A stretch of DNA of 64,000 bases, taken from the NCBI GenBank assembly GCA_026770025.1, contig JAMXDE010000029.1:434001-498000 (forward strand), given 5' to 3'. This DNA is from Craspedostauros australis. Taxonomy: Eukaryota; Bacillariophyta; Bacillariophyceae; Mastogloiales; Achnanthaceae. This document shows positions 1 to 64,000 of this stretch, piece after piece. The notes under the pieces are model-generated. The model was not told the DNA's origin. It made no database searches and saw only the letters and a list, made by a program, of their open reading frames with translations. Within the stretch, counting starts at the first letter, position 1. Each line of letters begins with the position of its first letter. A program made the translations under genes and the position numbers.

Positions 1-330
1 TGCAACGCCAGCAGGGGGCGCACGAACCAAGGAGAGGAACAACCCGTTGTCCTCCCCTTGTGTGGAGAGCACCACAATCTGCCCTTGGTGCTCTCCTTTG
101 AACAACGTCAACACGTTCAACACGTTCAACACGATCAACACCATCGCCTTTGCGAGACGAAACGACAGATGTTATTCACTTGCACTGATCCAACCATTGA
201 AGATTCTGGCGGAGGACTCGTCGAACCAGCACAAGCGCAGAACGTTCCGCGATTACGAAAAGTGTAATATTGCTCTGCTCCGTTCCTCCACGCTACCACA
301 GCCAACGGCAACGGCAACGGCAGCGGCAAG
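1..330. other. 5' flank of the first gene; no gene seen
   Basis: No protein family is recognisable in any frame. There is a short repeated stretch near 107-145 (reiterated caacacgttcaa-like units) and a run of acggca-type hexamers at about 303-325 immediately before the ATG at 331. It is probably the promoter and 5' leader of the downstream gene. Confidence 0.4.
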
Positions 331-2991
331 ATGAGCACATTTGGAGCAACGGAGCCTGTCTCCGCACCTTTCTGCGTTCGCTACCTCCCAAGCATTCTGC
401 ACGAATCATCCCATCCGTCGCAGGCTGGCAGTTCTGCCGAAGCCGATCATTGGTCGTTTCTGGATGAAACCGATGATCGTACAACGAGTAGCACATTTGA
501 TTCATCGGGCACCGGCCATGCCATATCGACAGGGCCAAGCAGAAGCATCTTCGATGATGCAACAGCAGCCTTGGGATCCGCATCCACGGCCACCACCACC
601 AACAATACCGCAAACGCATCAGCGTCGATGGACGCGACGATGGATGCGGCGGCCATCGGGACGGGAGGGAGGTTCACGAAAAGGGCCACGAGGAGACGCG
701 TTGCTAAGAACAGGACCGACAGGACCTGTCATCCGAACAGCTGGCTGGAATCGTTGGCGGATCATGGCAACTGGACCCATGTTCACGAGTACTTCCATCG
801 GTGGTTCAAGCTGGGGAAGGAGGCCATCGACAACATCGTGAAGCACTGTCCGCACATCGTCGATTGGGATCTGGAGGAGGATTTGGAACCGCGCCTCATG
901 TGGCTGCAACAGCGTCTGTTCGTATCGGACGAACGGCTGGGTGCCATGCTCATCGCCCACCCGACGTTGGTCAAGTATCATCCGGAAAAGAACATGGAGC
1001 CAGCCATCCAGTTCGTGCAGCACAAGTGCCTCGAGGGGAGCTGGGAGACCACCAGGACCTTCGTCATCAACGATCCATCGATTCTTGGAGCGTCGCTCGA
1101 GCAGCGTCTGCAGCCACGGCTGCGCCACTACCTCAGCACGGGATTGGCATTCGAGAACCTGCGGAGGGATCCCAGTCTTGTCCATAACATGGCCATATCG
1201 GCACCTGGGCGGTGGGATAAGTTCTTGCATCATCGAGTTTTGCGACACAGGAAGCAAGTTGCGATGCGTCGCGATCAACCAGCTGACGAGATGGCGATCA
1301 ACGAAACCGCACAAGATCTATTCAGCCAGCCATTGGTCGAGGCGTCGCATGAGTTACCGAGTTTGTCAGAACTGTTGGTGCCAGCCGAAAAAGGACATGC
1401 AGGAGGGTCTGTGGGTAATGAAATTGGGCATGCAGACCCAATTCTGGTCATGGAAGCACTGGGCGTGCCACCTTCCGCGACCACGCCTGCTGAGAGGATT
1501 GCTCGCATGCCCCCGTTTCGTGTGAGGCGATCAAGACGACTTCGACAACGAGGAGGCAGGAACAGTAACAACAACGACAGCATCTTACGGGGCAGCCGAT
1601 GGGACATCCCGAAAGCCGACGAAGACGATCTGCGATCGAAAGTCCTGTATGATGGTGCACTCTTTTCCAAAACAGTTGTAGACAGAGGTACCAGTGATGC
1701 CGAGAGCAGCAAGACTGGCACACCTGCCAAGGCACAGCCAGATGCCAGCAGCGACAACGAGGCAGATGCTGGCGGCGAGGCCGACGAACAGGCTGAGAAG
1801 GGTGTTACCGAGGAGGTTGATAAAGACGCTGATGAAGACACTGGTGACCCCGATCAGATTGACACCAAACAATCGGCATCTACCAGAATTACGCCTCAAA
1901 GGAGATCTACAGGTCGAAAGAAGCGCCCACCAGAGAGATTATCTGTACCATCAGCTATATCGACGCGCAAATCGCGGGGAGAAGACGAAGAAGGCGACGG
2001 CGATGCTCACGAGGCTGACGATAGCTCGACCATGCATGAAAGCAGCGACGACTCCTTCGTCTTGCCAGCACGGAGGACCAGGCGGAAGACGTTTCCGACA
2101 TCAACCCCAAGAAAACAACGCGCTAAACGCAAGAGCGCTGGTGATACGATCGAACACCACAGCAACCCGAAGACCCCAGGACAACGATCGAAACGGCTCC
2201 GAGGCACCCTCGCCGAGAATGAACGAGCCGACAACGACAGCGATCGAGACTCGGCCGATGACCGCGACCACGAGAGCATCGATACTCAACCAGCGCGACG
2301 CAGTCTCCGCAAGAGGCGCAAGGCATCATCGATGTCGCAATCACCCGATACATCGGCAACACCGGAACGATCCGTGAAGACATCTCCATCGATAGATCTT
2401 GACTCGGTCAGTCTCGGCGGGGCACCCACCTTCGAGGAATTTCTCGGCGAGCTCGATCAGGTACCAGACCCCCAGGAGACCTGGAAGGGGTTGGAGGACA
2501 AGAATGGGCGGTTGCCCACTTTGGAAGACGTCATCTGCGGCCGCTCGCATCTCACCATCTCCATGCACTGGCCGGGGAATCGCTACTTCCACAAACTTCT
2601 GAATCTATGGGGCAGGGAGTACGACACCACCAAGCTCCCGAACGGCAAGAAGAATGTCACATCGAGAGTCTGCAGCGCAGTGTTCGCCGCCAATGGATCG
2701 TTTCTGGAATGGTCCAGGGACGAGCATCTTTGGTTGGAATTCGACATCAACCGATGCTTCATGAAGACAGCGCAAGCATTCCGCGATTCGCGCAAACTCT
2801 ACCGACGCGACAATCCTGCCACACCATCGTTGCACCTTCCCGAAACCCGTCGCACGACGCGGGCTCGCGCACGTCTTGACTGCGACAACAACAATAACAA
2901 CAGCAACGAAGGCAGTGACGACAATGATGACGTTGACGACGACGACGATGTGTCGCACGAGACCAGCAGCTCGTCGGAATGGGAACAATAA
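331..2991 (+). CDS. mTERF-repeat protein with C-terminal DUF6824-type domain
   Basis: Single-exon reading frame of 886 residues. Residues about 135-306 contain tandem helical mTERF-type motifs: successive units with the pattern HPTLV..HPEKNMEP and DPSILG..LEQRLQPR. mTERF proteins bind nucleic acid, usually in mitochondria or plastids. Residues about 729-816 match the pattern I know from DUF6824 (DVICGR, then WPGNRYFHKLL, a Y about 10 residues later, GKKNVTSRV, NGSFLEW, and K-T-A-Q-A-F-R at the end), a domain abundant in diatoms. The linker (about 310-725) is acidic and rich in K/R clusters such as GRKKRPPE and KRKSAG that resemble nuclear localisation signals. No organelle presequence is obvious, so a nuclear role is as likely as an organellar one. 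The tail is D/N/S-rich. The start at 331 is the first ATG in frame. Family calls are from memory of motifs, not a search. Confidence 0.8.
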   Translation: MSTFGATEPVSAPFCVRYLPSILHESSHPSQAGSSAEADHWSFLDETDDRTTSSTFDSSGTGHAISTGPSRSIFDDATAALGSASTATTTNNTANASASMDATMDAAAIGTGGRFTKRATRRRVAKNRTDRTCHPNSWLESLADHGNWTHVHEYFHRWFKLGKEAIDNIVKHCPHIVDWDLEEDLEPRLMWLQQRLFVSDERLGAMLIAHPTLVKYHPEKNMEPAIQFVQHKCLEGSWETTRTFVINDPSILGASLEQRLQPRLRHYLSTGLAFENLRRDPSLVHNMAISAPGRWDKFLHHRVLRHRKQVAMRRDQPADEMAINETAQDLFSQPLVEASHELPSLSELLVPAEKGHAGGSVGNEIGHADPILVMEALGVPPSATTPAERIARMPPFRVRRSRRLRQRGGRNSNNNDSILRGSRWDIPKADEDDLRSKVLYDGALFSKTVVDRGTSDAESSKTGTPAKAQPDASSDNEADAGGEADEQAEKGVTEEVDKDADEDTGDPDQIDTKQSASTRITPQRRSTGRKKRPPERLSVPSAISTRKSRGEDEEGDGDAHEADDSSTMHESSDDSFVLPARRTRRKTFPTSTPRKQRAKRKSAGDTIEHHSNPKTPGQRSKRLRGTLAENERADNDSDRDSADDRDHESIDTQPARRSLRKRRKASSMSQSPDTSATPERSVKTSPSIDLDSVSLGGAPTFEEFLGELDQVPDPQETWKGLEDKNGRLPTLEDVICGRSHLTISMHWPGNRYFHKLLNLWGREYDTTKLPNGKKNVTSRVCSAVFAANGSFLEWSRDEHLWLEFDINRCFMKTAQAFRDSRKLYRRDNPATPSLHLPETRRTTRARARLDCDNNNNNSNEGSDDNDDVDDDDDVSHETSSSSEWEQ

Positions 2992-4177
2992 CTGGTGGTG
3001 CCAATCCAAAGGCACGGTGGTGGTGTTGTCCGAACATGGTCGAGGAGAGTATGTGGAGTGGATTAGCTTGTACTCTGGCTGGCAGCGTCTACGAGATTAT
3101 TCGTCCTAGAGAAGTATACGTTATCTTCGTACATGCTGTATAGCTGCGCTCTACCAGCAGAGAGAATACGTACGTACTCTAAATTGCGCAAAGTCCTTCT
3201 CTCTACTCTCCGTGTAGCAATATGTAATAATGGAATAGTACCACAGGTCTCACTCTATGTTTCTCTGCTCTGCACATTCTGCTTTGATTTCTGGTACCGT
3301 TCAAGAAGTTACTTATGACTTCCTGCGCCTGGGTAGAGAGAGAGAGAGAGAGGTGTCCTGTGAAGCATTGATCCCCTTCCAATAGCGATAGCCTCGTGAC
3401 ATGAGAACTACTTGACCACACGAAACAGCCAACCATCACTCTTTGGGGACGTTGAAACGCTTCCTATGCGCGAAGTGAGGAAACGTAACTTTTGCCACCG
3501 CCAAAAAGTGACAATCCTCCAATCTCCTCTCTGTCCGCCTGGCCTCGACGGATTTGGCGGGAGTTGCGCAAGCTAAACTTCTCGCATATTCTCCGTTGAG
3601 GAGAGTACATAGCGAAGTGAGCAACGATGTGCCGTCGCTGAATCTTGATTTTATTATTACAAATAACGTCTGTAAACGTCTATATCACCCGAGAGAACAC
3701 AATCCATCCGTTGGGCGGACACGGACGGACAACAGAAATCAAAGCACAAGGCACGAACGCGCAACGCGACCAATGTGAAATGATGACGCCCAACTCACAC
3801 AATCAACCAAACCGCCGTGCTGATCGAGAATAAGACCGCGAAAACGAGACCGAAACAGCAACAAGACCAGGGACAGGAGCTGACAACTGCATCCAACCTT
3901 CGGTGGGGCCACAACTCCTCCGACACAAACCGATTGGCTTCAATTGGAACGCAACGGAAGGAATCAACAGCGAAGGAGCCATCGTCCAACGCGCAAGAGG
4001 CTGCAGCACAGTCCCCATACATACCTCACCACAACCTTTCGTCACAAAGTACCACACAACACACATCTTCCCCCCACAAACGCACATCCGCACAACATCG
4101 ATAGAGGAAGCAAGGGCGCGACCTCGAGCTGTACCAGAGCAAAGGACGGAGCCTCGCAGCAGTAGGAGGAGAGCACA
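2992..4177. other. Intergenic region with GA microsatellite; no gene seen
   Basis: About 1.2 kb between two genes on the same strand. It holds a (GA)n run at about 3335-3352 and scattered acgtac/tactc-type short motifs at 3115-3185. No conserved protein segment is visible in six frames. It is probably the 3' UTR of the upstream gene and the promoter of the downstream one. Confidence 0.4.
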
Positions 4178-7100
4178 ATGACCCCCACAGCCCCCAAGGA
4201 GACGATCAATGGGAAGGACGGCCTCACGGTGACGTCGTCTCCACCATCGAATGCGAGCGTCGTCGCGGGTATGTTCCAATGTGCCAGCATGGAGAGTTTC
4301 GACACCCAGAAGATCGACAACCGCACGCCCATCAAGTCGGAGATCGAGGTGGCGATCGACAAAACGTACCAGCAGGCGAACGAGTTCGTGTCCTACCTGT
4401 ACTCCATGAGATCAACCTTGGGAATCCCACTGCTGGAGGAAGAGGGCCGAGACGATGGCGAGGACGGCGGAGAGACGCCACAGGACTACACAGTTGCCGC
4501 AGCCAACTTCATGGCCCCATTCATCGGGTCGCCCACGCAGCAGGACACGGTAGCCCCAACCGTCCCAGCCGCTGGCACATCAGCGGCTTCTTCTGGGGTG
4601 AATACTGCCGCAGCATCCGTCGCCAAGCAGGCACACACCCAAACCCAAGAGCGAGACCAACCACCGGCAGCCAGCACATTGGAGGAATTCGCACCTATTC
4701 AATCCGATATCTCCAAGGAGACCTACAAGCTCGAGGTAACTCTGATCGAGGACACCCCTACCGGTGCACGGGCGACTGAGATCAGCACGCTGTCCGCGTC
4801 AACGGAAGGCACACCTGCTGCTGTTGCCATCGCCAAAACCGACGGTACCGATCCGCCAGGCCAATCTGTGGACACCGCCGAGTCCGCCCTCAACAAGCTG
4901 GATTCTTCACCGTCTCCTGCTCTTTTGCGAAACGTCAAGAGCGACGTCAGCGTTGTGTCCGCAAAGTCACAGAAATCTGTGAAATCGACGAAGTCTGCCA
5001 AGTCGTTCATGTCAGGCAAGTCTCGCAAGTCCACCACACCATTCAAGTCTATCCTATCGAAGTCATCCAAGGCAACCTCCGCAAAGAAGGCCACCATCAG
5101 CAAGCCTGAGGCCGCAGCCCCTGGTTCTCCAAAGCCCGATGCTCTGAAGAAGGCAGGTAGCTTCGTCAGCTTTGCATCATCGGCATCCAAGAATTCCACA
5201 AAGCCTCCGCCAGTCCCAGTTGCGTCGGCGGAAGAAAAGTCTATCCAGTCAGCGGCCGTCTCAACGCAAGAGCCGGCCCAATGTGATGCCAGCACGGTCA
5301 GCGTGAAGAGCAATCATTCCGTCAAGTCGACGAAATCCGCCAAGTCAGCAGCTTCTGCCAAGGCTGACTGCGCCAGCACGGTCAGCGTGAAGAGCAATCA
5401 TTCCGTCAAGTCGACGAAATCCGCCAAATCGGCAGCTTCTGCCAAGGCTGACAACGCCAGCACGGTCAGCGTGAAGAGTAAGCATTCCGTCAAGTCGACG
5501 AAATCCGCCAAATCAACAGCGTCTGCCAAGGTTGACAGCGCCGGCGCGAGCAACAGCGTGGCATTGTCCAATGCAACCGCCGATGATGGCGCGAATGATG
5601 CAGGTGTCACATCCACTGACACCAAGTCTGTGGCATTCAAGAAAGATACCGAGATTCAGGACGGCGGTGATACCGCATCGGTCTCTTCGAAAGCGTCAAA
5701 GTCCTCCTTCCTCTCGAAGATGTCCGCCCTGTCGAAACGGTCCAAGGCGTCTTCTGCTTCTCGCAAGTCGAAGGCGTCGGTCGCCTCGCAGAAGTCGAAG
5801 GCGACTGCGGCATCTGCCAGATCCAAAGCAAGTGTGGCCTCCCGCGTACCAAGCAAGGTCGAAGAGGCGGCACCGCCGAGTGCACCCATCACGGCTCCTG
5901 GCAATCTCGAGGCCGATCAACCATCCCCACCGGTTGCTGACATGCCAACGGCCAATGCCGCCGAAGAGGCAGTTCAAGAACAGGCGGTCGAAGAGAAGGC
6001 GACGGCCGCCGACAAGTCCGAAAAGGCTACCGCAGAGAGCAACACGGAGCTGCCCGAAGACGTCCCAAGGAACATCGTCGACGCCCTGGATTCCATTGAC
6101 GTCGGCAGCGTCGCCTCGATGGCCAAGAGCATGATGTCCGCAATCACCGGCAGTATAGTGACCTCGCCAAGCGCGAATACTGATGCAGAAGAGGCTGCAG
6201 CTCCAGAAGCCGAGGCCGAGGATGCAGATACGAAGTCCGTCGCCTCCAAGAAGACCAGCGGTTCTGTTGGAACGGCCAGCAAGGCTGCGGCCTCGATGAA
6301 AAGCTTCAACACCGACAAGACTCCCGGTCAGATCATCACGCAGTGGGATGCAGCCAAGGCTGGTGACTTCGATGCCCTTCAGATGCTGAACACCGAGCGA
6401 TGGACGGACTGGACGGCCACTGATCAGCACGACAACACGGCCCTGTTCTACGCCTGCAAGATCGGGGCAACGAAGAACCTCGCTTGCGTCGCCTTGTTGC
6501 TCGAGCTTACGCCCAAGAAAACTCCCGCACTGATGAACAAGTGTCACGAGGGCACCAGCAACGAATGCGTGCATGCACTCCTCAGCGAATACATGGGGGC
6601 ATCCGGAGACGTCTCCACTCCCGTCGCCGGGCGTGACGGCATGCTGTTCGACAGTGACACCGGGATGGAAGTGGAACAAATCAACGAGGAGATTGACGTA
6701 GACATCGGCGGCGAAGTGACGGCGACCCAAAAGGTAAGTGAGACGATGATTGTGCACTTGGCATGATGCGTGCAGTGTCGATCAAATGTGGATGCACTCG
6801 ATATCGCTGGATGGACCGCAGTTTCACGTTTGTGCGACAACATGCTGATACACACCATACAAGATGAGTGGTGCGAAACAAATGCAGCAACAAATACGGC
6901 AATGCTGTTGTTGAACTATGTTCCTCTGATCAATTTCTCCTCTAACATACGATTGTCTTCCTCTCAACTAACACATGCCTGCTCAATACACACGTCTATT
7001 TATTGCAGTCTGCCGGGGCCGAGGAGACCAAGTCTGAGGAACCAATCGATGCAGCAACAGCATCGTCCGAAGTGAAGGAGGATGAGAAACAGAAGTCGAA

Positions 7101-8496
7101 CACCAAACGTAAATCTCGAGGCGGTTTTCTGGGAATGTTCGGCGGCAAGAAGTCAACCATTGACAACGATCCAGACACCCCCAAGAGAAACATTGTCCCA
7201 GGACGCCCGCCTCTGCAACCGCCAAGATCTCGTCGTGGAGATCGCCAATCGGAAGCTCAGGATGCCAGTCATCGAGAGGAACCCATGGCGAGCAGCGAGC
7301 ACAAACATGCTGGCGACTTCAATGCAGCCATCGACGGTCAAGACGAACACTTCATTTCGCCTCGCAACAACGAGGTGCATCAGCGCGGACATGCAGCACC
7401 AAGCGAGGGTGATCGCTTCGACTTCCCGGAATCGTTGGCCAACGGCGAACGTTTTGAGGGCAGCCGACCATCCGACCACCAAGGTGGAATGGGATACTAC
7501 GGCGAGTCCCAGAGCCTGCCATCATCTCGGCGCATGAACAGATACGGATCCCCAACCCGTGCGCAGCAACAGCGCCATCTGAATTCGAAGCAGAACATGC
7601 ATGATACACCGGGATTTCCAGTGAACTCTGGCGCGCACTTCGCCTTCACGTCCTCTTTCAACGACGAACCCATCCACCAGCAGCAACATCAACATCAGTC
7701 GTCGGGTCTAGCGGCACGAAACGATCGTAACTTCCGCTCCCAGAACTACCAACCAGCCGGAGCACCGTCGGCAATGTCACCGGTGTCGAAGAGCAAGCAC
7801 ATCAGCAGCGGCAACAGCGTGGGAAGCAAGTCCACCAGTCCGATGTCGCTGTTGCAGCGAGGACAGAAGCACGGCAAGGTCACCAACAGTCCCATGGTCC
7901 TGTTCCGCGAGGAAAACAGGAAGTGGATCATCGCCAATCAAAAGCCCATGGGAGGCAACCGCGGAATCTTCGGCAGCAAGTCCAAGAAGAACAAGGGACA
8001 CAGCAGCGCTGACCAAGGCGAGAAGATGGTCGTCACTGTCCATGTCTTCGATCCAACCCAGAAGGTGCACATCGTCAACTGTCACGATGTCTGTGTGCAG
8101 ATCCATGGTTGCATGATGAAGTCGCTGCTGGTGGAGAAGTGCACCAAGATCAACGTCGTGTTTGACAGCATCACCAAGGACTGCAAGGTGTTGAAGTGCA
8201 AGAAGCTTGCGTTGCAAGGCACGGGAACCTGTCCAGCCTACCAACTCGACAAAACCGACGTCCTCACCCTCTGGCTGTCAGAGGATGGCATGCAGATGTC
8301 AGACATCGTTACCAACAAGTGCACCAAGATCACCATCAGCGTCCCCGACGGGGAAGACAGTGAAGAACGCCACGAGTTCCCGCTCCCAGAACACGTCGTG
8401 CACAAGATCTCTGGCGGCAACAACGTGTCCAGCAACGCACATCACATGACCTTCCAGAGCGACAGCGTCAGCACCACTCGCTCAACCAACCCATAA
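4178..8496 (+). CDS. K/S-repeat, ankyrin-like and C-CAP domain protein (two exons)
   Basis: Exon 1 is 4178-6733 and exon 2 is 7009-8496. The 275-nt intron has a GTAAGTGAG donor and a TATTGCAG acceptor and is phase 0, giving 1347 residues. The N-terminal half is low complexity with many SVKS/STKSAKS units, including three 28-residue tandem copies. Residues about 711-808 look like a degenerate ankyrin region (DWTATDQHDNTALFYACKIG, then a second helical pair). Residues about 1134-1330 match the C-terminal domain of cyclase-associated protein (C-CAP/CARP): VHIVNCHDVCVQIHG, then LVEKCTKINVVFDS, then LDKTDVLTLWLSED and IVTNKCTKITISVP. In CAP this beta-helical domain binds ADP-actin and promotes nucleotide exchange. 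The usual CAP N-terminal helical domain is not visible, so this is a CAP-like protein, not a canonical CAP. Exon 2 has no convincing start of its own, which supports splicing. Confidence 0.8.
5285..5539 (+). repeat. Three 84-bp in-frame tandem repeats (28 aa each)
   Basis: Near-identical units beginning at about 5291, 5375 and 5459 encode A-S-T-V-S-V-K-S-(N/K)-H-S-V-K-S-T-K-S-A-K-S plus an A/S/K-rich tail. They differ by only a few substitutions, so the amplification is recent. They lie within the exon 1 coding region of the C-CAP-domain protein. Confidence 0.9.
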
Positions 8497-9151
8497 GCAA
8501 CACCAACGTAACGCAACGCAACGCAACGCAACGAGAAATACCATCCTAAGAACATCTGCATAGCACCATAATCTATTCTACGTGGACCAGACAAACACCT
8601 TAGCACCTCTATCATGTTGTTGGCGTCTGGAGATTGACTTCTCTACTTGGCGATTATCGAGTGAGCCACTCTTAATTCTCGTGCCACGGGCCGCACCACA
8701 TTCAAGACTCTTGCGTTTGGATGAGACGTGACCATGAAGGAGGGTGCGAAACACGACTGAGAGGAAACGAGTACGAAGGGGGTTACGGTGAAATACAATT
8801 GACTTTGTTTTTGTGATCGACTCATCTGAACAAATGCTCTTTCGGACTTTGGCGCGGAATTTGGTGAGAATTCCCAATCACCGGATTGACGGTGCAAACA
8901 GCGTGCGGAATCGCCTGTTGTCATCCCAATCGCTGTTTGTGTGTCGTTGTGCTGCGCTGATTTGAGCACGAGTGTTTTGCTCGCATTTTCAGGCCTGAGC
9001 GAGAAAGCCACAAATCAGAGACACGCCAGCAAATCAAACAAGGAAGAGTCAACCCAAGACAACCCCGACCAGAGAAGAACAAGAAAGGAAAAAAGGCATC
9101 ACTGTCACTTGCTGTCCCAACATCTCCCTGAATGATATGGAGTAGTCCAAC
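8497..9151. other. Intergenic region with acgca pentamer repeat
   Basis: Between the C-CAP gene and PARN. A tandem pentamer (acgca, about 4.5 copies) lies at 8511-8533, just after the stop codon. No protein family is seen. The last 100 bp before 9152 are A-rich and probably form the PARN 5' leader. Confidence 0.4.
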
Positions 9152-12100
9152 ATGGTGAATGTATTCAAGTCTAATTTCATCGAGGTACGAGCATGTTGGG
9201 TCACGTTGAGGAGTTATTGTTGGAATTTGAGACTTGCGATTTGGGACATGTGGCATCATGTTTGGGATCTTTGCCAGCCCGATTGCCATCACTGTTCGTT
9301 GTCGCTGATGCTGATGCTGATGCTATTGCTCTCAGTGCCCTGGTCCTTGCGGCTGTTGTCGCTTCTGTTGTTCTTGCCGTTGCCTGGGGGGAACCAGGAC
9401 ACTTCGTTTCTCACTCAATGCCATACCGACCTTGTTTTTTTCATTCTTGCTGTCTCCTCAACTCCAATTTTGCAATGGTGATGGGAACACACTCTCTGTA
9501 CGCTTCCACGCATTGTTTTGTTGCACACGAACGTTTGGCCTCGACGGAACGCAGCAAAGCAATGAGCTGCTGCGGCATCTGCCTCATGCCTCCTTGATCA
9601 GCATCGACGAGGAGATGACGGGGATCGTGCTGCCGCCAGCAGGCGGGAACAGCACAAAGCCATCGAAGGAGGATTCTCCCGCCAATCGGTACCCTTCGCT
9701 CAAGAAGGTGCCGGAGCGATACTCCATCATCCAGTTGGGAATCTGCCTCTTCACGAAGAAGGCTGATCACGGTTCCTCTCCGCATGCAGCGTCGTCAGCG
9801 CCACGAGCGCCCGTTCGAGGAGAAAACGACAATGATGACAACGATGATGAGGGAGACGTCCGTGACGCGGATCAGAGAGAAGGAAATGAAGCAGCGGATG
9901 ATGCCCATGCCAGGGAGGGGCGGATTCCTCTATCATCTCCGTATGACCGTGCCCATTACCACGTTGTACGTGAACAAGGTGTTTGCGGATTTTCTTGATT
10001 GATCGCCTACCGAAACCCATCATGTGCATGAGTGAGACCCCATGTTGACATTCATCTTGCCTAGTTGCGTCCCTGCACATGCGGATCGTTCGTTACGAAC
10101 TCAATTGACTCACGTGCGATGCGTCACTCGTCAAACGCGCTGCTGCGTACTATTTGTACCGACGCATCTCTGTTTGCCGTCTTGGCTTGGAACGTTGGAT
10201 ATCACCGCGTCTCTTGGCGTTAACACCTGATTGAACCTGTGCGTGTGCACATGCACATGCGCACCCATAATCATGCTCACGATTTCTCTCCTGCTCATTC
10301 ACGAGGACAGAGACGGTTCAACTTTACGATGTTCCCACCGACGGATAATTGGATTACGCGGGAGGTCACCATGAACCCGTCAAGCATGCACTTTCTGCAG
10401 CAGCACGGCCTGAATTTGGATTCCTGGGCTGCGAAAGGAATCCCATTCGTCACCACCGAGATGGCGAAGGATATCATCCAAAAGTACTTCGAAAAGGAGA
10501 GCAAGATCTTGAAGGAGCAACGGGATGAGAGAACAGGTAAGGCGTCATCGTCGTCATCCAAGGGCACACCCCGCCGTTCCATCACCCTGACTGCGCAGGA
10601 TGACAAAACGTTCCATGCTCGCGCGATGGCAGGCCTGCGAGAATGGATCGACGCAGCGATCGTCCCACGAGAGGAAGATCCGGAGGGCGCATCGTACTGC
10701 ATGCCACCCTGCAACTCCTTCCTTCGACGTGCGTTGTACGAGAGCATCGACCGCGAGTACCCAGATCTGGTCCTGGAGACGGTGTCCAACCAGAACCAGA
10801 TCCGTGTCTGGAGGCTCTCCAAGCTCGAAAAGCAGCTGCGGCAGGAACGCTTACGCCGCGAGGGATGGGAGAAGCTGTTCGTCGAGACTGTGGGAATGTG
10901 GCGTGTGTTCGCTGCGTTGAGCATGGCGTGCCGGGGAGAATTCGACGGGCTGCGAACACTGGCTTCTGGGCCGTTGACGGATCAGGCGAAGTCATTGGAA
11001 GAGCACGTGGCACTTTCCTTCAACGCAGCGCAAGCGTTGAAATACCCGTCCACACCAAGCCATTCGTTCGCCATCGCGTCGTCTCCCGTCAAATCAATCC
11101 ATCCAGCTGGTCGCAAGATCCCCCTGATTGTGCACAATGGGTTGCAGGACCTGATGTTCCTCATGACGCATTTTCATTCACGGACATTGCCTGAGAACTG
11201 GGCGGATTGCAAGCGGCTCATCCACCATCACTTTCCCGTCATTTACGACACGAAGACGCTCTCGGTGGAGCACCAGAAACGGCAGCCCAATGCTCGTCAC
11301 CACACCCACTTGAGCGCCGTCTACGAACGCGCCATCACCAACCAAGCGCAATGGCAGGACGCTTTCACCCTTCAAAACCCCACGTACGATGGCTTCCTCG
11401 CATCTCCATCATCCAGCAATCACGGAGAACAGCGCCGTCTTCAACATCAGAGGCAGCAACAGCAGCAAGCAACGGACAGGCAGGAGCACGAGGCATCCTA
11501 CGATGCCTACATGACTGGCGCAGCCTTTTGTGCGCTGACGTACACGCTGCAAGAGCAGTACAACTACCCACCGTTGACGAGTGTTGGGAGCTATCAGTCA
11601 CCGCAACAAGTCCGAAGAGAAGCCGATGATGTCGCCGGAGGCGCAGGGCGGACTGGGAGCAGCGTTGGCGGCAGACGAGTGGAGGTTTGGAATTTGCGCC
11701 CCGACGATGCCCAGGCGAAGTGGGTGTACGGTCGCAACAAGCTCTACTTCCACTTGTCACCCTACACGATCGATCTCGAAAGCGGCAGCGAAGAGGATCC
11801 GCTCGCTCGGGACATGCACAAGTCAGCCATTTACCGCGTCTCCGACATCGATCCCTCTGTGTCCACAAGACACATCGTGAGCGCGCTGTCGAACTTGGTG
11901 GATTCCAACAACAACAGAGTGAACTATGAGATCGTGTGGGTCAATGACGTCATCTTCTTGGTCGCTGCAACCATCCCAAACTGTCAAGATCCAAAGCGAT
12001 TCGAGGAACAGGGCAAGATAATTCTGAGCGCCCTCACGAACCGCTTTACCAAAGCTATAGTCGTTCCGTTTGTTGGATTCCGCAATGAGCTCGAGGCTGC

Positions 12101-12494
12101 GATGGCACGGAGACAGCAGCAAAATGCAGAACGCGATGCGGAGCAGCAAGAACTCCGCCGCGAACAGCAGCTCCATGACGCGGCGATGCGAGCGGCGCCA
12201 ACGAACATGCCCGCGCAACGCCAGCACCGACAGACTGCACCCAGCGCAAACGCAGGCGGAAGCGTGCTAACCCCACGCCAGACCAGAGCAAATGCGCGGC
12301 AGGGTGGAAGCGCAGCGGTGAGGCCACCATCGGATGCCAACTCGTCGCCAGACAAGAGCGTATGGAATCTCTGGGGCTATTTGGATGCCATTGGAATCGG
12401 TGGCGGGCTGAAGCGATCCGCCGAGGCGTCTGATGGCAGCAATCGGGATAGCAACATCAGCAATACCAATCCGAAGAGACAGCGCATTGGTTGA
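9152..12494 (+). CDS. PARN: Poly(A)-specific ribonuclease PARN (three exons)
   Basis: PARN is a DEDD-family 3' exonuclease that shortens poly(A) tails of mRNAs and trims small RNAs. Inferred exons are 9152-9184, 9555-9965 and 10311-12494; both introns are GT-AG and phase 0 (donors GTACGAG and GTACGTG), giving 875 residues. Exon 1 encodes MVNVFKSNFIE, the typical PARN start. Exon 2 carries SIDEEMTGI (catalytic Asp29 and Glu31 by position; D28/E30 in human PARN) and YSIIQLGICLF. The second junction joins HYHV to RRFNFTMFP, restoring the family's F-N-F-x-x-F-P strand. Exon 3 has IVHNGLQDLMFL (third acidic residue, about 428) and ASYDAYMTGAAF (fourth, about 545). An acidic D/N-rich insert lies in exon 2 and Q-rich loops lie in exon 3. 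The C-terminal third is less conserved. The alternative is that exon edges are shifted by a few codons; the identity itself is clear. Confidence 0.92.
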
Positions 12495-14638
12495 ACTTGA
12501 ATCTGTGCCGTGTGCGACTACCATGCATACGAGCATCAAACACACTCTTGGGGGCTCGAAATGAACTGCGTCAGGTGGCGCTTTTACATAATTGAGAGAT
12601 TGTGCGGTGTGGGCCAACACTATGCTCTACTCCACTCCATTTGATGCTCCATAAGAGGAGAGTCGAGCAATTCATTCTGATTGCCAAGCACTCTCCATTA
12701 CGTACTTACTATAATACCTTCATCACTCTACTCTGGTTTTCCTTTCCTTGAATTCAAATGGGATGCGCCCAAAGTTGTGAATGTTCTGTTGGGCGATGAA
12801 TTCCTTGCTGCTCATGGCTGAATCGCAAGAACAACAACGATACCATACGAGCACAGATGGGTACTCCGTACTACCTATTCTAGAATAGTACAGTACGCTG
12901 CTGACCTTCCTTGTTGGACAGACACACATCTTCAGGTTGCCGATGGACATATGTGGGGCGCTCACATCTGGAAGGATGACAATAGATCGTCCTCGTACAG
13001 AGCTCAAACACATCGATCAGCGAAGATGAAAAAGGCAAACGCGGAAATGATGGCGCCTCGAGAGCGTTTTCGGAGAAAGGCTTGCGGCGCTGTGCTTCGC
13101 TGGACAATGTGGCACTGCGCATTCCAGAGCATGGATGGCAGACCGAACCTCCGAACCGACAGCAGCAAGGGCATTGCCTTGTGTAACTCCGGGGGTTTGG
13201 TTGACATCCACGAGACAATCAATCAATCAATCAAGAAGAACAACAACAACAACGGTACGAGTATCGTGTCTCGTTGTAACAGGCACGATGCAACAAACCG
13301 TTCACGCGCTGGCGAACAATCCGGCGAAGGGAGAATCCCGAAGAGTTGGAAGAAGTGCCTCCGCAACCAGCTCCACTCCGCGGCGGGTTATGCTTGTGTG
13401 GCGGCCATTGGGATTCGGTGGTGAGCATACCGGCGTCAGAGGTGATGACAGAATTGGAGGCGATAAGTGCGCCAGTTACGTGTATGGTATGTTCGTGAGC
13501 TGGATTCCTTTCCTCTCCAGGGGAATAGAGCCAGAGCTGGAGAGAGCAAGTACTCCGACATCCTTTCAGCTTTTTGTCGTGGCAGAGAGGGTCTCAGCAG
13601 CACTCTACGTCGTGCCCACACTGCTCTACGTATGCATAGCATGCTATTGACAGCGATACTGTCTTTGAAGGATGCTTCGGCGACATCGGCGGCATCGACT
13701 TCGCTTGGTTGGTCCCGTCCGCGATGCAACACTCGAACAGCCAAACGGGACGAAGCGAAGAAGGAAGTGCAACACATCGATGGCTGGTCATTGTCGGAAG
13801 TGAAGTTCACCCGCGCAAACATCTCGACGATCACAATGACGACGACCACAAAGCCCCGCAGGCAAAGGAGGAAGGGCTGCGCGACCACGCAATGCTCTGC
13901 GATTGTTCCCCTTCCATGCTGAGTACTCGCATTGCAGTCATAAGAATACGAGTGCGTGCAAGTATTCTCCGACATCAACAAATCACCAAAAGGTCCATCT
14001 GCGTGTGTGATGAAATGACAACGCACATTGGAGACCACACAAAGGAGCCTCGTTGCGTCATCAGTGCTGCCACCTCCAAGCAACTCAACCGAGCGTACGG
14101 TGTGTACCATGCCGCACTCGATTAAGGTGCTTGCAGCCACAGCAATCCCCAACAGTCAAATTAAGACCAAACCAAGACCAGCCAGACGAGAGGACCAAGG
14201 CCAACAGCGAGGTAAGGTAAGGTGAGGTAAGGTGAGGGAAAAGACTTCACATGAACGCAGAGGCAAAGATGTCCCGTTGCAAGAAACCTGTCCAAGCACA
14301 AAAGGCGTCGGTGATCGGCATTCAGCACCCAGGCCTCTATCTATCTACAGCGACAATCACATTGATCGCACGCATTCATACCACGCGGTGTAATTGGGTA
14401 TTGTTGCACCACCGCACGCACCGAAGCCAACGACGATACTCGTATCAAGACCAACAACCACAACCACAACCACAGTCATACATTTCCCGTCCATTCGACA
14501 TACTCGACGCATCGTCCACACAAGTTTGACATTCGGGGAAAGCAAAAGCCAACAAGCACCCCACCCAGACGAGTGTCACGTACGAGTCACTGCACTGCGC
14601 ACAGTGTCCCAGCCCTCCTCCACTACAAGACAGAAGGA
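12495..14638. other. 2.1-kb intergenic region; no gene recognised
   Basis: Several overlapping frames of 60-240 codons are open on both strands (for example minus 13436-14152 and plus 12951-13424), but none resembles a known family and they contradict one another. Their composition is typical of frames that are open by chance. Short repeats occur: an aatc-type run at 13217-13232 and a ggtaag/ggtgag cluster at 14210-14238. A small or non-conserved gene cannot be excluded; the minus-strand stretch at about 12990-13180 is the least unlikely coding candidate. Confidence 0.3.
14210..14238. repeat. Reiterated GGTAAG/GGTGAG pentamer-hexamer cluster
   Basis: Alternating ggtaa and ggtga units, five or six in a row. 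Each unit resembles a 5' splice site on the plus strand. It lies 400 bp upstream of the secreted-protein gene. Confidence 0.7.
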
Positions 14639-15397
14639 ATGATGGCGAGACAGCCAACTCAAGGCGTCTTCGCGTTCTTCGTATTGCTATACTACATCGT
14701 GCAGTCAGCGAGGCCCGTCTCCGGCACCAGCCTTCTGCGATCGAGATCGTCGTGGCCGACGGAAGGAAGTCTGATCATCGACGACCTCACGCTCGTGTCA
14801 TCCTTCGACCAGATTACCATCCTAGGAGACGTCAAGATCGTCAAGAAGGGCATCCTTGCCATCGAGGGCGACGAAGCTTCTCTCTTCGCGCTCGACATGC
14901 ACGTCTCCGGTCTCATCAACTTTGTGCTGTCCTACAACGGACCCACGGAAGCGATCAACATCGAGGGCGAACTTGTGCTCGATGAGGACAGCTCGCCCAA
15001 GCTCAGCATCGACGCATCCGAGTACGCGGGAGGCGAGGGCGTCATTCACCTCATCCGATACGCCTCGCACACGGGTGTCTTCTCGCCCAACAACGTCATG
15101 GTCATAGGCCTCGATTCCAGATTATCGGCAGAACTGGTCAACGGACCCGAGTCCCTGGATCTGATCATCATGCCGAACCCGCAGTTACAGGCGACCGCTC
15201 GAGACAGAACCGGCACGCAGCAGCCGAAGGACGACTCGCCAAGAACGGCTGGCGAAGAATCGAGGGGCGATCAACTCCCCGAAGACAGCGACGGCAGTAT
15301 GGACACGGAAAGCAGGTTGGCGAGATTCCGGATGATGTTCAAGGTGATGTCACACCACGACACCAACCAACGATATCATCTAGTGAACCACGGATAG
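14639..15397 (+). CDS. Small secreted protein, function unknown
   Basis: About 252 residues from the paired ATGs at 14639/14642; an in-frame ATG at 14573 would add 22 residues. The 14639 start is preferred because it puts a signal peptide at the very N-terminus: MMARQPTQG, a hydrophobic core FAFFVLLYYIV, then QSARPVSG, a plausible cleavage region. The mature part (to about residue 175) alternates short hydrophobic strands and turns (DDLTLVSSFDQITILGDVKI and similar) and contains GVIHLIRYASHTGVF followed by LDLIIM. This resembles the last turns of beta-helical passenger domains of bacterial autotransporters. The C-terminal 75 residues are polar, acidic and probably disordered. No catalytic motif is visible. 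Secretion or cell-wall display is an inference. Confidence 0.6.
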   Translation: MMARQPTQGVFAFFVLLYYIVQSARPVSGTSLLRSRSSWPTEGSLIIDDLTLVSSFDQITILGDVKIVKKGILAIEGDEASLFALDMHVSGLINFVLSYNGPTEAINIEGELVLDEDSSPKLSIDASEYAGGEGVIHLIRYASHTGVFSPNNVMVIGLDSRLSAELVNGPESLDLIIMPNPQLQATARDRTGTQQPKDDSPRTAGEESRGDQLPEDSDGSMDTESRLARFRMMFKVMSHHDTNQRYHLVNHG

Positions 15398-16608
15398 AGA
15401 CGCATCTGTAGGGTTTGTGGCGACATCACTATCACTACCATTGATTGCGATGACTAGATTCAGCACGCGTCTCACAAGGAAGAAGTACAAGGCGACAAGC
15501 TACTCGCGTGCAATCGCCACAACAGTACGAGTATGGTAACCAGGATGTGGTGGAAGGGACAAGCCGAGCACCGTGCGATGGCTCTCATCGAACGATGGCA
15601 TCGGCAGTGGCGGAGGATGGTGCGGGGTGACAAGGTATCAATGGGATGCATGGGCAGTGTCGGGTCAAGCAACCGATAGATGGATGAATTACGGGTCCTC
15701 TCGGTCGTTGGTCGATTGTCTGGCAAAGCGAGACGCATGGTTCATGTCCTACGCTCGAATTAGAGCTGTTCGATTCAAATCGAAGCTCGACTGAGCGTGG
15801 ACAAGGGGCAAAGCGGCTACGGTTCTTGTCTGGTAAGCGAATAGCCAATGGACGTCAGAACCGCGGGATGGCATTCTGAGCTTAGTCTGCTCCTTTGCCC
15901 GTCCGGCCAACACAAACGAGATGCGGCAGGGGCATGGAAGGCAGGGTACAAGGAGGCATAGCAGGAAGCAGGAACTCGCTTGAAGGTGCTAACGCGTGGC
16001 ATACCGACGGATTTCTTGATGACAGCGAAGCACGACGCCGAAAGTGTATCTGCTTTGCTTTGCTGCCTTTTTCGCACGGGAGGGACGTCGCGATGTGGGC
16101 AACCTCTCCGTTGAGGTTCGAAGAGCAATTAACTTGCAGCACGATCCACCATGACTGCGCTCTTGATGGTCTCATGACGATGCACACGCCAACGACGAGG
16201 ACCGGGTTAGCCATCAAGATCGTGGTCTATTGTATTTCGCAGCCGTTTAGATTCTGACGCTGTACTCAAGCCATTGATGCCAGGACGAAAGCCACAATTC
16301 AAGAAGGATGTATTTACAGAGATTCGAGTAAGAGGAATGTAGTAGTAGTAGTACTCATACATGCGATACAAGTAGGATGGCTTTAGAGCGTGTTCGTGCC
16401 TGTTCGAAACCATGGTGCATTCATACTTGTGTGGGTAGAATGACTGTGAAGTCAAACCGAAACAAATGTTGCGGTGTTTTTGTACGAAAGGCGGTACGGT
16501 GCCTTCTCTGCCATGACCGTTGCCATTTCCGCTACCGCTACTATCATTGTCATTTTCACGAGCCATCGCGATTGCAGTAACATCGAAAGCAATGGGACGA
16601 CAGCACCG
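15398..16608. other. Intergenic region between convergent genes; no gene seen
   Basis: About 1.2 kb separating the secreted-protein gene (plus) and DDX41 (minus). No frame shows a conserved domain. It contains a TACGAGTA octamer at 15526-15533 and a (gta)n-like run at about 16336-16352. It is probably the 3' flanks of both genes. Confidence 0.35.
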
Positions 16609-18645
16609 TTACCAATCTCCACCGTAACCACCTCCTGATGATACCAGCACATCCCTGTGCCCTCCCGCCACTTGTCGGGCGTTCTTGTCGATCTTGGGAC
16701 AGTTGACGATGGTGTGACCAAGACCGCCGCAGTACGAACACCCAACTGTTCCCCCGTTGGCCTCCTCCGCCTGCTCTCTTGGATCGTCCAGCATCATGAG
16801 CACTGGTGGAAGTCGCTGCTTGGCCTCCTTCAGGAGATGCTTGAGATCCAGCAGGGCAGTTTCGGGAACGCTCTTGTTGATGAACGTGGTTGCCACACCC
16901 GTCTTTCCTGCACGTCCTGTACGACCGATTCTGTGGACGTAGTTCTCGATTTCGCTGGGCATGTCGAAGTTGATGACGTGCTTGATGTCGCTGAAATCCA
17001 GACCCTTGGCAGCAACGTCGGTGGCGACGAGCACGTCCTTCTTTCCCCCCTTGTAGAGCTGGATGGCTTCATTACGCTCCACCTGATCCTTGTCTCCGTG
17101 AATGGACACAGCTTCGACGCCCTTGAGCAGCAAGTACTCATGGATGTCATCCACATCACCCTTGCGTTCGCAAAAGATGACGACGGGTGGCGCGGTCTTC
17201 TGCAAGCAATGCAGCAGGTACACGATCTTGGCTTCGTGCTTGACGTACTCGACTTCCTGGATGACGTCGAGGTTGGCAGCTCCGGCTCGTCCGACGTTGA
17301 CCACGACGGGCTTCACCAGCGTTTCACGGGCAAAGTCCTGGAACTTCTTCGGGAAGGTGGCACTGAAGAGCAGCGTTTGTCGCTGGTGGGGGAAGTTGTT
17401 CATGATCTCGCTGACCTCCTCGTCGAACCCAAGATCGAGCATGCGATCGGCTTCGTCCAGGCAGATAAATCGGCAGATGCTGAGTGTCATCGATTTGCGC
17501 TTGAGCACATCACGGAGTCGACCTGGGGTCGCGACGACGCAGTGCACGCCGGATGATTCGCACATCTCCATCTGGTCTCTCACGCTCTCACCGCCGATCA
17601 GGAGCTGACAACGCAGCGCTGGATAGCCCGGGGACTTGGTGACGGAATCGCAGAAACCGCTGACGACGTCGTACGTCTGCCGTGCCAGTTCGCGGGAAGG
17701 CGCCAGGATGATCCCCACGGGGCCTTCGTTGGCGATGAGGGGCATGCGGAGCTCCTCCTCGAGCGCCACCATGACCAGCGGCAGCGAGAAGGTGAGCGTC
17801 TTCCCGCTACCGGTGAAGGCAATGCCAATCATGTCCCTGCTGGCCAGCGCGACGGTGAGTCCCTGCATTTGGATGGGCGTGGGCCGTCGCATATTCTTGC
17901 TGTGCAATGAATCTATGATGGGCTTGGGGAATTTCATGTCGACGAATCGCTTCATCGGCGGAGGAATGTCCTCGCCCTCGATCTCCATGTGCCATTCCTT
18001 GCGGACCTGATTCCACGTGTCCTCGCCCTGCTTCAATATCGCCTTTGGCGCAGTCCACGTGGATGGCAGCGGCTCGTTGTAGCTGACGCCCTTGGCCAGC
18101 TCGGATGCGGCCTGCAGCGCGTTCGTCTGGATCTTGGTGGCCTCCCTCAGAATGCGCGCCTCTTCGTCCTTGCGCTGCTTGTCCGCCTTCTCCTCCTCCG
18201 TGAGCTTCGACTGCAGCGCGGCTGCCGTATCCAGCAAGGTCTGGGCGGCCTCGTCCGCGTCCTTGTCGTCGTCATCCTCGTCATCGCTGCTGCTGTTGCC
18301 GTCATTGTCATTTCCAGCTGCGGCACCCTTGGCTGCCTTGCCCTTTCTGTCGCCGTACAGCACGTCCACGCTGTTTCCGAGGATCTGCTTGCGTCGCTCG
18401 TCCGAGAACTTGCTGCCGTACTCATTGAGCAGCTCCATCTCTTCCATCTTGCGGCGCTTCGCAGCCGCCATGTACTCCGGCACGTTGCCATCATCATCAT
18501 CATGATTGCCTGCGCGGTCGTCGTCGGCGGCGCCCATCATCGCCATCATATCAAAGTCATCGTCGGGCTTCTTCTCCTCCTGCTGACGCCTGCGCGCCTC
18601 TCGCTTGGCCTTCCACGCTGCTCTTGCGTCTGATTCGCCTCCCAT
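16609..18645 (-). CDS. DDX41: DEAD-box RNA helicase DDX41 (Abstrakt type)
   Basis: A single exon encoding 678 residues. It is an ATP-dependent RNA helicase of the DDX41/Abstrakt family, associated with the catalytic spliceosome. The core is complete: Q-motif PTPIQMQG, motif I AFTGSGKT, Ia PSRELARQ, II LDEADRMLD, III SAT, and VI HRIGRTGRAG. The family signature lies upstream (GVSYNEPLPSTWTAPKAILK, then FPKPIIDSLHSKNMRRPTP). A CCHC zinc knuckle near the C-terminus, C-x2-C-x4-H-x4-C (CSYCGGLGHTIVNC), is the DDX41 hallmark. The N-terminal 180 residues are charged with acidic runs. The start at 18645 (MGGESDARAAW) is the first ATG and agrees with a charged N-terminus. It is transcribed away from TAF12 across a 671-bp shared promoter. 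Confidence 0.95.
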   Translation of the reverse strand: MGGESDARAAWKAKREARRRQQEEKKPDDDFDMMAMMGAADDDRAGNHDDDDGNVPEYMAAAKRRKMEEMELLNEYGSKFSDERRKQILGNSVDVLYGDRKGKAAKGAAAGNDNDGNSSSDDEDDDDKDADEAAQTLLDTAAALQSKLTEEEKADKQRKDEEARILREATKIQTNALQAASELAKGVSYNEPLPSTWTAPKAILKQGEDTWNQVRKEWHMEIEGEDIPPPMKRFVDMKFPKPIIDSLHSKNMRRPTPIQMQGLTVALASRDMIGIAFTGSGKTLTFSLPLVMVALEEELRMPLIANEGPVGIILAPSRELARQTYDVVSGFCDSVTKSPGYPALRCQLLIGGESVRDQMEMCESSGVHCVVATPGRLRDVLKRKSMTLSICRFICLDEADRMLDLGFDEEVSEIMNNFPHQRQTLLFSATFPKKFQDFARETLVKPVVVNVGRAGAANLDVIQEVEYVKHEAKIVYLLHCLQKTAPPVVIFCERKGDVDDIHEYLLLKGVEAVSIHGDKDQVERNEAIQLYKGGKKDVLVATDVAAKGLDFSDIKHVINFDMPSEIENYVHRIGRTGRAGKTGVATTFINKSVPETALLDLKHLLKEAKQRLPPVLMMLDDPREQAEEANGGTVGCSYCGGLGHTIVNCPKIDKNARQVAGGHRDVLVSSGGGYGGDW

Positions 18646-19316
18646 CGTGTCTGCTCTATTCGCTTCCTTTCTTTTGTTGCCGTGAATGCTGTCAGTCCTT
18701 CAAGTTGGATGTGGTTGGCAGTGCTCGAGCGTACGGTGTGGGTGCGTCCCATCTCCGTCTCGCATGATGGTGGGGCTGCGCGCCAAATCCAAGAGCATCA
18801 CCAACAGCCCTCACTTTTCTCGATGGTTGTTCAGTTGGGGTTGATGTGTTTGTTGCACGTTTCCACGTTCTGAGTTTCGCGTTTTGGTGCTCTTTTTGGG
18901 AGTCGGTGGTAGTTTTGCGGTCGATTGGTTGGTCGTTGTTGGAGATGGAGGCTCGATCAATTGGATCCAATTGATCAAGGCGAATGAAAAGCAGTTTCTT
19001 CAACACGAGTGATTTGCATCCGAGTCACGAATGATGGATTTTGGCAGCGACCATGACGAAACCGCCGTTCCTCTCTTTTCTTGCTGTTGTTGTTGCTGTT
19101 GTTGTTGCTGTTGCTGTTGTTGTTGCGAATCGCCCACCACCATCACAATCCCCAACGAGGGAAAGGAAGTCGAAGTGGAGATACGTGTACGAGTAGGTCG
19201 CACACTCAGCCCATAGCTCGCAGGAGACACAATCATAGAGCGAAGCCCATCTCTGTAATACACCATACATACTATCCTCCAAAGTAAAATAGTCGTTATC
19301 CATACCAGCTTAAAGG
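18646..19316. promoter_or_regulatory. Shared divergent promoter of DDX41 and TAF12
   Basis: This 671-bp gap separates two head-to-head genes and must hold both promoters. It contains a perfect 22-bp palindrome at 18955-18976, a (ttg/ctg)n triplet tract at about 19082-19125 in the presumed TAF12 leader, and a TACGAGTA octamer at 19188-19195. No coding sequence is recognised. Confidence 0.6.
18955..18976. promoter_or_regulatory. Perfect 22-bp palindrome
   Basis: The half-site GATCAATTGGA is followed directly by its exact reverse complement, with no spacer. It lies 310 bp upstream of the DDX41 ATG and 341 bp upstream of the TAF12 ATG. A perfect 11+11 match is not expected by chance in 64 kb (about 0.015 expected). 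Binding of a dimeric regulator is a plausible inference. Confidence 0.65.
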
Positions 19317-21719
19317 ATGTCTGCGCCGCCAAACCAACCGCCTGGAAATCCGGGGCAAGGACAAGGCGCACCAGCCCCTGCGCCATCGAGCGCGGGCAGC
19401 GCATCAGGCGGCGGAGGTGGCGGGAGCGGTGGAAAGTCGATCCTGCTGATGCAGCAAAGACTTCGGAACGCGAGCAATGCTGCCGCTGCAGCTGCTCCAC
19501 CCGTTGGGGCACCAGCGGGCGCACCAGCCCCAGGACAGCCAATGACAGCAAATCCCGCTCAGATGCAGCAGGCGCAGGCCCAAGTTCAGGCGATCAATCC
19601 CAATCCTCGACCCGGCAAGTCTGCAGCGCAATTGATGGCCTCGTCTCAAGGAAGAGAACATGCGGCCTCACGGCCACCCGCCGCGGCGGTTCCACAAGCT
19701 CAGCCACAGCAACCCCCGCAACAGCAGCAGCAACAGCAATCGAGGCCAACGGCGCAGGTTGCCCAGGCACAACCGATGGGACGACCCAAGGGAAAGGACT
19801 TTGCGGCCATGGCAATGTCAGCAAAGGCCAGCGCATCTCCAGCACCGACCCCGGCACCAGCACCAGCCGTGGCTGGGAATCAGAATCAGCCGCATGCGGG
19901 ACAGTCAATGGCGTCTGCTTCAACTGGTGCGCACGCTGGTGCCAGCACTGGACCTCGAACCGCGCAGCCTTCCACGTATGCACCTGCCAGTGCTCCAGCT
20001 TCAGCGCAACCGCAGCAACAACAACAACAACACATTGCCAGCAAGCCAAAGGGTAAGGATTTCTCCGCCATGGCAAATCGCATGGGTGCAAGCATGTCGC
20101 AAGCGCAGACGAAATCACCATCCTTCCGACCGACACCCGTTGCGAATCCGAACCCTGCGCCTGGGCCAGTCTCTGCGCATGCTCCAGGGGCGGTGCAGAA
20201 CAGGTCCAATACCTCACTTGCACCTGGAGCACCGTCCACGGCTGGTCCAGGACCCACGTCCTCGTCAGCGCCGGGATCCATGGCGCAGCGAGAGCTCGAG
20301 GCCAAGCTACGGGAGCAACGCATCAAAGCAGGCGCAAGAAAGGCTGCAGGTCTGCCACCTCTGACCTACGATCAGCTCGCCGCTCCCTCTACCACCGCTG
20401 CCGCCATCCCCGCCGCCACAGCCGTAACCGCAGCTCCTCCCGCCCCAGTACCAGCAGCTGCTCCCGTCGCCTCCGCAATTTCAGCTCCTGTTCTTGCTGC
20501 ATCGAGGCCCGGCCATGTCTCCACGGGTTTCTCTCCTCCAAAACGCCAAACTTCGCACCCGACAACGAAGGCATCCCCACAACCAACACGTCCGCAACCG
20601 CAGCAATCACAACAATACCGCTCACCGCAAATGACCATCCAGCAACGAAAACCACAGTCTCAGTACCAGCAGTCGCCGTCACAATCGCAATCGCAGCAAC
20701 AACCTCGCCAACAGCAGCTTCAACAACAGCAGTCCCGGCAGCACCAGCAGTCTCAACAGCCATCACCACAGCAGAAGCAGCCGCAGCAGCAACAGCAAAA
20801 GCAGCCACAACCAAAGCCGCAGCAGCAGAAAACGCAGTCGCAACCAAAGAAGCAGCCACAGCAACAGCGCAGTTCCCAGACCCAGCAATCACGGTCGCAG
20901 AGTCAGAGCCAGGCCAGATCTCAGGCGCAGAGCTCCACGTCCAAGACGCAGTCTCAATCGCGGGCACAGCCAACGCCAAGCCGTGCGTCGTCATCTGCAT
21001 CGGGCACAATGACGGCAGCAGCACGGAGCCGCCAAACCTCAACCTCCAGATCTACCTCCAAGACGAGCAAACCCACGTCCGCAACCGCAAGTGGCAGCAG
21101 CGGGAGTGCGAACTCAAAGGCAACCTCCAAGTCGACCAACACCCCGGAGCCGAAGGTGCAAGAAGGACGGCTGTCTTTCACAGCGGCACATGCGATCGCA
21201 GCTGCCAAGAACTCAGCTGCCAGTGGCGGTCCCACGCCCATGGGAGCTGCTCACTTAGCACCGCTGATGGGCGAACGGCTCTCTGATTTGCTCCACGACA
21301 TCGATCCCAACTACGAGCTCGACGCCGAGGCGGAGGAGCAGGTGCTGCATCTCGCGGATGACTTCCTCGATAAGGTCACGCGCCAAGCAATTCGCGTGGC
21401 GCAGCACCGCGGCAGCAAGATCCTCGATGTGCAGGACCTGCAGCTGGTGCTTGCGAAGTACTGGAAGATCGTCATCCCGGGGATGGGCCTGCCGACGTTT
21501 CAGACGAAGCGAGCATCCACGAGCGCTGCTGCATCCACCTCTGCTTCCAACGCAGGCCTCAAGTCAAGGTCGACCTCGACGAAGCGCAAGTCAGCTGGCG
21601 GAGGAAGGAGCACAGGCGGTTCAGCCGCCGACAAATCGGCAGATTCCAACAAGAAGCAGAACACGGGTTCATCCTCCGGGCCGACCGTCCCCATTCCTTC
21701 CATCGCATCGTCCAAATAG
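19317..21719 (+). CDS. TAF12: TAF12, TFIID/SAGA histone-fold subunit with long Q/P/A-rich N-terminus
   Basis: An 800-residue single exon. Residues about 648-724 form the TAF12 histone fold: GERLSDLLHDIDPNYELDAE, then EEQVLHLADDFLDKVTRQAI, then RGSKILDVQDLQLVLAKYW and an IPGMG end. TAF12 pairs with TAF4 in TFIID (and ADA1 in SAGA) as an H2B-like partner. The 640-residue N-terminus is dominated by Q, P, A and S, with a dense Q/S block at about 440-560, typical of transcriptional activator contacts. Three short GKDF(A/S)AMA motifs (near residues 160, 243 and in related form before them) recur in this otherwise low-complexity part and may be conserved interaction motifs. The C-terminal 75 residues are basic and S/T-rich. 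It is divergent with DDX41. Confidence 0.92.
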   Translation: MSAPPNQPPGNPGQGQGAPAPAPSSAGSASGGGGGGSGGKSILLMQQRLRNASNAAAAAAPPVGAPAGAPAPGQPMTANPAQMQQAQAQVQAINPNPRPGKSAAQLMASSQGREHAASRPPAAAVPQAQPQQPPQQQQQQQSRPTAQVAQAQPMGRPKGKDFAAMAMSAKASASPAPTPAPAPAVAGNQNQPHAGQSMASASTGAHAGASTGPRTAQPSTYAPASAPASAQPQQQQQQHIASKPKGKDFSAMANRMGASMSQAQTKSPSFRPTPVANPNPAPGPVSAHAPGAVQNRSNTSLAPGAPSTAGPGPTSSSAPGSMAQRELEAKLREQRIKAGARKAAGLPPLTYDQLAAPSTTAAAIPAATAVTAAPPAPVPAAAPVASAISAPVLAASRPGHVSTGFSPPKRQTSHPTTKASPQPTRPQPQQSQQYRSPQMTIQQRKPQSQYQQSPSQSQSQQQPRQQQLQQQQSRQHQQSQQPSPQQKQPQQQQQKQPQPKPQQQKTQSQPKKQPQQQRSSQTQQSRSQSQSQARSQAQSSTSKTQSQSRAQPTPSRASSSASGTMTAAARSRQTSTSRSTSKTSKPTSATASGSSGSANSKATSKSTNTPEPKVQEGRLSFTAAHAIAAAKNSAASGGPTPMGAAHLAPLMGERLSDLLHDIDPNYELDAEAEEQVLHLADDFLDKVTRQAIRVAQHRGSKILDVQDLQLVLAKYWKIVIPGMGLPTFQTKRASTSAAASTSASNAGLKSRSTSTKRKSAGGGRSTGGSAADKSADSNKKQNTGSSSGPTVPIPSIASSK

Positions 21720-22399
21720 GCATCCTTGCATTCTAATCCATACTTACTCCAGAAACACCACTCGTGCACACTTTGATTTGTTGAGTGATCGTGTATGGCA
21801 CGAGCTACTCTACTCCTTCCTCTATCGATACTCGTTCGGCGTTCGCACTGGAATGCCCTTCGCAAGTTGTCTCTTTCGCGAAAACAAACAGGTGAACGCA
21901 CACATGCACAGAATGTACGACCATTGTGTTCGTTGATGGTGAACGTGTTCATCGATGCTCCGCGCAAATCTGCGTATCTACGAGTATGACCATCATCTAT
22001 ACATAGTCTCATGCTTACTGTTTATTTCGATCAACTGGCATCTCTCTCTCTTTCTCTCTCCCTCTCATCTCATGCCCTCGCGGTGGACCTTCATTCTTGG
22101 AGTCTTCATTGCTCACTCATGGCGTGTCCTGTCGGGCATATGAGTATTTTACGTGATCCCTCTCGAAAGCGCAGAGTGCTGTCTTGCCGTAGTGATCGAA
22201 TGGTCGGGTGGCCATCGTTCGTTTTGTTTCGTTGGCCTGCAGGAGGGACCGATCGCTTCCAGTGGACGACGGCACCGATGAAAGAGAGAGAGCGATCGCT
22301 GCTGACGGTTATTATTGTTGTTAGACACGTGGTACATCACTTCACAAACCCAAACTTGTTTTTCTTTTCTCGTCTTTCCTGCTCTCAGCTGTCGCACTT
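21720..22399. other. Region between convergent TAF12 and H2A.Z genes
   Basis: About 680 bp of 3' flank. It contains a pyrimidine tract (ctctct type) at about 22041-22072 and a TACGAGTA octamer at 21979-21986. No coding sequence is recognised. Confidence 0.4.
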
Positions 22400-23676
22400 T
22401 TAGAACTTCTTCTTGGCCTTCCCGGACTTGTTGATGAGACTCTTGTGGATATGCGGGATGACACCACCTCCTGCGATCGTGGCCTTGATCAGGGCATCCA
22501 GCTCTTCATCTCCCCGAATGGCGAGCTGCAAGTGACGCGGAGTGATGCGCTTCACCTTCAGATCCTTGCATGCATTTCCGGCAAGCTCCAACACCTCGGC
22601 AGTGAGGTATTCGAGGATGGCGGACGTGTACACAGCGGCTGTGGCTCCGACGCGATGCCCCTGGTGGACGGAGTTCTTCAGGAAGCGGTGCACACGACCG
22701 ACTGGGAACTGAAGGCCGGCCTTGGAACTTCTGGATTGCGGGGCCTTCTTGCTCGTTGGGGCTTTGCCGCCCTTGCCACCTTTGCCTCCCTTTCCGCCTT
22801 TTCCTGACTGCTCGTGCGAGCATTGCGCAGTTCATGGTGCAGTGTTCATGGTTGATTGTTTACGTCATTTCGTGTTGCAATGGTCGTTGTTTCCGTGGTG
22901 TGGTGTTCCCACAGGCGTAACGGACGTCGCAGCAACGAGGGAGAACGCAATTGGGAGAATCAACGAACGAACGAACGCAATCATGTCAGATTCACACAAA
23001 CGCGCATACCACACATAGATGCAGGCGGCAGGCATGCGATGTTCGCAAGGCCCACACAGCAGCATGCGAACAACATCGACGGCGACGACGATGGAGGAGA
23101 GGAGAATGCAGGAGGATGGTGGAGTTAGCCAGTGCGCCGTTCATGGTTGCGAGAGTTGACGCAGGATGTGCATTGTTGTTGTTGCTGCTGCTGTTGTTGC
23201 TGTGGTCCACGTGTACAGAGAAGCACGCAGATGGCGCTGCGATGCTCTCGAAAAGAGCGAAGACGGCCATTGCCATCGCTGATTGCTACTCTGACGCTCA
23301 ACAGAAGCGGTAGCAGCAACGGCGGGGCTGACATCACGCGTGGCGCTTCGACATGGTGGTTTCTGTTGTGGCCCTGTGCTGTCGGTGCCGATCAGCATCA
23401 GTGGGCGAAGCTGACTGCGGATGTGTCTGTCTCCATCTTGGCGTCTCGTTTCGCCGCACCGCACAGCGTCCGTTGCGTACACGAACCCACCAGCAACAAC
23501 AGCTCAGCAGAACAGTTTCGCGCCGCGTTCAAAAACCTGTCATGGTCGTTGGGGCCTTCAAAACTCGATTTCTCCTTCAATATCGGTCGGATCACGTTGA
23601 AAGTAGCACCGTCCTTCGACCAACAATGCTGCGCACACGATGATGCCCTCCGATCCGCTTGGCTCCGACTTACCAT
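22400..23676 (-). CDS. H2A.Z: Histone H2A.Z variant (ATG in a separate first exon)
   Basis: Main exon 22400-22807 encodes [15 protein letters not shown], then [20 protein letters not shown], the fold, and ends in [13 protein letters not shown] and [37 protein letters not shown] and the GGGVIPHIH tail identify the replacement variant H2A.Z, which is deposited at promoters, not canonical H2A. The frame is closed by a TGA 27 bp upstream with no ATG, so the start must come from another exon. The best candidate is at 23674-23676 (minus): ATG followed directly by a consensus donor GTAAGTC. With acceptor CAG at 22808 this gives MSGKGGKGG in frame, 136 residues, and an 866-nt intron. An E2F-like palindrome lies about 116 bp upstream of that ATG. 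The histone identity is certain; the first exon is inferred. Confidence 0.85.
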
Positions 23677-23791
23677 TGTTGCAGAAGAGTTTGTTGTTGA
23701 GTTGTGATGCGTAACGGGTTCGGTCCTGTTTTTGCCGTTTGTGGCAGACCATGGTGGAACCTTCGCGCGCCGGGACTTACTACTCCGGGTG

Positions 23792-23803
23792 TTGGCGCGC
23801 CAA
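23792..23803. promoter_or_regulatory. E2F-like palindrome upstream of H2A.Z
   Basis: TTGGCGCGCCAA, a perfect 12-bp palindrome continued by AAA (TTTTGGCGCGCCAA when read on the minus strand), matches the E2F/DP consensus TTTSGCGC. It is placed 116 bp upstream of the inferred H2A.Z start codon, as expected for a cell-cycle-regulated histone gene. Confidence 0.6.
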
Positions 23804-24162
23804 AAATAATTCAAAACAAAGGGCCTAAGTAAGTACTGTCAATGAACACTACGACCACAATCAAGATTCCAGAGATACAGACCCAATTTTGCTGCGATTG
23901 TGATCATTTTGTGAGGATACAAGGTGAGAGAGCACACTCCTCAGAGACAGAGTGTGTGAGCACAATCCCAACCACAGTGCTCCTGATCCACTATCGATTC
24001 CAACTACACTCTATCAGCACCCTCAATCTCTCTACTAGAGAGAAAGAAAGAGAGAGAGAAAGATGAGATGGGATAAGAAGACAGCGACAGAATTTATTCG
24101 CGTCGACATGCTCCCTTCGCCCAACACGGAACCCTGCCAGTACGAGGATGTACTGTTCTTCG
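23804..24162. other. Intergenic region with GA-rich microsatellite
   Basis: Between the H2A.Z promoter and the 3' end of the glycosyltransferase-like gene. An aga/gaga-rich run occupies about 24037-24063. No gene is seen. Confidence 0.4.
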
Positions 24163-25905
24163 TCACTGGCCTTGTTGCGCTCCGTCTTCTTGTTCTGCTT
24201 CTGCTGCCTCTTCGCCTTTTTCCTCTTGACGAAGCCAGGACATGACGCGTTGACGATACACTTTGATTTTCATGTTCATGAGGCTGGACAGACGTTCGCT
24301 GCGATCGAACTGATGCACGATGGGGGACACCGTGCCGTCCTTGTTGTGCACCATCCCTGTTCCATTCCGGAACCCTTCCAACGGATTGTCCTTGCCGTTC
24401 GTGGAGACGATACCGAATCGATTCGGAACGATCTCGACACGGTCAATTCCCGTCTGGCTGTGCAGCTGCTGGGTGTGCACCAGGACGTTGTGGACACCTT
24501 GATCGCCTGCAGTCAGGTAGGTGCCCTGCGTGTTGTCAATATCGTGCAGCATGAGCAGCAAGTACTGTTGCATCGCGACGACACCACCGATGGTGACGCC
24601 GGAGCAGATCCTTGCGGATGTGCGGAGCTGCTCGAACATGGACGAACTGTAGAGCATGGTAAGCCAGACCTTGTTGATCGGCGATCCTTCCAATTTTTGT
24701 ACCAGACTCTCTTCGAAGACTTGTATTGTGGTTGGAGTAATGCCTGCTGTTTGGAATGTGGTGGTGGGATCTGCTGATCTCATCGTCTCAGTGTCTACGT
24801 CGCTTTTCGCTTTGTTGTCGTTGCTCCCAATGAGACGCGAATCACTCGCAGGAGTACGGAAAGGAGGACGAGGCGCCGAGCCATCCTTCCCAGCAAAGAA
24901 GGCAGTCTGATGTTGAAACGGATCGAGTTGGAAATACAGATCACGTGCATCCACCAGCAGGATGCGGCTCTTGGCCGGATTGTAGTGCCGTGACCACAAC
25001 CAGTAGTACTCGTACCGCACTCGTTTCGCGATGCGCGGGCGGCCAGTCAAATCAGCGGCTCCGGATTGCGTCGTACCAGTATGTGGGTGCGTGTAGACAT
25101 CGTCCATGCTGCAGCGGATCTTCGTTGGGTCGATGTTCTTGTCGCACCCTCCGATCTCGTAGACGATGATGGTGTTATTGGTGGATTTCGTTCTGTACCG
25201 CAGGTAGTCCTTCAACCGGGCGTCCACTTTCCTCCGGAACTTGACTCCGACTACGATGTCCCCGGTGTAACCCGTGTCCAGCAGAGTCTCAATGAGCGTG
25301 AGGAAGACAGAGAGTCCGAAGCCCTTCACGAAGCAGAAGACGGCATCCGAATCTGGATGGTGCGTACCCATGAGCGGTTGGATCGAAGGAGTGACAAAGT
25401 GTCTGCCCGGCGGATGATACAAATACGGTCTCTTTTGGATGTTCTCATTCAATTGTTGTTGTTGTTGTTGTTGTTGCTGCTGTTGCTGCTGCTGCTGATT
25501 GGAGAGGATCGACGGCGGAGCCTTGCGAAAGGTCGCCAAAGCCCGAACATCCGCCATCGTGTGTGCGAGCCTATTCAGCGGCAGCAAAGGAGCTGCCTCA
25601 TCCAACCGGCTGTGGATCGTTCCATCTTCACCCGAGAAGGCAGCGCCTCCTCCACGTGAGCTCGTTTGTGGCTGATCCCGGACGATGGCATTCTGGCTTG
25701 GTTCCGCCCCATCATCTTTCCGAGCAGAGGATGGAACGAGGCAGGGATCGACATATTTGTACAGATGTTCATACGAGTACCCGTAGATTGAGTGCAGGAG
25801 ATGAATGCCCACGGATGACACCAGGAAGACGCCTGCGATGAAGTAGACTGCCGCTGCAGTCGGAGTGGCTTCGAAGGACCAACAGCTGCGACGTTTGATA
25901 ACCAT
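24163..25905 (-). CDS. Type II membrane glycosyltransferase-like protein
   Basis: About 580 residues from the ATG at 25905 (MVIKRRSCW). The frame is open to an ATG at 26100, but the 25905 start places basic residues directly before a single signal-anchor helix (AAVYFIAGVFLVSSVGIHLL), the usual layout of a Golgi type II enzyme. A polar stem with a polyglutamine tract (about 25455-25500) follows. The lumenal part has FCFVKGFGLSVFLTLIETLL, YTGDIVVGVKF, and RILLVDARDLYFQLDPF, a D-x-R-D motif like that of a plant and algal GT-A-like family whose metal site uses this acidic pair, plus GDQGVHNVLV and a C-terminal SPIVHQFDR. I recognise the pattern but cannot name the family or its donor sugar. Glycosyl transfer in the Golgi is an inference. 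Confidence 0.6.
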   Translation of the reverse strand: MVIKRRSCWSFEATPTAAAVYFIAGVFLVSSVGIHLLHSIYGYSYEHLYKYVDPCLVPSSARKDDGAEPSQNAIVRDQPQTSSRGGGAAFSGEDGTIHSRLDEAAPLLPLNRLAHTMADVRALATFRKAPPSILSNQQQQQQQQQQQQQQQLNENIQKRPYLYHPPGRHFVTPSIQPLMGTHHPDSDAVFCFVKGFGLSVFLTLIETLLDTGYTGDIVVGVKFRRKVDARLKDYLRYRTKSTNNTIIVYEIGGCDKNIDPTKIRCSMDDVYTHPHTGTTQSGAADLTGRPRIAKRVRYEYYWLWSRHYNPAKSRILLVDARDLYFQLDPFQHQTAFFAGKDGSAPRPPFRTPASDSRLIGSNDNKAKSDVDTETMRSADPTTTFQTAGITPTTIQVFEESLVQKLEGSPINKVWLTMLYSSSMFEQLRTSARICSGVTIGGVVAMQQYLLLMLHDIDNTQGTYLTAGDQGVHNVLVHTQQLHSQTGIDRVEIVPNRFGIVSTNGKDNPLEGFRNGTGMVHNKDGTVSPIVHQFDRSERLSSLMNMKIKVYRQRVMSWLRQEEKGEEAAEAEQEDGAQQGQ

Positions 25906-28483
25906 GCCTGCTGAATACTTGGAATGCGTTGGCAACCTTGCGATGATTTTTGCTGCAGCACCCCTCTCTCTCTCCAGCTCTGGTATTTGCCTTGTGGTTT
26001 GGGTGTCCTTGGTTCTGTCGATACCGTTGATGTTGTTGTTCTGTTCTCGGTGGTGCCATGCGTGTGGGCGATCTTTGATGTACGAGTATCCGTGAGTCAA
26101 AGAGTCGTAGTCACGCGTGCTCAGACGAGCATTGGTTTGGTCATTTCTTTGGGTTGTGACCCTTCACAACCGCGACTGACGAAAAAGATGGTCGCGACGC
26201 ACATCACCAACGGACGCGTTTTTGTGGATGAATGATTTGGATACGATCATGGTGTGTTGGGATTTATGGGCGGTTGGATGGGCAAGCGATGTGATGGGTC
26301 GCGTCGACTTCACCATGGCGCGACAGGAGTGAGAGGAAGGATGGACTATTCCGTTCCTCCACTCGTATCCGCCCTCTATTGGTACTTCAGCATTTGTCCC
26401 ATCGCCACTGCTGTCTCCATTGCCTACAATTCCTATGTCAGTGCGCAAGGATGGACCAGGTCAGCACAGATTGGCTACTCGCAGTACCTCATCATGCTCT
26501 GACCATCGCCTTCACATGCCAAGAGCAATTAGTTCGTACCTGAAAGTGTTGATCTTTCTTTCAACCCGATCCTTGAGCGATGCAAACATCCTTGAGGAGG
26601 TGGTATTGTGCTTGTTTGTGCTGCGCTGCTTCGTGTGCCAAACGTTCAGAGCCGTGGCAGAATGGAGCGGAAGTGGACGATGGCGCCAATCCGGCACGCT
26701 GCAAGGACTTTGATGAGATCGATCTGCCACACAGGAATGCGACGGATTGTCAGCGCAGTACAGGAAAGGAGAAGAGCATCGCGCGCCGATTGATGTGAGA
26801 AACGCAAGAATGACGATGGTCTCCCATGTACGTACGAGTATGGATACACAGATGACAGCGTTCAGAAAGGGGAAGGTCGTGATCGCGCAAAGATGTCAGG
26901 CAAGAAGCGCACCAGTCTCTGGACGTGCAAACCGCACCACAATCGAACGATGCGCGAAGCCGTCTGGGCCACCTTCCACGATCGACAGATTTATGAGACG
27001 ATCGACTTGCCATTTCCATGGTCTTGCATGGGTGTGGTGCATACCAGAGAGAGGCAGTACCTACAATAGGTATGAACTATAATACTCTAATACGCGTACA
27101 TCAAACGAGATTTATCGATCTCGCATCATTGTTGTACACACCAGTAGATCGTGGAGCAGCTCGCGCTTTGGAGACAACCCACATCTTGATTGGCATCGAC
27201 GAACACAGACGGGACACAAAAGCCGCACAGAGCATTCCACATCAAAGTGATTCCTCGACCCCTGATGAAAGTCACCGAACAGGTCGCGTTTTTCGAGACG
27301 TGCCTGACATCATTCCTGAATCTCCTTTTTTGAGGAAACATGTAGGTATCCCTAGCATTTCAGATCGAGTACAAATAATATATGTGTTAGTTTGCGATTG
27401 ATATAGATAGGGATAATGGGAAGAAGAACCGAGACCCACGAATTGCGAATTTGGAAGAAGAGGTTTGTTCCAAAACGAAATTCTGTTGTTGGGATTGTTC
27501 TCTTGGTGGACCGTGCCGTATCAGCGGTCTCAGTTACGGAGCGCCCGGAACAATTCTCCAACCAGATGGCTCAGGTCTCCATCTGCCGATCCTTCTTTCG
27601 GCAACTGGTCTGAGGACAACAAGGCTGGGAAAGTGGGGAAAGGAGCTCGTTCGCGGCGCAATGGGAGAGAGCAAGAAGAATCGGTGGACAGCTGTCGTGA
27701 GGGATTCTGGGTCCTGTCGACATCGCTCCATCACAACACAGCAAGTCATAACACCGCACAGTCATAACACAGCGTGTGGGACGACACCTTCCTTTTCTCG
27801 TCTGCCGATCGGCACATTCATAAACCCCATCAAGCGAGAACTCTGCTTTCTTCGCCCTCCATCGAAACCCTCCTGCACCCACGCTCCGTCACCTCATAAT
27901 ATCAAACTGCGACGAGCGACAACACTCCCCAAGCCCAACATTCACGGCCGCCATCACCGTCGACCTCGTTGAGCGCAACAACCTCAACCTCACCCAGAGA
28001 CCAGATCACGAACAGTGCAACCACAAAAGTCAACGAAGGCCAACGATAAAGTAGGTCACGAAGCGATGGGGGCAGGACAATGGTGCAACTCCCAATCAAT
28101 CGTTTGTGTGCTTGCTGACGGGGGCAGCTCTGGAGACGGAGCGTTGCGTAGGTGATCATTTCATACACTCAACGAAACACGCTCTCATGTTCCCATCGGA
28201 ATGCTCAACCTGTCTCTCTCGCACGCACATGCATTCTCTCACCGATGTTTGCCTCATTCCATGCACCCTCAACTTGGATGCGCACTTTTCTCCGCTCGGC
28301 CATCTCCCATTGAAACAAGAAAGGACGAAGCGTGGATCAGTTCGAATCTGGATCATCGCACGACATTGGCAAACACTCATTGACGAGCACACTCATTTGA
28401 GAGGAAGTTGAAGCACGGCCAAGCGTGACATCGCAGCATCAAAGCAACCATATAGAGCAACAGCGAGAACAGAACGACGCAAG
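25906..28483. other. 2.5-kb intergenic region; no gene recognised
   Basis: It separates divergent genes (glycosyltransferase-like on minus, isochorismatase on plus). Open frames up to 173 codons (plus 27451-27972) show no family pattern and overlap others in different frames. TACGAGTA octamers occur at 26081-26088 and 26833-26840. The last 200 bp before 28484 probably form the leader of the hydrolase gene. Non-coding RNA or a lineage-specific gene cannot be excluded. Confidence 0.3.
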
Positions 28484-29980
28484 ATGGAGGTCTACACAGA
28501 ACTCAAATGGAACAGCGCGCTTCCGCTGAATTCCGAACAGCTGATTAAAATCCCACCAAATGATGAGGACGATGGCGGAGCCAACATTTCTGGCAGCTCA
28601 TCCAACGCATCCATCGATTGTGTTGCTGACGATGGCAAAGATGCCCTGCCAATCAAGCACGCATCAGCCGAAAGTATGACTGACGGTGCTGCTGCACCAG
28701 AGACTTCGGCCAATGCTGCAACTATGGCCGCAAGCACAAATGCAAAGGCAACAACAAATGCAACAACGAACGCGACCGCGACAGTGTCATCATCCACCAT
28801 TGCGACCATGCCACTGCATGCCGACAACACTGCGCTGCTCGTTGTCGATGTCCAACCGGAGTACTGGTCGCACTGCCCGGCCGTTCGAGAGGACTTTCCG
28901 CACTTCCCGGACAAGCTCGCGCAGACCGTGGAGACCTGCCGCAAGCGCAACATCAACAAGATCATTTGGGTCCGCGCAGACTACCGCTACTCGCATTCTC
29001 CATGGCTGGTCCAGTTCGCCCGCATCCACCAGATGAAGATCTTCGAGAGCAAGACCATGCGCGATGAAATCCCCTGCGATCCAAATTCCGCCGACTTCAC
29101 GTGGGAGACCTTCGCGACGCCGCAGGGCGGGGATGTCATCATCCCCAAGTCCTCGTGGTCCTCCACCAGCAACACCTCCCTCATGGACGTCCTGCGCATG
29201 TCGGGCATCGACACCGTGCTGGTCTGCGGCCTCATCACCTCCGTCTGCGTGCAGCACTCCGCCTTCGGTCTCTTCGAGGCTGGCTATCGCACCATCCTCG
29301 TCACCGACTCCTGTGCGGATCGTGGTATGGCGCGTCATCAGGCCGCGCTTGCGCTCTACGGAGACTACATGTACGAGCTCGTCACGAGCGACGATCTGGA
29401 AATACATCTCAAGGCCTCGCAGCCCGTCTGGGTCACGCCGCACAACATCTCCAGGGTGTCTCCCCTCCTCACGCCAGTCTCGTCGGCCATGTCGTTGAAC
29501 AGAATGGATTCAGTGGCATCCAGCATGTCCGCGATGACGCTGGGACCTCCTGCTTCCGGCGTCATGGACAGGGCGTCACCTGCCAACATCGGCATGCCGC
29601 ATCCTCAATGGAACGGCGGTTCGCATTCCGGCAGTTCGACGCCACGCAACTCGGTGCACGTCCCAACCTTGGCGGCGGCGCAACAGCCAGCCGCGATTTC
29701 GGGCACCCCGTTCCAGCAGCCGCAGGCTCATTCGCCCACTATGCTCCCGCCTGGATATCCATACAGCGAAGTCAACGTGAACAGCAGCAGATCGAACATG
29801 CCGTCCGTCGTGGGCAACGGGACATTGATCCCGCCTCAATCGGTTCCAATGCAGGAGCAACCTTTCGTGATTCCGCCAAACGACAAGATCAGCAACCACG
29901 CTGCGCAACATCAGCAGTCGCTGCCATCAAGCAATCACAGGCATCAGCACTACAATGCGCTGTGTCAAACTGCTCGATGA
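28484..29980 (+). CDS. Isochorismatase/nicotinamidase-family hydrolase with long extensions
   Basis: 498 residues. The catalytic domain is about 116-306. TALLVVDVQPEYW supplies the catalytic Asp, VIIPKSSWSS the Lys (about 222), and GLITSVCVQHSAFGL the nucleophilic Cys (about 254), completing the D-K-C triad of cysteine hydrolases such as nicotinamidase and isochorismatase-like proteins. AGYRTILVTDSCADR and HQAALALYG follow, as is typical. A cis-peptide bond normally precedes the Cys in this family. The substrate cannot be read from sequence. The N-terminal 110 residues are acidic and A/T/N-rich, and the C-terminal 190 residues are S/P/Q/N-rich and probably disordered; typical family members are only about 180-220 residues. 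The start is the ATG at 28484, after an A-rich leader. Confidence 0.85.
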   Translation: MEVYTELKWNSALPLNSEQLIKIPPNDEDDGGANISGSSSNASIDCVADDGKDALPIKHASAESMTDGAAAPETSANAATMAASTNAKATTNATTNATATVSSSTIATMPLHADNTALLVVDVQPEYWSHCPAVREDFPHFPDKLAQTVETCRKRNINKIIWVRADYRYSHSPWLVQFARIHQMKIFESKTMRDEIPCDPNSADFTWETFATPQGGDVIIPKSSWSSTSNTSLMDVLRMSGIDTVLVCGLITSVCVQHSAFGLFEAGYRTILVTDSCADRGMARHQAALALYGDYMYELVTSDDLEIHLKASQPVWVTPHNISRVSPLLTPVSSAMSLNRMDSVASSMSAMTLGPPASGVMDRASPANIGMPHPQWNGGSHSGSSTPRNSVHVPTLAAAQQPAAISGTPFQQPQAHSPTMLPPGYPYSEVNVNSSRSNMPSVVGNGTLIPPQSVPMQEQPFVIPPNDKISNHAAQHQQSLPSSNHRHQHYNALCQTAR

Positions 29981-30384
29981 ATCGTGCAGAACGATTACCA
30001 TCCAGCGAATCCAGACAGGCGTGGTGGAGGATGGCAAAGGGGACCAACTGCTCTATTACATCCCTCCTTTTCAGACACAAGATGAGAGATGACAGACATC
30101 ACGACGGTGTCATCCACAGAGAATGGCAATCATGGCTCTGCATGGATGCATCTTCCAATGTAAATACACCACAAACTAACAATTGAATGAATGCAACAAT
30201 TGATGAATGGAAACGCAGATGGGCTTCCGCCATTAGTTCTCTGATGATGATGGGAAGGCCCCATTGAATGCCAGATCAAGTACTCTTTCGATCTTACCCG
30301 TTTTAGCTTTGTACTGAACGTCAAAATGGATGCTCTGCTTCTCAGTTGATTGGCTATCGTAACCTCCGAAGTACCCATCTACAT
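29981..30384. other. Region between convergent genes
   Basis: About 400 bp of 3' flank between the hydrolase gene and the TRF4-like transferase gene. No coding sequence or strong repeat is seen. Confidence 0.4.
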
Positions 30385-33300
30385 CTACAATTCGTAGAGC
30401 ACGTCTTCACTTTGCAACAGGCACTTGAGCAATGGATACGATTCGATACCGCCGAAGAAGGCACCGCCGCCCGTGTTCTCGTCGTCGTTGTCGGTGGGCA
30501 ACACCTCGCCAGTGGAGTGGCTATCCCATTCCAGACTGGCCAGCAAGGCACGGTGGGCATCTGAGAATGCGCGTTGGATTTGGAAGACGCGAAAAGCGTT
30601 GCGTCCGACGTTGTTGCCAGGGCTTAGCGGGTCCTCCACGAACAGCGGATCGAATGTGAAAGGGCGGTTCGTGTGATCCAGGTTGCCATGGAATGTGCGC
30701 TGGTGCTGCTGATGATGATGCTGCGATCGAGATTGCGGCCTCGTTTGCGCTTTCGGATGTTGCTGCGCTTCCTGCTTCCTGGGATGGTGCTGCGGTTGTT
30801 GTGCCGCTTGTGCAAAGCTTGTTTTGCGCGATAGTTTGCTGCTTTCGCTATTGCGGCGGTAAAACTCGGGCTGTGCTTTCGGAGGCTGCGGTGGTGGCGC
30901 TGGTTGCTGCTGAGATTGGTACGGTGTGACCGTCCATGGCCGCGGGAAGTACTGGCGACATCGGACGCTGATGCCGGTCGCTCGTGGGTTGAAGCAGTTG
31001 CCGTAAAAGTCAAGAAATCCCATCAGCAACGATCCGCAATCGCCGACGGTGGCTGGCTGATCTTGCAGGTACCGTGCCACCATTAGGAACAGACAGTACG
31101 ACGATAGTCCACCTGTGTACGCTGTCAACAAGTTACGATCCAGCAAGAACTGCTTCAGCAGCAGAACGAGCGGCCGGATCATCGGCATCTCCTCAAGGAT
31201 CTGCGCGACCATCTCGTTGGCTTCCAGACCATGGTGCTCGGGGCTATCAAAGCTCACATCCAGCTGCAGCATCCTCGCGCGCGTGTCCTTCGTGGAGACC
31301 TTGATGACAGGGACGACGGTCCGTTCGATTAGCTTGATGGATCGTGGATCGATCCAGGATTCGCCCTTGAGTTGGCGTGCCATGAGCTTCTGCGACGTTT
31401 CATTGATGGCATTGCGTCCCTCCAGCACACCGGGGGCCAAGGCAGGCGCGTTCTTGTGTACAGCGGGTAGACACACCACGAAATCGAGATCAGAGCTCGG
31501 CAGACACAACCCGGACATGTGGCTGCCGTACAGCTTCACTTGCGCGCGAGGCCAGATGGTGGTCACGAATCGTGTGAAACGCTCGATTGCCATGCGACGT
31601 TTGGCTGCCTGCTTCCGCAGCTGCCCGTTGATGGAGTTCAGGAATCGGAAGATATCCTTCGTCAATCGCGATTGCAGCTCATGCGAATTCATGAGAGGAT
31701 CTGTGATGGGCACCATTCCCACCGAGACGCCAGCTTGAAGGTTGCTGATATTCAGAGGACCAGAGCTCGTGGGTTCAACCGACGCGTCTGAACCTGCGGT
31801 GGTTTGATTCGACGACAGTCCGCGCAGCGTATCCGCACGCGAGCGAGAACGCACATCGTACATCTCATCTTCGCTGACCTGCGATTCGTGATCGCCCGAG
31901 CGGTGAATGCCAGCATCGCTCATGGGACCGAGCCGCTTGCGATGCTGCTGCATGCTGCCATGGAAGAAGGCAGGCATTCCATGCGGATCCACATGCTCCG
32001 GCACGAACACATGCGGTGCATTGAACCCGCCTTGAGCGTAATCTAACGCCGGATGCGTCGGCGTCGTTTGCTGCGCAGCGAGCATGGATCGCAGTTTGGC
32101 GACCTCCGCTCCGTACGTCAAGCACAGGTCACGGAATGTGTTGCGCTCTTCCCTCAATTGCGCCACCTCTTCCGGTTCGCGCTGAGATAGTGCAGATGTG
32201 ATCGTGGTGGTTTCATCCTTCGCAAAGGATCGTTCATCTGTCATGCTCCGGGATGCTACATTGGAATACGTCCGACGCGATTCGCTATTCCATTGCTGAT
32301 CCTGCGCGAGTCCTTCGACCGCCGTTTCACTCTGCACGCAGGATTCTCGATGTGATGCCTTCCGCACGGCCTCCAGAAATGGCAAACCCAAGCTGCCCTT
32401 CGATGCCTTCAGAGGCTTGGCAAAGCCTTTCATGGCGGTCGCGCGGTACGAGTTCTGATGCTCGATCATGCGGATGGGTCGTCGCTGGCGGATGTCGTGG
32501 TCGTCGCGGAACGTGGATCTGCGGAAAAGATCTTCGCGTGGCCTGCTCTCCTTCGGTGTCGCGCCTTGGGATGGAACGGGCGAGCTCGGAAGGCTGCCCG
32601 GCAGACTGCCACTCGCAATGGCAGAGTACGATCTGACGCTCTTGGACTTCAAGCTGTGGTTCCCGATTCTCTCCGGTGTCAACGAGGCGGACCGCTTCAG
32701 CGTTTGAAGATCTGCCAGTGACACCAATATTGGCGATAGCGTCGGTGGCGGTGTGACCGGCGCCTCGGGTGACGGTGACCTGCAACCCATCGGCACCGGT
32801 GACTGCGTCGGTGGAGTCACTGCTTCTGCTGTTGCCGTGATCATCGGCGATGCTCCCCCGCGCACCACCGCCGCAACCTTCATGGTCGCTCGTGCGGCAG
32901 GCACACCCGATTTCATCGCAACGTGGTCAAGCGTGGCATTCTTTGCTTCCAAGGCCTTCGCATCTTTGGTCTTGTGATTGTTTTCCCCTCCAAGTTTCAC
33001 GTTTGCTCCCGCAATACCCTTGCTGGCAGCAGTGTCGAACTTGGCATGCATGGCATCAGCACCAAGGCCCCTCGCATCATCCGCAGGATCGCGCTCCTTC
33101 ATTTCTTCCTCGTCGTCGTCTTCATCATCGTCGTCATCTTCTTCCTCCTCCAGGATGATATCTGGCTCTGACTGCATCGAACTTGGGTCCGTGGGGATGC
33201 TGAGGAGGCTGTTGGAATTGTTGAATTCAACCGTGTCAACCGAGTGTTGCGCTTCCTTTGACGATTCGTAGAGCTCCAACTCTTCCTCCACGTCGCCTAT

Positions 33301-36048
33301 GGTGCTGACCTCTAGATTTGAATCCATTCCTTCCGAACGCACGCCATGTACATCAGGATCCGCGTCCGCGTCCACTTCGATTTCGATTTCCGCCGCCGCA
33401 TCCTTGTAGTTGGATGATGCAATGGAAGCCGCAGTGGAGGCAGCCATAAGATTCTCAACATCGTCAGCGTCCTGCTTGGATTGAGTGAGGAAGAAATCGG
33501 CGAGGATGCTGTTTTCGCGTTCCGCATACTTGTTCACGAAATGCCAATCAACGTCGGATCCGTTGGAATGGTCGTTCATGATACCGAAAGGGAAACCGAC
33601 TGTGGGAGCATGAAGCTGGGCCGACGCAGGAGGCATGGATCCCTTTGTCGGAGGTGAGAAGAAATCTGACGATAGCTGCGTGAACGCTGTTGTCGATGAG
33701 GATGGAGAAAAGGGATTGACGCGGCTGTTCCATGTCATCCCTGGATCGTTCTCGGCGAAGCTTCTTGCTTTGGCGATATCCGGTAACAACGGCCAATCGA
33801 TGTTTGCGTCGCGACTTGCGGTGTCACGGGCAGCGCTTACCACGGCCTGCTTCGTTGCGGGCGGTCTGACAGCTGCTGGTGCTACAATTCGATGGTGCTG
33901 ACCCTTGTGCGGCGGCTGCTGTTTTGCTTGCGTGGTATTCGTTTTGCTTTGTGTAGCAAATGCCACGGGTGGAGGCACGGTGGCTGATGCTGCTGCCGTG
34001 GGATGGATCTTGTTCAAGTGATTGCGAGTAGCTTTGTGCTTGTTTCGAAGCGCCAAAGGTTTGATGAGGAAGGGGCCCGAATTTGACTTGTGTTTCTTGT
34101 GTTGTTCCGGTCGGAACGGCACGGGCTTTCCCTTCTTCAGCATCATCAACGTTGGATCGTGAGGCTCTGAAGCACCGGACGAAGAGTGATTGCCATTTTG
34201 CGTTGCTCCTTGGTGAGCATTGTTGACATGCTTGTTGCTGCTGTTGTCGTCGTACGTATTTGGTTCAGCATCCAAGCCAACCTTGATGAACACTTGGTTG
34301 AGGACATCTTGTTCGAGGATCGTCAGAACGGTGATCATGTTCTGATTGCGCTCTCTGGCGGACGCCGCTTTGGTGGGGAACTTCCAATCGTACCAATTGG
34401 ATCGCGTCGTCGTCGTCGTCGCAGCTGTGATATCTCCGGATTTATCCTTGGTGGTAGCAGCTGCGCCGTTGCGATCCGTCGCATCGGACTTGTCAGCGTT
34501 GCTGTTGGCGTCAATCGTGGAAGGAGCATTGTCGGAAATCGAGTCTTCCTCCTCAGGAACTGTTGCGATGGTCGAAAGGTGCTTCATGCGGGTTGGGGCA
34601 GATTTCTTGTTCCTGCGTCGTTTCGATTTCTTCTGCTTGGTCTTCTTCCTTGACGCGGCGCCGTGGCGCTGATTCTGTTGGGACGAGCCTTTTCTTGTAC
34701 CAACAGCAGCCGCAGCGATGGGACGCGGCTGGGCATCAAACTCAAACAACAGCTGGGCCTGGAGGAGCACGGCCATTTCCTCTTCGGCATGCCGTACCAC
34801 CGACTCATGAAACAATTCCCATAGTGTTCCGATTCGATGAATTGGGATATCTTGCCATGCCTCCTGGTGAGGTTGACACGGATAATGCATTGAGTGGCGT
34901 TCTGCGAGCCGTAGCGTTGTTACAAGAGCGCTCGTTGGGCCTGTGACGCCCCTCAGAATGGTCCACAGAAGAGTGTCACGCAAAAATAGAATCTGTTGGC
35001 GATCCATGGACCGCAGCAACTCTTTCATGGCGAACTGAACCGCCTTTGGCAGCACAATTTCGAGGTTGTTGCTCGTGTAGCCTGCGAAATTGGAATCATG
35101 AAAATCGTTCACATCCGCCATCTGTCTCTCCCACGCGTCTTGATGATGATACCGAATCCATAGACATGCATGATACCTGCATGCCAGACACTTGCTGAGC
35201 GACACCCACTCTTGCGTTGGATGGAACCAATTGGATTGAAATGGTTCATACGATGGCATGTCAAGAGTAGCTGCTGCGTTTGCGATATCGCTCGCAGCTG
35301 CTTGTGGATCGGAATTTGACGCCCCTAATGGATCCGTGTAGAGGTTCCCGCGCGTTGCATTGTTCAAGTGGCGGAGGAGTGCATCTGCGGTCGGGAGATG
35401 GTCGCGTGTTCGTCTCTTGAGGCTGAAAGTCCGCGTCCGTCGTTGGCGATCCACGTTGGATTGACCCATGCGAAACATGGAATGACGAATGATCCAGTCA
35501 TCGGACTCTCGTTGCGATTGTGAAGACGGGACGCTGAGCTGATCGCCGCATGCCGTCACGAACCGTCTCGACACGACATCGTAGAGCGTGGGATTTGCTG
35601 AGGTCGACATTGACGTTGATACTGACGTTGATGCAGCGGATGCGGATCCTTTTGCGTTTCTCCTCCTCGGTTGTCGTCGGCCATTGCTGTCGCGATCTGC
35701 ATGCATAGACTTGCGGGACTTCCACTGGAACAGGCGTTGCGGGGGATCTCTCACCCTGGTGGAATCGACATCGAGGTGGGCGCCTTCGCGGCTTGCGACC
35801 GGACGGTAGCCCATGGCGCGCGGGTGGACCGGTGGCAACGGTGGCTTCCACAACCTCACCAGCTCCTTCCAGAGCACGAATTCGTCATCGGGGACCACGC
35901 AGACCAAGGTATCCAGCAGGTCATCGACCGACAAGGACCTGACCCATGTCCGGAAGCCCTGATCTTGGCCATCCGCCTTCTGTCGCTGTCCTCTTGCGTC
36001 TGGTGCGCCTCTGTGTTCATTCCACAATCTCTGCCTCCTCTTCGTCAT
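30385..36048 (-). CDS. Non-canonical poly(A)/uridylyl transferase (TRF4/Cid1 type), very long
   Basis: About 1887 residues from the ATG at 36048 (MTKRRQRLWNEHRG); an in-frame ATG at 36156 would add 36 residues. The catalytic part is C-terminal. Residues about 1505-1525 carry LYGSHMSGLCLPSSDLDF, the G-S...D-x-D nucleotidyltransferase motif, and the third carboxylate lies in MLQLDVSFD (about 1595). PLVLLLKQFLLDRNL and YTGGLSSYCLFLMV are the central-domain helices, and LMGFLDFYGNCFNP is the PAP-associated segment. These enzymes add A or U tails to RNA for decay or activation. A conserved-looking region at about 245-420 (SKCLACRYHACLWIRYHH and following, with HYPCQPHQEAWQDI) is not one I recognise. 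The middle 1000 residues are low complexity, with an acidic E/D run. It is convergent with the hydrolase gene and divergent from the transporter. Confidence 0.85.
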   Translation of the reverse strand: MTKRRQRLWNEHRGAPDARGQRQKADGQDQGFRTWVRSLSVDDLLDTLVCVVPDDEFVLWKELVRLWKPPLPPVHPRAMGYRPVASREGAHLDVDSTRVRDPPQRLFQWKSRKSMHADRDSNGRRQPRRRNAKGSASAASTSVSTSMSTSANPTLYDVVSRRFVTACGDQLSVPSSQSQRESDDWIIRHSMFRMGQSNVDRQRRTRTFSLKRRTRDHLPTADALLRHLNNATRGNLYTDPLGASNSDPQAAASDIANAAATLDMPSYEPFQSNWFHPTQEWVSLSKCLACRYHACLWIRYHHQDAWERQMADVNDFHDSNFAGYTSNNLEIVLPKAVQFAMKELLRSMDRQQILFLRDTLLWTILRGVTGPTSALVTTLRLAERHSMHYPCQPHQEAWQDIPIHRIGTLWELFHESVVRHAEEEMAVLLQAQLLFEFDAQPRPIAAAAVGTRKGSSQQNQRHGAASRKKTKQKKSKRRRNKKSAPTRMKHLSTIATVPEEEDSISDNAPSTIDANSNADKSDATDRNGAAATTKDKSGDITAATTTTTRSNWYDWKFPTKAASARERNQNMITVLTILEQDVLNQVFIKVGLDAEPNTYDDNSSNKHVNNAHQGATQNGNHSSSGASEPHDPTLMMLKKGKPVPFRPEQHKKHKSNSGPFLIKPLALRNKHKATRNHLNKIHPTAAASATVPPPVAFATQSKTNTTQAKQQPPHKGQHHRIVAPAAVRPPATKQAVVSAARDTASRDANIDWPLLPDIAKARSFAENDPGMTWNSRVNPFSPSSSTTAFTQLSSDFFSPPTKGSMPPASAQLHAPTVGFPFGIMNDHSNGSDVDWHFVNKYAERENSILADFFLTQSKQDADDVENLMAASTAASIASSNYKDAAAEIEIEVDADADPDVHGVRSEGMDSNLEVSTIGDVEEELELYESSKEAQHSVDTVEFNNSNSLLSIPTDPSSMQSEPDIILEEEEDDDDDEDDDEEEMKERDPADDARGLGADAMHAKFDTAASKGIAGANVKLGGENNHKTKDAKALEAKNATLDHVAMKSGVPAARATMKVAAVVRGGASPMITATAEAVTPPTQSPVPMGCRSPSPEAPVTPPPTLSPILVSLADLQTLKRSASLTPERIGNHSLKSKSVRSYSAIASGSLPGSLPSSPVPSQGATPKESRPREDLFRRSTFRDDHDIRQRRPIRMIEHQNSYRATAMKGFAKPLKASKGSLGLPFLEAVRKASHRESCVQSETAVEGLAQDQQWNSESRRTYSNVASRSMTDERSFAKDETTTITSALSQREPEEVAQLREERNTFRDLCLTYGAEVAKLRSMLAAQQTTPTHPALDYAQGGFNAPHVFVPEHVDPHGMPAFFHGSMQQHRKRLGPMSDAGIHRSGDHESQVSEDEMYDVRSRSRADTLRGLSSNQTTAGSDASVEPTSSGPLNISNLQAGVSVGMVPITDPLMNSHELQSRLTKDIFRFLNSINGQLRKQAAKRRMAIERFTRFVTTIWPRAQVKLYGSHMSGLCLPSSDLDFVVCLPAVHKNAPALAPGVLEGRNAINETSQKLMARQLKGESWIDPRSIKLIERTVVPVIKVSTKDTRARMLQLDVSFDSPEHHGLEANEMVAQILEEMPMIRPLVLLLKQFLLDRNLLTAYTGGLSSYCLFLMVARYLQDQPATVGDCGSLLMGFLDFYGNCFNPRATGISVRCRQYFPRPWTVTPYQSQQQPAPPPQPPKAQPEFYRRNSESSKLSRKTSFAQAAQQPQHHPRKQEAQQHPKAQTRPQSRSQHHHQQHQRTFHGNLDHTNRPFTFDPLFVEDPLSPGNNVGRNAFRVFQIQRAFSDAHRALLASLEWDSHSTGEVLPTDNDDENTGGGAFFGGIESYPLLKCLLQSEDVLYEL

Positions 36049-36808
36049 GTCTTGTTGGCAGGTATGCAGACGGGCAGATGTGCAGGTGCGCAGGCAATCC
36101 GTCTTTGTATGTATGTATATCGCGGGCGATGTCCCAACAAGCGCAGCAGTATGCACTGTCTCCCAATGGTTGTTCTGTGGCTGTGACCTCTCTTGTTGGA
36201 TTTTGTGGTGTGAGAATCCATCTTGGGTGCGCAGCGATGTGGCTTGTCGTTACAATCTTGTCCACCACGCTTGTGTTGTGTTTGGGTGGAAGCGAACAAA
36301 CACGATTTGCGTCTCTTCCTAGCCCTTCAGATTTTGATGGAAGCCCAATACCATCCAATTATGAGCACTTGAATCAACACAATTGGGGTGAAAAGAGTCA
36401 TGTATTTTTACAAGTTGTATATGACACGATATGGCATTGTTTTGGGTGTGTGGTGAACTATTTCGTCCTTGTTTTGAGACTATGTCTGCGTTCGATGTTC
36501 TCGTCACGTTTGGTTTTATATTAATTTGTAAATTACCGCGACACCCCAATCTGATCATCATATATTTAGTCTTGCTCTCTATCAGAATGGCGCTGCGTCT
36601 TATTAGTGACTCAATCGTACACAGGATTCAACGTCATCCTTTCTTGTTCGCATGTTTGTCATTGTTCGTGTTCTTGTTCTTGTTCTTGTTCTTGTTGTTG
36701 GTTGCCGTGTTGTTTCTCACCATCGACGAGAACCAACACATCGACGCGTTGGGGCGATGCAAGAACGTGAACAACTTCGATGGACAATGAGCAAAGGACT
36801 CAACCTCA
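36049..36808. promoter_or_regulatory. Divergent promoter region with TTG/TTC hexamer tract
   Basis: About 760 bp between head-to-head genes (TRF4-like and SLC35-like). A ttcttg hexamer repeats about five times at 36668-36697. No coding sequence is recognised; the region must hold both promoters. Confidence 0.45.
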
Positions 36809-38641
36809 ATGACCAACGCCAAGACCCATACGGAAGAGGAAGCGAAGGAGAGAGAGAGAAGCTGCATAAGACAGACACAGTTACAAGTGCGCACGATGCT
36901 GACGACTAACAAGAGGGGTACCATCCCATCGGCGCCATCATCGTCGTCGTCATGGACCATCACGAATCAGGAGTCATTATCGGAGGTGCTACCGCTGGTG
37001 GAGGTGACCACGAGATCATCGGCATTAACGCAGGTTCCAACATCAATAGCAACGTCAACAACATCCACATCAACAACGAATGCAGAAGCACAACAGAGTG
37101 GCTCAAATATGGAGAAGCCAGCAGCATCGTCAGCAACGACGACAGCGGCTTCAGCAGCAGCCGCATCCTTCAGGCTGTTTCTCCTGGTCTGGCTCGTGCT
37201 GCAGAGCTCCAGCCAAACGCTGCTGGGCAGGTATAATCGTTCGTCGGTGCCAGAAGATGAGCTGTACGACATCAACACGATGCTGCTGATGGTGGAATAC
37301 TTCAAGCTGCTCTTCAGCTGCGTCTTGGAGCTCTACTTCATGTACAGACAGAACGACAAATCAACATCGCCATCGAAGCAGCTCACGACGCTGAGCAGCG
37401 CGATGCTGCGATGCAAGGACCACTGCAAGGACGGATGGAAGATGGCCATCCCTGCCATCCTCTATTGGATCGGGAACAACATGGCCTACGTCGCCATCTC
37501 CAACCTTTCAGCCCCGGTGTTTCAGGTCCTGCTGCAGGTCAAGTTGCTGATGACGGCGTTTCTCAGCGTCTGCTTCCTGCAGCGCAAATACGTCTTCCGA
37601 CAATGGTTGTGCCTCTTGGCTTTGACGGTCGGCGTTGCGATTGTCGTGGTGGGAGAAAGTGCATCGGCCAGCCTTGGTGCATCCTTCGAATGGATTATGG
37701 GATTCATCTCCCCCGTGGTATCAACAAGCGGTCTTGCCGAATCGCCAAATGCTATTCTCGAACAGGCGAAGCGCAACATTACAGCAACTGCAGCAGCAGC
37801 AAACGCTATCTCCACGTCGACCGCACCGAAGCAGTCAACTTTCGTGGGGATTGTCGCGGTTGCAGCTGCTTGCTTTTCCGGATCCATGGCCACAGTGTTC
37901 TTCGAGATCGTCCTCAAACAGAGGCAACTGTCTGCCGGAAAGAAGGATAAGTCGATGCCAGGAGATGCTATGAAACGGCAGCATTCCATCGACCTGGAAG
38001 GCGCGCAATCGAAGAAGAGCAGCACGGCGCTGCGTCGAATCAATTCCAGCTTAGCCAGCATGACGGATGATGACAGCATCAGCAACCAGCATATTGGCAA
38101 GCCAACGGCTACGAATGCGGCTGCGAAAGTTAAGGAGTCGAATGCAGACGATGCATCGTCTGAGCCATCCAAACCGCCGACGTCCATTTGGATGCGGAAC
38201 ATACAGCTCGCGTTCTTCTCCATCATCGTGGCGAACATGAGAGTGGTGCATGCCAGACTCAACACGCCCGAATCCGAGCAACAACCCTTCTTCCATGGAT
38301 TCCGAGGCTTGGTCTGGATTCAGGTGGTATGGCTCGCGGTCGGAGGACTCGTCGTGGCGTCCGTTATCAAGTACGCCGACAGCGTCATGAAGGGACTGGC
38401 CACCGGGTTCAGCGTGCTGTTGGCCACGGCATTCAGCATACTGTTCATGGGGATGAAGCTAACGGGAGGCTTTTTGGTCGGCGCAACGCTGATCATTGCA
38501 TCGGTGTACTTCTTCTCGAACCCGCTGCCCTCCAAGGAACAGCTATGCTCGAGGCGGCAGATAATGATGTTCACCATGGTTCTGTTGCTCATGTTCGCGT
38601 TTGAGGCCATCGCGACAGCCCATCCGCAGTACACGTTGTAG
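36809..38641 (+). CDS. Nucleotide-sugar transporter, SLC35A/UDP-galactose transporter type
   Basis: 610 residues. The first 110 are polar and S/T/N/A-rich. A ten-helix drug/metabolite-type transporter fold then begins at about 120 (SFRLFLLVWLVLQSSSQTLL). Diagnostic segments are ILYWIGNNMAYVAISNLSAP, FQVLLQVKLLMTAFLSVCFL and, near the end, GLATGFSVLLATAFSILFMG followed by YFFSNPLP. These match SLC35A antiporters that move UDP-sugars or CMP-sialic acid into the Golgi in exchange for the nucleoside monophosphate. A large polar insertion (about 375-455) interrupts the helix array between GSMATVFFEIVLK and WMRNIQLAFFS, where the family usually has a short cytosolic loop. The sugar cannot be assigned. 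The start at 36809 is the first ATG; 36893 is an alternative. Confidence 0.85.
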   Translation: MTNAKTHTEEEAKERERSCIRQTQLQVRTMLTTNKRGTIPSAPSSSSSWTITNQESLSEVLPLVEVTTRSSALTQVPTSIATSTTSTSTTNAEAQQSGSNMEKPAASSATTTAASAAAASFRLFLLVWLVLQSSSQTLLGRYNRSSVPEDELYDINTMLLMVEYFKLLFSCVLELYFMYRQNDKSTSPSKQLTTLSSAMLRCKDHCKDGWKMAIPAILYWIGNNMAYVAISNLSAPVFQVLLQVKLLMTAFLSVCFLQRKYVFRQWLCLLALTVGVAIVVVGESASASLGASFEWIMGFISPVVSTSGLAESPNAILEQAKRNITATAAAANAISTSTAPKQSTFVGIVAVAAACFSGSMATVFFEIVLKQRQLSAGKKDKSMPGDAMKRQHSIDLEGAQSKKSSTALRRINSSLASMTDDDSISNQHIGKPTATNAAAKVKESNADDASSEPSKPPTSIWMRNIQLAFFSIIVANMRVVHARLNTPESEQQPFFHGFRGLVWIQVVWLAVGGLVVASVIKYADSVMKGLATGFSVLLATAFSILFMGMKLTGGFLVGATLIIASVYFFSNPLPSKEQLCSRRQIMMFTMVLLLMFAFEAIATAHPQYTL

Positions 38642-38928
38642 ATGGAATAGTCATACGGCATAACGACGCAATACAAGTGTGGTACCGCACGAACGCTTTA
38701 GGCACGTGCACGAGTACACCGGTTGTACGAGATAGAATACGTACGTAGAGCACTCTGCTCGAGTAGAACACTGCACATTTCGTTAGGGTACGACTACGTA
38801 GGAGTACACATGAAGACAGTCATCACATGGTGCAACAGGCACGCAGGTACGCAAGTATTCAAAAATGTAGCGTACATATTTTACCAAAACTACGAGTATA
38901 CCATACGTACTAGTACATGCCTGCCGCT
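38642..38928. other. Short region between convergent genes, rich in tacgta motifs
   Basis: 287 bp containing many acgtac, tacgag and agtac words and one TACGAGTA octamer (38891-38898). It is probably the overlapping 3' flanks of the transporter and kinase genes. Confidence 0.4.
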
Positions 38929-41637
38929 TCACATGGAATCCGACTCACGTCTGTTGGCGACGAAGACGGTCTTGAATTCGTCGTAAGAAATGGAGCCTGA
39001 ATGATTCAGGTCGATCGTTCGTATGATCTCATCAACCTCCTCATCGGTGTAGGGATGCAGCATGCGCATCAGCGGTCCCACGGACGCGGCATCCAGGAAT
39101 TCCGAATCCCCGGCTTGAATGGCATCGAATGCTTCGCGTGGATTGTCGTACGGGAACTCCTTGTTGAGACGCAGCACGACGGCCTTCTTGAAGTCCCTGC
39201 GGATGCACATCTCCTTCAGGGTGGTTTCAATGTACGGAGCCTCTTCCATGAGAACTCGCAGCTTCTGGCCGAGAAATTGATGCACGATGCATCCCGTCTT
39301 TTCATCGCACAGAGCCGTGCAGTTCCGTGGCTGCCTCGTGAGCATCGCGTGCTCGCCGATGATGTTTCCCGGCGTCGCTGAGAGAACGTGCTTGCCATTC
39401 GCTTCGATGGCGACCTTGCCTTCCTTGACGATGAACAACGAATCGCCGTCGTCGCCATCGCGGAACAAGAAGTCGCCGTTCCGGTACTCCTTCAAAATGA
39501 GGTCCCTCTGCAAACTAAGGATGGAACGCATTCGATTGCGCTTGCGCACCTTGTCCTTCTCCCTCATCTTCAAGAACAAGTTGGGGTCGGAGTCCTCCAG
39601 GAAATCTTCGAAGAATTCGCGGCGTATGCGACGCGTGTGGACAGGCGTCACGGATCGGACGGTGGCGGAACGTCGCTTGGATGGATCGAAGAGCGCCCCC
39701 TCCCCGAAGTAGTTGCCTCGCTTGCGTCGGCTGTGAAATCCTGTCGATGTTTCGATCGACACGATGCCGGATTCGATGAAGAACATGTTGTTGCCGATCT
39801 CGCCTTCCCTGTATATCACGCTGCCTGGAGGGAAGTGCACATCGGCCATGTTCTCTCGCAGTACTGACGAGAAGTTAGACAGCGTGAGCGGTTCATTGTT
39901 GTCGTTCGACGAGACGATCCCAGGAAACCTGTCCTTGTCGCTGTTGAACGCCGAAAGCGCGCTTTCCGTGAGAGAATCGGAGTTGTTGGCACTTTCATCA
40001 TTGAGTAGATGCGTGAGATAATAGTGTGCGAGCTTGGTCTTGTGCTTTCTGTAGCCGGCCAGCTTTTCGCTCGTTGTCTGCATCTTGAGGGTGTTCGCGG
40101 TCTCTCCCTTCACCCAGCTATGGTGCAGCATGTCGAAGGCGGTGAGACGCTTCGCAGGATCTCGACACATGAGGCGTTCGATGAGATCGATGGCGGATTC
40201 GGAAAGATGTGCGGTCATTGGCGAGCCCCGGATCGGCGGTTCCTCGTCGCTGATGATGGCGGTGGTGACCTCCTCGTCGGATGCCTGCCCGTTGAGGTCG
40301 TAGGGGTGGAAGCCGGTGAGCATGATGTAGAGGATGACCCCGAGGGCCCACATGTCCAACGAGGGATCGAGCTTGGCCAGTCGCTTTCGCGCTGCCGGGT
40401 CTAGGATTTCCGGAGGGCTGTACGCCAACGTCTTGCCCGCCAGCGAGACCTTGTCGTCGCGGTCGCTCTGATTCCTCTGAGCGGCGGGGTGATCTTCGGC
40501 AAGCTCGTGGTCCACATGGTCGACCTGCGAGCAGCCAAAATCCACGAGCTTGATGACAGCCTCGTTGGAGTCCTTGGAGCTGAGCATCAAATTCTCTGGC
40601 TTGAGATCGCCGTGGGTGATGCCGATGCCATGGAGGAAGGTGAGAGCGGCGGCCACCTCCCGCATCAGCCGCGAGGCGTCGGCCTCCGAATAGGCCCCCT
40701 GATCCACCAGATGCTCGAAGAGCTCGATGCCATCAATGAGGTCGAGCACCAGGTAGTAATTCCCTCTCTCGTTGAAGTATTCGATGAGCGAGTTGATGCC
40801 GGGATGGCCACCGTTCTGCCGCAGATGCAAGAGGGCATCCATCTCGGCGAAGAATTGGTCGCGCTGGGTGTACCGTTTGGGTATTTTCTTGATGGCCACC
40901 ATCTTGCCGGTCTCTCTGTTTTTGGCGCGAAAGATAGTGCCGAAGGTGCCTTCGCCAATGTTGGTGTTCCATTGGACATCATACTTGCGTTCCAGCGTCT
41001 TTGAGCTGTAAGGCATCTTTATTCGGCGCACATGTGGCGACTGGTGCTGAGACAGGAATCCAGAGGTTCTCCTGCTTCCCAGGAACTTCGCCACCAGCGA
41101 CGTTGTCGATCTGTCATCATCGCAAGACGTGGTGTGCGCCATGATCCCCAACTCGGCAGCGCCTGGCACGTTCACGGTGGCGGTGACAGCAGTGTTTGCG
41201 ATGGTGGAACCATTGGTCGCACCATGCCCTCTGCACTCATTACTCATGATGCCGGTCTTGCCGTGGACTCTTCCATTGAGCGCATGCTGGGGAGCCCGGA
41301 TTGATTGCTGGCCCTCCTGCATGCCACGATCGTCCTTGGTGTGGTTGTTATTCTGGGCGTCATTCTTGGCATCATTCTGGGCATCCTTGTTGATCTCCGA
41401 CAAGACAGCAGCAGACAACCCAATGCCTGCCATCAAGAGAGGAGCGTTGTGGGAATTCCACGGTGTGCGCTGCGAATTCGTGGAGTGGAATCGGTTGCTT
41501 ATGGACTTGCCAGAAGAATGATTGGGGTGAACGTTAGTAGCCCAGCGTTTCTGATCGCGATGAGGCTGATTGCGGCCGCCAGACGTGGCCAACCTCCTCT
41601 GGAGCATGGAAGATACCACGCGGCGCTGCTTCCACAT
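38929..41637 (-). CDS. Protein kinase with two C-terminal cyclic-nucleotide domains and an EF-hand
   Basis: About 902 residues from the ATG at 41637. The frame is open to 41814, but MWKQRRVVSSMLQRRLATSG is a textbook mitochondrial presequence (R-rich, no acids), so 41637 is preferred. A hydrophobic stretch (APLLMAGIGLSAAVL) follows at about 85. The kinase domain runs from about 220 to 480: GEGTFGTIF loop, VAIKK, HGDLKPEN catalytic loop and DFG. The Arg of HRD is Gly, so this is a non-RD kinase. Two cyclic-nucleotide-binding domains follow, with phosphate-cassette motifs FGEGALFDPSKRRSATV (about 642) and IGEHAMLTRQPRNCTAL (about 758). The C-terminus has an EF-hand loop DLNHSGSISYDE (about 873). 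The order kinase-CNB-CNB-EF is the reverse of PKG. It is presumably regulated by cNMP and Ca2+; mitochondrial location is inferred. Confidence 0.85.
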   Translation of the reverse strand: MWKQRRVVSSMLQRRLATSGGRNQPHRDQKRWATNVHPNHSSGKSISNRFHSTNSQRTPWNSHNAPLLMAGIGLSAAVLSEINKDAQNDAKNDAQNNNHTKDDRGMQEGQQSIRAPQHALNGRVHGKTGIMSNECRGHGATNGSTIANTAVTATVNVPGAAELGIMAHTTSCDDDRSTTSLVAKFLGSRRTSGFLSQHQSPHVRRIKMPYSSKTLERKYDVQWNTNIGEGTFGTIFRAKNRETGKMVAIKKIPKRYTQRDQFFAEMDALLHLRQNGGHPGINSLIEYFNERGNYYLVLDLIDGIELFEHLVDQGAYSEADASRLMREVAAALTFLHGIGITHGDLKPENLMLSSKDSNEAVIKLVDFGCSQVDHVDHELAEDHPAAQRNQSDRDDKVSLAGKTLAYSPPEILDPAARKRLAKLDPSLDMWALGVILYIMLTGFHPYDLNGQASDEEVTTAIISDEEPPIRGSPMTAHLSESAIDLIERLMCRDPAKRLTAFDMLHHSWVKGETANTLKMQTTSEKLAGYRKHKTKLAHYYLTHLLNDESANNSDSLTESALSAFNSDKDRFPGIVSSNDNNEPLTLSNFSSVLRENMADVHFPPGSVIYREGEIGNNMFFIESGIVSIETSTGFHSRRKRGNYFGEGALFDPSKRRSATVRSVTPVHTRRIRREFFEDFLEDSDPNLFLKMREKDKVRKRNRMRSILSLQRDLILKEYRNGDFLFRDGDDGDSLFIVKEGKVAIEANGKHVLSATPGNIIGEHAMLTRQPRNCTALCDEKTGCIVHQFLGQKLRVLMEEAPYIETTLKEMCIRRDFKKAVVLRLNKEFPYDNPREAFDAIQAGDSEFLDAASVGPLMRMLHPYTDEEVDEIIRTIDLNHSGSISYDEFKTVFVANRRESDSM

Positions 41638-42735
41638 CTTTCCAACTGTCTCTATCCGATGGAGTGCTCTCGAATTTGTATGAAGGTTGGAACTGAAGAC
41701 TTGTGCAATGTGGGCGTCGGACTCTTCCTTGCCTAATCGTATGATGCTCTCTGAAGAGAAGGAGAGAGCACTCTGTTTTGCTGAAATGACGCACGGCCCT
41801 GGCTGTGTCTGCAACGTGTTTGGTGATGCTCTGTGGCTTGGCGTCCGTCACTGATGTTGCTTGATGCAGCTTCTGCGAGATCGCACGTCTGGTGAGTGCT
41901 CTCTGTTCGTGTTTTTACCTCGCGCTGTGCGTTGCTTCTCGTTTGCTCTCTGTTGTGTGATGCGATGTGATGCGATGTGATGGTGTCGCTGTTGGTGATG
42001 CTGCGTGAAGTGGTTGGGCAGATCTGCTCGTATCTTACTATTCGTACAAGTACAGGTGCCATGTGTGTGACTGCAAGTTCGCAAAGATTCACAATGCGGT
42101 CAGTGATGCGTTGCTTTTCTCTCCTTCTTCGCTTCCGTGACAAGGAATGGTTGATTGAGAGGAGGGTATGCACAGGTGGCTCCTCCAACCTCTTGAGCAA
42201 CAGAGCACTGGCAGTTGCAATTGCACGTTTGAGCGTGTGGTGGACAGGACTTTCGGAAGTATTGCACGAGCCACGGTGTGACGCAGTGTGTGGGGTATCC
42301 CACGGATAGATCGTGTCCACCCGATCGCTCCACGCCAACCAAGCAGAGAGAGAGAAAGGGAGAAACTCGCTGCGTGTTTGGGAACCTGGAGCATTGACAC
42401 CAACACGTTTCGGGTCGCTTTGTCGCAGATTCGATGTGATGCGATCCTCACCTCGCACAGTGTTTATCTCGTCTTGGTGGTTGTGATCAAAGATTGCTTC
42501 CCGCGCAAAACACGGAAGGTGTCACAAGAGGGAGACATTCATGACTGGAGTCAAAGATACCACAGAGATTCCCACCCCTCTGCCACTCTCCACCCTCTTC
42601 CTCCTTTCGCAAGCAAGGAAACGAGCGAGAAGACCATCTCTGAATTACGATCTATTACGAGTACAGTTTTAGAATTGCATACTCCGCACTCCTGCAGCGC
42701 CGCGGTACTCCAGCACGAGTACTTGCCACAATCAC
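41638..42735. other. Intergenic region; no gene recognised
   Basis: 1.1 kb between two minus-strand genes. It contains short repeats: gatgcgatgt units at about 41957-41983 and a gagaga run at 42340-42358. A TACGAGTA octamer lies at 42656-42663. No frame resembles a protein family. Confidence 0.35.
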
Positions 42736-44939
42736 TCATGAGATTTCCTTCAACAAGGCCGCGTATCCTGCCGTCGCGCCCTTGCCTTTGGACAGCTTCT
42801 TCCATTCCTTCATCTCGGGCTTCAGCTTGGACTTCACTTGCTTTGCGAGCGACTCCACCTTGCACAGCGCCGTCATCACGAACGCGCCTCGGTTGGATGA
42901 AGCGACGTCAGTAAATCGATCGCAAACCTTCTCGAACAGAGCCTTGCTGAAGGCGGGTTCGTGCTCATCACCATCGTCACCATCACTGCTGCTCTTGTTG
43001 GCTTGCGATGTGCGCTCCGCATCCAAAAGCACCATGTGCTTGATGATCAAGTGTCCGGCGGGATCCTCGAAGACGGACGACGGTGCGTCTTGTGTTGAGC
43101 CGTCCTCATCAGCACCATTCGCATCGCTGTCCAACGATGCCACGCAGGCGCTCACCGTGGCATCGATCACGTTGGTGGGCGACCACGCGGCGTACACCTC
43201 CTTCAACACGCGCGATCCCGGCAAGGAACGCATCAATTCGTCGGCATGGTTAACGCACATTTCCAACAGCGCTGGCTTCAGGTGGGAGAGCAACTCGCGC
43301 TGCCGGATCTCAGGATCCTTCTTCGATGTGGGCACGTCCGCCCCGTTCTCGCGGATGGTGGGCATGGAACCAAGTATGTCGCGCTCCCACGGATCGAAGT
43401 ACTTCATTCGGATCTTGTCATCCTTCGGCAGCAGAAGAAGGAACAGCTTCGACGCATTTTCATCCAACGCCAACTCCAACAACGGAGAGACCGGCGTTTC
43501 TTCTTTTTCGGCGTTGTCATCGCCATCCTTCTCATCACCATCCGCCGCGGCTGTCAGAATCTCATTGAGCAAACTCTTGTGCACGGACACGGTATCGTCC
43601 GTCACCTGCACCAACCGCAGGATGCTGAAGTACGCATCTCGATGCATCAGCGACGACCGTGTGTATCCCTTCAGGCTCTTCAACAACCTCTTGCGATCCT
43701 TCGGCGTGCCATACGACGCGCAGCTCGCCACGGCCTTGGCCCCGGACCGCGTCGACAGCATGTGCAGCGCGTGATCCGCGACGCTGGGAATCAGCGGGCG
43801 CAGATCGGACCCGTCGGCCACGTCGGCGTACTCGCAGAACAGGTCCTGGAAGAAGGCGTAGCCGAAGAATTCCTTCTGGATGGTCTTGTTCACCATCTCC
43901 TTCACGAAGTTGATCGCATTCTTTTTCTGGCTGTCGGTCGCATCCTGCAGCACGCCGCTCAGCGTGGGGAGGATGGGGCCGAGATTCTTTGCGTCCTTCT
44001 TGCCTTTGCCCGCCGTGGATGGTTGTGGTGCGAACAATGCGAAGTGGGGACCGTAGAATTCTTGTTTCAATCCGACTATCAGTCTCGGTGGCATGGTGAG
44101 GAAGAGGGACTCGATCACACGTGCTGCCACTGCGTGCACCGCCAGTTTGGAGATGTGGCCCTTGAATTCCTGGCAGTGGTGCCCGGGAATTGTCATAACG
44201 ATGTTGTTGTCAGTGGTTGGTTAGTTGGTTGGTTAGTTCGTTAGTTGGCGAGCCTTTGCGATGTACGATGTACTAACAACACGCACATGTGATTCGACGG
44301 TGGGACATGCATGCAACATGCACAGGTGATCATGTGCATATTTTGTTTGAACTTTCATGCTGCAACACATGCATAGCACCAGAGTACGGATACAATTCAG
44401 CAGACACACAATCTCACAGCACAACGGCATGACAACATGATAACAACACTCACCCTGACGATCGTCTTGGCGCACTCTGCATCACGGTGGCAGTACTTGA
44501 TCAGCTTGAGACAGCAAAAGTGCGCGTACTGGATCTTGGCAAGCTCCGGCAACGACCCGCTCTCCTTCGTGCACAGCTCTCCGAGGATGATCTTGCGCTG
44601 TTCCATGTTGCCGAACTGAATCGCGGCCTGCACCACGCGCGATGCATCATGCTGCAAGGCAATTTCGCTGATCTTCCCGGTGATCAGATCCATCAACTTC
44701 TCCACCAGCTTCTTCGTGTCCTTCGTCGTATTCGTCTTGAGCCGCAGCTTGTTCCACAACGCCTTGGCTTCCTCCACCACATCCGCGTGCCGCCTCTGCG
44801 ATTGTCGGTCCTTGCGAACCTGACGCTTCTGCGCGGACTTTGTCATCGATTCGGCGGCATCTCCGCCCTTGGGCTTCTTGGATTTGCTCGAGCCGCCGGA
44901 CGACGATCCTCCCTTGCGCTTGTTGCCCTTCTCGACCAT
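42736..44939 (-). CDS. PUF6: PUF6-type pumilio-repeat protein with CPL domain (two exons)
   Basis: Exon 1 is 44939-44454 and exon 2 is 44169-42736 (minus). The 284-nt intron has donor GTGAGTG after AGG and acceptor CTGCCAG before GAATTC; it is phase 0 and gives 639 residues. The junction reads AKTIVR then EFKGHISKLAVHAVAARVIES, restoring a pumilio helix. The N-terminus is basic (KGNKRKGG, SKSKKPKGG) followed by ADVVEEAKALWNKLRLK and ITGKISEIALQHDASRVVQ, the PUF6/Penguin signature. Later parts contain HMLSTRSGAKAVASCASYGT and SSNRGAFVMTALCKV. The PUF6 family contains nucleolar RNA-binding proteins needed for 60S assembly and, in yeast, ASH1 mRNA repression. The start at 44939 is chosen because the basic tail normally begins there; an in-frame ATG at 45167 would add an unconserved 76 residues. 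Confidence 0.88.
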
Positions 44940-46236
44940 CTTTCGTTCTTGTCTTGTTGCTTGCTCCTGATTCTTGAGATGTCCTCTGCAGAGTATTCTA
45001 CTCAACAAGTTGTGCTCTTGCTCTGGCTCTTGGTTCGGTTCCCAATTCGCTCCGTTTGCGCGTGTGTCAAACCATGACAATTCATTCTTTTGATGCGGTT
45101 TCATGATGGTTGGAGGAACAACGAAGTTAGCCATGGAAGTACGGACAGACGTATATCGCTCACCCACGACTCGACAATCTGCCCTATTCAGGATACGATA
45201 GTAAGTTCCTGACGATTGTAAATAAGAGGACCTAGATCATCCTATCATGCTGTGCATGGTATTTCTGCAAAGTTAAAAGATCCTGGGCCTCATGGTTAAC
45301 AAGTTAGTTATTGCATATATCTATGACCAGAGTTGGATTTCGTGTGCTGTTGTGACACGATCTGGAAGGGAAGACCTTGCTGACTGCCAGTTTCGGAGAG
45401 ACTGTTTGATGCAGTTAGTGAGGGGTGACCGTATGGGAAGTAGTAGTGCTGAAAATGAGTACATTAGTGTTGTTTGTACTGATCTGTTGGCAAGTTCCGC
45501 TCATGGATACTCTTGCGACTGTTGACAGTGGTGGTGGTGGTTGTTACGATTTCGTTTGCTATTTCATTACGTTGTTCCGATGCCTCTCAGAGTCTTCCAA
45601 TACTCTTGGTGTCTCCCAACTATGAGTGGGCATGTGAGATGCTCTCTTGCTATTACTTGTATTCTCTTTCTCTCTCTTGCATGTTGGTACTATGTGATAT
45701 TCTGTACTTGATACATACTCTGTATTTGATGCATATTCAGTCATCTTGTCCTCTACTGGTGCATTACTCCACAAGTAATCACCAAATGTCTTGTCCAAAT
45801 TCCTCTTTGTATATCCATGATCTTGATGTCACTCTGGTCATTGAATCTTCACCTTCTTGATCTGATGTGGACACAGCTGCCAACATGGTGACACAGTGAC
45901 ATCTTGTCGACATCAGCTGTTGGCTTCCACAGTCCTTCTGATTCCATATTCCATTGATGATGCAGTGGTCTGGCAAGGATATTGTCATTTGAGGTTTAGT
46001 TGGGAAGTACATCGATTCTTGCTGAACGCCATGCGTTTCTGTTGGTTGATGGACAGACAGGATTCCTGATGCTCTCATTTTTTATCGTTTACAAATTTCC
46101 TCCCGAAATTCTGAATGTTTCGATGTGAGCGAATTCGTGATGTGATTTCGATCAATCACAGTTCACTGTCGACACAAATATTTGTGCCGCTTGCGCGTAG
46201 AGTATAAGAGAACAATGGTTGAGCGATGCACATACA
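44940..46236. other. Intergenic region with a diverged dispersed repeat
   Basis: No intact gene is seen. Composition is more AT-rich than the preceding genes. The right part (45860-46078) is homologous to 56898-57110 and has a minus-strand frame of 99 codons. The left part holds T-rich sequence with frames open only by chance. Confidence 0.4.
45860..46078 (-). repeat. Decayed dispersed element, copy 1
   Basis: About 215 bp is alignable with 56898-57110 in the same orientation. Shared blocks include gaggtttagttgggaagta/caggtttagttgggaagta and gattccatattcc/gattccacattcc. On the minus strand both encode Y-F-P-T-K-P-(Q/E)-(M/V)-T, then I-I-N-G-(I/M)-W-N, so protein-level conservation suggests a once-coding mobile element. 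The family is not identified. Confidence 0.6.
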
Positions 46237-46489
46237 CATATCCGTAAGGAAAATTTTGTGCGGTGTTCTCGTAAGTGGACTCACCGATCCACTTATTTTG
46301 ACACCTTCGTGGTAAGTGGACTCACCGATCCAGTTACGTAAGTGGACTCACCAATCCACTTACGAGCACAAAATGACTCGTCAGAATACCCCCTCTCTGA
46401 GATTGGAATAGTTCGACTCGCCCAACCTCCATCTTTTCACTGATTCCTCGTGATGTTTTACACACTGCGTGTTTTGTCGTGTTATTCTT
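46237..46489 (+). repeat. Left terminal inverted repeat of the transposon
   Basis: Matches the reverse complement of 49942-50207. From about 46310 inward (ggtaagtggactcaccgatc to gtgttattctt) the match is almost perfect. The outer 70 bp are more diverged but share catatccgt and aggaaaat. It contains three hairpin units (taagtgga, then ctcacc(g/a)a, then tccactta) at about 46271, 46313 and 46338. Confidence 0.88.
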
Positions 46490-46992
46490 ACGACATAAAC
46501 TGTCCCGACGTTGCAGCTTCTCCTTCCAATGCGTTGTAACCTTTGTTGTATTGGTGGCGTGTACTACGTCTGGTGCTAGCGTTATAGAGGATATTGCACA
46601 TACATGTACTGTGGCAGAAGCCTGGGGTTACACGCATTATTATTAGTTCATCTATCTCACTCTTTTCCGCCCATTTCGACTGTGCAAGTACAGCAATTCT
46701 GTTCTGCTGTTCAGCCTTGCCTCGGCTGCCGACCTATGCACAGATCATATTGTTTGTGTCCTACTGAGCTCGCTTGCTACTCCTGTGGTGCCTTGGCTTG
46801 TTCGTGCCCACTTTGCCGTTGATGCATCCACGTCATCAAATTCGTTCTCATCTTCCTCTCGTTGAAGAGCTTCCATTGCTTCCGACACGCTCATTGTCTC
46901 TCCTCTACTACATCCAGGGCTAGCGTTCATGACCTACTCTTCAATGGTTGCTGCTTCTTCTCCTCTGGATTGTTTCTCCTCTTTATCTCCGA

Positions 46993-47331
46993 TTAGTTCT
47001 TGATAAGCGTGTGTGAGACTTGCTTTCGCATGTTGCTGCTCGCCTCCGATAGTTTCTTCGATTGCAGGTGCTTCGCTGTCCGTGCCTGCAGTTGCTCCTG
47101 CTGTTTTTCTCCACTACCATTTGCTTCTCCACCTTTGGCGGGTACAGTCTCCACAGCATTCAGCACTGCTGCTGCAAACTTCTCTCTTCCGAGCTGCGCT
47201 TGTACCTTGTCTGCCCACCCTGCTTCATCTTGGTGAGCAATTTGGTGGCAAGAGTTTTGTATGATCACCGCATCCTCTCCTTTTGCGACTTTCTTCAAAG
47301 CCACAGTGGGTGCGATGCCACATTTCTTCAG
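46993..47331 (-). pseudogene. In-frame continuation after the TGA of the transposon nuclease gene
   Basis: After the TGA at 47332-47334 the same frame stays open for over 100 codons (LKKCGIAPTVALKKV, then VIIQNSCHQIAHQDEAGWADK, then a K/Q-rich tail). The coding-like composition suggests one nonsense mutation in a longer protein, stop read-through, or a separate small frame. It has no strong ATG of its own close to the TGA. A separate functional gene seems less likely. Confidence 0.35.
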
Positions 47332-48799
47332 TCACTCCTGTCTCTCCCGCTTCATGAAGCCACAAGCATGAATGTAGCACCCAGGGCAAATCCATCTTGT
47401 CCTGGCTGAACATACAATGCAAGTTCCTCTTCTGTTCGGGTTGTACCATGATATGTGCTCTCCCTCTTGTAATTGTTTTGGAAGCTTTGTCTCCTCCTCC
47501 GAATGCAGGGAGGAGGACGAGCATACAAAGGGAATGAATTGCACAAACATTGTATTGGTTGACATGAGGACAAAGTCTGGCATGGTTGTAGTAATCGCGA
47601 TTCGAAGGAAGGAGCAGGTAGGAATAGCAGTTCTGAGTGACGCAAACACACTCACCGATCACCAAAACACTCCCTTTCACACCATATATGTGATGTGCAA
47701 CCTGCAGCATCTCTTCATCTGCTTTGATCAATGCACGATATGAAGGGCTGCGCGACTCCAAGAATATGTGGATGGTGCTTGGGATGCCATGGACCCAGTG
47801 TGCCTTTGTCTGATGCGCCTCTTCCTCCCTTTGCGTTTCAGCTGTTGTCCTTGTTTTCATTTCCACGATAACAACTTCGTCTGTTACATCGCTTGTGGGG
47901 TCTCCAGCAATACCAATGAAGTTGGCAGATGCGCGAGTGTAGCCTTTGCCGCCCTTCTTCACCAGGCCCACCCTAAATGCTGCACTGAATTGGCTGCTTC
48001 CTCCAAGCATGCCCTGGCAGTCCATTGCCGCTCGCATCAGCAGCTCCTCATTCATGTGGCCGAGTCTGGCATACCTGTTCGCCCGACCTTTCTGTGGTGT
48101 CATGAACCATGGCATCAGCGCTGTTTTGGCATGTTTTTTCAGGCTCTTCAGGTTCTGGAAGTCTGCAGAGCAATGGACCTCTGCCACATCCAGATTTGCA
48201 TCGTCTGCTGTCATGGTCATCGGCCCGGCCACCAGAGGATCACTGGCTGCGGCTGGTGTCGCTGATGGTGCAGTAGTTTGTGTAGATTGGTTCGTTTCGA
48301 TGATGCTGGTGTGGGATTGATTGTTGGTGGAATACTCCTCCTCTGCTCCCACCTTGTCAGTCTGCGATGCTTGCTCATTGTTTTCCGATGCAACCGGATT
48401 CATATATCTAAACTCTGCGTTTGCGGAGTGCGATCGACGTGTTTGAGAGCCGCCATGCCAAGATGAGGCAGAGATCCAAGACCTAAGATCAGGTTGATCA
48501 ACTGGGTATTGAAATGGATGGGTTGGGGAACCACAACAATCTGTGGTGGTACAGCTGAGTTGATGAACCTCATCAAGAAGCAATTCGTATATGTACCGAC
48601 GGGCATTCCCCACCGAAACTGGGAACTCTTCATTGTCAGGGTCAAGAAGGAGCCAACAAGGATCCATGCTTGCCAGCCGTTCTGCCTCTGATTGGTTGTG
48701 CTCTTTGCATGGGGTGCTTGTGTTTGTTGTGGATGCAGCATCACCTGCAGTAGTTGCGCTGAAATTTTTGGTAGAGGCATTGGCGGTTGGCGTTGTCAT
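47332..48799 (-). CDS. Transposon-borne YqaJ-like PD-(D/E)XK nuclease with C-terminal zinc ribbon
   Basis: Inferred exons are 48799-47656 and 47576-47332. The 79-nt intron has donor GTGAGTG and acceptor ATGCCAG, is phase 1, and gives 462 residues. Splicing joins VKGSVLVI to DFVLMSTNTMF and brings the zinc ribbon into frame; without it the frame runs on to 47225 through sequence of poorer quality. The nuclease signature is GHMNEELLMRA (about 247), FIGIAGDPTSD, then VVIVEMKTRT (about 310, the ExK), then EEMLQVAHHIYGVKGSVLVI, the order of lambda-exonuclease/YqaJ enzymes. The C-terminus has C-x2-C-x7-C-x2-C-x4-C (CIVCSARTRWICPGCYIHAC), like the cysteine domain at the end of piggyBac-type transposases. 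The first 230 residues are T/S/N-rich. The start at 48799 is the first ATG of the frame. It may be the element's cutting enzyme or an accessory. Confidence 0.6.
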
Positions 48800-49941
48800 G
48801 GATGGAAGAAGGTTTCCTCATGATCCACTCTTGGCAATGTAGGAATCACCACTTCGATCAACATCAGCATCAATGTTATCAGCGCTGATGGCGTTGGATT
48901 CCAACACGCTATGCGTGTCCTCGTCGCTTTCAGCCATCAGGAGAACGAAGTACTTGATCACTGTCAAAGGTGTCGTCAACGCAGTTGGGGTCGAGGTGGT
49001 TGTCGTCGCTGTCGTCATCAGTCCAGTCAACACTCCGTTTCACAAGGGATAGAAGGGATGTTGAAGCACGCATGATGCAGCAGAGTGATACAGAGTGTAG
49101 AAGGCAGCAATGATTCGTAGGTATGCAGACGACAGTGTGGAACAAGGATTGGAAGGGGTTCAGATGGAATGAACATTGGAACGGATGCAGATGGAGAAAG
49201 ATGAAATCCAACGGGTGTGTAGAAGACACTGACAGGCAATGTGAAAGGGAGATTGCAAGGCGAGCGATGAAGCTGCGGAGCGCAGTCTTGGGTTTTCTGG
49301 TTGGCAACAGCTGGATCAAGCCATGGCCCATCGCGGAGGCGAGTCTGGTGTGGTGACGGAGGATGACGTCCGGAAAGCCTGGCTGCGTTTTGGTTGGGTG
49401 GTACGAGACAAAGTTCTGTTTCGTGGAAGTGCGCAGAGCGGTGGAAGGTCTGGGCTGGAGGGTGGCATTGAGCGGTCTGATGGCGCAGGGCAGGCAACGG
49501 GGGATGAGCGTGTGGGTGACTACAGGACTGGACAGAATCGGATTGGACAGGAGGCCAGGAGTCCGGACGGCGACACCCACGTCCGCACATGGGCTATGGG
49601 GGTGACTCACTGCTGTTCAGCTGGGGGTGCGTGCATCGTGGCCTGGTGATGGTGCTCCAGGATACAAGGCCCACCTCCAGTGCCCTGTGTGGGGCTACAC
49701 AATCTCCCAGGTTGCGCAGTGTACAGGCACCTGGGTCTGTGGCTGTTAAAACGCGGAAATGACAGGAGTGCATATATTCGTGACATACTCGACCTACCTG
49801 GTGCAGCCAGGCATGTGCGGGTGAGGCTAAAGCCCTCAGGCACTCCCTATTATGGGTTTAATTGTTGTGGGTTATTGTTATTGTTATTTTTATTATTATA
49901 ATATTAATACGAGAGGGAAATGCACCATGTGTTGTTGGGTT
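48800..49941. other. Transposon interior without recognised genes
   Basis: Between the nuclease gene and the right TIR. The minus frame 48930-49610 and a short acidic frame near 48830-48950 (AESDEDTHSVLESN) are open but have no family pattern. An acidic N-terminal exon joined to the nuclease by a further intron is possible but I could not find convincing splice sites. Confidence 0.3.
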
Positions 49942-50207
49942 GGAAGAATAACGCGACAAAACACGCAGTGTGTAAAACATCACGAGGAATCAGTGAAAAG
50001 ATGGAGGTTGGGCGAGTCGAACTATTCCAATCTCAGAGAGGGGGTATTCTGACGAGTCATTTTGTGCTCGTAAGTGGATTGGTGAGTCCACTTACGTAAC
50101 TGGATCGGTGAGTCCACTTACGAAGCAACAAAAATGCCAAGTGGATTGGTGAGTCCACTTAGCACTAAACGGACTCACGAGTCCTTTTATTTTCCTCACG
50201 GATATGC
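49942..50207 (-). repeat. Right terminal inverted repeat of the transposon
   Basis: Inverted partner of 46237-46489. Hairpin units occur at about 50070-50094, 50097-50121 and 50138-50161, plus a variant (aaacggactcacgagtccttt) at 50167-50187 that the left end lacks. The inner boundary with the left end is at gaagaata (49942-49949). Confidence 0.88.
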
Positions 50208-51011
50208 ACATTCCAAAAACGGACGCCAATGCCAATGCAGATGTTCTATCGGCAGTAGCCATAGCAGGAGCAATAGCAATGAACACGCATGTATCAACAG
50301 CATGAACTGCGCTGTCTTGTCTTCATGCCAATACTCTATACTCCATTCTTCCTCCATCTCGCCGATCGTTTCCTCGAGCTGTTCCGTCAATGACCTGAGA
50401 GCGTGAAGCATCAGACGTTCCGGTATCTGCTGGTACTCCAACTGTTGCTGCGGCATAGGTTGGGAGAACGGTGCAACGAGTATGCTGCCCCACTGGCACA
50501 CTCTCCTACTCGCACGCTGCCAACTCCGTCACTGACTGGTACCTACACCCGACCTTTCAGCCTCTTGAGGTTGGAGATGGTCACAAGTGATGCTAACCGC
50601 TTCCAAAGCAACGTGAGCGTGGACCGGGATGACGACGAGGAAGAGGACGATATCATGACATGGCATGACGACGGCATGCCGACGGCAACAGTGCTACGGC
50701 TAGTATCAACAATCATTACCGCGCAGCTTCATTCGGATGCACTTGATGCGTGGCACAGATTACATCCGTAGGTTGGAGTGGATGGGTAGGCAAGAGCAAA
50801 GGTCTACTAGAACAGTATCGTACTCGAAGAGTATCCGTACGAGTATTGTATTACATCATGTTGTATTGCATTGCATTGCGCCAAGTCTGTTCCTACGTAT
50901 GGGTAACGATGAGTCGACAATCCATGCTCATTCATTTTCTAATTGCTAACTAATGCCGCGCAGATCGATACTTCCTTAGAGCCACTCTTCTCTGTGCTTC
51001 CTCATGTTCCC
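50208..51011. other. Flank between transposon and FAAL copy 1; partial reading frames
   Basis: From 50441 rightward this is part of the inverted-repeat arm. The plus frame 50403-50771 (with ...RFQSNVSVDRDDDEEEDD..., 122 codons, ending about 240 bp from the FAAL stop) is duplicated at 63670-63996 and may be the 3' end of a convergent gene. On the left its upstream part would be cut off by the transposon. The minus frame 50196-50501 is also open. Neither is recognised. Confidence 0.3.
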
Positions 51012-54000
51012 TCATGCTTCCTCATCTCCTGATCCATCAGATATCGACTGTGATCTCTTCGTGTCTGATGTTTGCATGTCGCTGACCATCTTCCATGGGG
51101 CGTGCTCCACCAAGGCGGCGCCCTTCGCTGCTGAGCCCTTCCTCATCAGCGCAAACGACATTTGGTGCATCAGACCATCGATGTAGGATGTTCCCACCGA
51201 CAACGTGGAAAACATACCGTAATGACCGCAGACGATGGAGTCATCGATCACTGTCCTATCAGCAAATGTGAGCAGCGGAGCTTCATAGATGCGGGATCCA
51301 AAGTACAGCATCTTTCCCTGGATGGTCGCCCCTCGGAATCGCAACAGAGCGTTCATCATCGGTGTGCCCCAAACAACTGACTCGAAGGACCACGACTGAA
51401 AGAACTGGCTGTAGGTAAAGTAGACCATGTGCAATGAAACCGACCATGGTCCTCCGCGTGCGACGCTTCCCAAGAGAGTGATAGTCTCGATCACTCGATA
51501 GAGAACGAGCCAGATCATGGTCTGGATGATGGTGGATGCCGCAATGGCGATCGGAGCCAGCGCCGTTGTCGTGTCTGGCTTGAGTATGATAGCCAACAGC
51601 TCATATGATGGGATGAGGCTGACCGCCACTGCCGCAAGCATAATGATATGCAGCAGGGTGTTGTTGATCATGAGCATCCAGAACTGGGATGCGGAGAGAG
51701 GCACGTTGCTTGGATGATGGTCGGTGTTGATGATATCGCTGGTGACGTGGGTGCCAGGAGTCACCATGGCTCTGCGGATGGTCACACCAGGGCCGCAAGC
51801 CAGTGACATGCCGATGGTGCTGTCTTCGATGGTGATCGCCTTGTATTGGCCATCTTCTTCGACATCGAGGTCACAAAAGGAGATGAAGGATCGCCTGACC
51901 GTGACGAGGTCCAGCTTGGATGGAGGGAACAGCATTGTCATCGCTCTCGATCTCATATCGATGTCCATGCCGTGTGCCATGAGGACGAGGTTCCAAAGTT
52001 GGGAGTACAATGTTAAGTCGAGGATCAGTGTTGTTCCGACGAAGAAGTGGAAGTCGCAAGCCCAGTCAGCAAACTTAGAGAATGTTCCTGTCCGCGCTGG
52101 GCCGGACCGCTTCTTGCCGATCAGCACCCACTTGAGAATGATGCTGGTGATCACGAAGCAGACGGACGTGAGGCCAAAGAGGGCGATCCAGTAGACAATG
52201 GGTGAGTACCTCCAATCTGCAAGCCCATCTCCGACCAACTGATCAGCAGCCACGAAGCATGCGAAGGCGAAGTACAGCTCGACGGCGAGCCAAACAAGCT
52301 TCATCATTCCCAGCACGATCGATGGGCTGGTGGATGTGTCGGATGCCGTGTCTCCACTCGCTGTTCCAGTTGCGGATGCATCGTCATCGCCCTTGAGAGT
52401 CGACGAAGGAGCATCGACAAATGCTGGGTTGCCTCTGATCGAGGTGTTTGGTGGTGCTTGAGCACCTTCCACCAGCACGGATATGCTCTGCACCTGGCAG
52501 CCAGAGCCGACGCTGGCTCCAGGAAGCAAGGCGCCATTGACCGTAGCGTTGGATCCAACCTGAGTCTTGCGAAACCTCACGCTGGGGCCTTCCTGCTCAT
52601 CCTTCCACGGGCCAAACATGCGGCATCGGATGTGCGTGTTGACCGTGGCGCCAGCACCAACCTTGACCAGGTCAAACTCCCGGACGGTCCCGTTCACGCT
52701 GGCCGAGCGATGGATGTCGGCACCCATCAGGTAGTAGAACAGCGTCATCAAAGGTGTGTTGCCAATGATGCGGCCGACGAAGCGGTCCCAGATATCGACC
52801 AACCGATCGACGAACCACCACCTGATGAAATAGATGTTGGTCTGATTGGCATACCCTTCTGTGTATCTGCCAATGACAATCCACTTCGAGAGGATGATCA
52901 CGAAGGTGAGCGTAATAGCCCAGACTGGGACGATCAAGGGTAGCAGCACCCATTCATGACCGGAGAGAACGTCGGAGTCGGCGATGACTTTTCCAACTTC
53001 GTACGCTGGGACGATGGGGAGCGAGAAGATGAGGACCGCGACGAGCGCGCCGATGGCCTGGATGATGGCGACGGCCGATTGGGACAGAAACTTCTCATTC
53101 GGGATGGAGAGGATCCTCTTGAGGGTTGGGAGGTTGGTTGGTAGGGGCTCTCCCTTTGATGCCTCGAGGAAAGTCTTGAGATCCATCACTCTCGGAAAGA
53201 GCTGGATGATATGTGCGGGAAGGGCTGTGTTGTATCGCTCAGAAAGGGACTGGCGGAGCTCCAGCTCCATCATGGAAGACAATCCAACATCCTTCCACTC
53301 ATCATCGGGGCTGACTTCAGTTCCTGTACAGCTCTTCACAAGATCATAGAAGTCCATCTCTTCGATGTTGACGTTCTCGATGATGGACTTTCTCATCGAG
53401 AGTCGCTTGGATTGACTCGCAAGATTGCTGCCGTGCGAACTGAAGAAGTTCGATTTTCCGATGACATCCAGCACCGTCTTCTGCGTTCCTTCATGGAGAC
53501 GCTGGCGATTCTGGCGTCTCTGGATCTTTCCGCTCGTCGTTTTGGAGATGGATCGCTCTTCCACGGCTGCGACTGTTGCCGGTGTCAATCCGATCTGTGA
53601 GATGACGTTCCTCCTGACCTGTTGGCAGACCGTCTCGGCATCCTTCGCGTGGCTAGCTCGGATCTCGAAGACGATCTCCAGCTGCCCATCGTTGCCCGAA
53701 TCATTGGACGAGAAGGCGGCCACGCAACCTGGACGGACAGCGGACGATGCCTCCTCGACGGCGTGCTCGATGTCTTGGGGATAGTAGTTGACACCGTTGA
53801 CGATGATGATGTCCTTCTTGCGGCCGCAGATGTAGAGGTAGTCGTCTTGATAGAATCCGTAGTCACCTGTGCGCAAGTACATCTTGCCATCGGCACTGGC
53901 ATCGGCATTGGACGATGAATCACCCTCCACTCGCAGTGTGGCTTGGAAGGCCTCCTTGCTGAGCTGTGGCTGATTGTAGTATCCAGCGGTAACGGATGCT

Positions 54001-55369
54001 CCCGCGACCCAGATCTCCCCAGTGACGTTGTCTGGGCGTTGCACGCGGGTGTCCGGGTCCACGATGATGATGTCGATGGAGCTGTGCAGATTGCTGCGCT
54101 GGGCGATAGCCACAAACGGCTGGAGATCTTCACCTTCGCGGATGGTTGAGAGATAGAAGTCGTGATTGTAGCAGGTGCCAACGACGTTCTCCGCCAGTCC
54201 ATACGCTGCGAGGAACCAGTCCTTGCGCAGGCCGTGTGGGCAGAATGTATCGGCGAAGTTCTTCTCGGTGTCAAGCCGGATTGGTTCAGCGGCGTTCTGG
54301 AGATGAAGCACACTTGAGAGGTCCAGGTTGGGGATGGGATTAGTCTTCCCTTTGGGGCTCTCCACGGCCTCGTTGTACTTGCGGGTGACCAGCCGATAAC
54401 CGAAGTCAGGGGCGGCGCTGAAATGGCATTTGTGCTGGGACATGAGGTCGACCCAGAGCAACGGGTTGCGGATGAATGTGACAGGGGATATCATGTGGAC
54501 TCGGGAATTCGATGCCAGTGGCACAATCACCATTTGAATGAGGCCCATGTCGTGGTACTGGGGCAACCATGAAAAGGTGGTAAATCGCTCCAAGATCTGC
54601 GTCTCGTTTGCACCTTTTTCAAAGCATGTGAGGAAACTGCTATGGAATAGTTCAATGTTGGCTCTCAGTGCGTTGTGGGTCACCATGACACCCTTGGGGT
54701 CGCCCGTGCTTCCAGATGTATACTGGAGGAAGGCGAGGTCCGAACCTTTGATGTTGGGTTCATCGAATGAAGGTGGCGACGACGATGAGCGGCCGGACAT
54801 GAGGCTGGAAAGGAAGCCATTCTTGGCTTGCTTGTTCTTGCCGTTGGTCTTGTTGGCGATGAACGGATCGTGACGGATAATGCGATCGGTGACTTTGTAC
54901 TTGACCCCGCTCGGCCACAAGGAGCGGCTCTTGGACGCCGGATTGGCGCGATCGGCAGCGCGGAGCATGTTGATGGATGTTTGGGTGAGGATGAGTGCTG
55001 GTGCACAATCCCCGATGACCTTGTTCATTTTGGTGAGAGACTTGACGAGCGGTGGTCCGGGAGGGTAGACCAGGACAGCTGTCACTCCTGCGCGGAGACA
55101 TCCCACGAACATGGCGAAGAAGTGGAGTCCAAAGTCGTAGCAGAGGACGACACGGTCATCTTTCTTGGCACCCCACTTGTTGCGGATGAGGTGAGCGCAG
55201 TGTCCTGCTTCATCCCAGAGCTGTTGGAAGGTGTAGTTGTTGGTTGCCTTGCCTTTTTCATTGTACCAGGTGGAGAAGACGGTGTCGGACTTGAGTTCGA
55301 CGATGTACTTGATGTGTTCGATGAAGGACTTGGTTTGGATGGACTTGTGGATGATCTCGTGCTCAGTGG
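50441..55369 (-). repeat. Large inverted repeat, left arm
   Basis: Every position x in this arm pairs with 114441-x in the right arm. I checked several coding and non-coding stretches by eye and all open frames in both arms have identical lengths and products, including third-frame shadows. No mismatch was found from 55369/59072 outward to 50441/64000, at least 4929 bp. The outer end is not visible because the window ends at 64000. Confidence 0.95.
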
Positions 55370-55460
55370 CGTTGGCGTTGGTGATGGTGTTGGCGGTACC
55401 GGCTTCGATGTCATCGTCGACGGCGCGGTTTGCATCGGAGGGAGCGGATGGGTTACTCAT
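51012..55460 (-). CDS. FAAL-carrier-Pls-like membrane synthetase, copy 1
   Basis: 1482 residues, one exon. Its first 31 residues (MSNPSAPSDANRAVDDDIEA...) differ from copy 2; residues 32-1482 appear identical to copy 2 residues 40-1490, where the domains are described. In outline: a fatty acyl-AMP ligase domain, a carrier domain with GLSSMMELEL, then six membrane helices interleaved with hexapeptide/C-like soluble domains. It is transcribed on the minus strand, divergent from copy 2 across the spacer, so the two promoters lie in the non-duplicated part and may drive different expression of nearly the same enzyme. The ATG at 55460 is the first in frame. Confidence 0.9.
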   Translation of the reverse strand: MSNPSAPSDANRAVDDDIEAGTANTITNANATEHEIIHKSIQTKSFIEHIKYIVELKSDTVFSTWYNEKGKATNNYTFQQLWDEAGHCAHLIRNKWGAKKDDRVVLCYDFGLHFFAMFVGCLRAGVTAVLVYPPGPPLVKSLTKMNKVIGDCAPALILTQTSINMLRAADRANPASKSRSLWPSGVKYKVTDRIIRHDPFIANKTNGKNKQAKNGFLSSLMSGRSSSSPPSFDEPNIKGSDLAFLQYTSGSTGDPKGVMVTHNALRANIELFHSSFLTCFEKGANETQILERFTTFSWLPQYHDMGLIQMVIVPLASNSRVHMISPVTFIRNPLLWVDLMSQHKCHFSAAPDFGYRLVTRKYNEAVESPKGKTNPIPNLDLSSVLHLQNAAEPIRLDTEKNFADTFCPHGLRKDWFLAAYGLAENVVGTCYNHDFYLSTIREGEDLQPFVAIAQRSNLHSSIDIIIVDPDTRVQRPDNVTGEIWVAGASVTAGYYNQPQLSKEAFQATLRVEGDSSSNADASADGKMYLRTGDYGFYQDDYLYICGRKKDIIIVNGVNYYPQDIEHAVEEASSAVRPGCVAAFSSNDSGNDGQLEIVFEIRASHAKDAETVCQQVRRNVISQIGLTPATVAAVEERSISKTTSGKIQRRQNRQRLHEGTQKTVLDVIGKSNFFSSHGSNLASQSKRLSMRKSIIENVNIEEMDFYDLVKSCTGTEVSPDDEWKDVGLSSMMELELRQSLSERYNTALPAHIIQLFPRVMDLKTFLEASKGEPLPTNLPTLKRILSIPNEKFLSQSAVAIIQAIGALVAVLIFSLPIVPAYEVGKVIADSDVLSGHEWVLLPLIVPVWAITLTFVIILSKWIVIGRYTEGYANQTNIYFIRWWFVDRLVDIWDRFVGRIIGNTPLMTLFYYLMGADIHRSASVNGTVREFDLVKVGAGATVNTHIRCRMFGPWKDEQEGPSVRFRKTQVGSNATVNGALLPGASVGSGCQVQSISVLVEGAQAPPNTSIRGNPAFVDAPSSTLKGDDDASATGTASGDTASDTSTSPSIVLGMMKLVWLAVELYFAFACFVAADQLVGDGLADWRYSPIVYWIALFGLTSVCFVITSIILKWVLIGKKRSGPARTGTFSKFADWACDFHFFVGTTLILDLTLYSQLWNLVLMAHGMDIDMRSRAMTMLFPPSKLDLVTVRRSFISFCDLDVEEDGQYKAITIEDSTIGMSLACGPGVTIRRAMVTPGTHVTSDIINTDHHPSNVPLSASQFWMLMINNTLLHIIMLAAVAVSLIPSYELLAIILKPDTTTALAPIAIAASTIIQTMIWLVLYRVIETITLLGSVARGGPWSVSLHMVYFTYSQFFQSWSFESVVWGTPMMNALLRFRGATIQGKMLYFGSRIYEAPLLTFADRTVIDDSIVCGHYGMFSTLSVGTSYIDGLMHQMSFALMRKGSAAKGAALVEHAPWKMVSDMQTSDTKRSQSISDGSGDEEA

Positions 55461-56184
55461 GTTGGAATGCGTTGTTGAAACGAGGGGTTGGTTGCAGATG
55501 TGGTTGTGTTATGTTGTGTTGCGATTGGTGCAGCGTTGTTACTTTGATCTTGTCGATTTGTGAGTTGTCGGTTCTCGGGCTTCAGAATTGTGAGCAGTTG
55601 GAAAAATCATCGGCGTTGTGTTACACCGGGTGCCTTCTTCGGACACATAAGTGCTCGTACGAGTGCTGTCGCTGCATTTGTTATCCAGCCCAGATGAATT
55701 CCTTCATCAGATCGTGAGACAATCGCAAGATGCGGCTCTCTGTCGCCTCCGGTGGCCGCACTTTGGATGATGGGTCCAGATTCGTGAGTGCGAAAGGAGA
55801 AGACTGCACACCAGCACTCCGAGCAACACGAAATCGAACACAGTTCTGCCGAACACAGTGGAGCATAGAAACATTTTGTCGCGAAAAAACAAAAACATAT
55901 GTCCGATCGCCGGACGAAGCAGCGTTCATGTGGTGAGTGGTGAAGAACCCCCAAAACAGTCGAGCAATTATTGGAGTGGGAAGAGCTCATACCCCTGCAC
56001 CCACAAAACTCTGACAGATGCGTCAGTCACACACCCTGAACAGGAACAGAAACGCGAACAACTCGAGATGACTCATGTTTGGTGTGTCCTTTTCTTGTTC
56101 TCTTTTCTTGGTTGGAGTTGAAGTTCATCTAAAGAACAGACTACTTTCCGCGCTAGTGTGTCCCATGTATCCCCATGAAATTGA

Positions 56185-56211
56185 TTTTGGCGCGTCAATT
56201 TTGGCGCGAAA
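56185..56211. promoter_or_regulatory. Two tandem E2F-like sites
   Basis: ttttggcgcgtcaa is followed at once by ttttggcgcgaaa; each matches the TTTSGCGC core. They sit about 725 bp upstream of the copy 1 ATG, inside the spacer. Confidence 0.5.
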
Positions 56212-56332
56212 CCCTCCGCCTACGAATACGGAAAACCCCCTTTCCCCTCCTTCTCCCACTCTCATTCATGAATTATTGCGGACTCAAATCCCACTTGATT
56301 CACTGAATTCAATGTACTCCGGGAACTATATG

Positions 56333-56453
56333 TGTTGGAAATCCAGGGTTATAGTTAGTACTAGATATCTAATCCGCTGTTAGAAACTGTACCGTTTTAG
56401 AACTGTGAGCTCAATCTCACTTTCTCTTCAAATTTCATTTCTCGTTGCAGGCA
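56333..56453. repeat. LTR-like direct repeat, copy A
   Basis: About 121 bp beginning TGTTGGAAATCC and ending GCAGGCA (TG...CA ends). Homologous in order to 57607-57753: gttagaa, then gaactgtgagctc, then tctca, then gcaggcatt. The copies are diverged with indels. It may be a long terminal repeat of an old retroelement. Confidence 0.5.
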
Positions 56454-56897
56454 TTTGTTGCGGTGGCATCATGGGGTATCACGATGTTCCTCGAGTGCTT
56501 CCCTCTTCATTCATCATGCCTTGCTTGTGCATCTTTGTATTCTTTCCTCTGCGTCCTCGTCTTGGCATCTCATTGTTTGTATCTGCATATTCGTAGCCGT
56601 CTACATTCGCATGGTAGGAATCTGCAGTCCTGTGTGCTTGTCTGTCATATGTTTTGATCCTTGATCCTGTGACGCCATCATCTCACGATTGGTGTTGTTA
56701 TCTCGTTACTATACACAGCGAAATCACACGAGTCCTTCAAGAGAGATCAAGTCTTTCAGGACGAGGGTGACAAGCTGGTGAGTGAAGACACTGTTTGGGT
56801 TGAGTGACTTCTGGTTCTATGTTATCTTCACTGAGATGGATCTCATGTTGCTGTGTTCAAGATCAGCTCTCGGTCATTGCACCTCTGCAATCGTATC

Positions 56898-57110
56898 CTG
56901 ATGTGGAGATGACCCATGATGTGGCGATGATGTCTTCTGTGTCGACGTCACTCATCACCATTCCATGGCTCTGTCGATTCCACATTCCGTTGATGATGCT
57001 TGAGGCTGTCAGAGGTGTTGTCACTTCAGGTTTAGTTGGGAAGTATATCAGGTCAAATTGGACATCACATGTTTGCCAGGTGGTGGCCAGACCGAATCTC
57101 TGATGTTCTC
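56898..57110 (-). repeat. Decayed dispersed element, copy 2
   Basis: Homologous to 45860-46078 in the same orientation, diverged but with a conserved minus-strand reading (YFPTKPEVT, IINGMWN). It lies between LTR-like repeats A and B. Confidence 0.6.
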
Positions 57111-57237
57111 TCTAGTGTGTCCCTTATGCCGAAAATCATGTGTCTGAGGAAAGCATCGTTTCAGCACATACCGGGACAGACTAATCAGAAAACGAATCAG
57201 GTGAATAAAGCGTTGTGCTAATAGGTGTCATCCTTGG

Positions 57238-57291
57238 TGATGTTCCAAATCTGCGGTTGTTCTGATCCTTTCTGATGTTCCAAACCTGTGG
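57238..57291. repeat. Short direct repeat pair
   Basis: tgatgttccaaa(t/c)ctg(c/t)gg occurs at 57238-57256 and 57273-57291, period 35 bp. Confidence 0.7.
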
Positions 57292-57606
57292 CGTTTCTTG
57301 TCCACAGGAGGGGCGCGTGCTGCTCCCCAGAGGGGGTGCATCACTTGCCCACTGCCCTGCTGTCTGTTCTGACTGACGTTGCTGTCTGCATGGTTGCCAT
57401 GGTTGGTTTGGTATCGGGACCTCCTGATCCGCGTTTGGTGTGGTTCTTGTATTGCCAGAGGACAGGCTACCCTTTCTTCATGGTGGGACTGAGATCAATC
57501 ACGTTCGTGTCCTTAATCATGGTCGTAATGACATGGTATTCAAATGTGTGACGAATAGTTACCAAAGGTGTGACGAATAATGATGAGAGGTGCGGCAATC
57601 ATGTAT

Positions 57607-57753
57607 GTTGGAAATCCGGGGTGGTGTGATAGTAGGAAGCTAATTGTTTGTTAGAATCTACTTCTCTGAACTGTGAGCTCTTCATTGCTCTCAATCTCAA
57701 AGTTCGATCTCCTCCTGAGATCACCATAGGTCCCTCTGTTGGTCTAGCAGGCA
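57607..57753. repeat. LTR-like direct repeat, copy B
   Basis: About 147 bp, TGTTGGAAATCC to GCAGGCA, the partner of 56333-56453. The pair would enclose a 1.15-kb interior. No matching target-site duplication was found outside the pair. Confidence 0.5.
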
Positions 57754-57975
57754 TTCATCTTGCATTCACTGCAAATTCATCATGGACATGCGTGCACCAC
57801 CGAGTACCCCATGTTCGTGCACAAAAGCACGTTGTCCTCCACTGATAGTTTCGATGCCTTAGACATCGCCGAGTTGTAGGCATCACACAGGTCGGTTCAT
57901 TCAACCAGATCATGGTCTCCCATTTGTCACGGGAACACCTTGGTTGGGAGCTCATTCAGCTCCTCGACCATCACA

Positions 57976-58005
57976 CATCTCCGATCATCTCCGATCATCT
58001 CCGAT
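57976..58005. repeat. 10-bp tandem repeat, three units
   Basis: catctccgat repeated three times without interruption. Confidence 0.8.
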
Positions 58006-58708
58006 GTTTCGCCTGTCGTTTCTCCAATCACTTTGCCGATCACTTCACCGGCTTCCTGGAGGTTCCTCATACCAGGTTCGTTCACAGGCCATCTCACTCT
58101 TCGTGACATTGGCCTTCCTCCGGTACTCTTTTCTCATTGGTTGCGACATGGGGGCCGTGGTCGCTCGTATCGTGATGTTGGTCACGATTCCAACATCCCT
58201 GCCCCCTGCGACATCCACGTGTGATTGGCATTCCTGTATTGAGGTCACGAACGCCAAGGCACGGTTCGCATTCGGCACGTGTCGTTCTCCGTCATCAAAA
58301 CACGTGCAGCTCACATTTTTCTGTCACAAAGATCCAAATGTGGGAGTTGCGGTAATTTAGCATATCATGACGTTCGGCTCCTCACTCCTGGGAGGTACGG
58401 CAATTCGGTATTTCAGAACACCCGATTCCTGACACGTATGCAGCGTGTGCAACTGTGTTTGACCTGTGTGGCTCCATTTCTTCGATCGGCCCACAAAACT
58501 TCAAATCGGCTTGGGGAAACCAGCGTCGCTGTGGCGCGTCTGTGGAGACGGGCTGGGTTAAATGAATTTCCTGGTGCCCCTTGCGGAAAAGTGACCCCCT
58601 TTGATTATTGATCTGGTCGTGGAACCACCGCTGTTGCATCCGCCACCGAAATCCACTCGTTGTTGGGGGAAGAGCCGAGGATTACCCCTCCATCGAAAGG
58701 TGGCGAGG

Positions 58709-58782
58709 CCTCCGGATTGAGCTCTTCACACTTGCTTCTGCCGTTGCCTCTGGATTGAGCTCTTCACACTTGCTTCGCTGTT
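58709..58782. repeat. 38-bp tandem duplication upstream of FAAL copy 2
   Basis: Two units sharing cct(c)(c/t)ggattgagctc then ttcacacttgcttc, starting at 58709 and 58747, about 175-250 bp before the copy 2 ATG. Copy 1 has no counterpart. Confidence 0.8.
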
Positions 58783-58956
58783 GCCACGGTTGCTTGGACT
58801 TCAACCACGAAGATTGGCTGGAGAGGTGTCTCAAACGCGCAACGAAACACAAATCAAATGCATGCCGACACAAAATAAACAAACTAACAAACAAACTCAC
58901 AAAACCAACGAACAAACACAGCATAATCATCCTCCCACAGAAAGTGTTTCGTCACC

Positions 58957-61900
58957 ATGGATAAACAACCCTATTGTGTGGACTCGAAGAGCTCCACGGC
59001 TGCGCAAGCACAGCGCGATGTTGTCTCTGTCAACGACATCGAAGCTGGCACCACCAAGGCCAACACCATCACCACTGAGCACGAGATCATCCACAAGTCC
59101 ATCCAAACCAAGTCCTTCATCGAACACATCAAGTACATCGTCGAACTCAAGTCCGACACCGTCTTCTCCACCTGGTACAATGAAAAAGGCAAGGCAACCA
59201 ACAACTACACCTTCCAACAGCTCTGGGATGAAGCAGGACACTGCGCTCACCTCATCCGCAACAAGTGGGGTGCCAAGAAAGATGACCGTGTCGTCCTCTG
59301 CTACGACTTTGGACTCCACTTCTTCGCCATGTTCGTGGGATGTCTCCGCGCAGGAGTGACAGCTGTCCTGGTCTACCCTCCCGGACCACCGCTCGTCAAG
59401 TCTCTCACCAAAATGAACAAGGTCATCGGGGATTGTGCACCAGCACTCATCCTCACCCAAACATCCATCAACATGCTCCGCGCTGCCGATCGCGCCAATC
59501 CGGCGTCCAAGAGCCGCTCCTTGTGGCCGAGCGGGGTCAAGTACAAAGTCACCGATCGCATTATCCGTCACGATCCGTTCATCGCCAACAAGACCAACGG
59601 CAAGAACAAGCAAGCCAAGAATGGCTTCCTTTCCAGCCTCATGTCCGGCCGCTCATCGTCGTCGCCACCTTCATTCGATGAACCCAACATCAAAGGTTCG
59701 GACCTCGCCTTCCTCCAGTATACATCTGGAAGCACGGGCGACCCCAAGGGTGTCATGGTGACCCACAACGCACTGAGAGCCAACATTGAACTATTCCATA
59801 GCAGTTTCCTCACATGCTTTGAAAAAGGTGCAAACGAGACGCAGATCTTGGAGCGATTTACCACCTTTTCATGGTTGCCCCAGTACCACGACATGGGCCT
59901 CATTCAAATGGTGATTGTGCCACTGGCATCGAATTCCCGAGTCCACATGATATCCCCTGTCACATTCATCCGCAACCCGTTGCTCTGGGTCGACCTCATG
60001 TCCCAGCACAAATGCCATTTCAGCGCCGCCCCTGACTTCGGTTATCGGCTGGTCACCCGCAAGTACAACGAGGCCGTGGAGAGCCCCAAAGGGAAGACTA
60101 ATCCCATCCCCAACCTGGACCTCTCAAGTGTGCTTCATCTCCAGAACGCCGCTGAACCAATCCGGCTTGACACCGAGAAGAACTTCGCCGATACATTCTG
60201 CCCACACGGCCTGCGCAAGGACTGGTTCCTCGCAGCGTATGGACTGGCGGAGAACGTCGTTGGCACCTGCTACAATCACGACTTCTATCTCTCAACCATC
60301 CGCGAAGGTGAAGATCTCCAGCCGTTTGTGGCTATCGCCCAGCGCAGCAATCTGCACAGCTCCATCGACATCATCATCGTGGACCCGGACACCCGCGTGC
60401 AACGCCCAGACAACGTCACTGGGGAGATCTGGGTCGCGGGAGCATCCGTTACCGCTGGATACTACAATCAGCCACAGCTCAGCAAGGAGGCCTTCCAAGC
60501 CACACTGCGAGTGGAGGGTGATTCATCGTCCAATGCCGATGCCAGTGCCGATGGCAAGATGTACTTGCGCACAGGTGACTACGGATTCTATCAAGACGAC
60601 TACCTCTACATCTGCGGCCGCAAGAAGGACATCATCATCGTCAACGGTGTCAACTACTATCCCCAAGACATCGAGCACGCCGTCGAGGAGGCATCGTCCG
60701 CTGTCCGTCCAGGTTGCGTGGCCGCCTTCTCGTCCAATGATTCGGGCAACGATGGGCAGCTGGAGATCGTCTTCGAGATCCGAGCTAGCCACGCGAAGGA
60801 TGCCGAGACGGTCTGCCAACAGGTCAGGAGGAACGTCATCTCACAGATCGGATTGACACCGGCAACAGTCGCAGCCGTGGAAGAGCGATCCATCTCCAAA
60901 ACGACGAGCGGAAAGATCCAGAGACGCCAGAATCGCCAGCGTCTCCATGAAGGAACGCAGAAGACGGTGCTGGATGTCATCGGAAAATCGAACTTCTTCA
61001 GTTCGCACGGCAGCAATCTTGCGAGTCAATCCAAGCGACTCTCGATGAGAAAGTCCATCATCGAGAACGTCAACATCGAAGAGATGGACTTCTATGATCT
61101 TGTGAAGAGCTGTACAGGAACTGAAGTCAGCCCCGATGATGAGTGGAAGGATGTTGGATTGTCTTCCATGATGGAGCTGGAGCTCCGCCAGTCCCTTTCT
61201 GAGCGATACAACACAGCCCTTCCCGCACATATCATCCAGCTCTTTCCGAGAGTGATGGATCTCAAGACTTTCCTCGAGGCATCAAAGGGAGAGCCCCTAC
61301 CAACCAACCTCCCAACCCTCAAGAGGATCCTCTCCATCCCGAATGAGAAGTTTCTGTCCCAATCGGCCGTCGCCATCATCCAGGCCATCGGCGCGCTCGT
61401 CGCGGTCCTCATCTTCTCGCTCCCCATCGTCCCAGCGTACGAAGTTGGAAAAGTCATCGCCGACTCCGACGTTCTCTCCGGTCATGAATGGGTGCTGCTA
61501 CCCTTGATCGTCCCAGTCTGGGCTATTACGCTCACCTTCGTGATCATCCTCTCGAAGTGGATTGTCATTGGCAGATACACAGAAGGGTATGCCAATCAGA
61601 CCAACATCTATTTCATCAGGTGGTGGTTCGTCGATCGGTTGGTCGATATCTGGGACCGCTTCGTCGGCCGCATCATTGGCAACACACCTTTGATGACGCT
61701 GTTCTACTACCTGATGGGTGCCGACATCCATCGCTCGGCCAGCGTGAACGGGACCGTCCGGGAGTTTGACCTGGTCAAGGTTGGTGCTGGCGCCACGGTC
61801 AACACGCACATCCGATGCCGCATGTTTGGCCCGTGGAAGGATGAGCAGGAAGGCCCCAGCGTGAGGTTTCGCAAGACTCAGGTTGGATCCAACGCTACGG

Positions 61901-63429
61901 TCAATGGCGCCTTGCTTCCTGGAGCCAGCGTCGGCTCTGGCTGCCAGGTGCAGAGCATATCCGTGCTGGTGGAAGGTGCTCAAGCACCACCAAACACCTC
62001 GATCAGAGGCAACCCAGCATTTGTCGATGCTCCTTCGTCGACTCTCAAGGGCGATGACGATGCATCCGCAACTGGAACAGCGAGTGGAGACACGGCATCC
62101 GACACATCCACCAGCCCATCGATCGTGCTGGGAATGATGAAGCTTGTTTGGCTCGCCGTCGAGCTGTACTTCGCCTTCGCATGCTTCGTGGCTGCTGATC
62201 AGTTGGTCGGAGATGGGCTTGCAGATTGGAGGTACTCACCCATTGTCTACTGGATCGCCCTCTTTGGCCTCACGTCCGTCTGCTTCGTGATCACCAGCAT
62301 CATTCTCAAGTGGGTGCTGATCGGCAAGAAGCGGTCCGGCCCAGCGCGGACAGGAACATTCTCTAAGTTTGCTGACTGGGCTTGCGACTTCCACTTCTTC
62401 GTCGGAACAACACTGATCCTCGACTTAACATTGTACTCCCAACTTTGGAACCTCGTCCTCATGGCACACGGCATGGACATCGATATGAGATCGAGAGCGA
62501 TGACAATGCTGTTCCCTCCATCCAAGCTGGACCTCGTCACGGTCAGGCGATCCTTCATCTCCTTTTGTGACCTCGATGTCGAAGAAGATGGCCAATACAA
62601 GGCGATCACCATCGAAGACAGCACCATCGGCATGTCACTGGCTTGCGGCCCTGGTGTGACCATCCGCAGAGCCATGGTGACTCCTGGCACCCACGTCACC
62701 AGCGATATCATCAACACCGACCATCATCCAAGCAACGTGCCTCTCTCCGCATCCCAGTTCTGGATGCTCATGATCAACAACACCCTGCTGCATATCATTA
62801 TGCTTGCGGCAGTGGCGGTCAGCCTCATCCCATCATATGAGCTGTTGGCTATCATACTCAAGCCAGACACGACAACGGCGCTGGCTCCGATCGCCATTGC
62901 GGCATCCACCATCATCCAGACCATGATCTGGCTCGTTCTCTATCGAGTGATCGAGACTATCACTCTCTTGGGAAGCGTCGCACGCGGAGGACCATGGTCG
63001 GTTTCATTGCACATGGTCTACTTTACCTACAGCCAGTTCTTTCAGTCGTGGTCCTTCGAGTCAGTTGTTTGGGGCACACCGATGATGAACGCTCTGTTGC
63101 GATTCCGAGGGGCGACCATCCAGGGAAAGATGCTGTACTTTGGATCCCGCATCTATGAAGCTCCGCTGCTCACATTTGCTGATAGGACAGTGATCGATGA
63201 CTCCATCGTCTGCGGTCATTACGGTATGTTTTCCACGTTGTCGGTGGGAACATCCTACATCGATGGTCTGATGCACCAAATGTCGTTTGCGCTGATGAGG
63301 AAGGGCTCAGCAGCGAAGGGCGCCGCCTTGGTGGAGCACGCCCCATGGAAGATGGTCAGCGACATGCAAACATCAGACACGAAGAGATCACAGTCGATAT
63401 CTGATGGATCAGGAGATGAGGAAGCATGA
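58957..63429 (+). CDS. FAAL-carrier-Pls-like membrane synthetase, copy 2
   Basis: 1490 residues, one exon; the ATG at 58957 is in good context (caccATGG). Residues about 45-690 form a fatty acyl-AMP ligase: YTSGSTGDPKGVMVTH (about 254), AAYGLAENVVGT (about 427), RTGDYGFYQDD (about 538), GRKKDIIIVNGVNYYPQDIE (about 550-568). The last motif is FAAL-like rather than CoA-ligase-like. Residues about 700-780 form an acyl/peptidyl carrier domain with GLSSMMELEL; the pantetheine Ser is probably 737. The rest has six hydrophobic helices (about 800-828, 844-872, 1054-1080, 1095-1120, 1268-1300, 1311-1335) around soluble segments with hexapeptide-like turns (SASVNGTVREFDLVKVGAGA, TTVNGALLPGASVGSG in form). 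This is the layout of the NRPS terminal domain TIGR02353 found in poly-lysine synthetase Pls. Inferred role: activate a fatty acid as acyl-AMP, load it on the carrier and transfer it at a membrane. The product is unknown. Confidence 0.9.
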   Translation: MDKQPYCVDSKSSTAAQAQRDVVSVNDIEAGTTKANTITTEHEIIHKSIQTKSFIEHIKYIVELKSDTVFSTWYNEKGKATNNYTFQQLWDEAGHCAHLIRNKWGAKKDDRVVLCYDFGLHFFAMFVGCLRAGVTAVLVYPPGPPLVKSLTKMNKVIGDCAPALILTQTSINMLRAADRANPASKSRSLWPSGVKYKVTDRIIRHDPFIANKTNGKNKQAKNGFLSSLMSGRSSSSPPSFDEPNIKGSDLAFLQYTSGSTGDPKGVMVTHNALRANIELFHSSFLTCFEKGANETQILERFTTFSWLPQYHDMGLIQMVIVPLASNSRVHMISPVTFIRNPLLWVDLMSQHKCHFSAAPDFGYRLVTRKYNEAVESPKGKTNPIPNLDLSSVLHLQNAAEPIRLDTEKNFADTFCPHGLRKDWFLAAYGLAENVVGTCYNHDFYLSTIREGEDLQPFVAIAQRSNLHSSIDIIIVDPDTRVQRPDNVTGEIWVAGASVTAGYYNQPQLSKEAFQATLRVEGDSSSNADASADGKMYLRTGDYGFYQDDYLYICGRKKDIIIVNGVNYYPQDIEHAVEEASSAVRPGCVAAFSSNDSGNDGQLEIVFEIRASHAKDAETVCQQVRRNVISQIGLTPATVAAVEERSISKTTSGKIQRRQNRQRLHEGTQKTVLDVIGKSNFFSSHGSNLASQSKRLSMRKSIIENVNIEEMDFYDLVKSCTGTEVSPDDEWKDVGLSSMMELELRQSLSERYNTALPAHIIQLFPRVMDLKTFLEASKGEPLPTNLPTLKRILSIPNEKFLSQSAVAIIQAIGALVAVLIFSLPIVPAYEVGKVIADSDVLSGHEWVLLPLIVPVWAITLTFVIILSKWIVIGRYTEGYANQTNIYFIRWWFVDRLVDIWDRFVGRIIGNTPLMTLFYYLMGADIHRSASVNGTVREFDLVKVGAGATVNTHIRCRMFGPWKDEQEGPSVRFRKTQVGSNATVNGALLPGASVGSGCQVQSISVLVEGAQAPPNTSIRGNPAFVDAPSSTLKGDDDASATGTASGDTASDTSTSPSIVLGMMKLVWLAVELYFAFACFVAADQLVGDGLADWRYSPIVYWIALFGLTSVCFVITSIILKWVLIGKKRSGPARTGTFSKFADWACDFHFFVGTTLILDLTLYSQLWNLVLMAHGMDIDMRSRAMTMLFPPSKLDLVTVRRSFISFCDLDVEEDGQYKAITIEDSTIGMSLACGPGVTIRRAMVTPGTHVTSDIINTDHHPSNVPLSASQFWMLMINNTLLHIIMLAAVAVSLIPSYELLAIILKPDTTTALAPIAIAASTIIQTMIWLVLYRVIETITLLGSVARGGPWSVSLHMVYFTYSQFFQSWSFESVVWGTPMMNALLRFRGATIQGKMLYFGSRIYEAPLLTFADRTVIDDSIVCGHYGMFSTLSVGTSYIDGLMHQMSFALMRKGSAAKGAALVEHAPWKMVSDMQTSDTKRSQSISDGSGDEEA

Positions 63430-64000
63430 GGGAACATGAGGAAGCACAGAGAAGAGTGGCTCTAAGGAAGTATCGATCTGCGCGGCATTAGTTAGCAATT
63501 AGAAAATGAATGAGCATGGATTGTCGACTCATCGTTACCCATACGTAGGAACAGACTTGGCGCAATGCAATGCAATACAACATGATGTAATACAATACTC
63601 GTACGGATACTCTTCGAGTACGATACTGTTCTAGTAGACCTTTGCTCTTGCCTACCCATCCACTCCAACCTACGGATGTAATCTGTGCCACGCATCAAGT
63701 GCATCCGAATGAAGCTGCGCGGTAATGATTGTTGATACTAGCCGTAGCACTGTTGCCGTCGGCATGCCGTCGTCATGCCATGTCATGATATCGTCCTCTT
63801 CCTCGTCGTCATCCCGGTCCACGCTCACGTTGCTTTGGAAGCGGTTAGCATCACTTGTGACCATCTCCAACCTCAAGAGGCTGAAAGGTCGGGTGTAGGT
63901 ACCAGTCAGTGACGGAGTTGGCAGCGTGCGAGTAGGAGAGTGTGCCAGTGGGGCAGCATACTCGTTGCACCGTTCTCCCAACCTATGCCGCAGCAACAGT
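59072..64000 (+). repeat. Large inverted repeat, right arm (runs off the window)
   Basis: Partner of 50441-55369. Identity begins abruptly at 59072 inside codon 39 of FAAL copy 2 and is still complete at the last base of the window, so the full arm is longer than 4.9 kb. Confidence 0.95.
63430..64000. other. 3' flank of FAAL copy 2 with partial convergent frame
   Basis: Mirror of 50441-51011. Contains the minus frame 63670-63996, which continues beyond the window and whose product (DRDDDEEEDDIMTWHDDG) is not recognised. A TACGAGTA octamer (as tactcgta) lies at 63596-63603. Confidence 0.35.

Follow-up and report, generated by a model that had tools for sequence, protein, structure and literature searches.

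The window analyzed here, a 64,000-nt stretch of contig JAMXDE010000029.1 from the diatom Craspedostauros australis, carries two long genes, LEFT and RIGHT, arranged head to head and 3.5 kb apart (Table 1). Their products are the same over 1451 residues, from residue 32 of LEFT and residue 40 of RIGHT through to the stop codon. Two repeated sequences accompany the pair: the 828-bp repeat of the spacer recurs at least 39 times over lengths of 700 bp or more, with 87-96% identity (among the best 40 of 1238 candidates), and the ~3.9-kb element has 8 other long copies at 86-97%. A search for Rfam families in 44000-64000 found none. At the opposite end of the window, one open frame at 331-2991 matched both mTERF and DUF6824, an apparently unusual pairing, and within the 862-aa open frame at 4178-6766, repeats at an 84-bp offset (5288-5542) give rise to repeated serine/lysine-rich segments.

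Table 1. Coordinates of the paired genes, their identical arms, and adjoining features (window positions).
Feature	Position	Strand	Remarks
Gene 1 (LEFT), 1482 aa, single open frame	51012..55460	-	FAAL-like, carrier, and Pls/PosA-like C-terminal region
Gene 2 (RIGHT), 1490 aa, single open frame	58957..63429	+	Architecture as gene 1
Left arm, identical tract of 5,083 bp	50287..55369	-	Covers most of gene 1 and extends 725 bp into its 3' flank; no mismatch to 59072-64154
Right arm, identical tract inside the window	59072..64000	+	Runs on 154 bp beyond the window end
Outer edge, homologous but diverged 3' flank	50219..50286	-	Differs from 64155-64222 at 6 of 68 positions
Class A 5' module of LEFT, comprising its first 31 codons and the sequence upstream of them	55370..56112	-	From DNA alignments to other copies
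Class B 5' module of RIGHT, comprising its first 39 codons and the sequence upstream of them	58436..59071	+	From DNA alignments to other copies
High-copy repeat of 828 bp, solo-LTR-like, GTATG on both sides	57608..58435		In the spacer; RIGHT class B homology ends there
Repeated mobile element of ~3.9 kb, inverted ends of 183 nt at 98%	46272..50206		Adjoins the outer edge of the left arm; left limit provisional

In the encoded protein, the AMP-binding domain was matched by the Pfam AMP-binding model at 5.8e-56. Among the best 60 of 137 matches to solved chains, a polyketide synthase and saframycin synthetase B came at the top, followed by the fatty-acid--AMP ligases FadD32, FadD23, and others, from E 5e-57. 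The best NCBIfam model was fatty-acid--AMP ligase (289.6 bits, under its cut-off of 775), and the adenylating domain, judged from its sequence, resembles fatty acyl-AMP ligases (FAAL-like). The scans for C-terminal families covered 19 of the 22 family genes read in detail (all except RIGHT, L018, and L111). The carrier domain (PP-binding) was detected in 18 of these 19 at E up to 1; the window protein scored 20.6 bits there, slightly under the cut-off of 20.8. All 19 matched TIGR02353 (Pls/PosA) over a membrane region containing hexapeptide-like parts, with the window protein, at 67.6 bits, far short of the curated cut-off of 423.1. For the C-terminal part, solved structures gave only weak matches. 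By analogy, the enzyme would presumably activate a fatty acid, load it onto the carrier, and pass it on, at the membrane, to an acceptor such as an amine. In the loci of the best 80 of 157 relatives found by scanning genome contigs with the window protein (flank up to 3 kb), the membrane/hexapeptide profile had no matches, so the combination of FAAL and Pls-like parts was not found in these 80; when the profile scan was repeated with a positive control, 1,685 open frames yielded the control alone at E up to 10. Plasmid records produced partial matches, with 0 of 840 covering 80% of the query. Within the scope of those 80 relatives and the plasmid records, a bacterial origin of the whole FAAL plus Pls-like architecture was rejected.

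The initial annotation, made from the window alone, described the two genes as lying in inverted arms of 4.9 kb or more that looked identical throughout, non-coding 3' flanks included, and that stopped being so abruptly within the first 40 codons, where the codons beyond were still homologous and diverged. Our base-by-base comparison agreed with this description. With positions paired as x + y = 114441, zero mismatches occurred over 50441-55369, and scattered differences were absent. Once the next 20 kb of the contig were added, the longest common substring measured 5083, corresponding to an exact match of 50287-55369 with 59072-64154 (5,083 bp, no mismatch or indel); because the match continues in the added sequence, the true arm is ~150 bp longer than the window shows. 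Of the tract, 50287-51011 (725 bp) lies beyond the reading frame, in the 3' flank. At the inner edge, which falls at codon 31 of LEFT and codon 39 of RIGHT, the first mismatch is at 55370, and DIEAGT is present in both proteins among the diverged homologous codons that follow. The outer edge adds a second boundary of diverged homologous sequence, which had escaped the initial annotation; if the 6 mismatches found there were spread at random over 5,151 bp, the probability of all of them falling within those 68 bp would be ~5e-12. Beyond 50219, homology ends, about a dozen bases short of the repeated mobile element.

The identity extends to silent positions. None of the 731 fourfold-degenerate sites in the tract differs between the arms, compared with 3 of the 8 fourfold sites preceding it, and the uninterrupted run amounts to 733 fourfold sites, 2 of them before the junction. 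LEFT differs from its nearest other copies at 6.1% (L012), 6.6% (L013), 8.6% (L014), and 9.0% (L011) of fourfold sites, and at a divergence of 6-9% the probability of zero differences at 731 sites is ~1e-20. In a genome search with 50441-55000 of the left arm, the two arms were the only 100% matches among the best 40 of 57 candidates, with the next four at 93-94%. Among the 22 family genes read, which form 231 pairs, no exact run exceeded the 5,083 bp shared by LEFT and RIGHT, the runner-up being 436 bp. The run-length comparison and the probability estimates led us to reject chance as the cause of the identity, and protein-level selection was rejected because the silent sites and the 3' flank are identical as well.

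Outside the tract, the two genes have different affinities. The 5' module of LEFT aligned with those of L011, L012, L014, L015, L020, and L107 at 80-94% in pieces, with shorter matches of 75-79% to L105, L106, L108, and L016, a class common to copies on contigs C63, C13, C7, C8, and C24. The 5' module of RIGHT aligned with L013 (97%), L103 (87-92%), L019 (86-94%), and L112 (80-82%), a class common to copies on contigs C12, C9, and C17; a single match of 34 bp links it to L015, a copy of class A. The closest 5' matches sit on other contigs (best 90% for LEFT and 97% for RIGHT), and only 34 bp align between the modules of LEFT and RIGHT themselves. Since each module matches other copies and not its partner, the two represent two family classes, as defined by one threshold. 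On these alignments, LEFT and RIGHT look like two different family members placed head to head.

The direction of change was read from class-diagnostic sites, defined by L013 and L019 (class B) against L011, L012, and L014 (class A). Before the junction, LEFT was class A at 32 of 32 diagnostic sites, and just inside the tract (54800-55369), both genes were class A at 11 of 11 sites. In the DNA alignment, RIGHT tracked L013 and L019 as far as the junction, and LEFT from there on. As the core beside the junction is of class A in both genes and the start of RIGHT is of class B, RIGHT is the gene that changed class, and LEFT is the likely donor, a reading drawn from the class sites at the inner junction only. 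The class of RIGHT before the junction rests on the DNA alignments; in the codon alignment, RIGHT was ambiguous there (13 A and 11 B of 32 sites) because its N-terminus is aligned differently. Farther along, in the distal core (51012-53999), both genes had a mixture of states (12 A and 11 B among 23 sites) that indicated no donor, as would be expected of a family with older exchanges. The 3' side points elsewhere, in that the flank of RIGHT beyond the tract, and not that of LEFT, resembles L011 (84% over 300 bp).

The genome assembly, 74.8 Mb in 90 contigs, contains at least 32 near-full-length, intron-free, stop-free copies of the gene (protein search, 32 of 62 candidates scored), of which 22, including LEFT and RIGHT, were read in detail. 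Similar tracts of identity, all shorter, occur elsewhere in this family. An exact run of 436 bp, with 163 consecutive identical fourfold sites, is common to L019 and L103, which both belong to contig C9; for L020 and L103, which sit on different contigs, the run is 388 bp with 147 such sites. Overall, both pairs differ at 20-21% of fourfold sites, and mosaic edges are visible in their identity profiles. Starts and bodies also combine in conflicting ways: L012 and L107 are 92% identical in the 5' module and 70% in the core, L013 and L103 are 91.5% identical in the 5' module and 75% in the core, and L012 and L013 share 96% of the core with starts that align over 37 bp only. The 5' modules and cores are reassorted within the family. 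A permutation test across the 231 pairs returned 18 at P up to 0.001 (floor 0.0005), values uncorrected for shared ancestry and multiple testing, and from this comparison we rely on the longest runs only.

The point at which such combinations change over is recurrent. It first came to notice in 10 chosen pairs; the count was then extended to all cross-class pairs whose cores are at least 85% identical, the switch being taken as the first 60-nt stretch at 93% or more. Twenty pairs among the 22 genes combine a core identity of at least 85% with different 5' classes, and all 19 besides LEFT-RIGHT switch at -25 to +57 nt from the window-pair junction; these pairs share genes and are hence not independent. 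The same-class pairs served as a control, and 18 of these 22 were already alike further upstream (-79 to -364 nt). The four same-class pairs without an earlier start all involve L106, L107, or L108, and class A is therefore loose there. Because the cross-class pairs switch at the same point, the abrupt edge in the window is the edge of the family's shared core. Tracts that started in the core would end at the junction because homology ends there, and no special recombination site is needed.

Several further observations concern the surroundings of the family. Three partial FAAL gene copies lie ~8.7 kb apart and in the same orientation at C54:122834-141798, aligning with no more than ~1.5 kb of the query, at 77%. 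At C9:2024068-2032556, C9:2433084-2441567, and C11:710408-717547, a FAAL family copy has a silicon transporter gene within ~1-2.5 kb of it, two of these three places perhaps being one duplicated segment. The silicon transporter family itself (PF03842) is very large, with 88 stretches in the whole genome, 28 of them near full length and without stops, and many further fragments, some with stops (e.g., on contigs C2, C9, C11, C24, C37, and C61). The light-harvesting family PF00504 was represented genome-wide by 61 matched stretches. Together, the two families point to a photosynthetic silicifier, either a diatom or a near relative such as Parmales. The range of silicon transporter copies in diatoms and Parmales, in the excerpt available of a 2026 comparative paper (PMC13403384), runs from 2-3 to >30.

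Taken together, these results make it probable that the body and 3' flank of RIGHT were recently replaced by a copy of LEFT through non-reciprocal ectopic recombination between two class-distinct family members. The tract of excess identity is bounded on both sides by homologous, more diverged sequence; tract and flanks show conflicting relationships to other paralogs; and the excess identity covers silent sites as well as untranslated sequence. The starting state would have been two members of the family standing head to head, class A on the left and class B on the right, with RIGHT then overwritten from LEFT, probably by double-strand-break repair using the inverted neighbor as a template. 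A single event would account for the tract, and several overlapping events would look alike. On the 5' side, copying would have stopped where the class-specific 5' module meets the shared core, and on the 3' side within the last 68 bp of shared flank, in each case at the point where homology gave out. The outcome would be one enzyme sequence under two different upstream regions, which may matter for regulation. With the Phaeodactylum mutation rate of 4.77e-10 per site and generation, as given in the excerpt available of PMC6604790, zero differences in 5,083 bp would make the event younger than ~6.2e5 generations (95%), if this borrowed rate applies.

Perfect identity could also be produced by the assembly, had arms that truly differ by ~5% been collapsed into one consensus, and the coincidence of the identity edges with the drop in LEFT-RIGHT homology is what a collapse would give too. 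However, three pairs of family copies at 96-97% overall (L109-L111, L011-L014, and L017-L018) retain scattered differences, and none of them has an exact run longer than 263 bp; the assembly therefore kept copies that close apart. The locus moreover lies mid-contig (484-498 kb of 788 kb), and the gene starts differ in class. Diverged homologous flanks belonging to two classes are not what a fold-back chimera would leave, and that form of artefact was rejected; a collapse of the arms we regard as unlikely. We give slightly less credence again to a recent 5-kb inverted duplication of the LEFT body, placed in frame behind a class B start without any conversion between resident paralogs. Such a duplication would yield the same perfect identity, and a crossover between paralogs may make chimeras of this kind, but it needs both an in-frame join at a homologous codon and a homologous, diverged outer flank, features that come from homologous replacement without special assumptions.

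The initial annotation had favored an old inverted duplication homogenized by gene conversion. The conversion half of that proposal is upheld by the two-ended tract, the silent sites, and the 3' flank, whereas the old inverted duplication finds no support, given 5' ends of different classes. An old duplication kept alike by continual arm-to-arm conversion, its ends diverging independently, would fit the inverted orientation and the homogenized body; yet either 5' end resembles copies on other contigs far more than it resembles its partner, so the ends of LEFT and RIGHT did not simply diverge in place, and we consider this history very improbable. Conversion between two resident members of different class is thus our preferred reading of the pair. 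Extending it to the whole family is more tentative: possibly, though we would not favor it on present grounds, the family is a recombining cassette system in which a few interchangeable 5' modules are joined at one recurrent point to enzyme cores, with conversion repeatedly moving cores between modules or modules between cores and so reassorting regulation and enzyme sequence, the window pair being its latest product.

In this silicifying alga, the pair would offer a clean case of a letter-perfect conversion tract with both of its ends visible. Conversion of this kind would explain how identical enzyme copies come to start with unrelated upstream regions, it cautions against dating such duplicates by their identity, and it makes the reassortment of promoters and cores testable within one large gene family. 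In the available text of a 2018 paper (PMC6114903), the authors state that they knew of no earlier finding of non-crossover gene conversion in diatoms; the genes treated there, SuSIT1/SuSIT2 of Synedra ulna subsp. danica, are silicon transporter genes, and that text does not describe diverged homologous edges or a donor. Literature searches on gene conversion in diatoms, judged by titles and abstract openings, showed no further recognizable case.

As for the product, the closest known counterparts are the Pls/PosA-type single-module NRPS (TIGR02353) and FAAL enzymes, with which it has in common an adenylating domain, a carrier, and a membrane region with hexapeptide-like parts; it differs from Pls/PosA in that the adenylating domain is FAAL-like and in a C-terminal score far under the cut-off of that model. 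A literature search on fatty acyl-AMP ligases in diatoms brought up two papers, each with a single mention of the enzyme. For the arrangement of the genes, the nearest parallels are Amy-p/Amy-d and Hsp70Aa/Ab of Drosophila, linked inverted ("palindromic") pairs whose bodies are kept alike by ectopic conversion, as described in the portion available of PMC3924832. LEFT and RIGHT are likewise two linked paralogs in opposite orientation with homogenized bodies, separated by an unshared spacer that holds a high-copy repeat, and the flanks of the Amy genes, according to the same excerpt, evolve independently. In the Drosophila pairs, concerted evolution has been shown between species, whereas our comparison draws on one genome; here, in turn, the tract includes 3' flank outside the frame and the 5' ends belong to two family-wide classes. 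This type of event is thus already known from Amy and Hsp70, and the more interesting part of the present case is the mosaic of 5' modules and cores that runs through the whole family.
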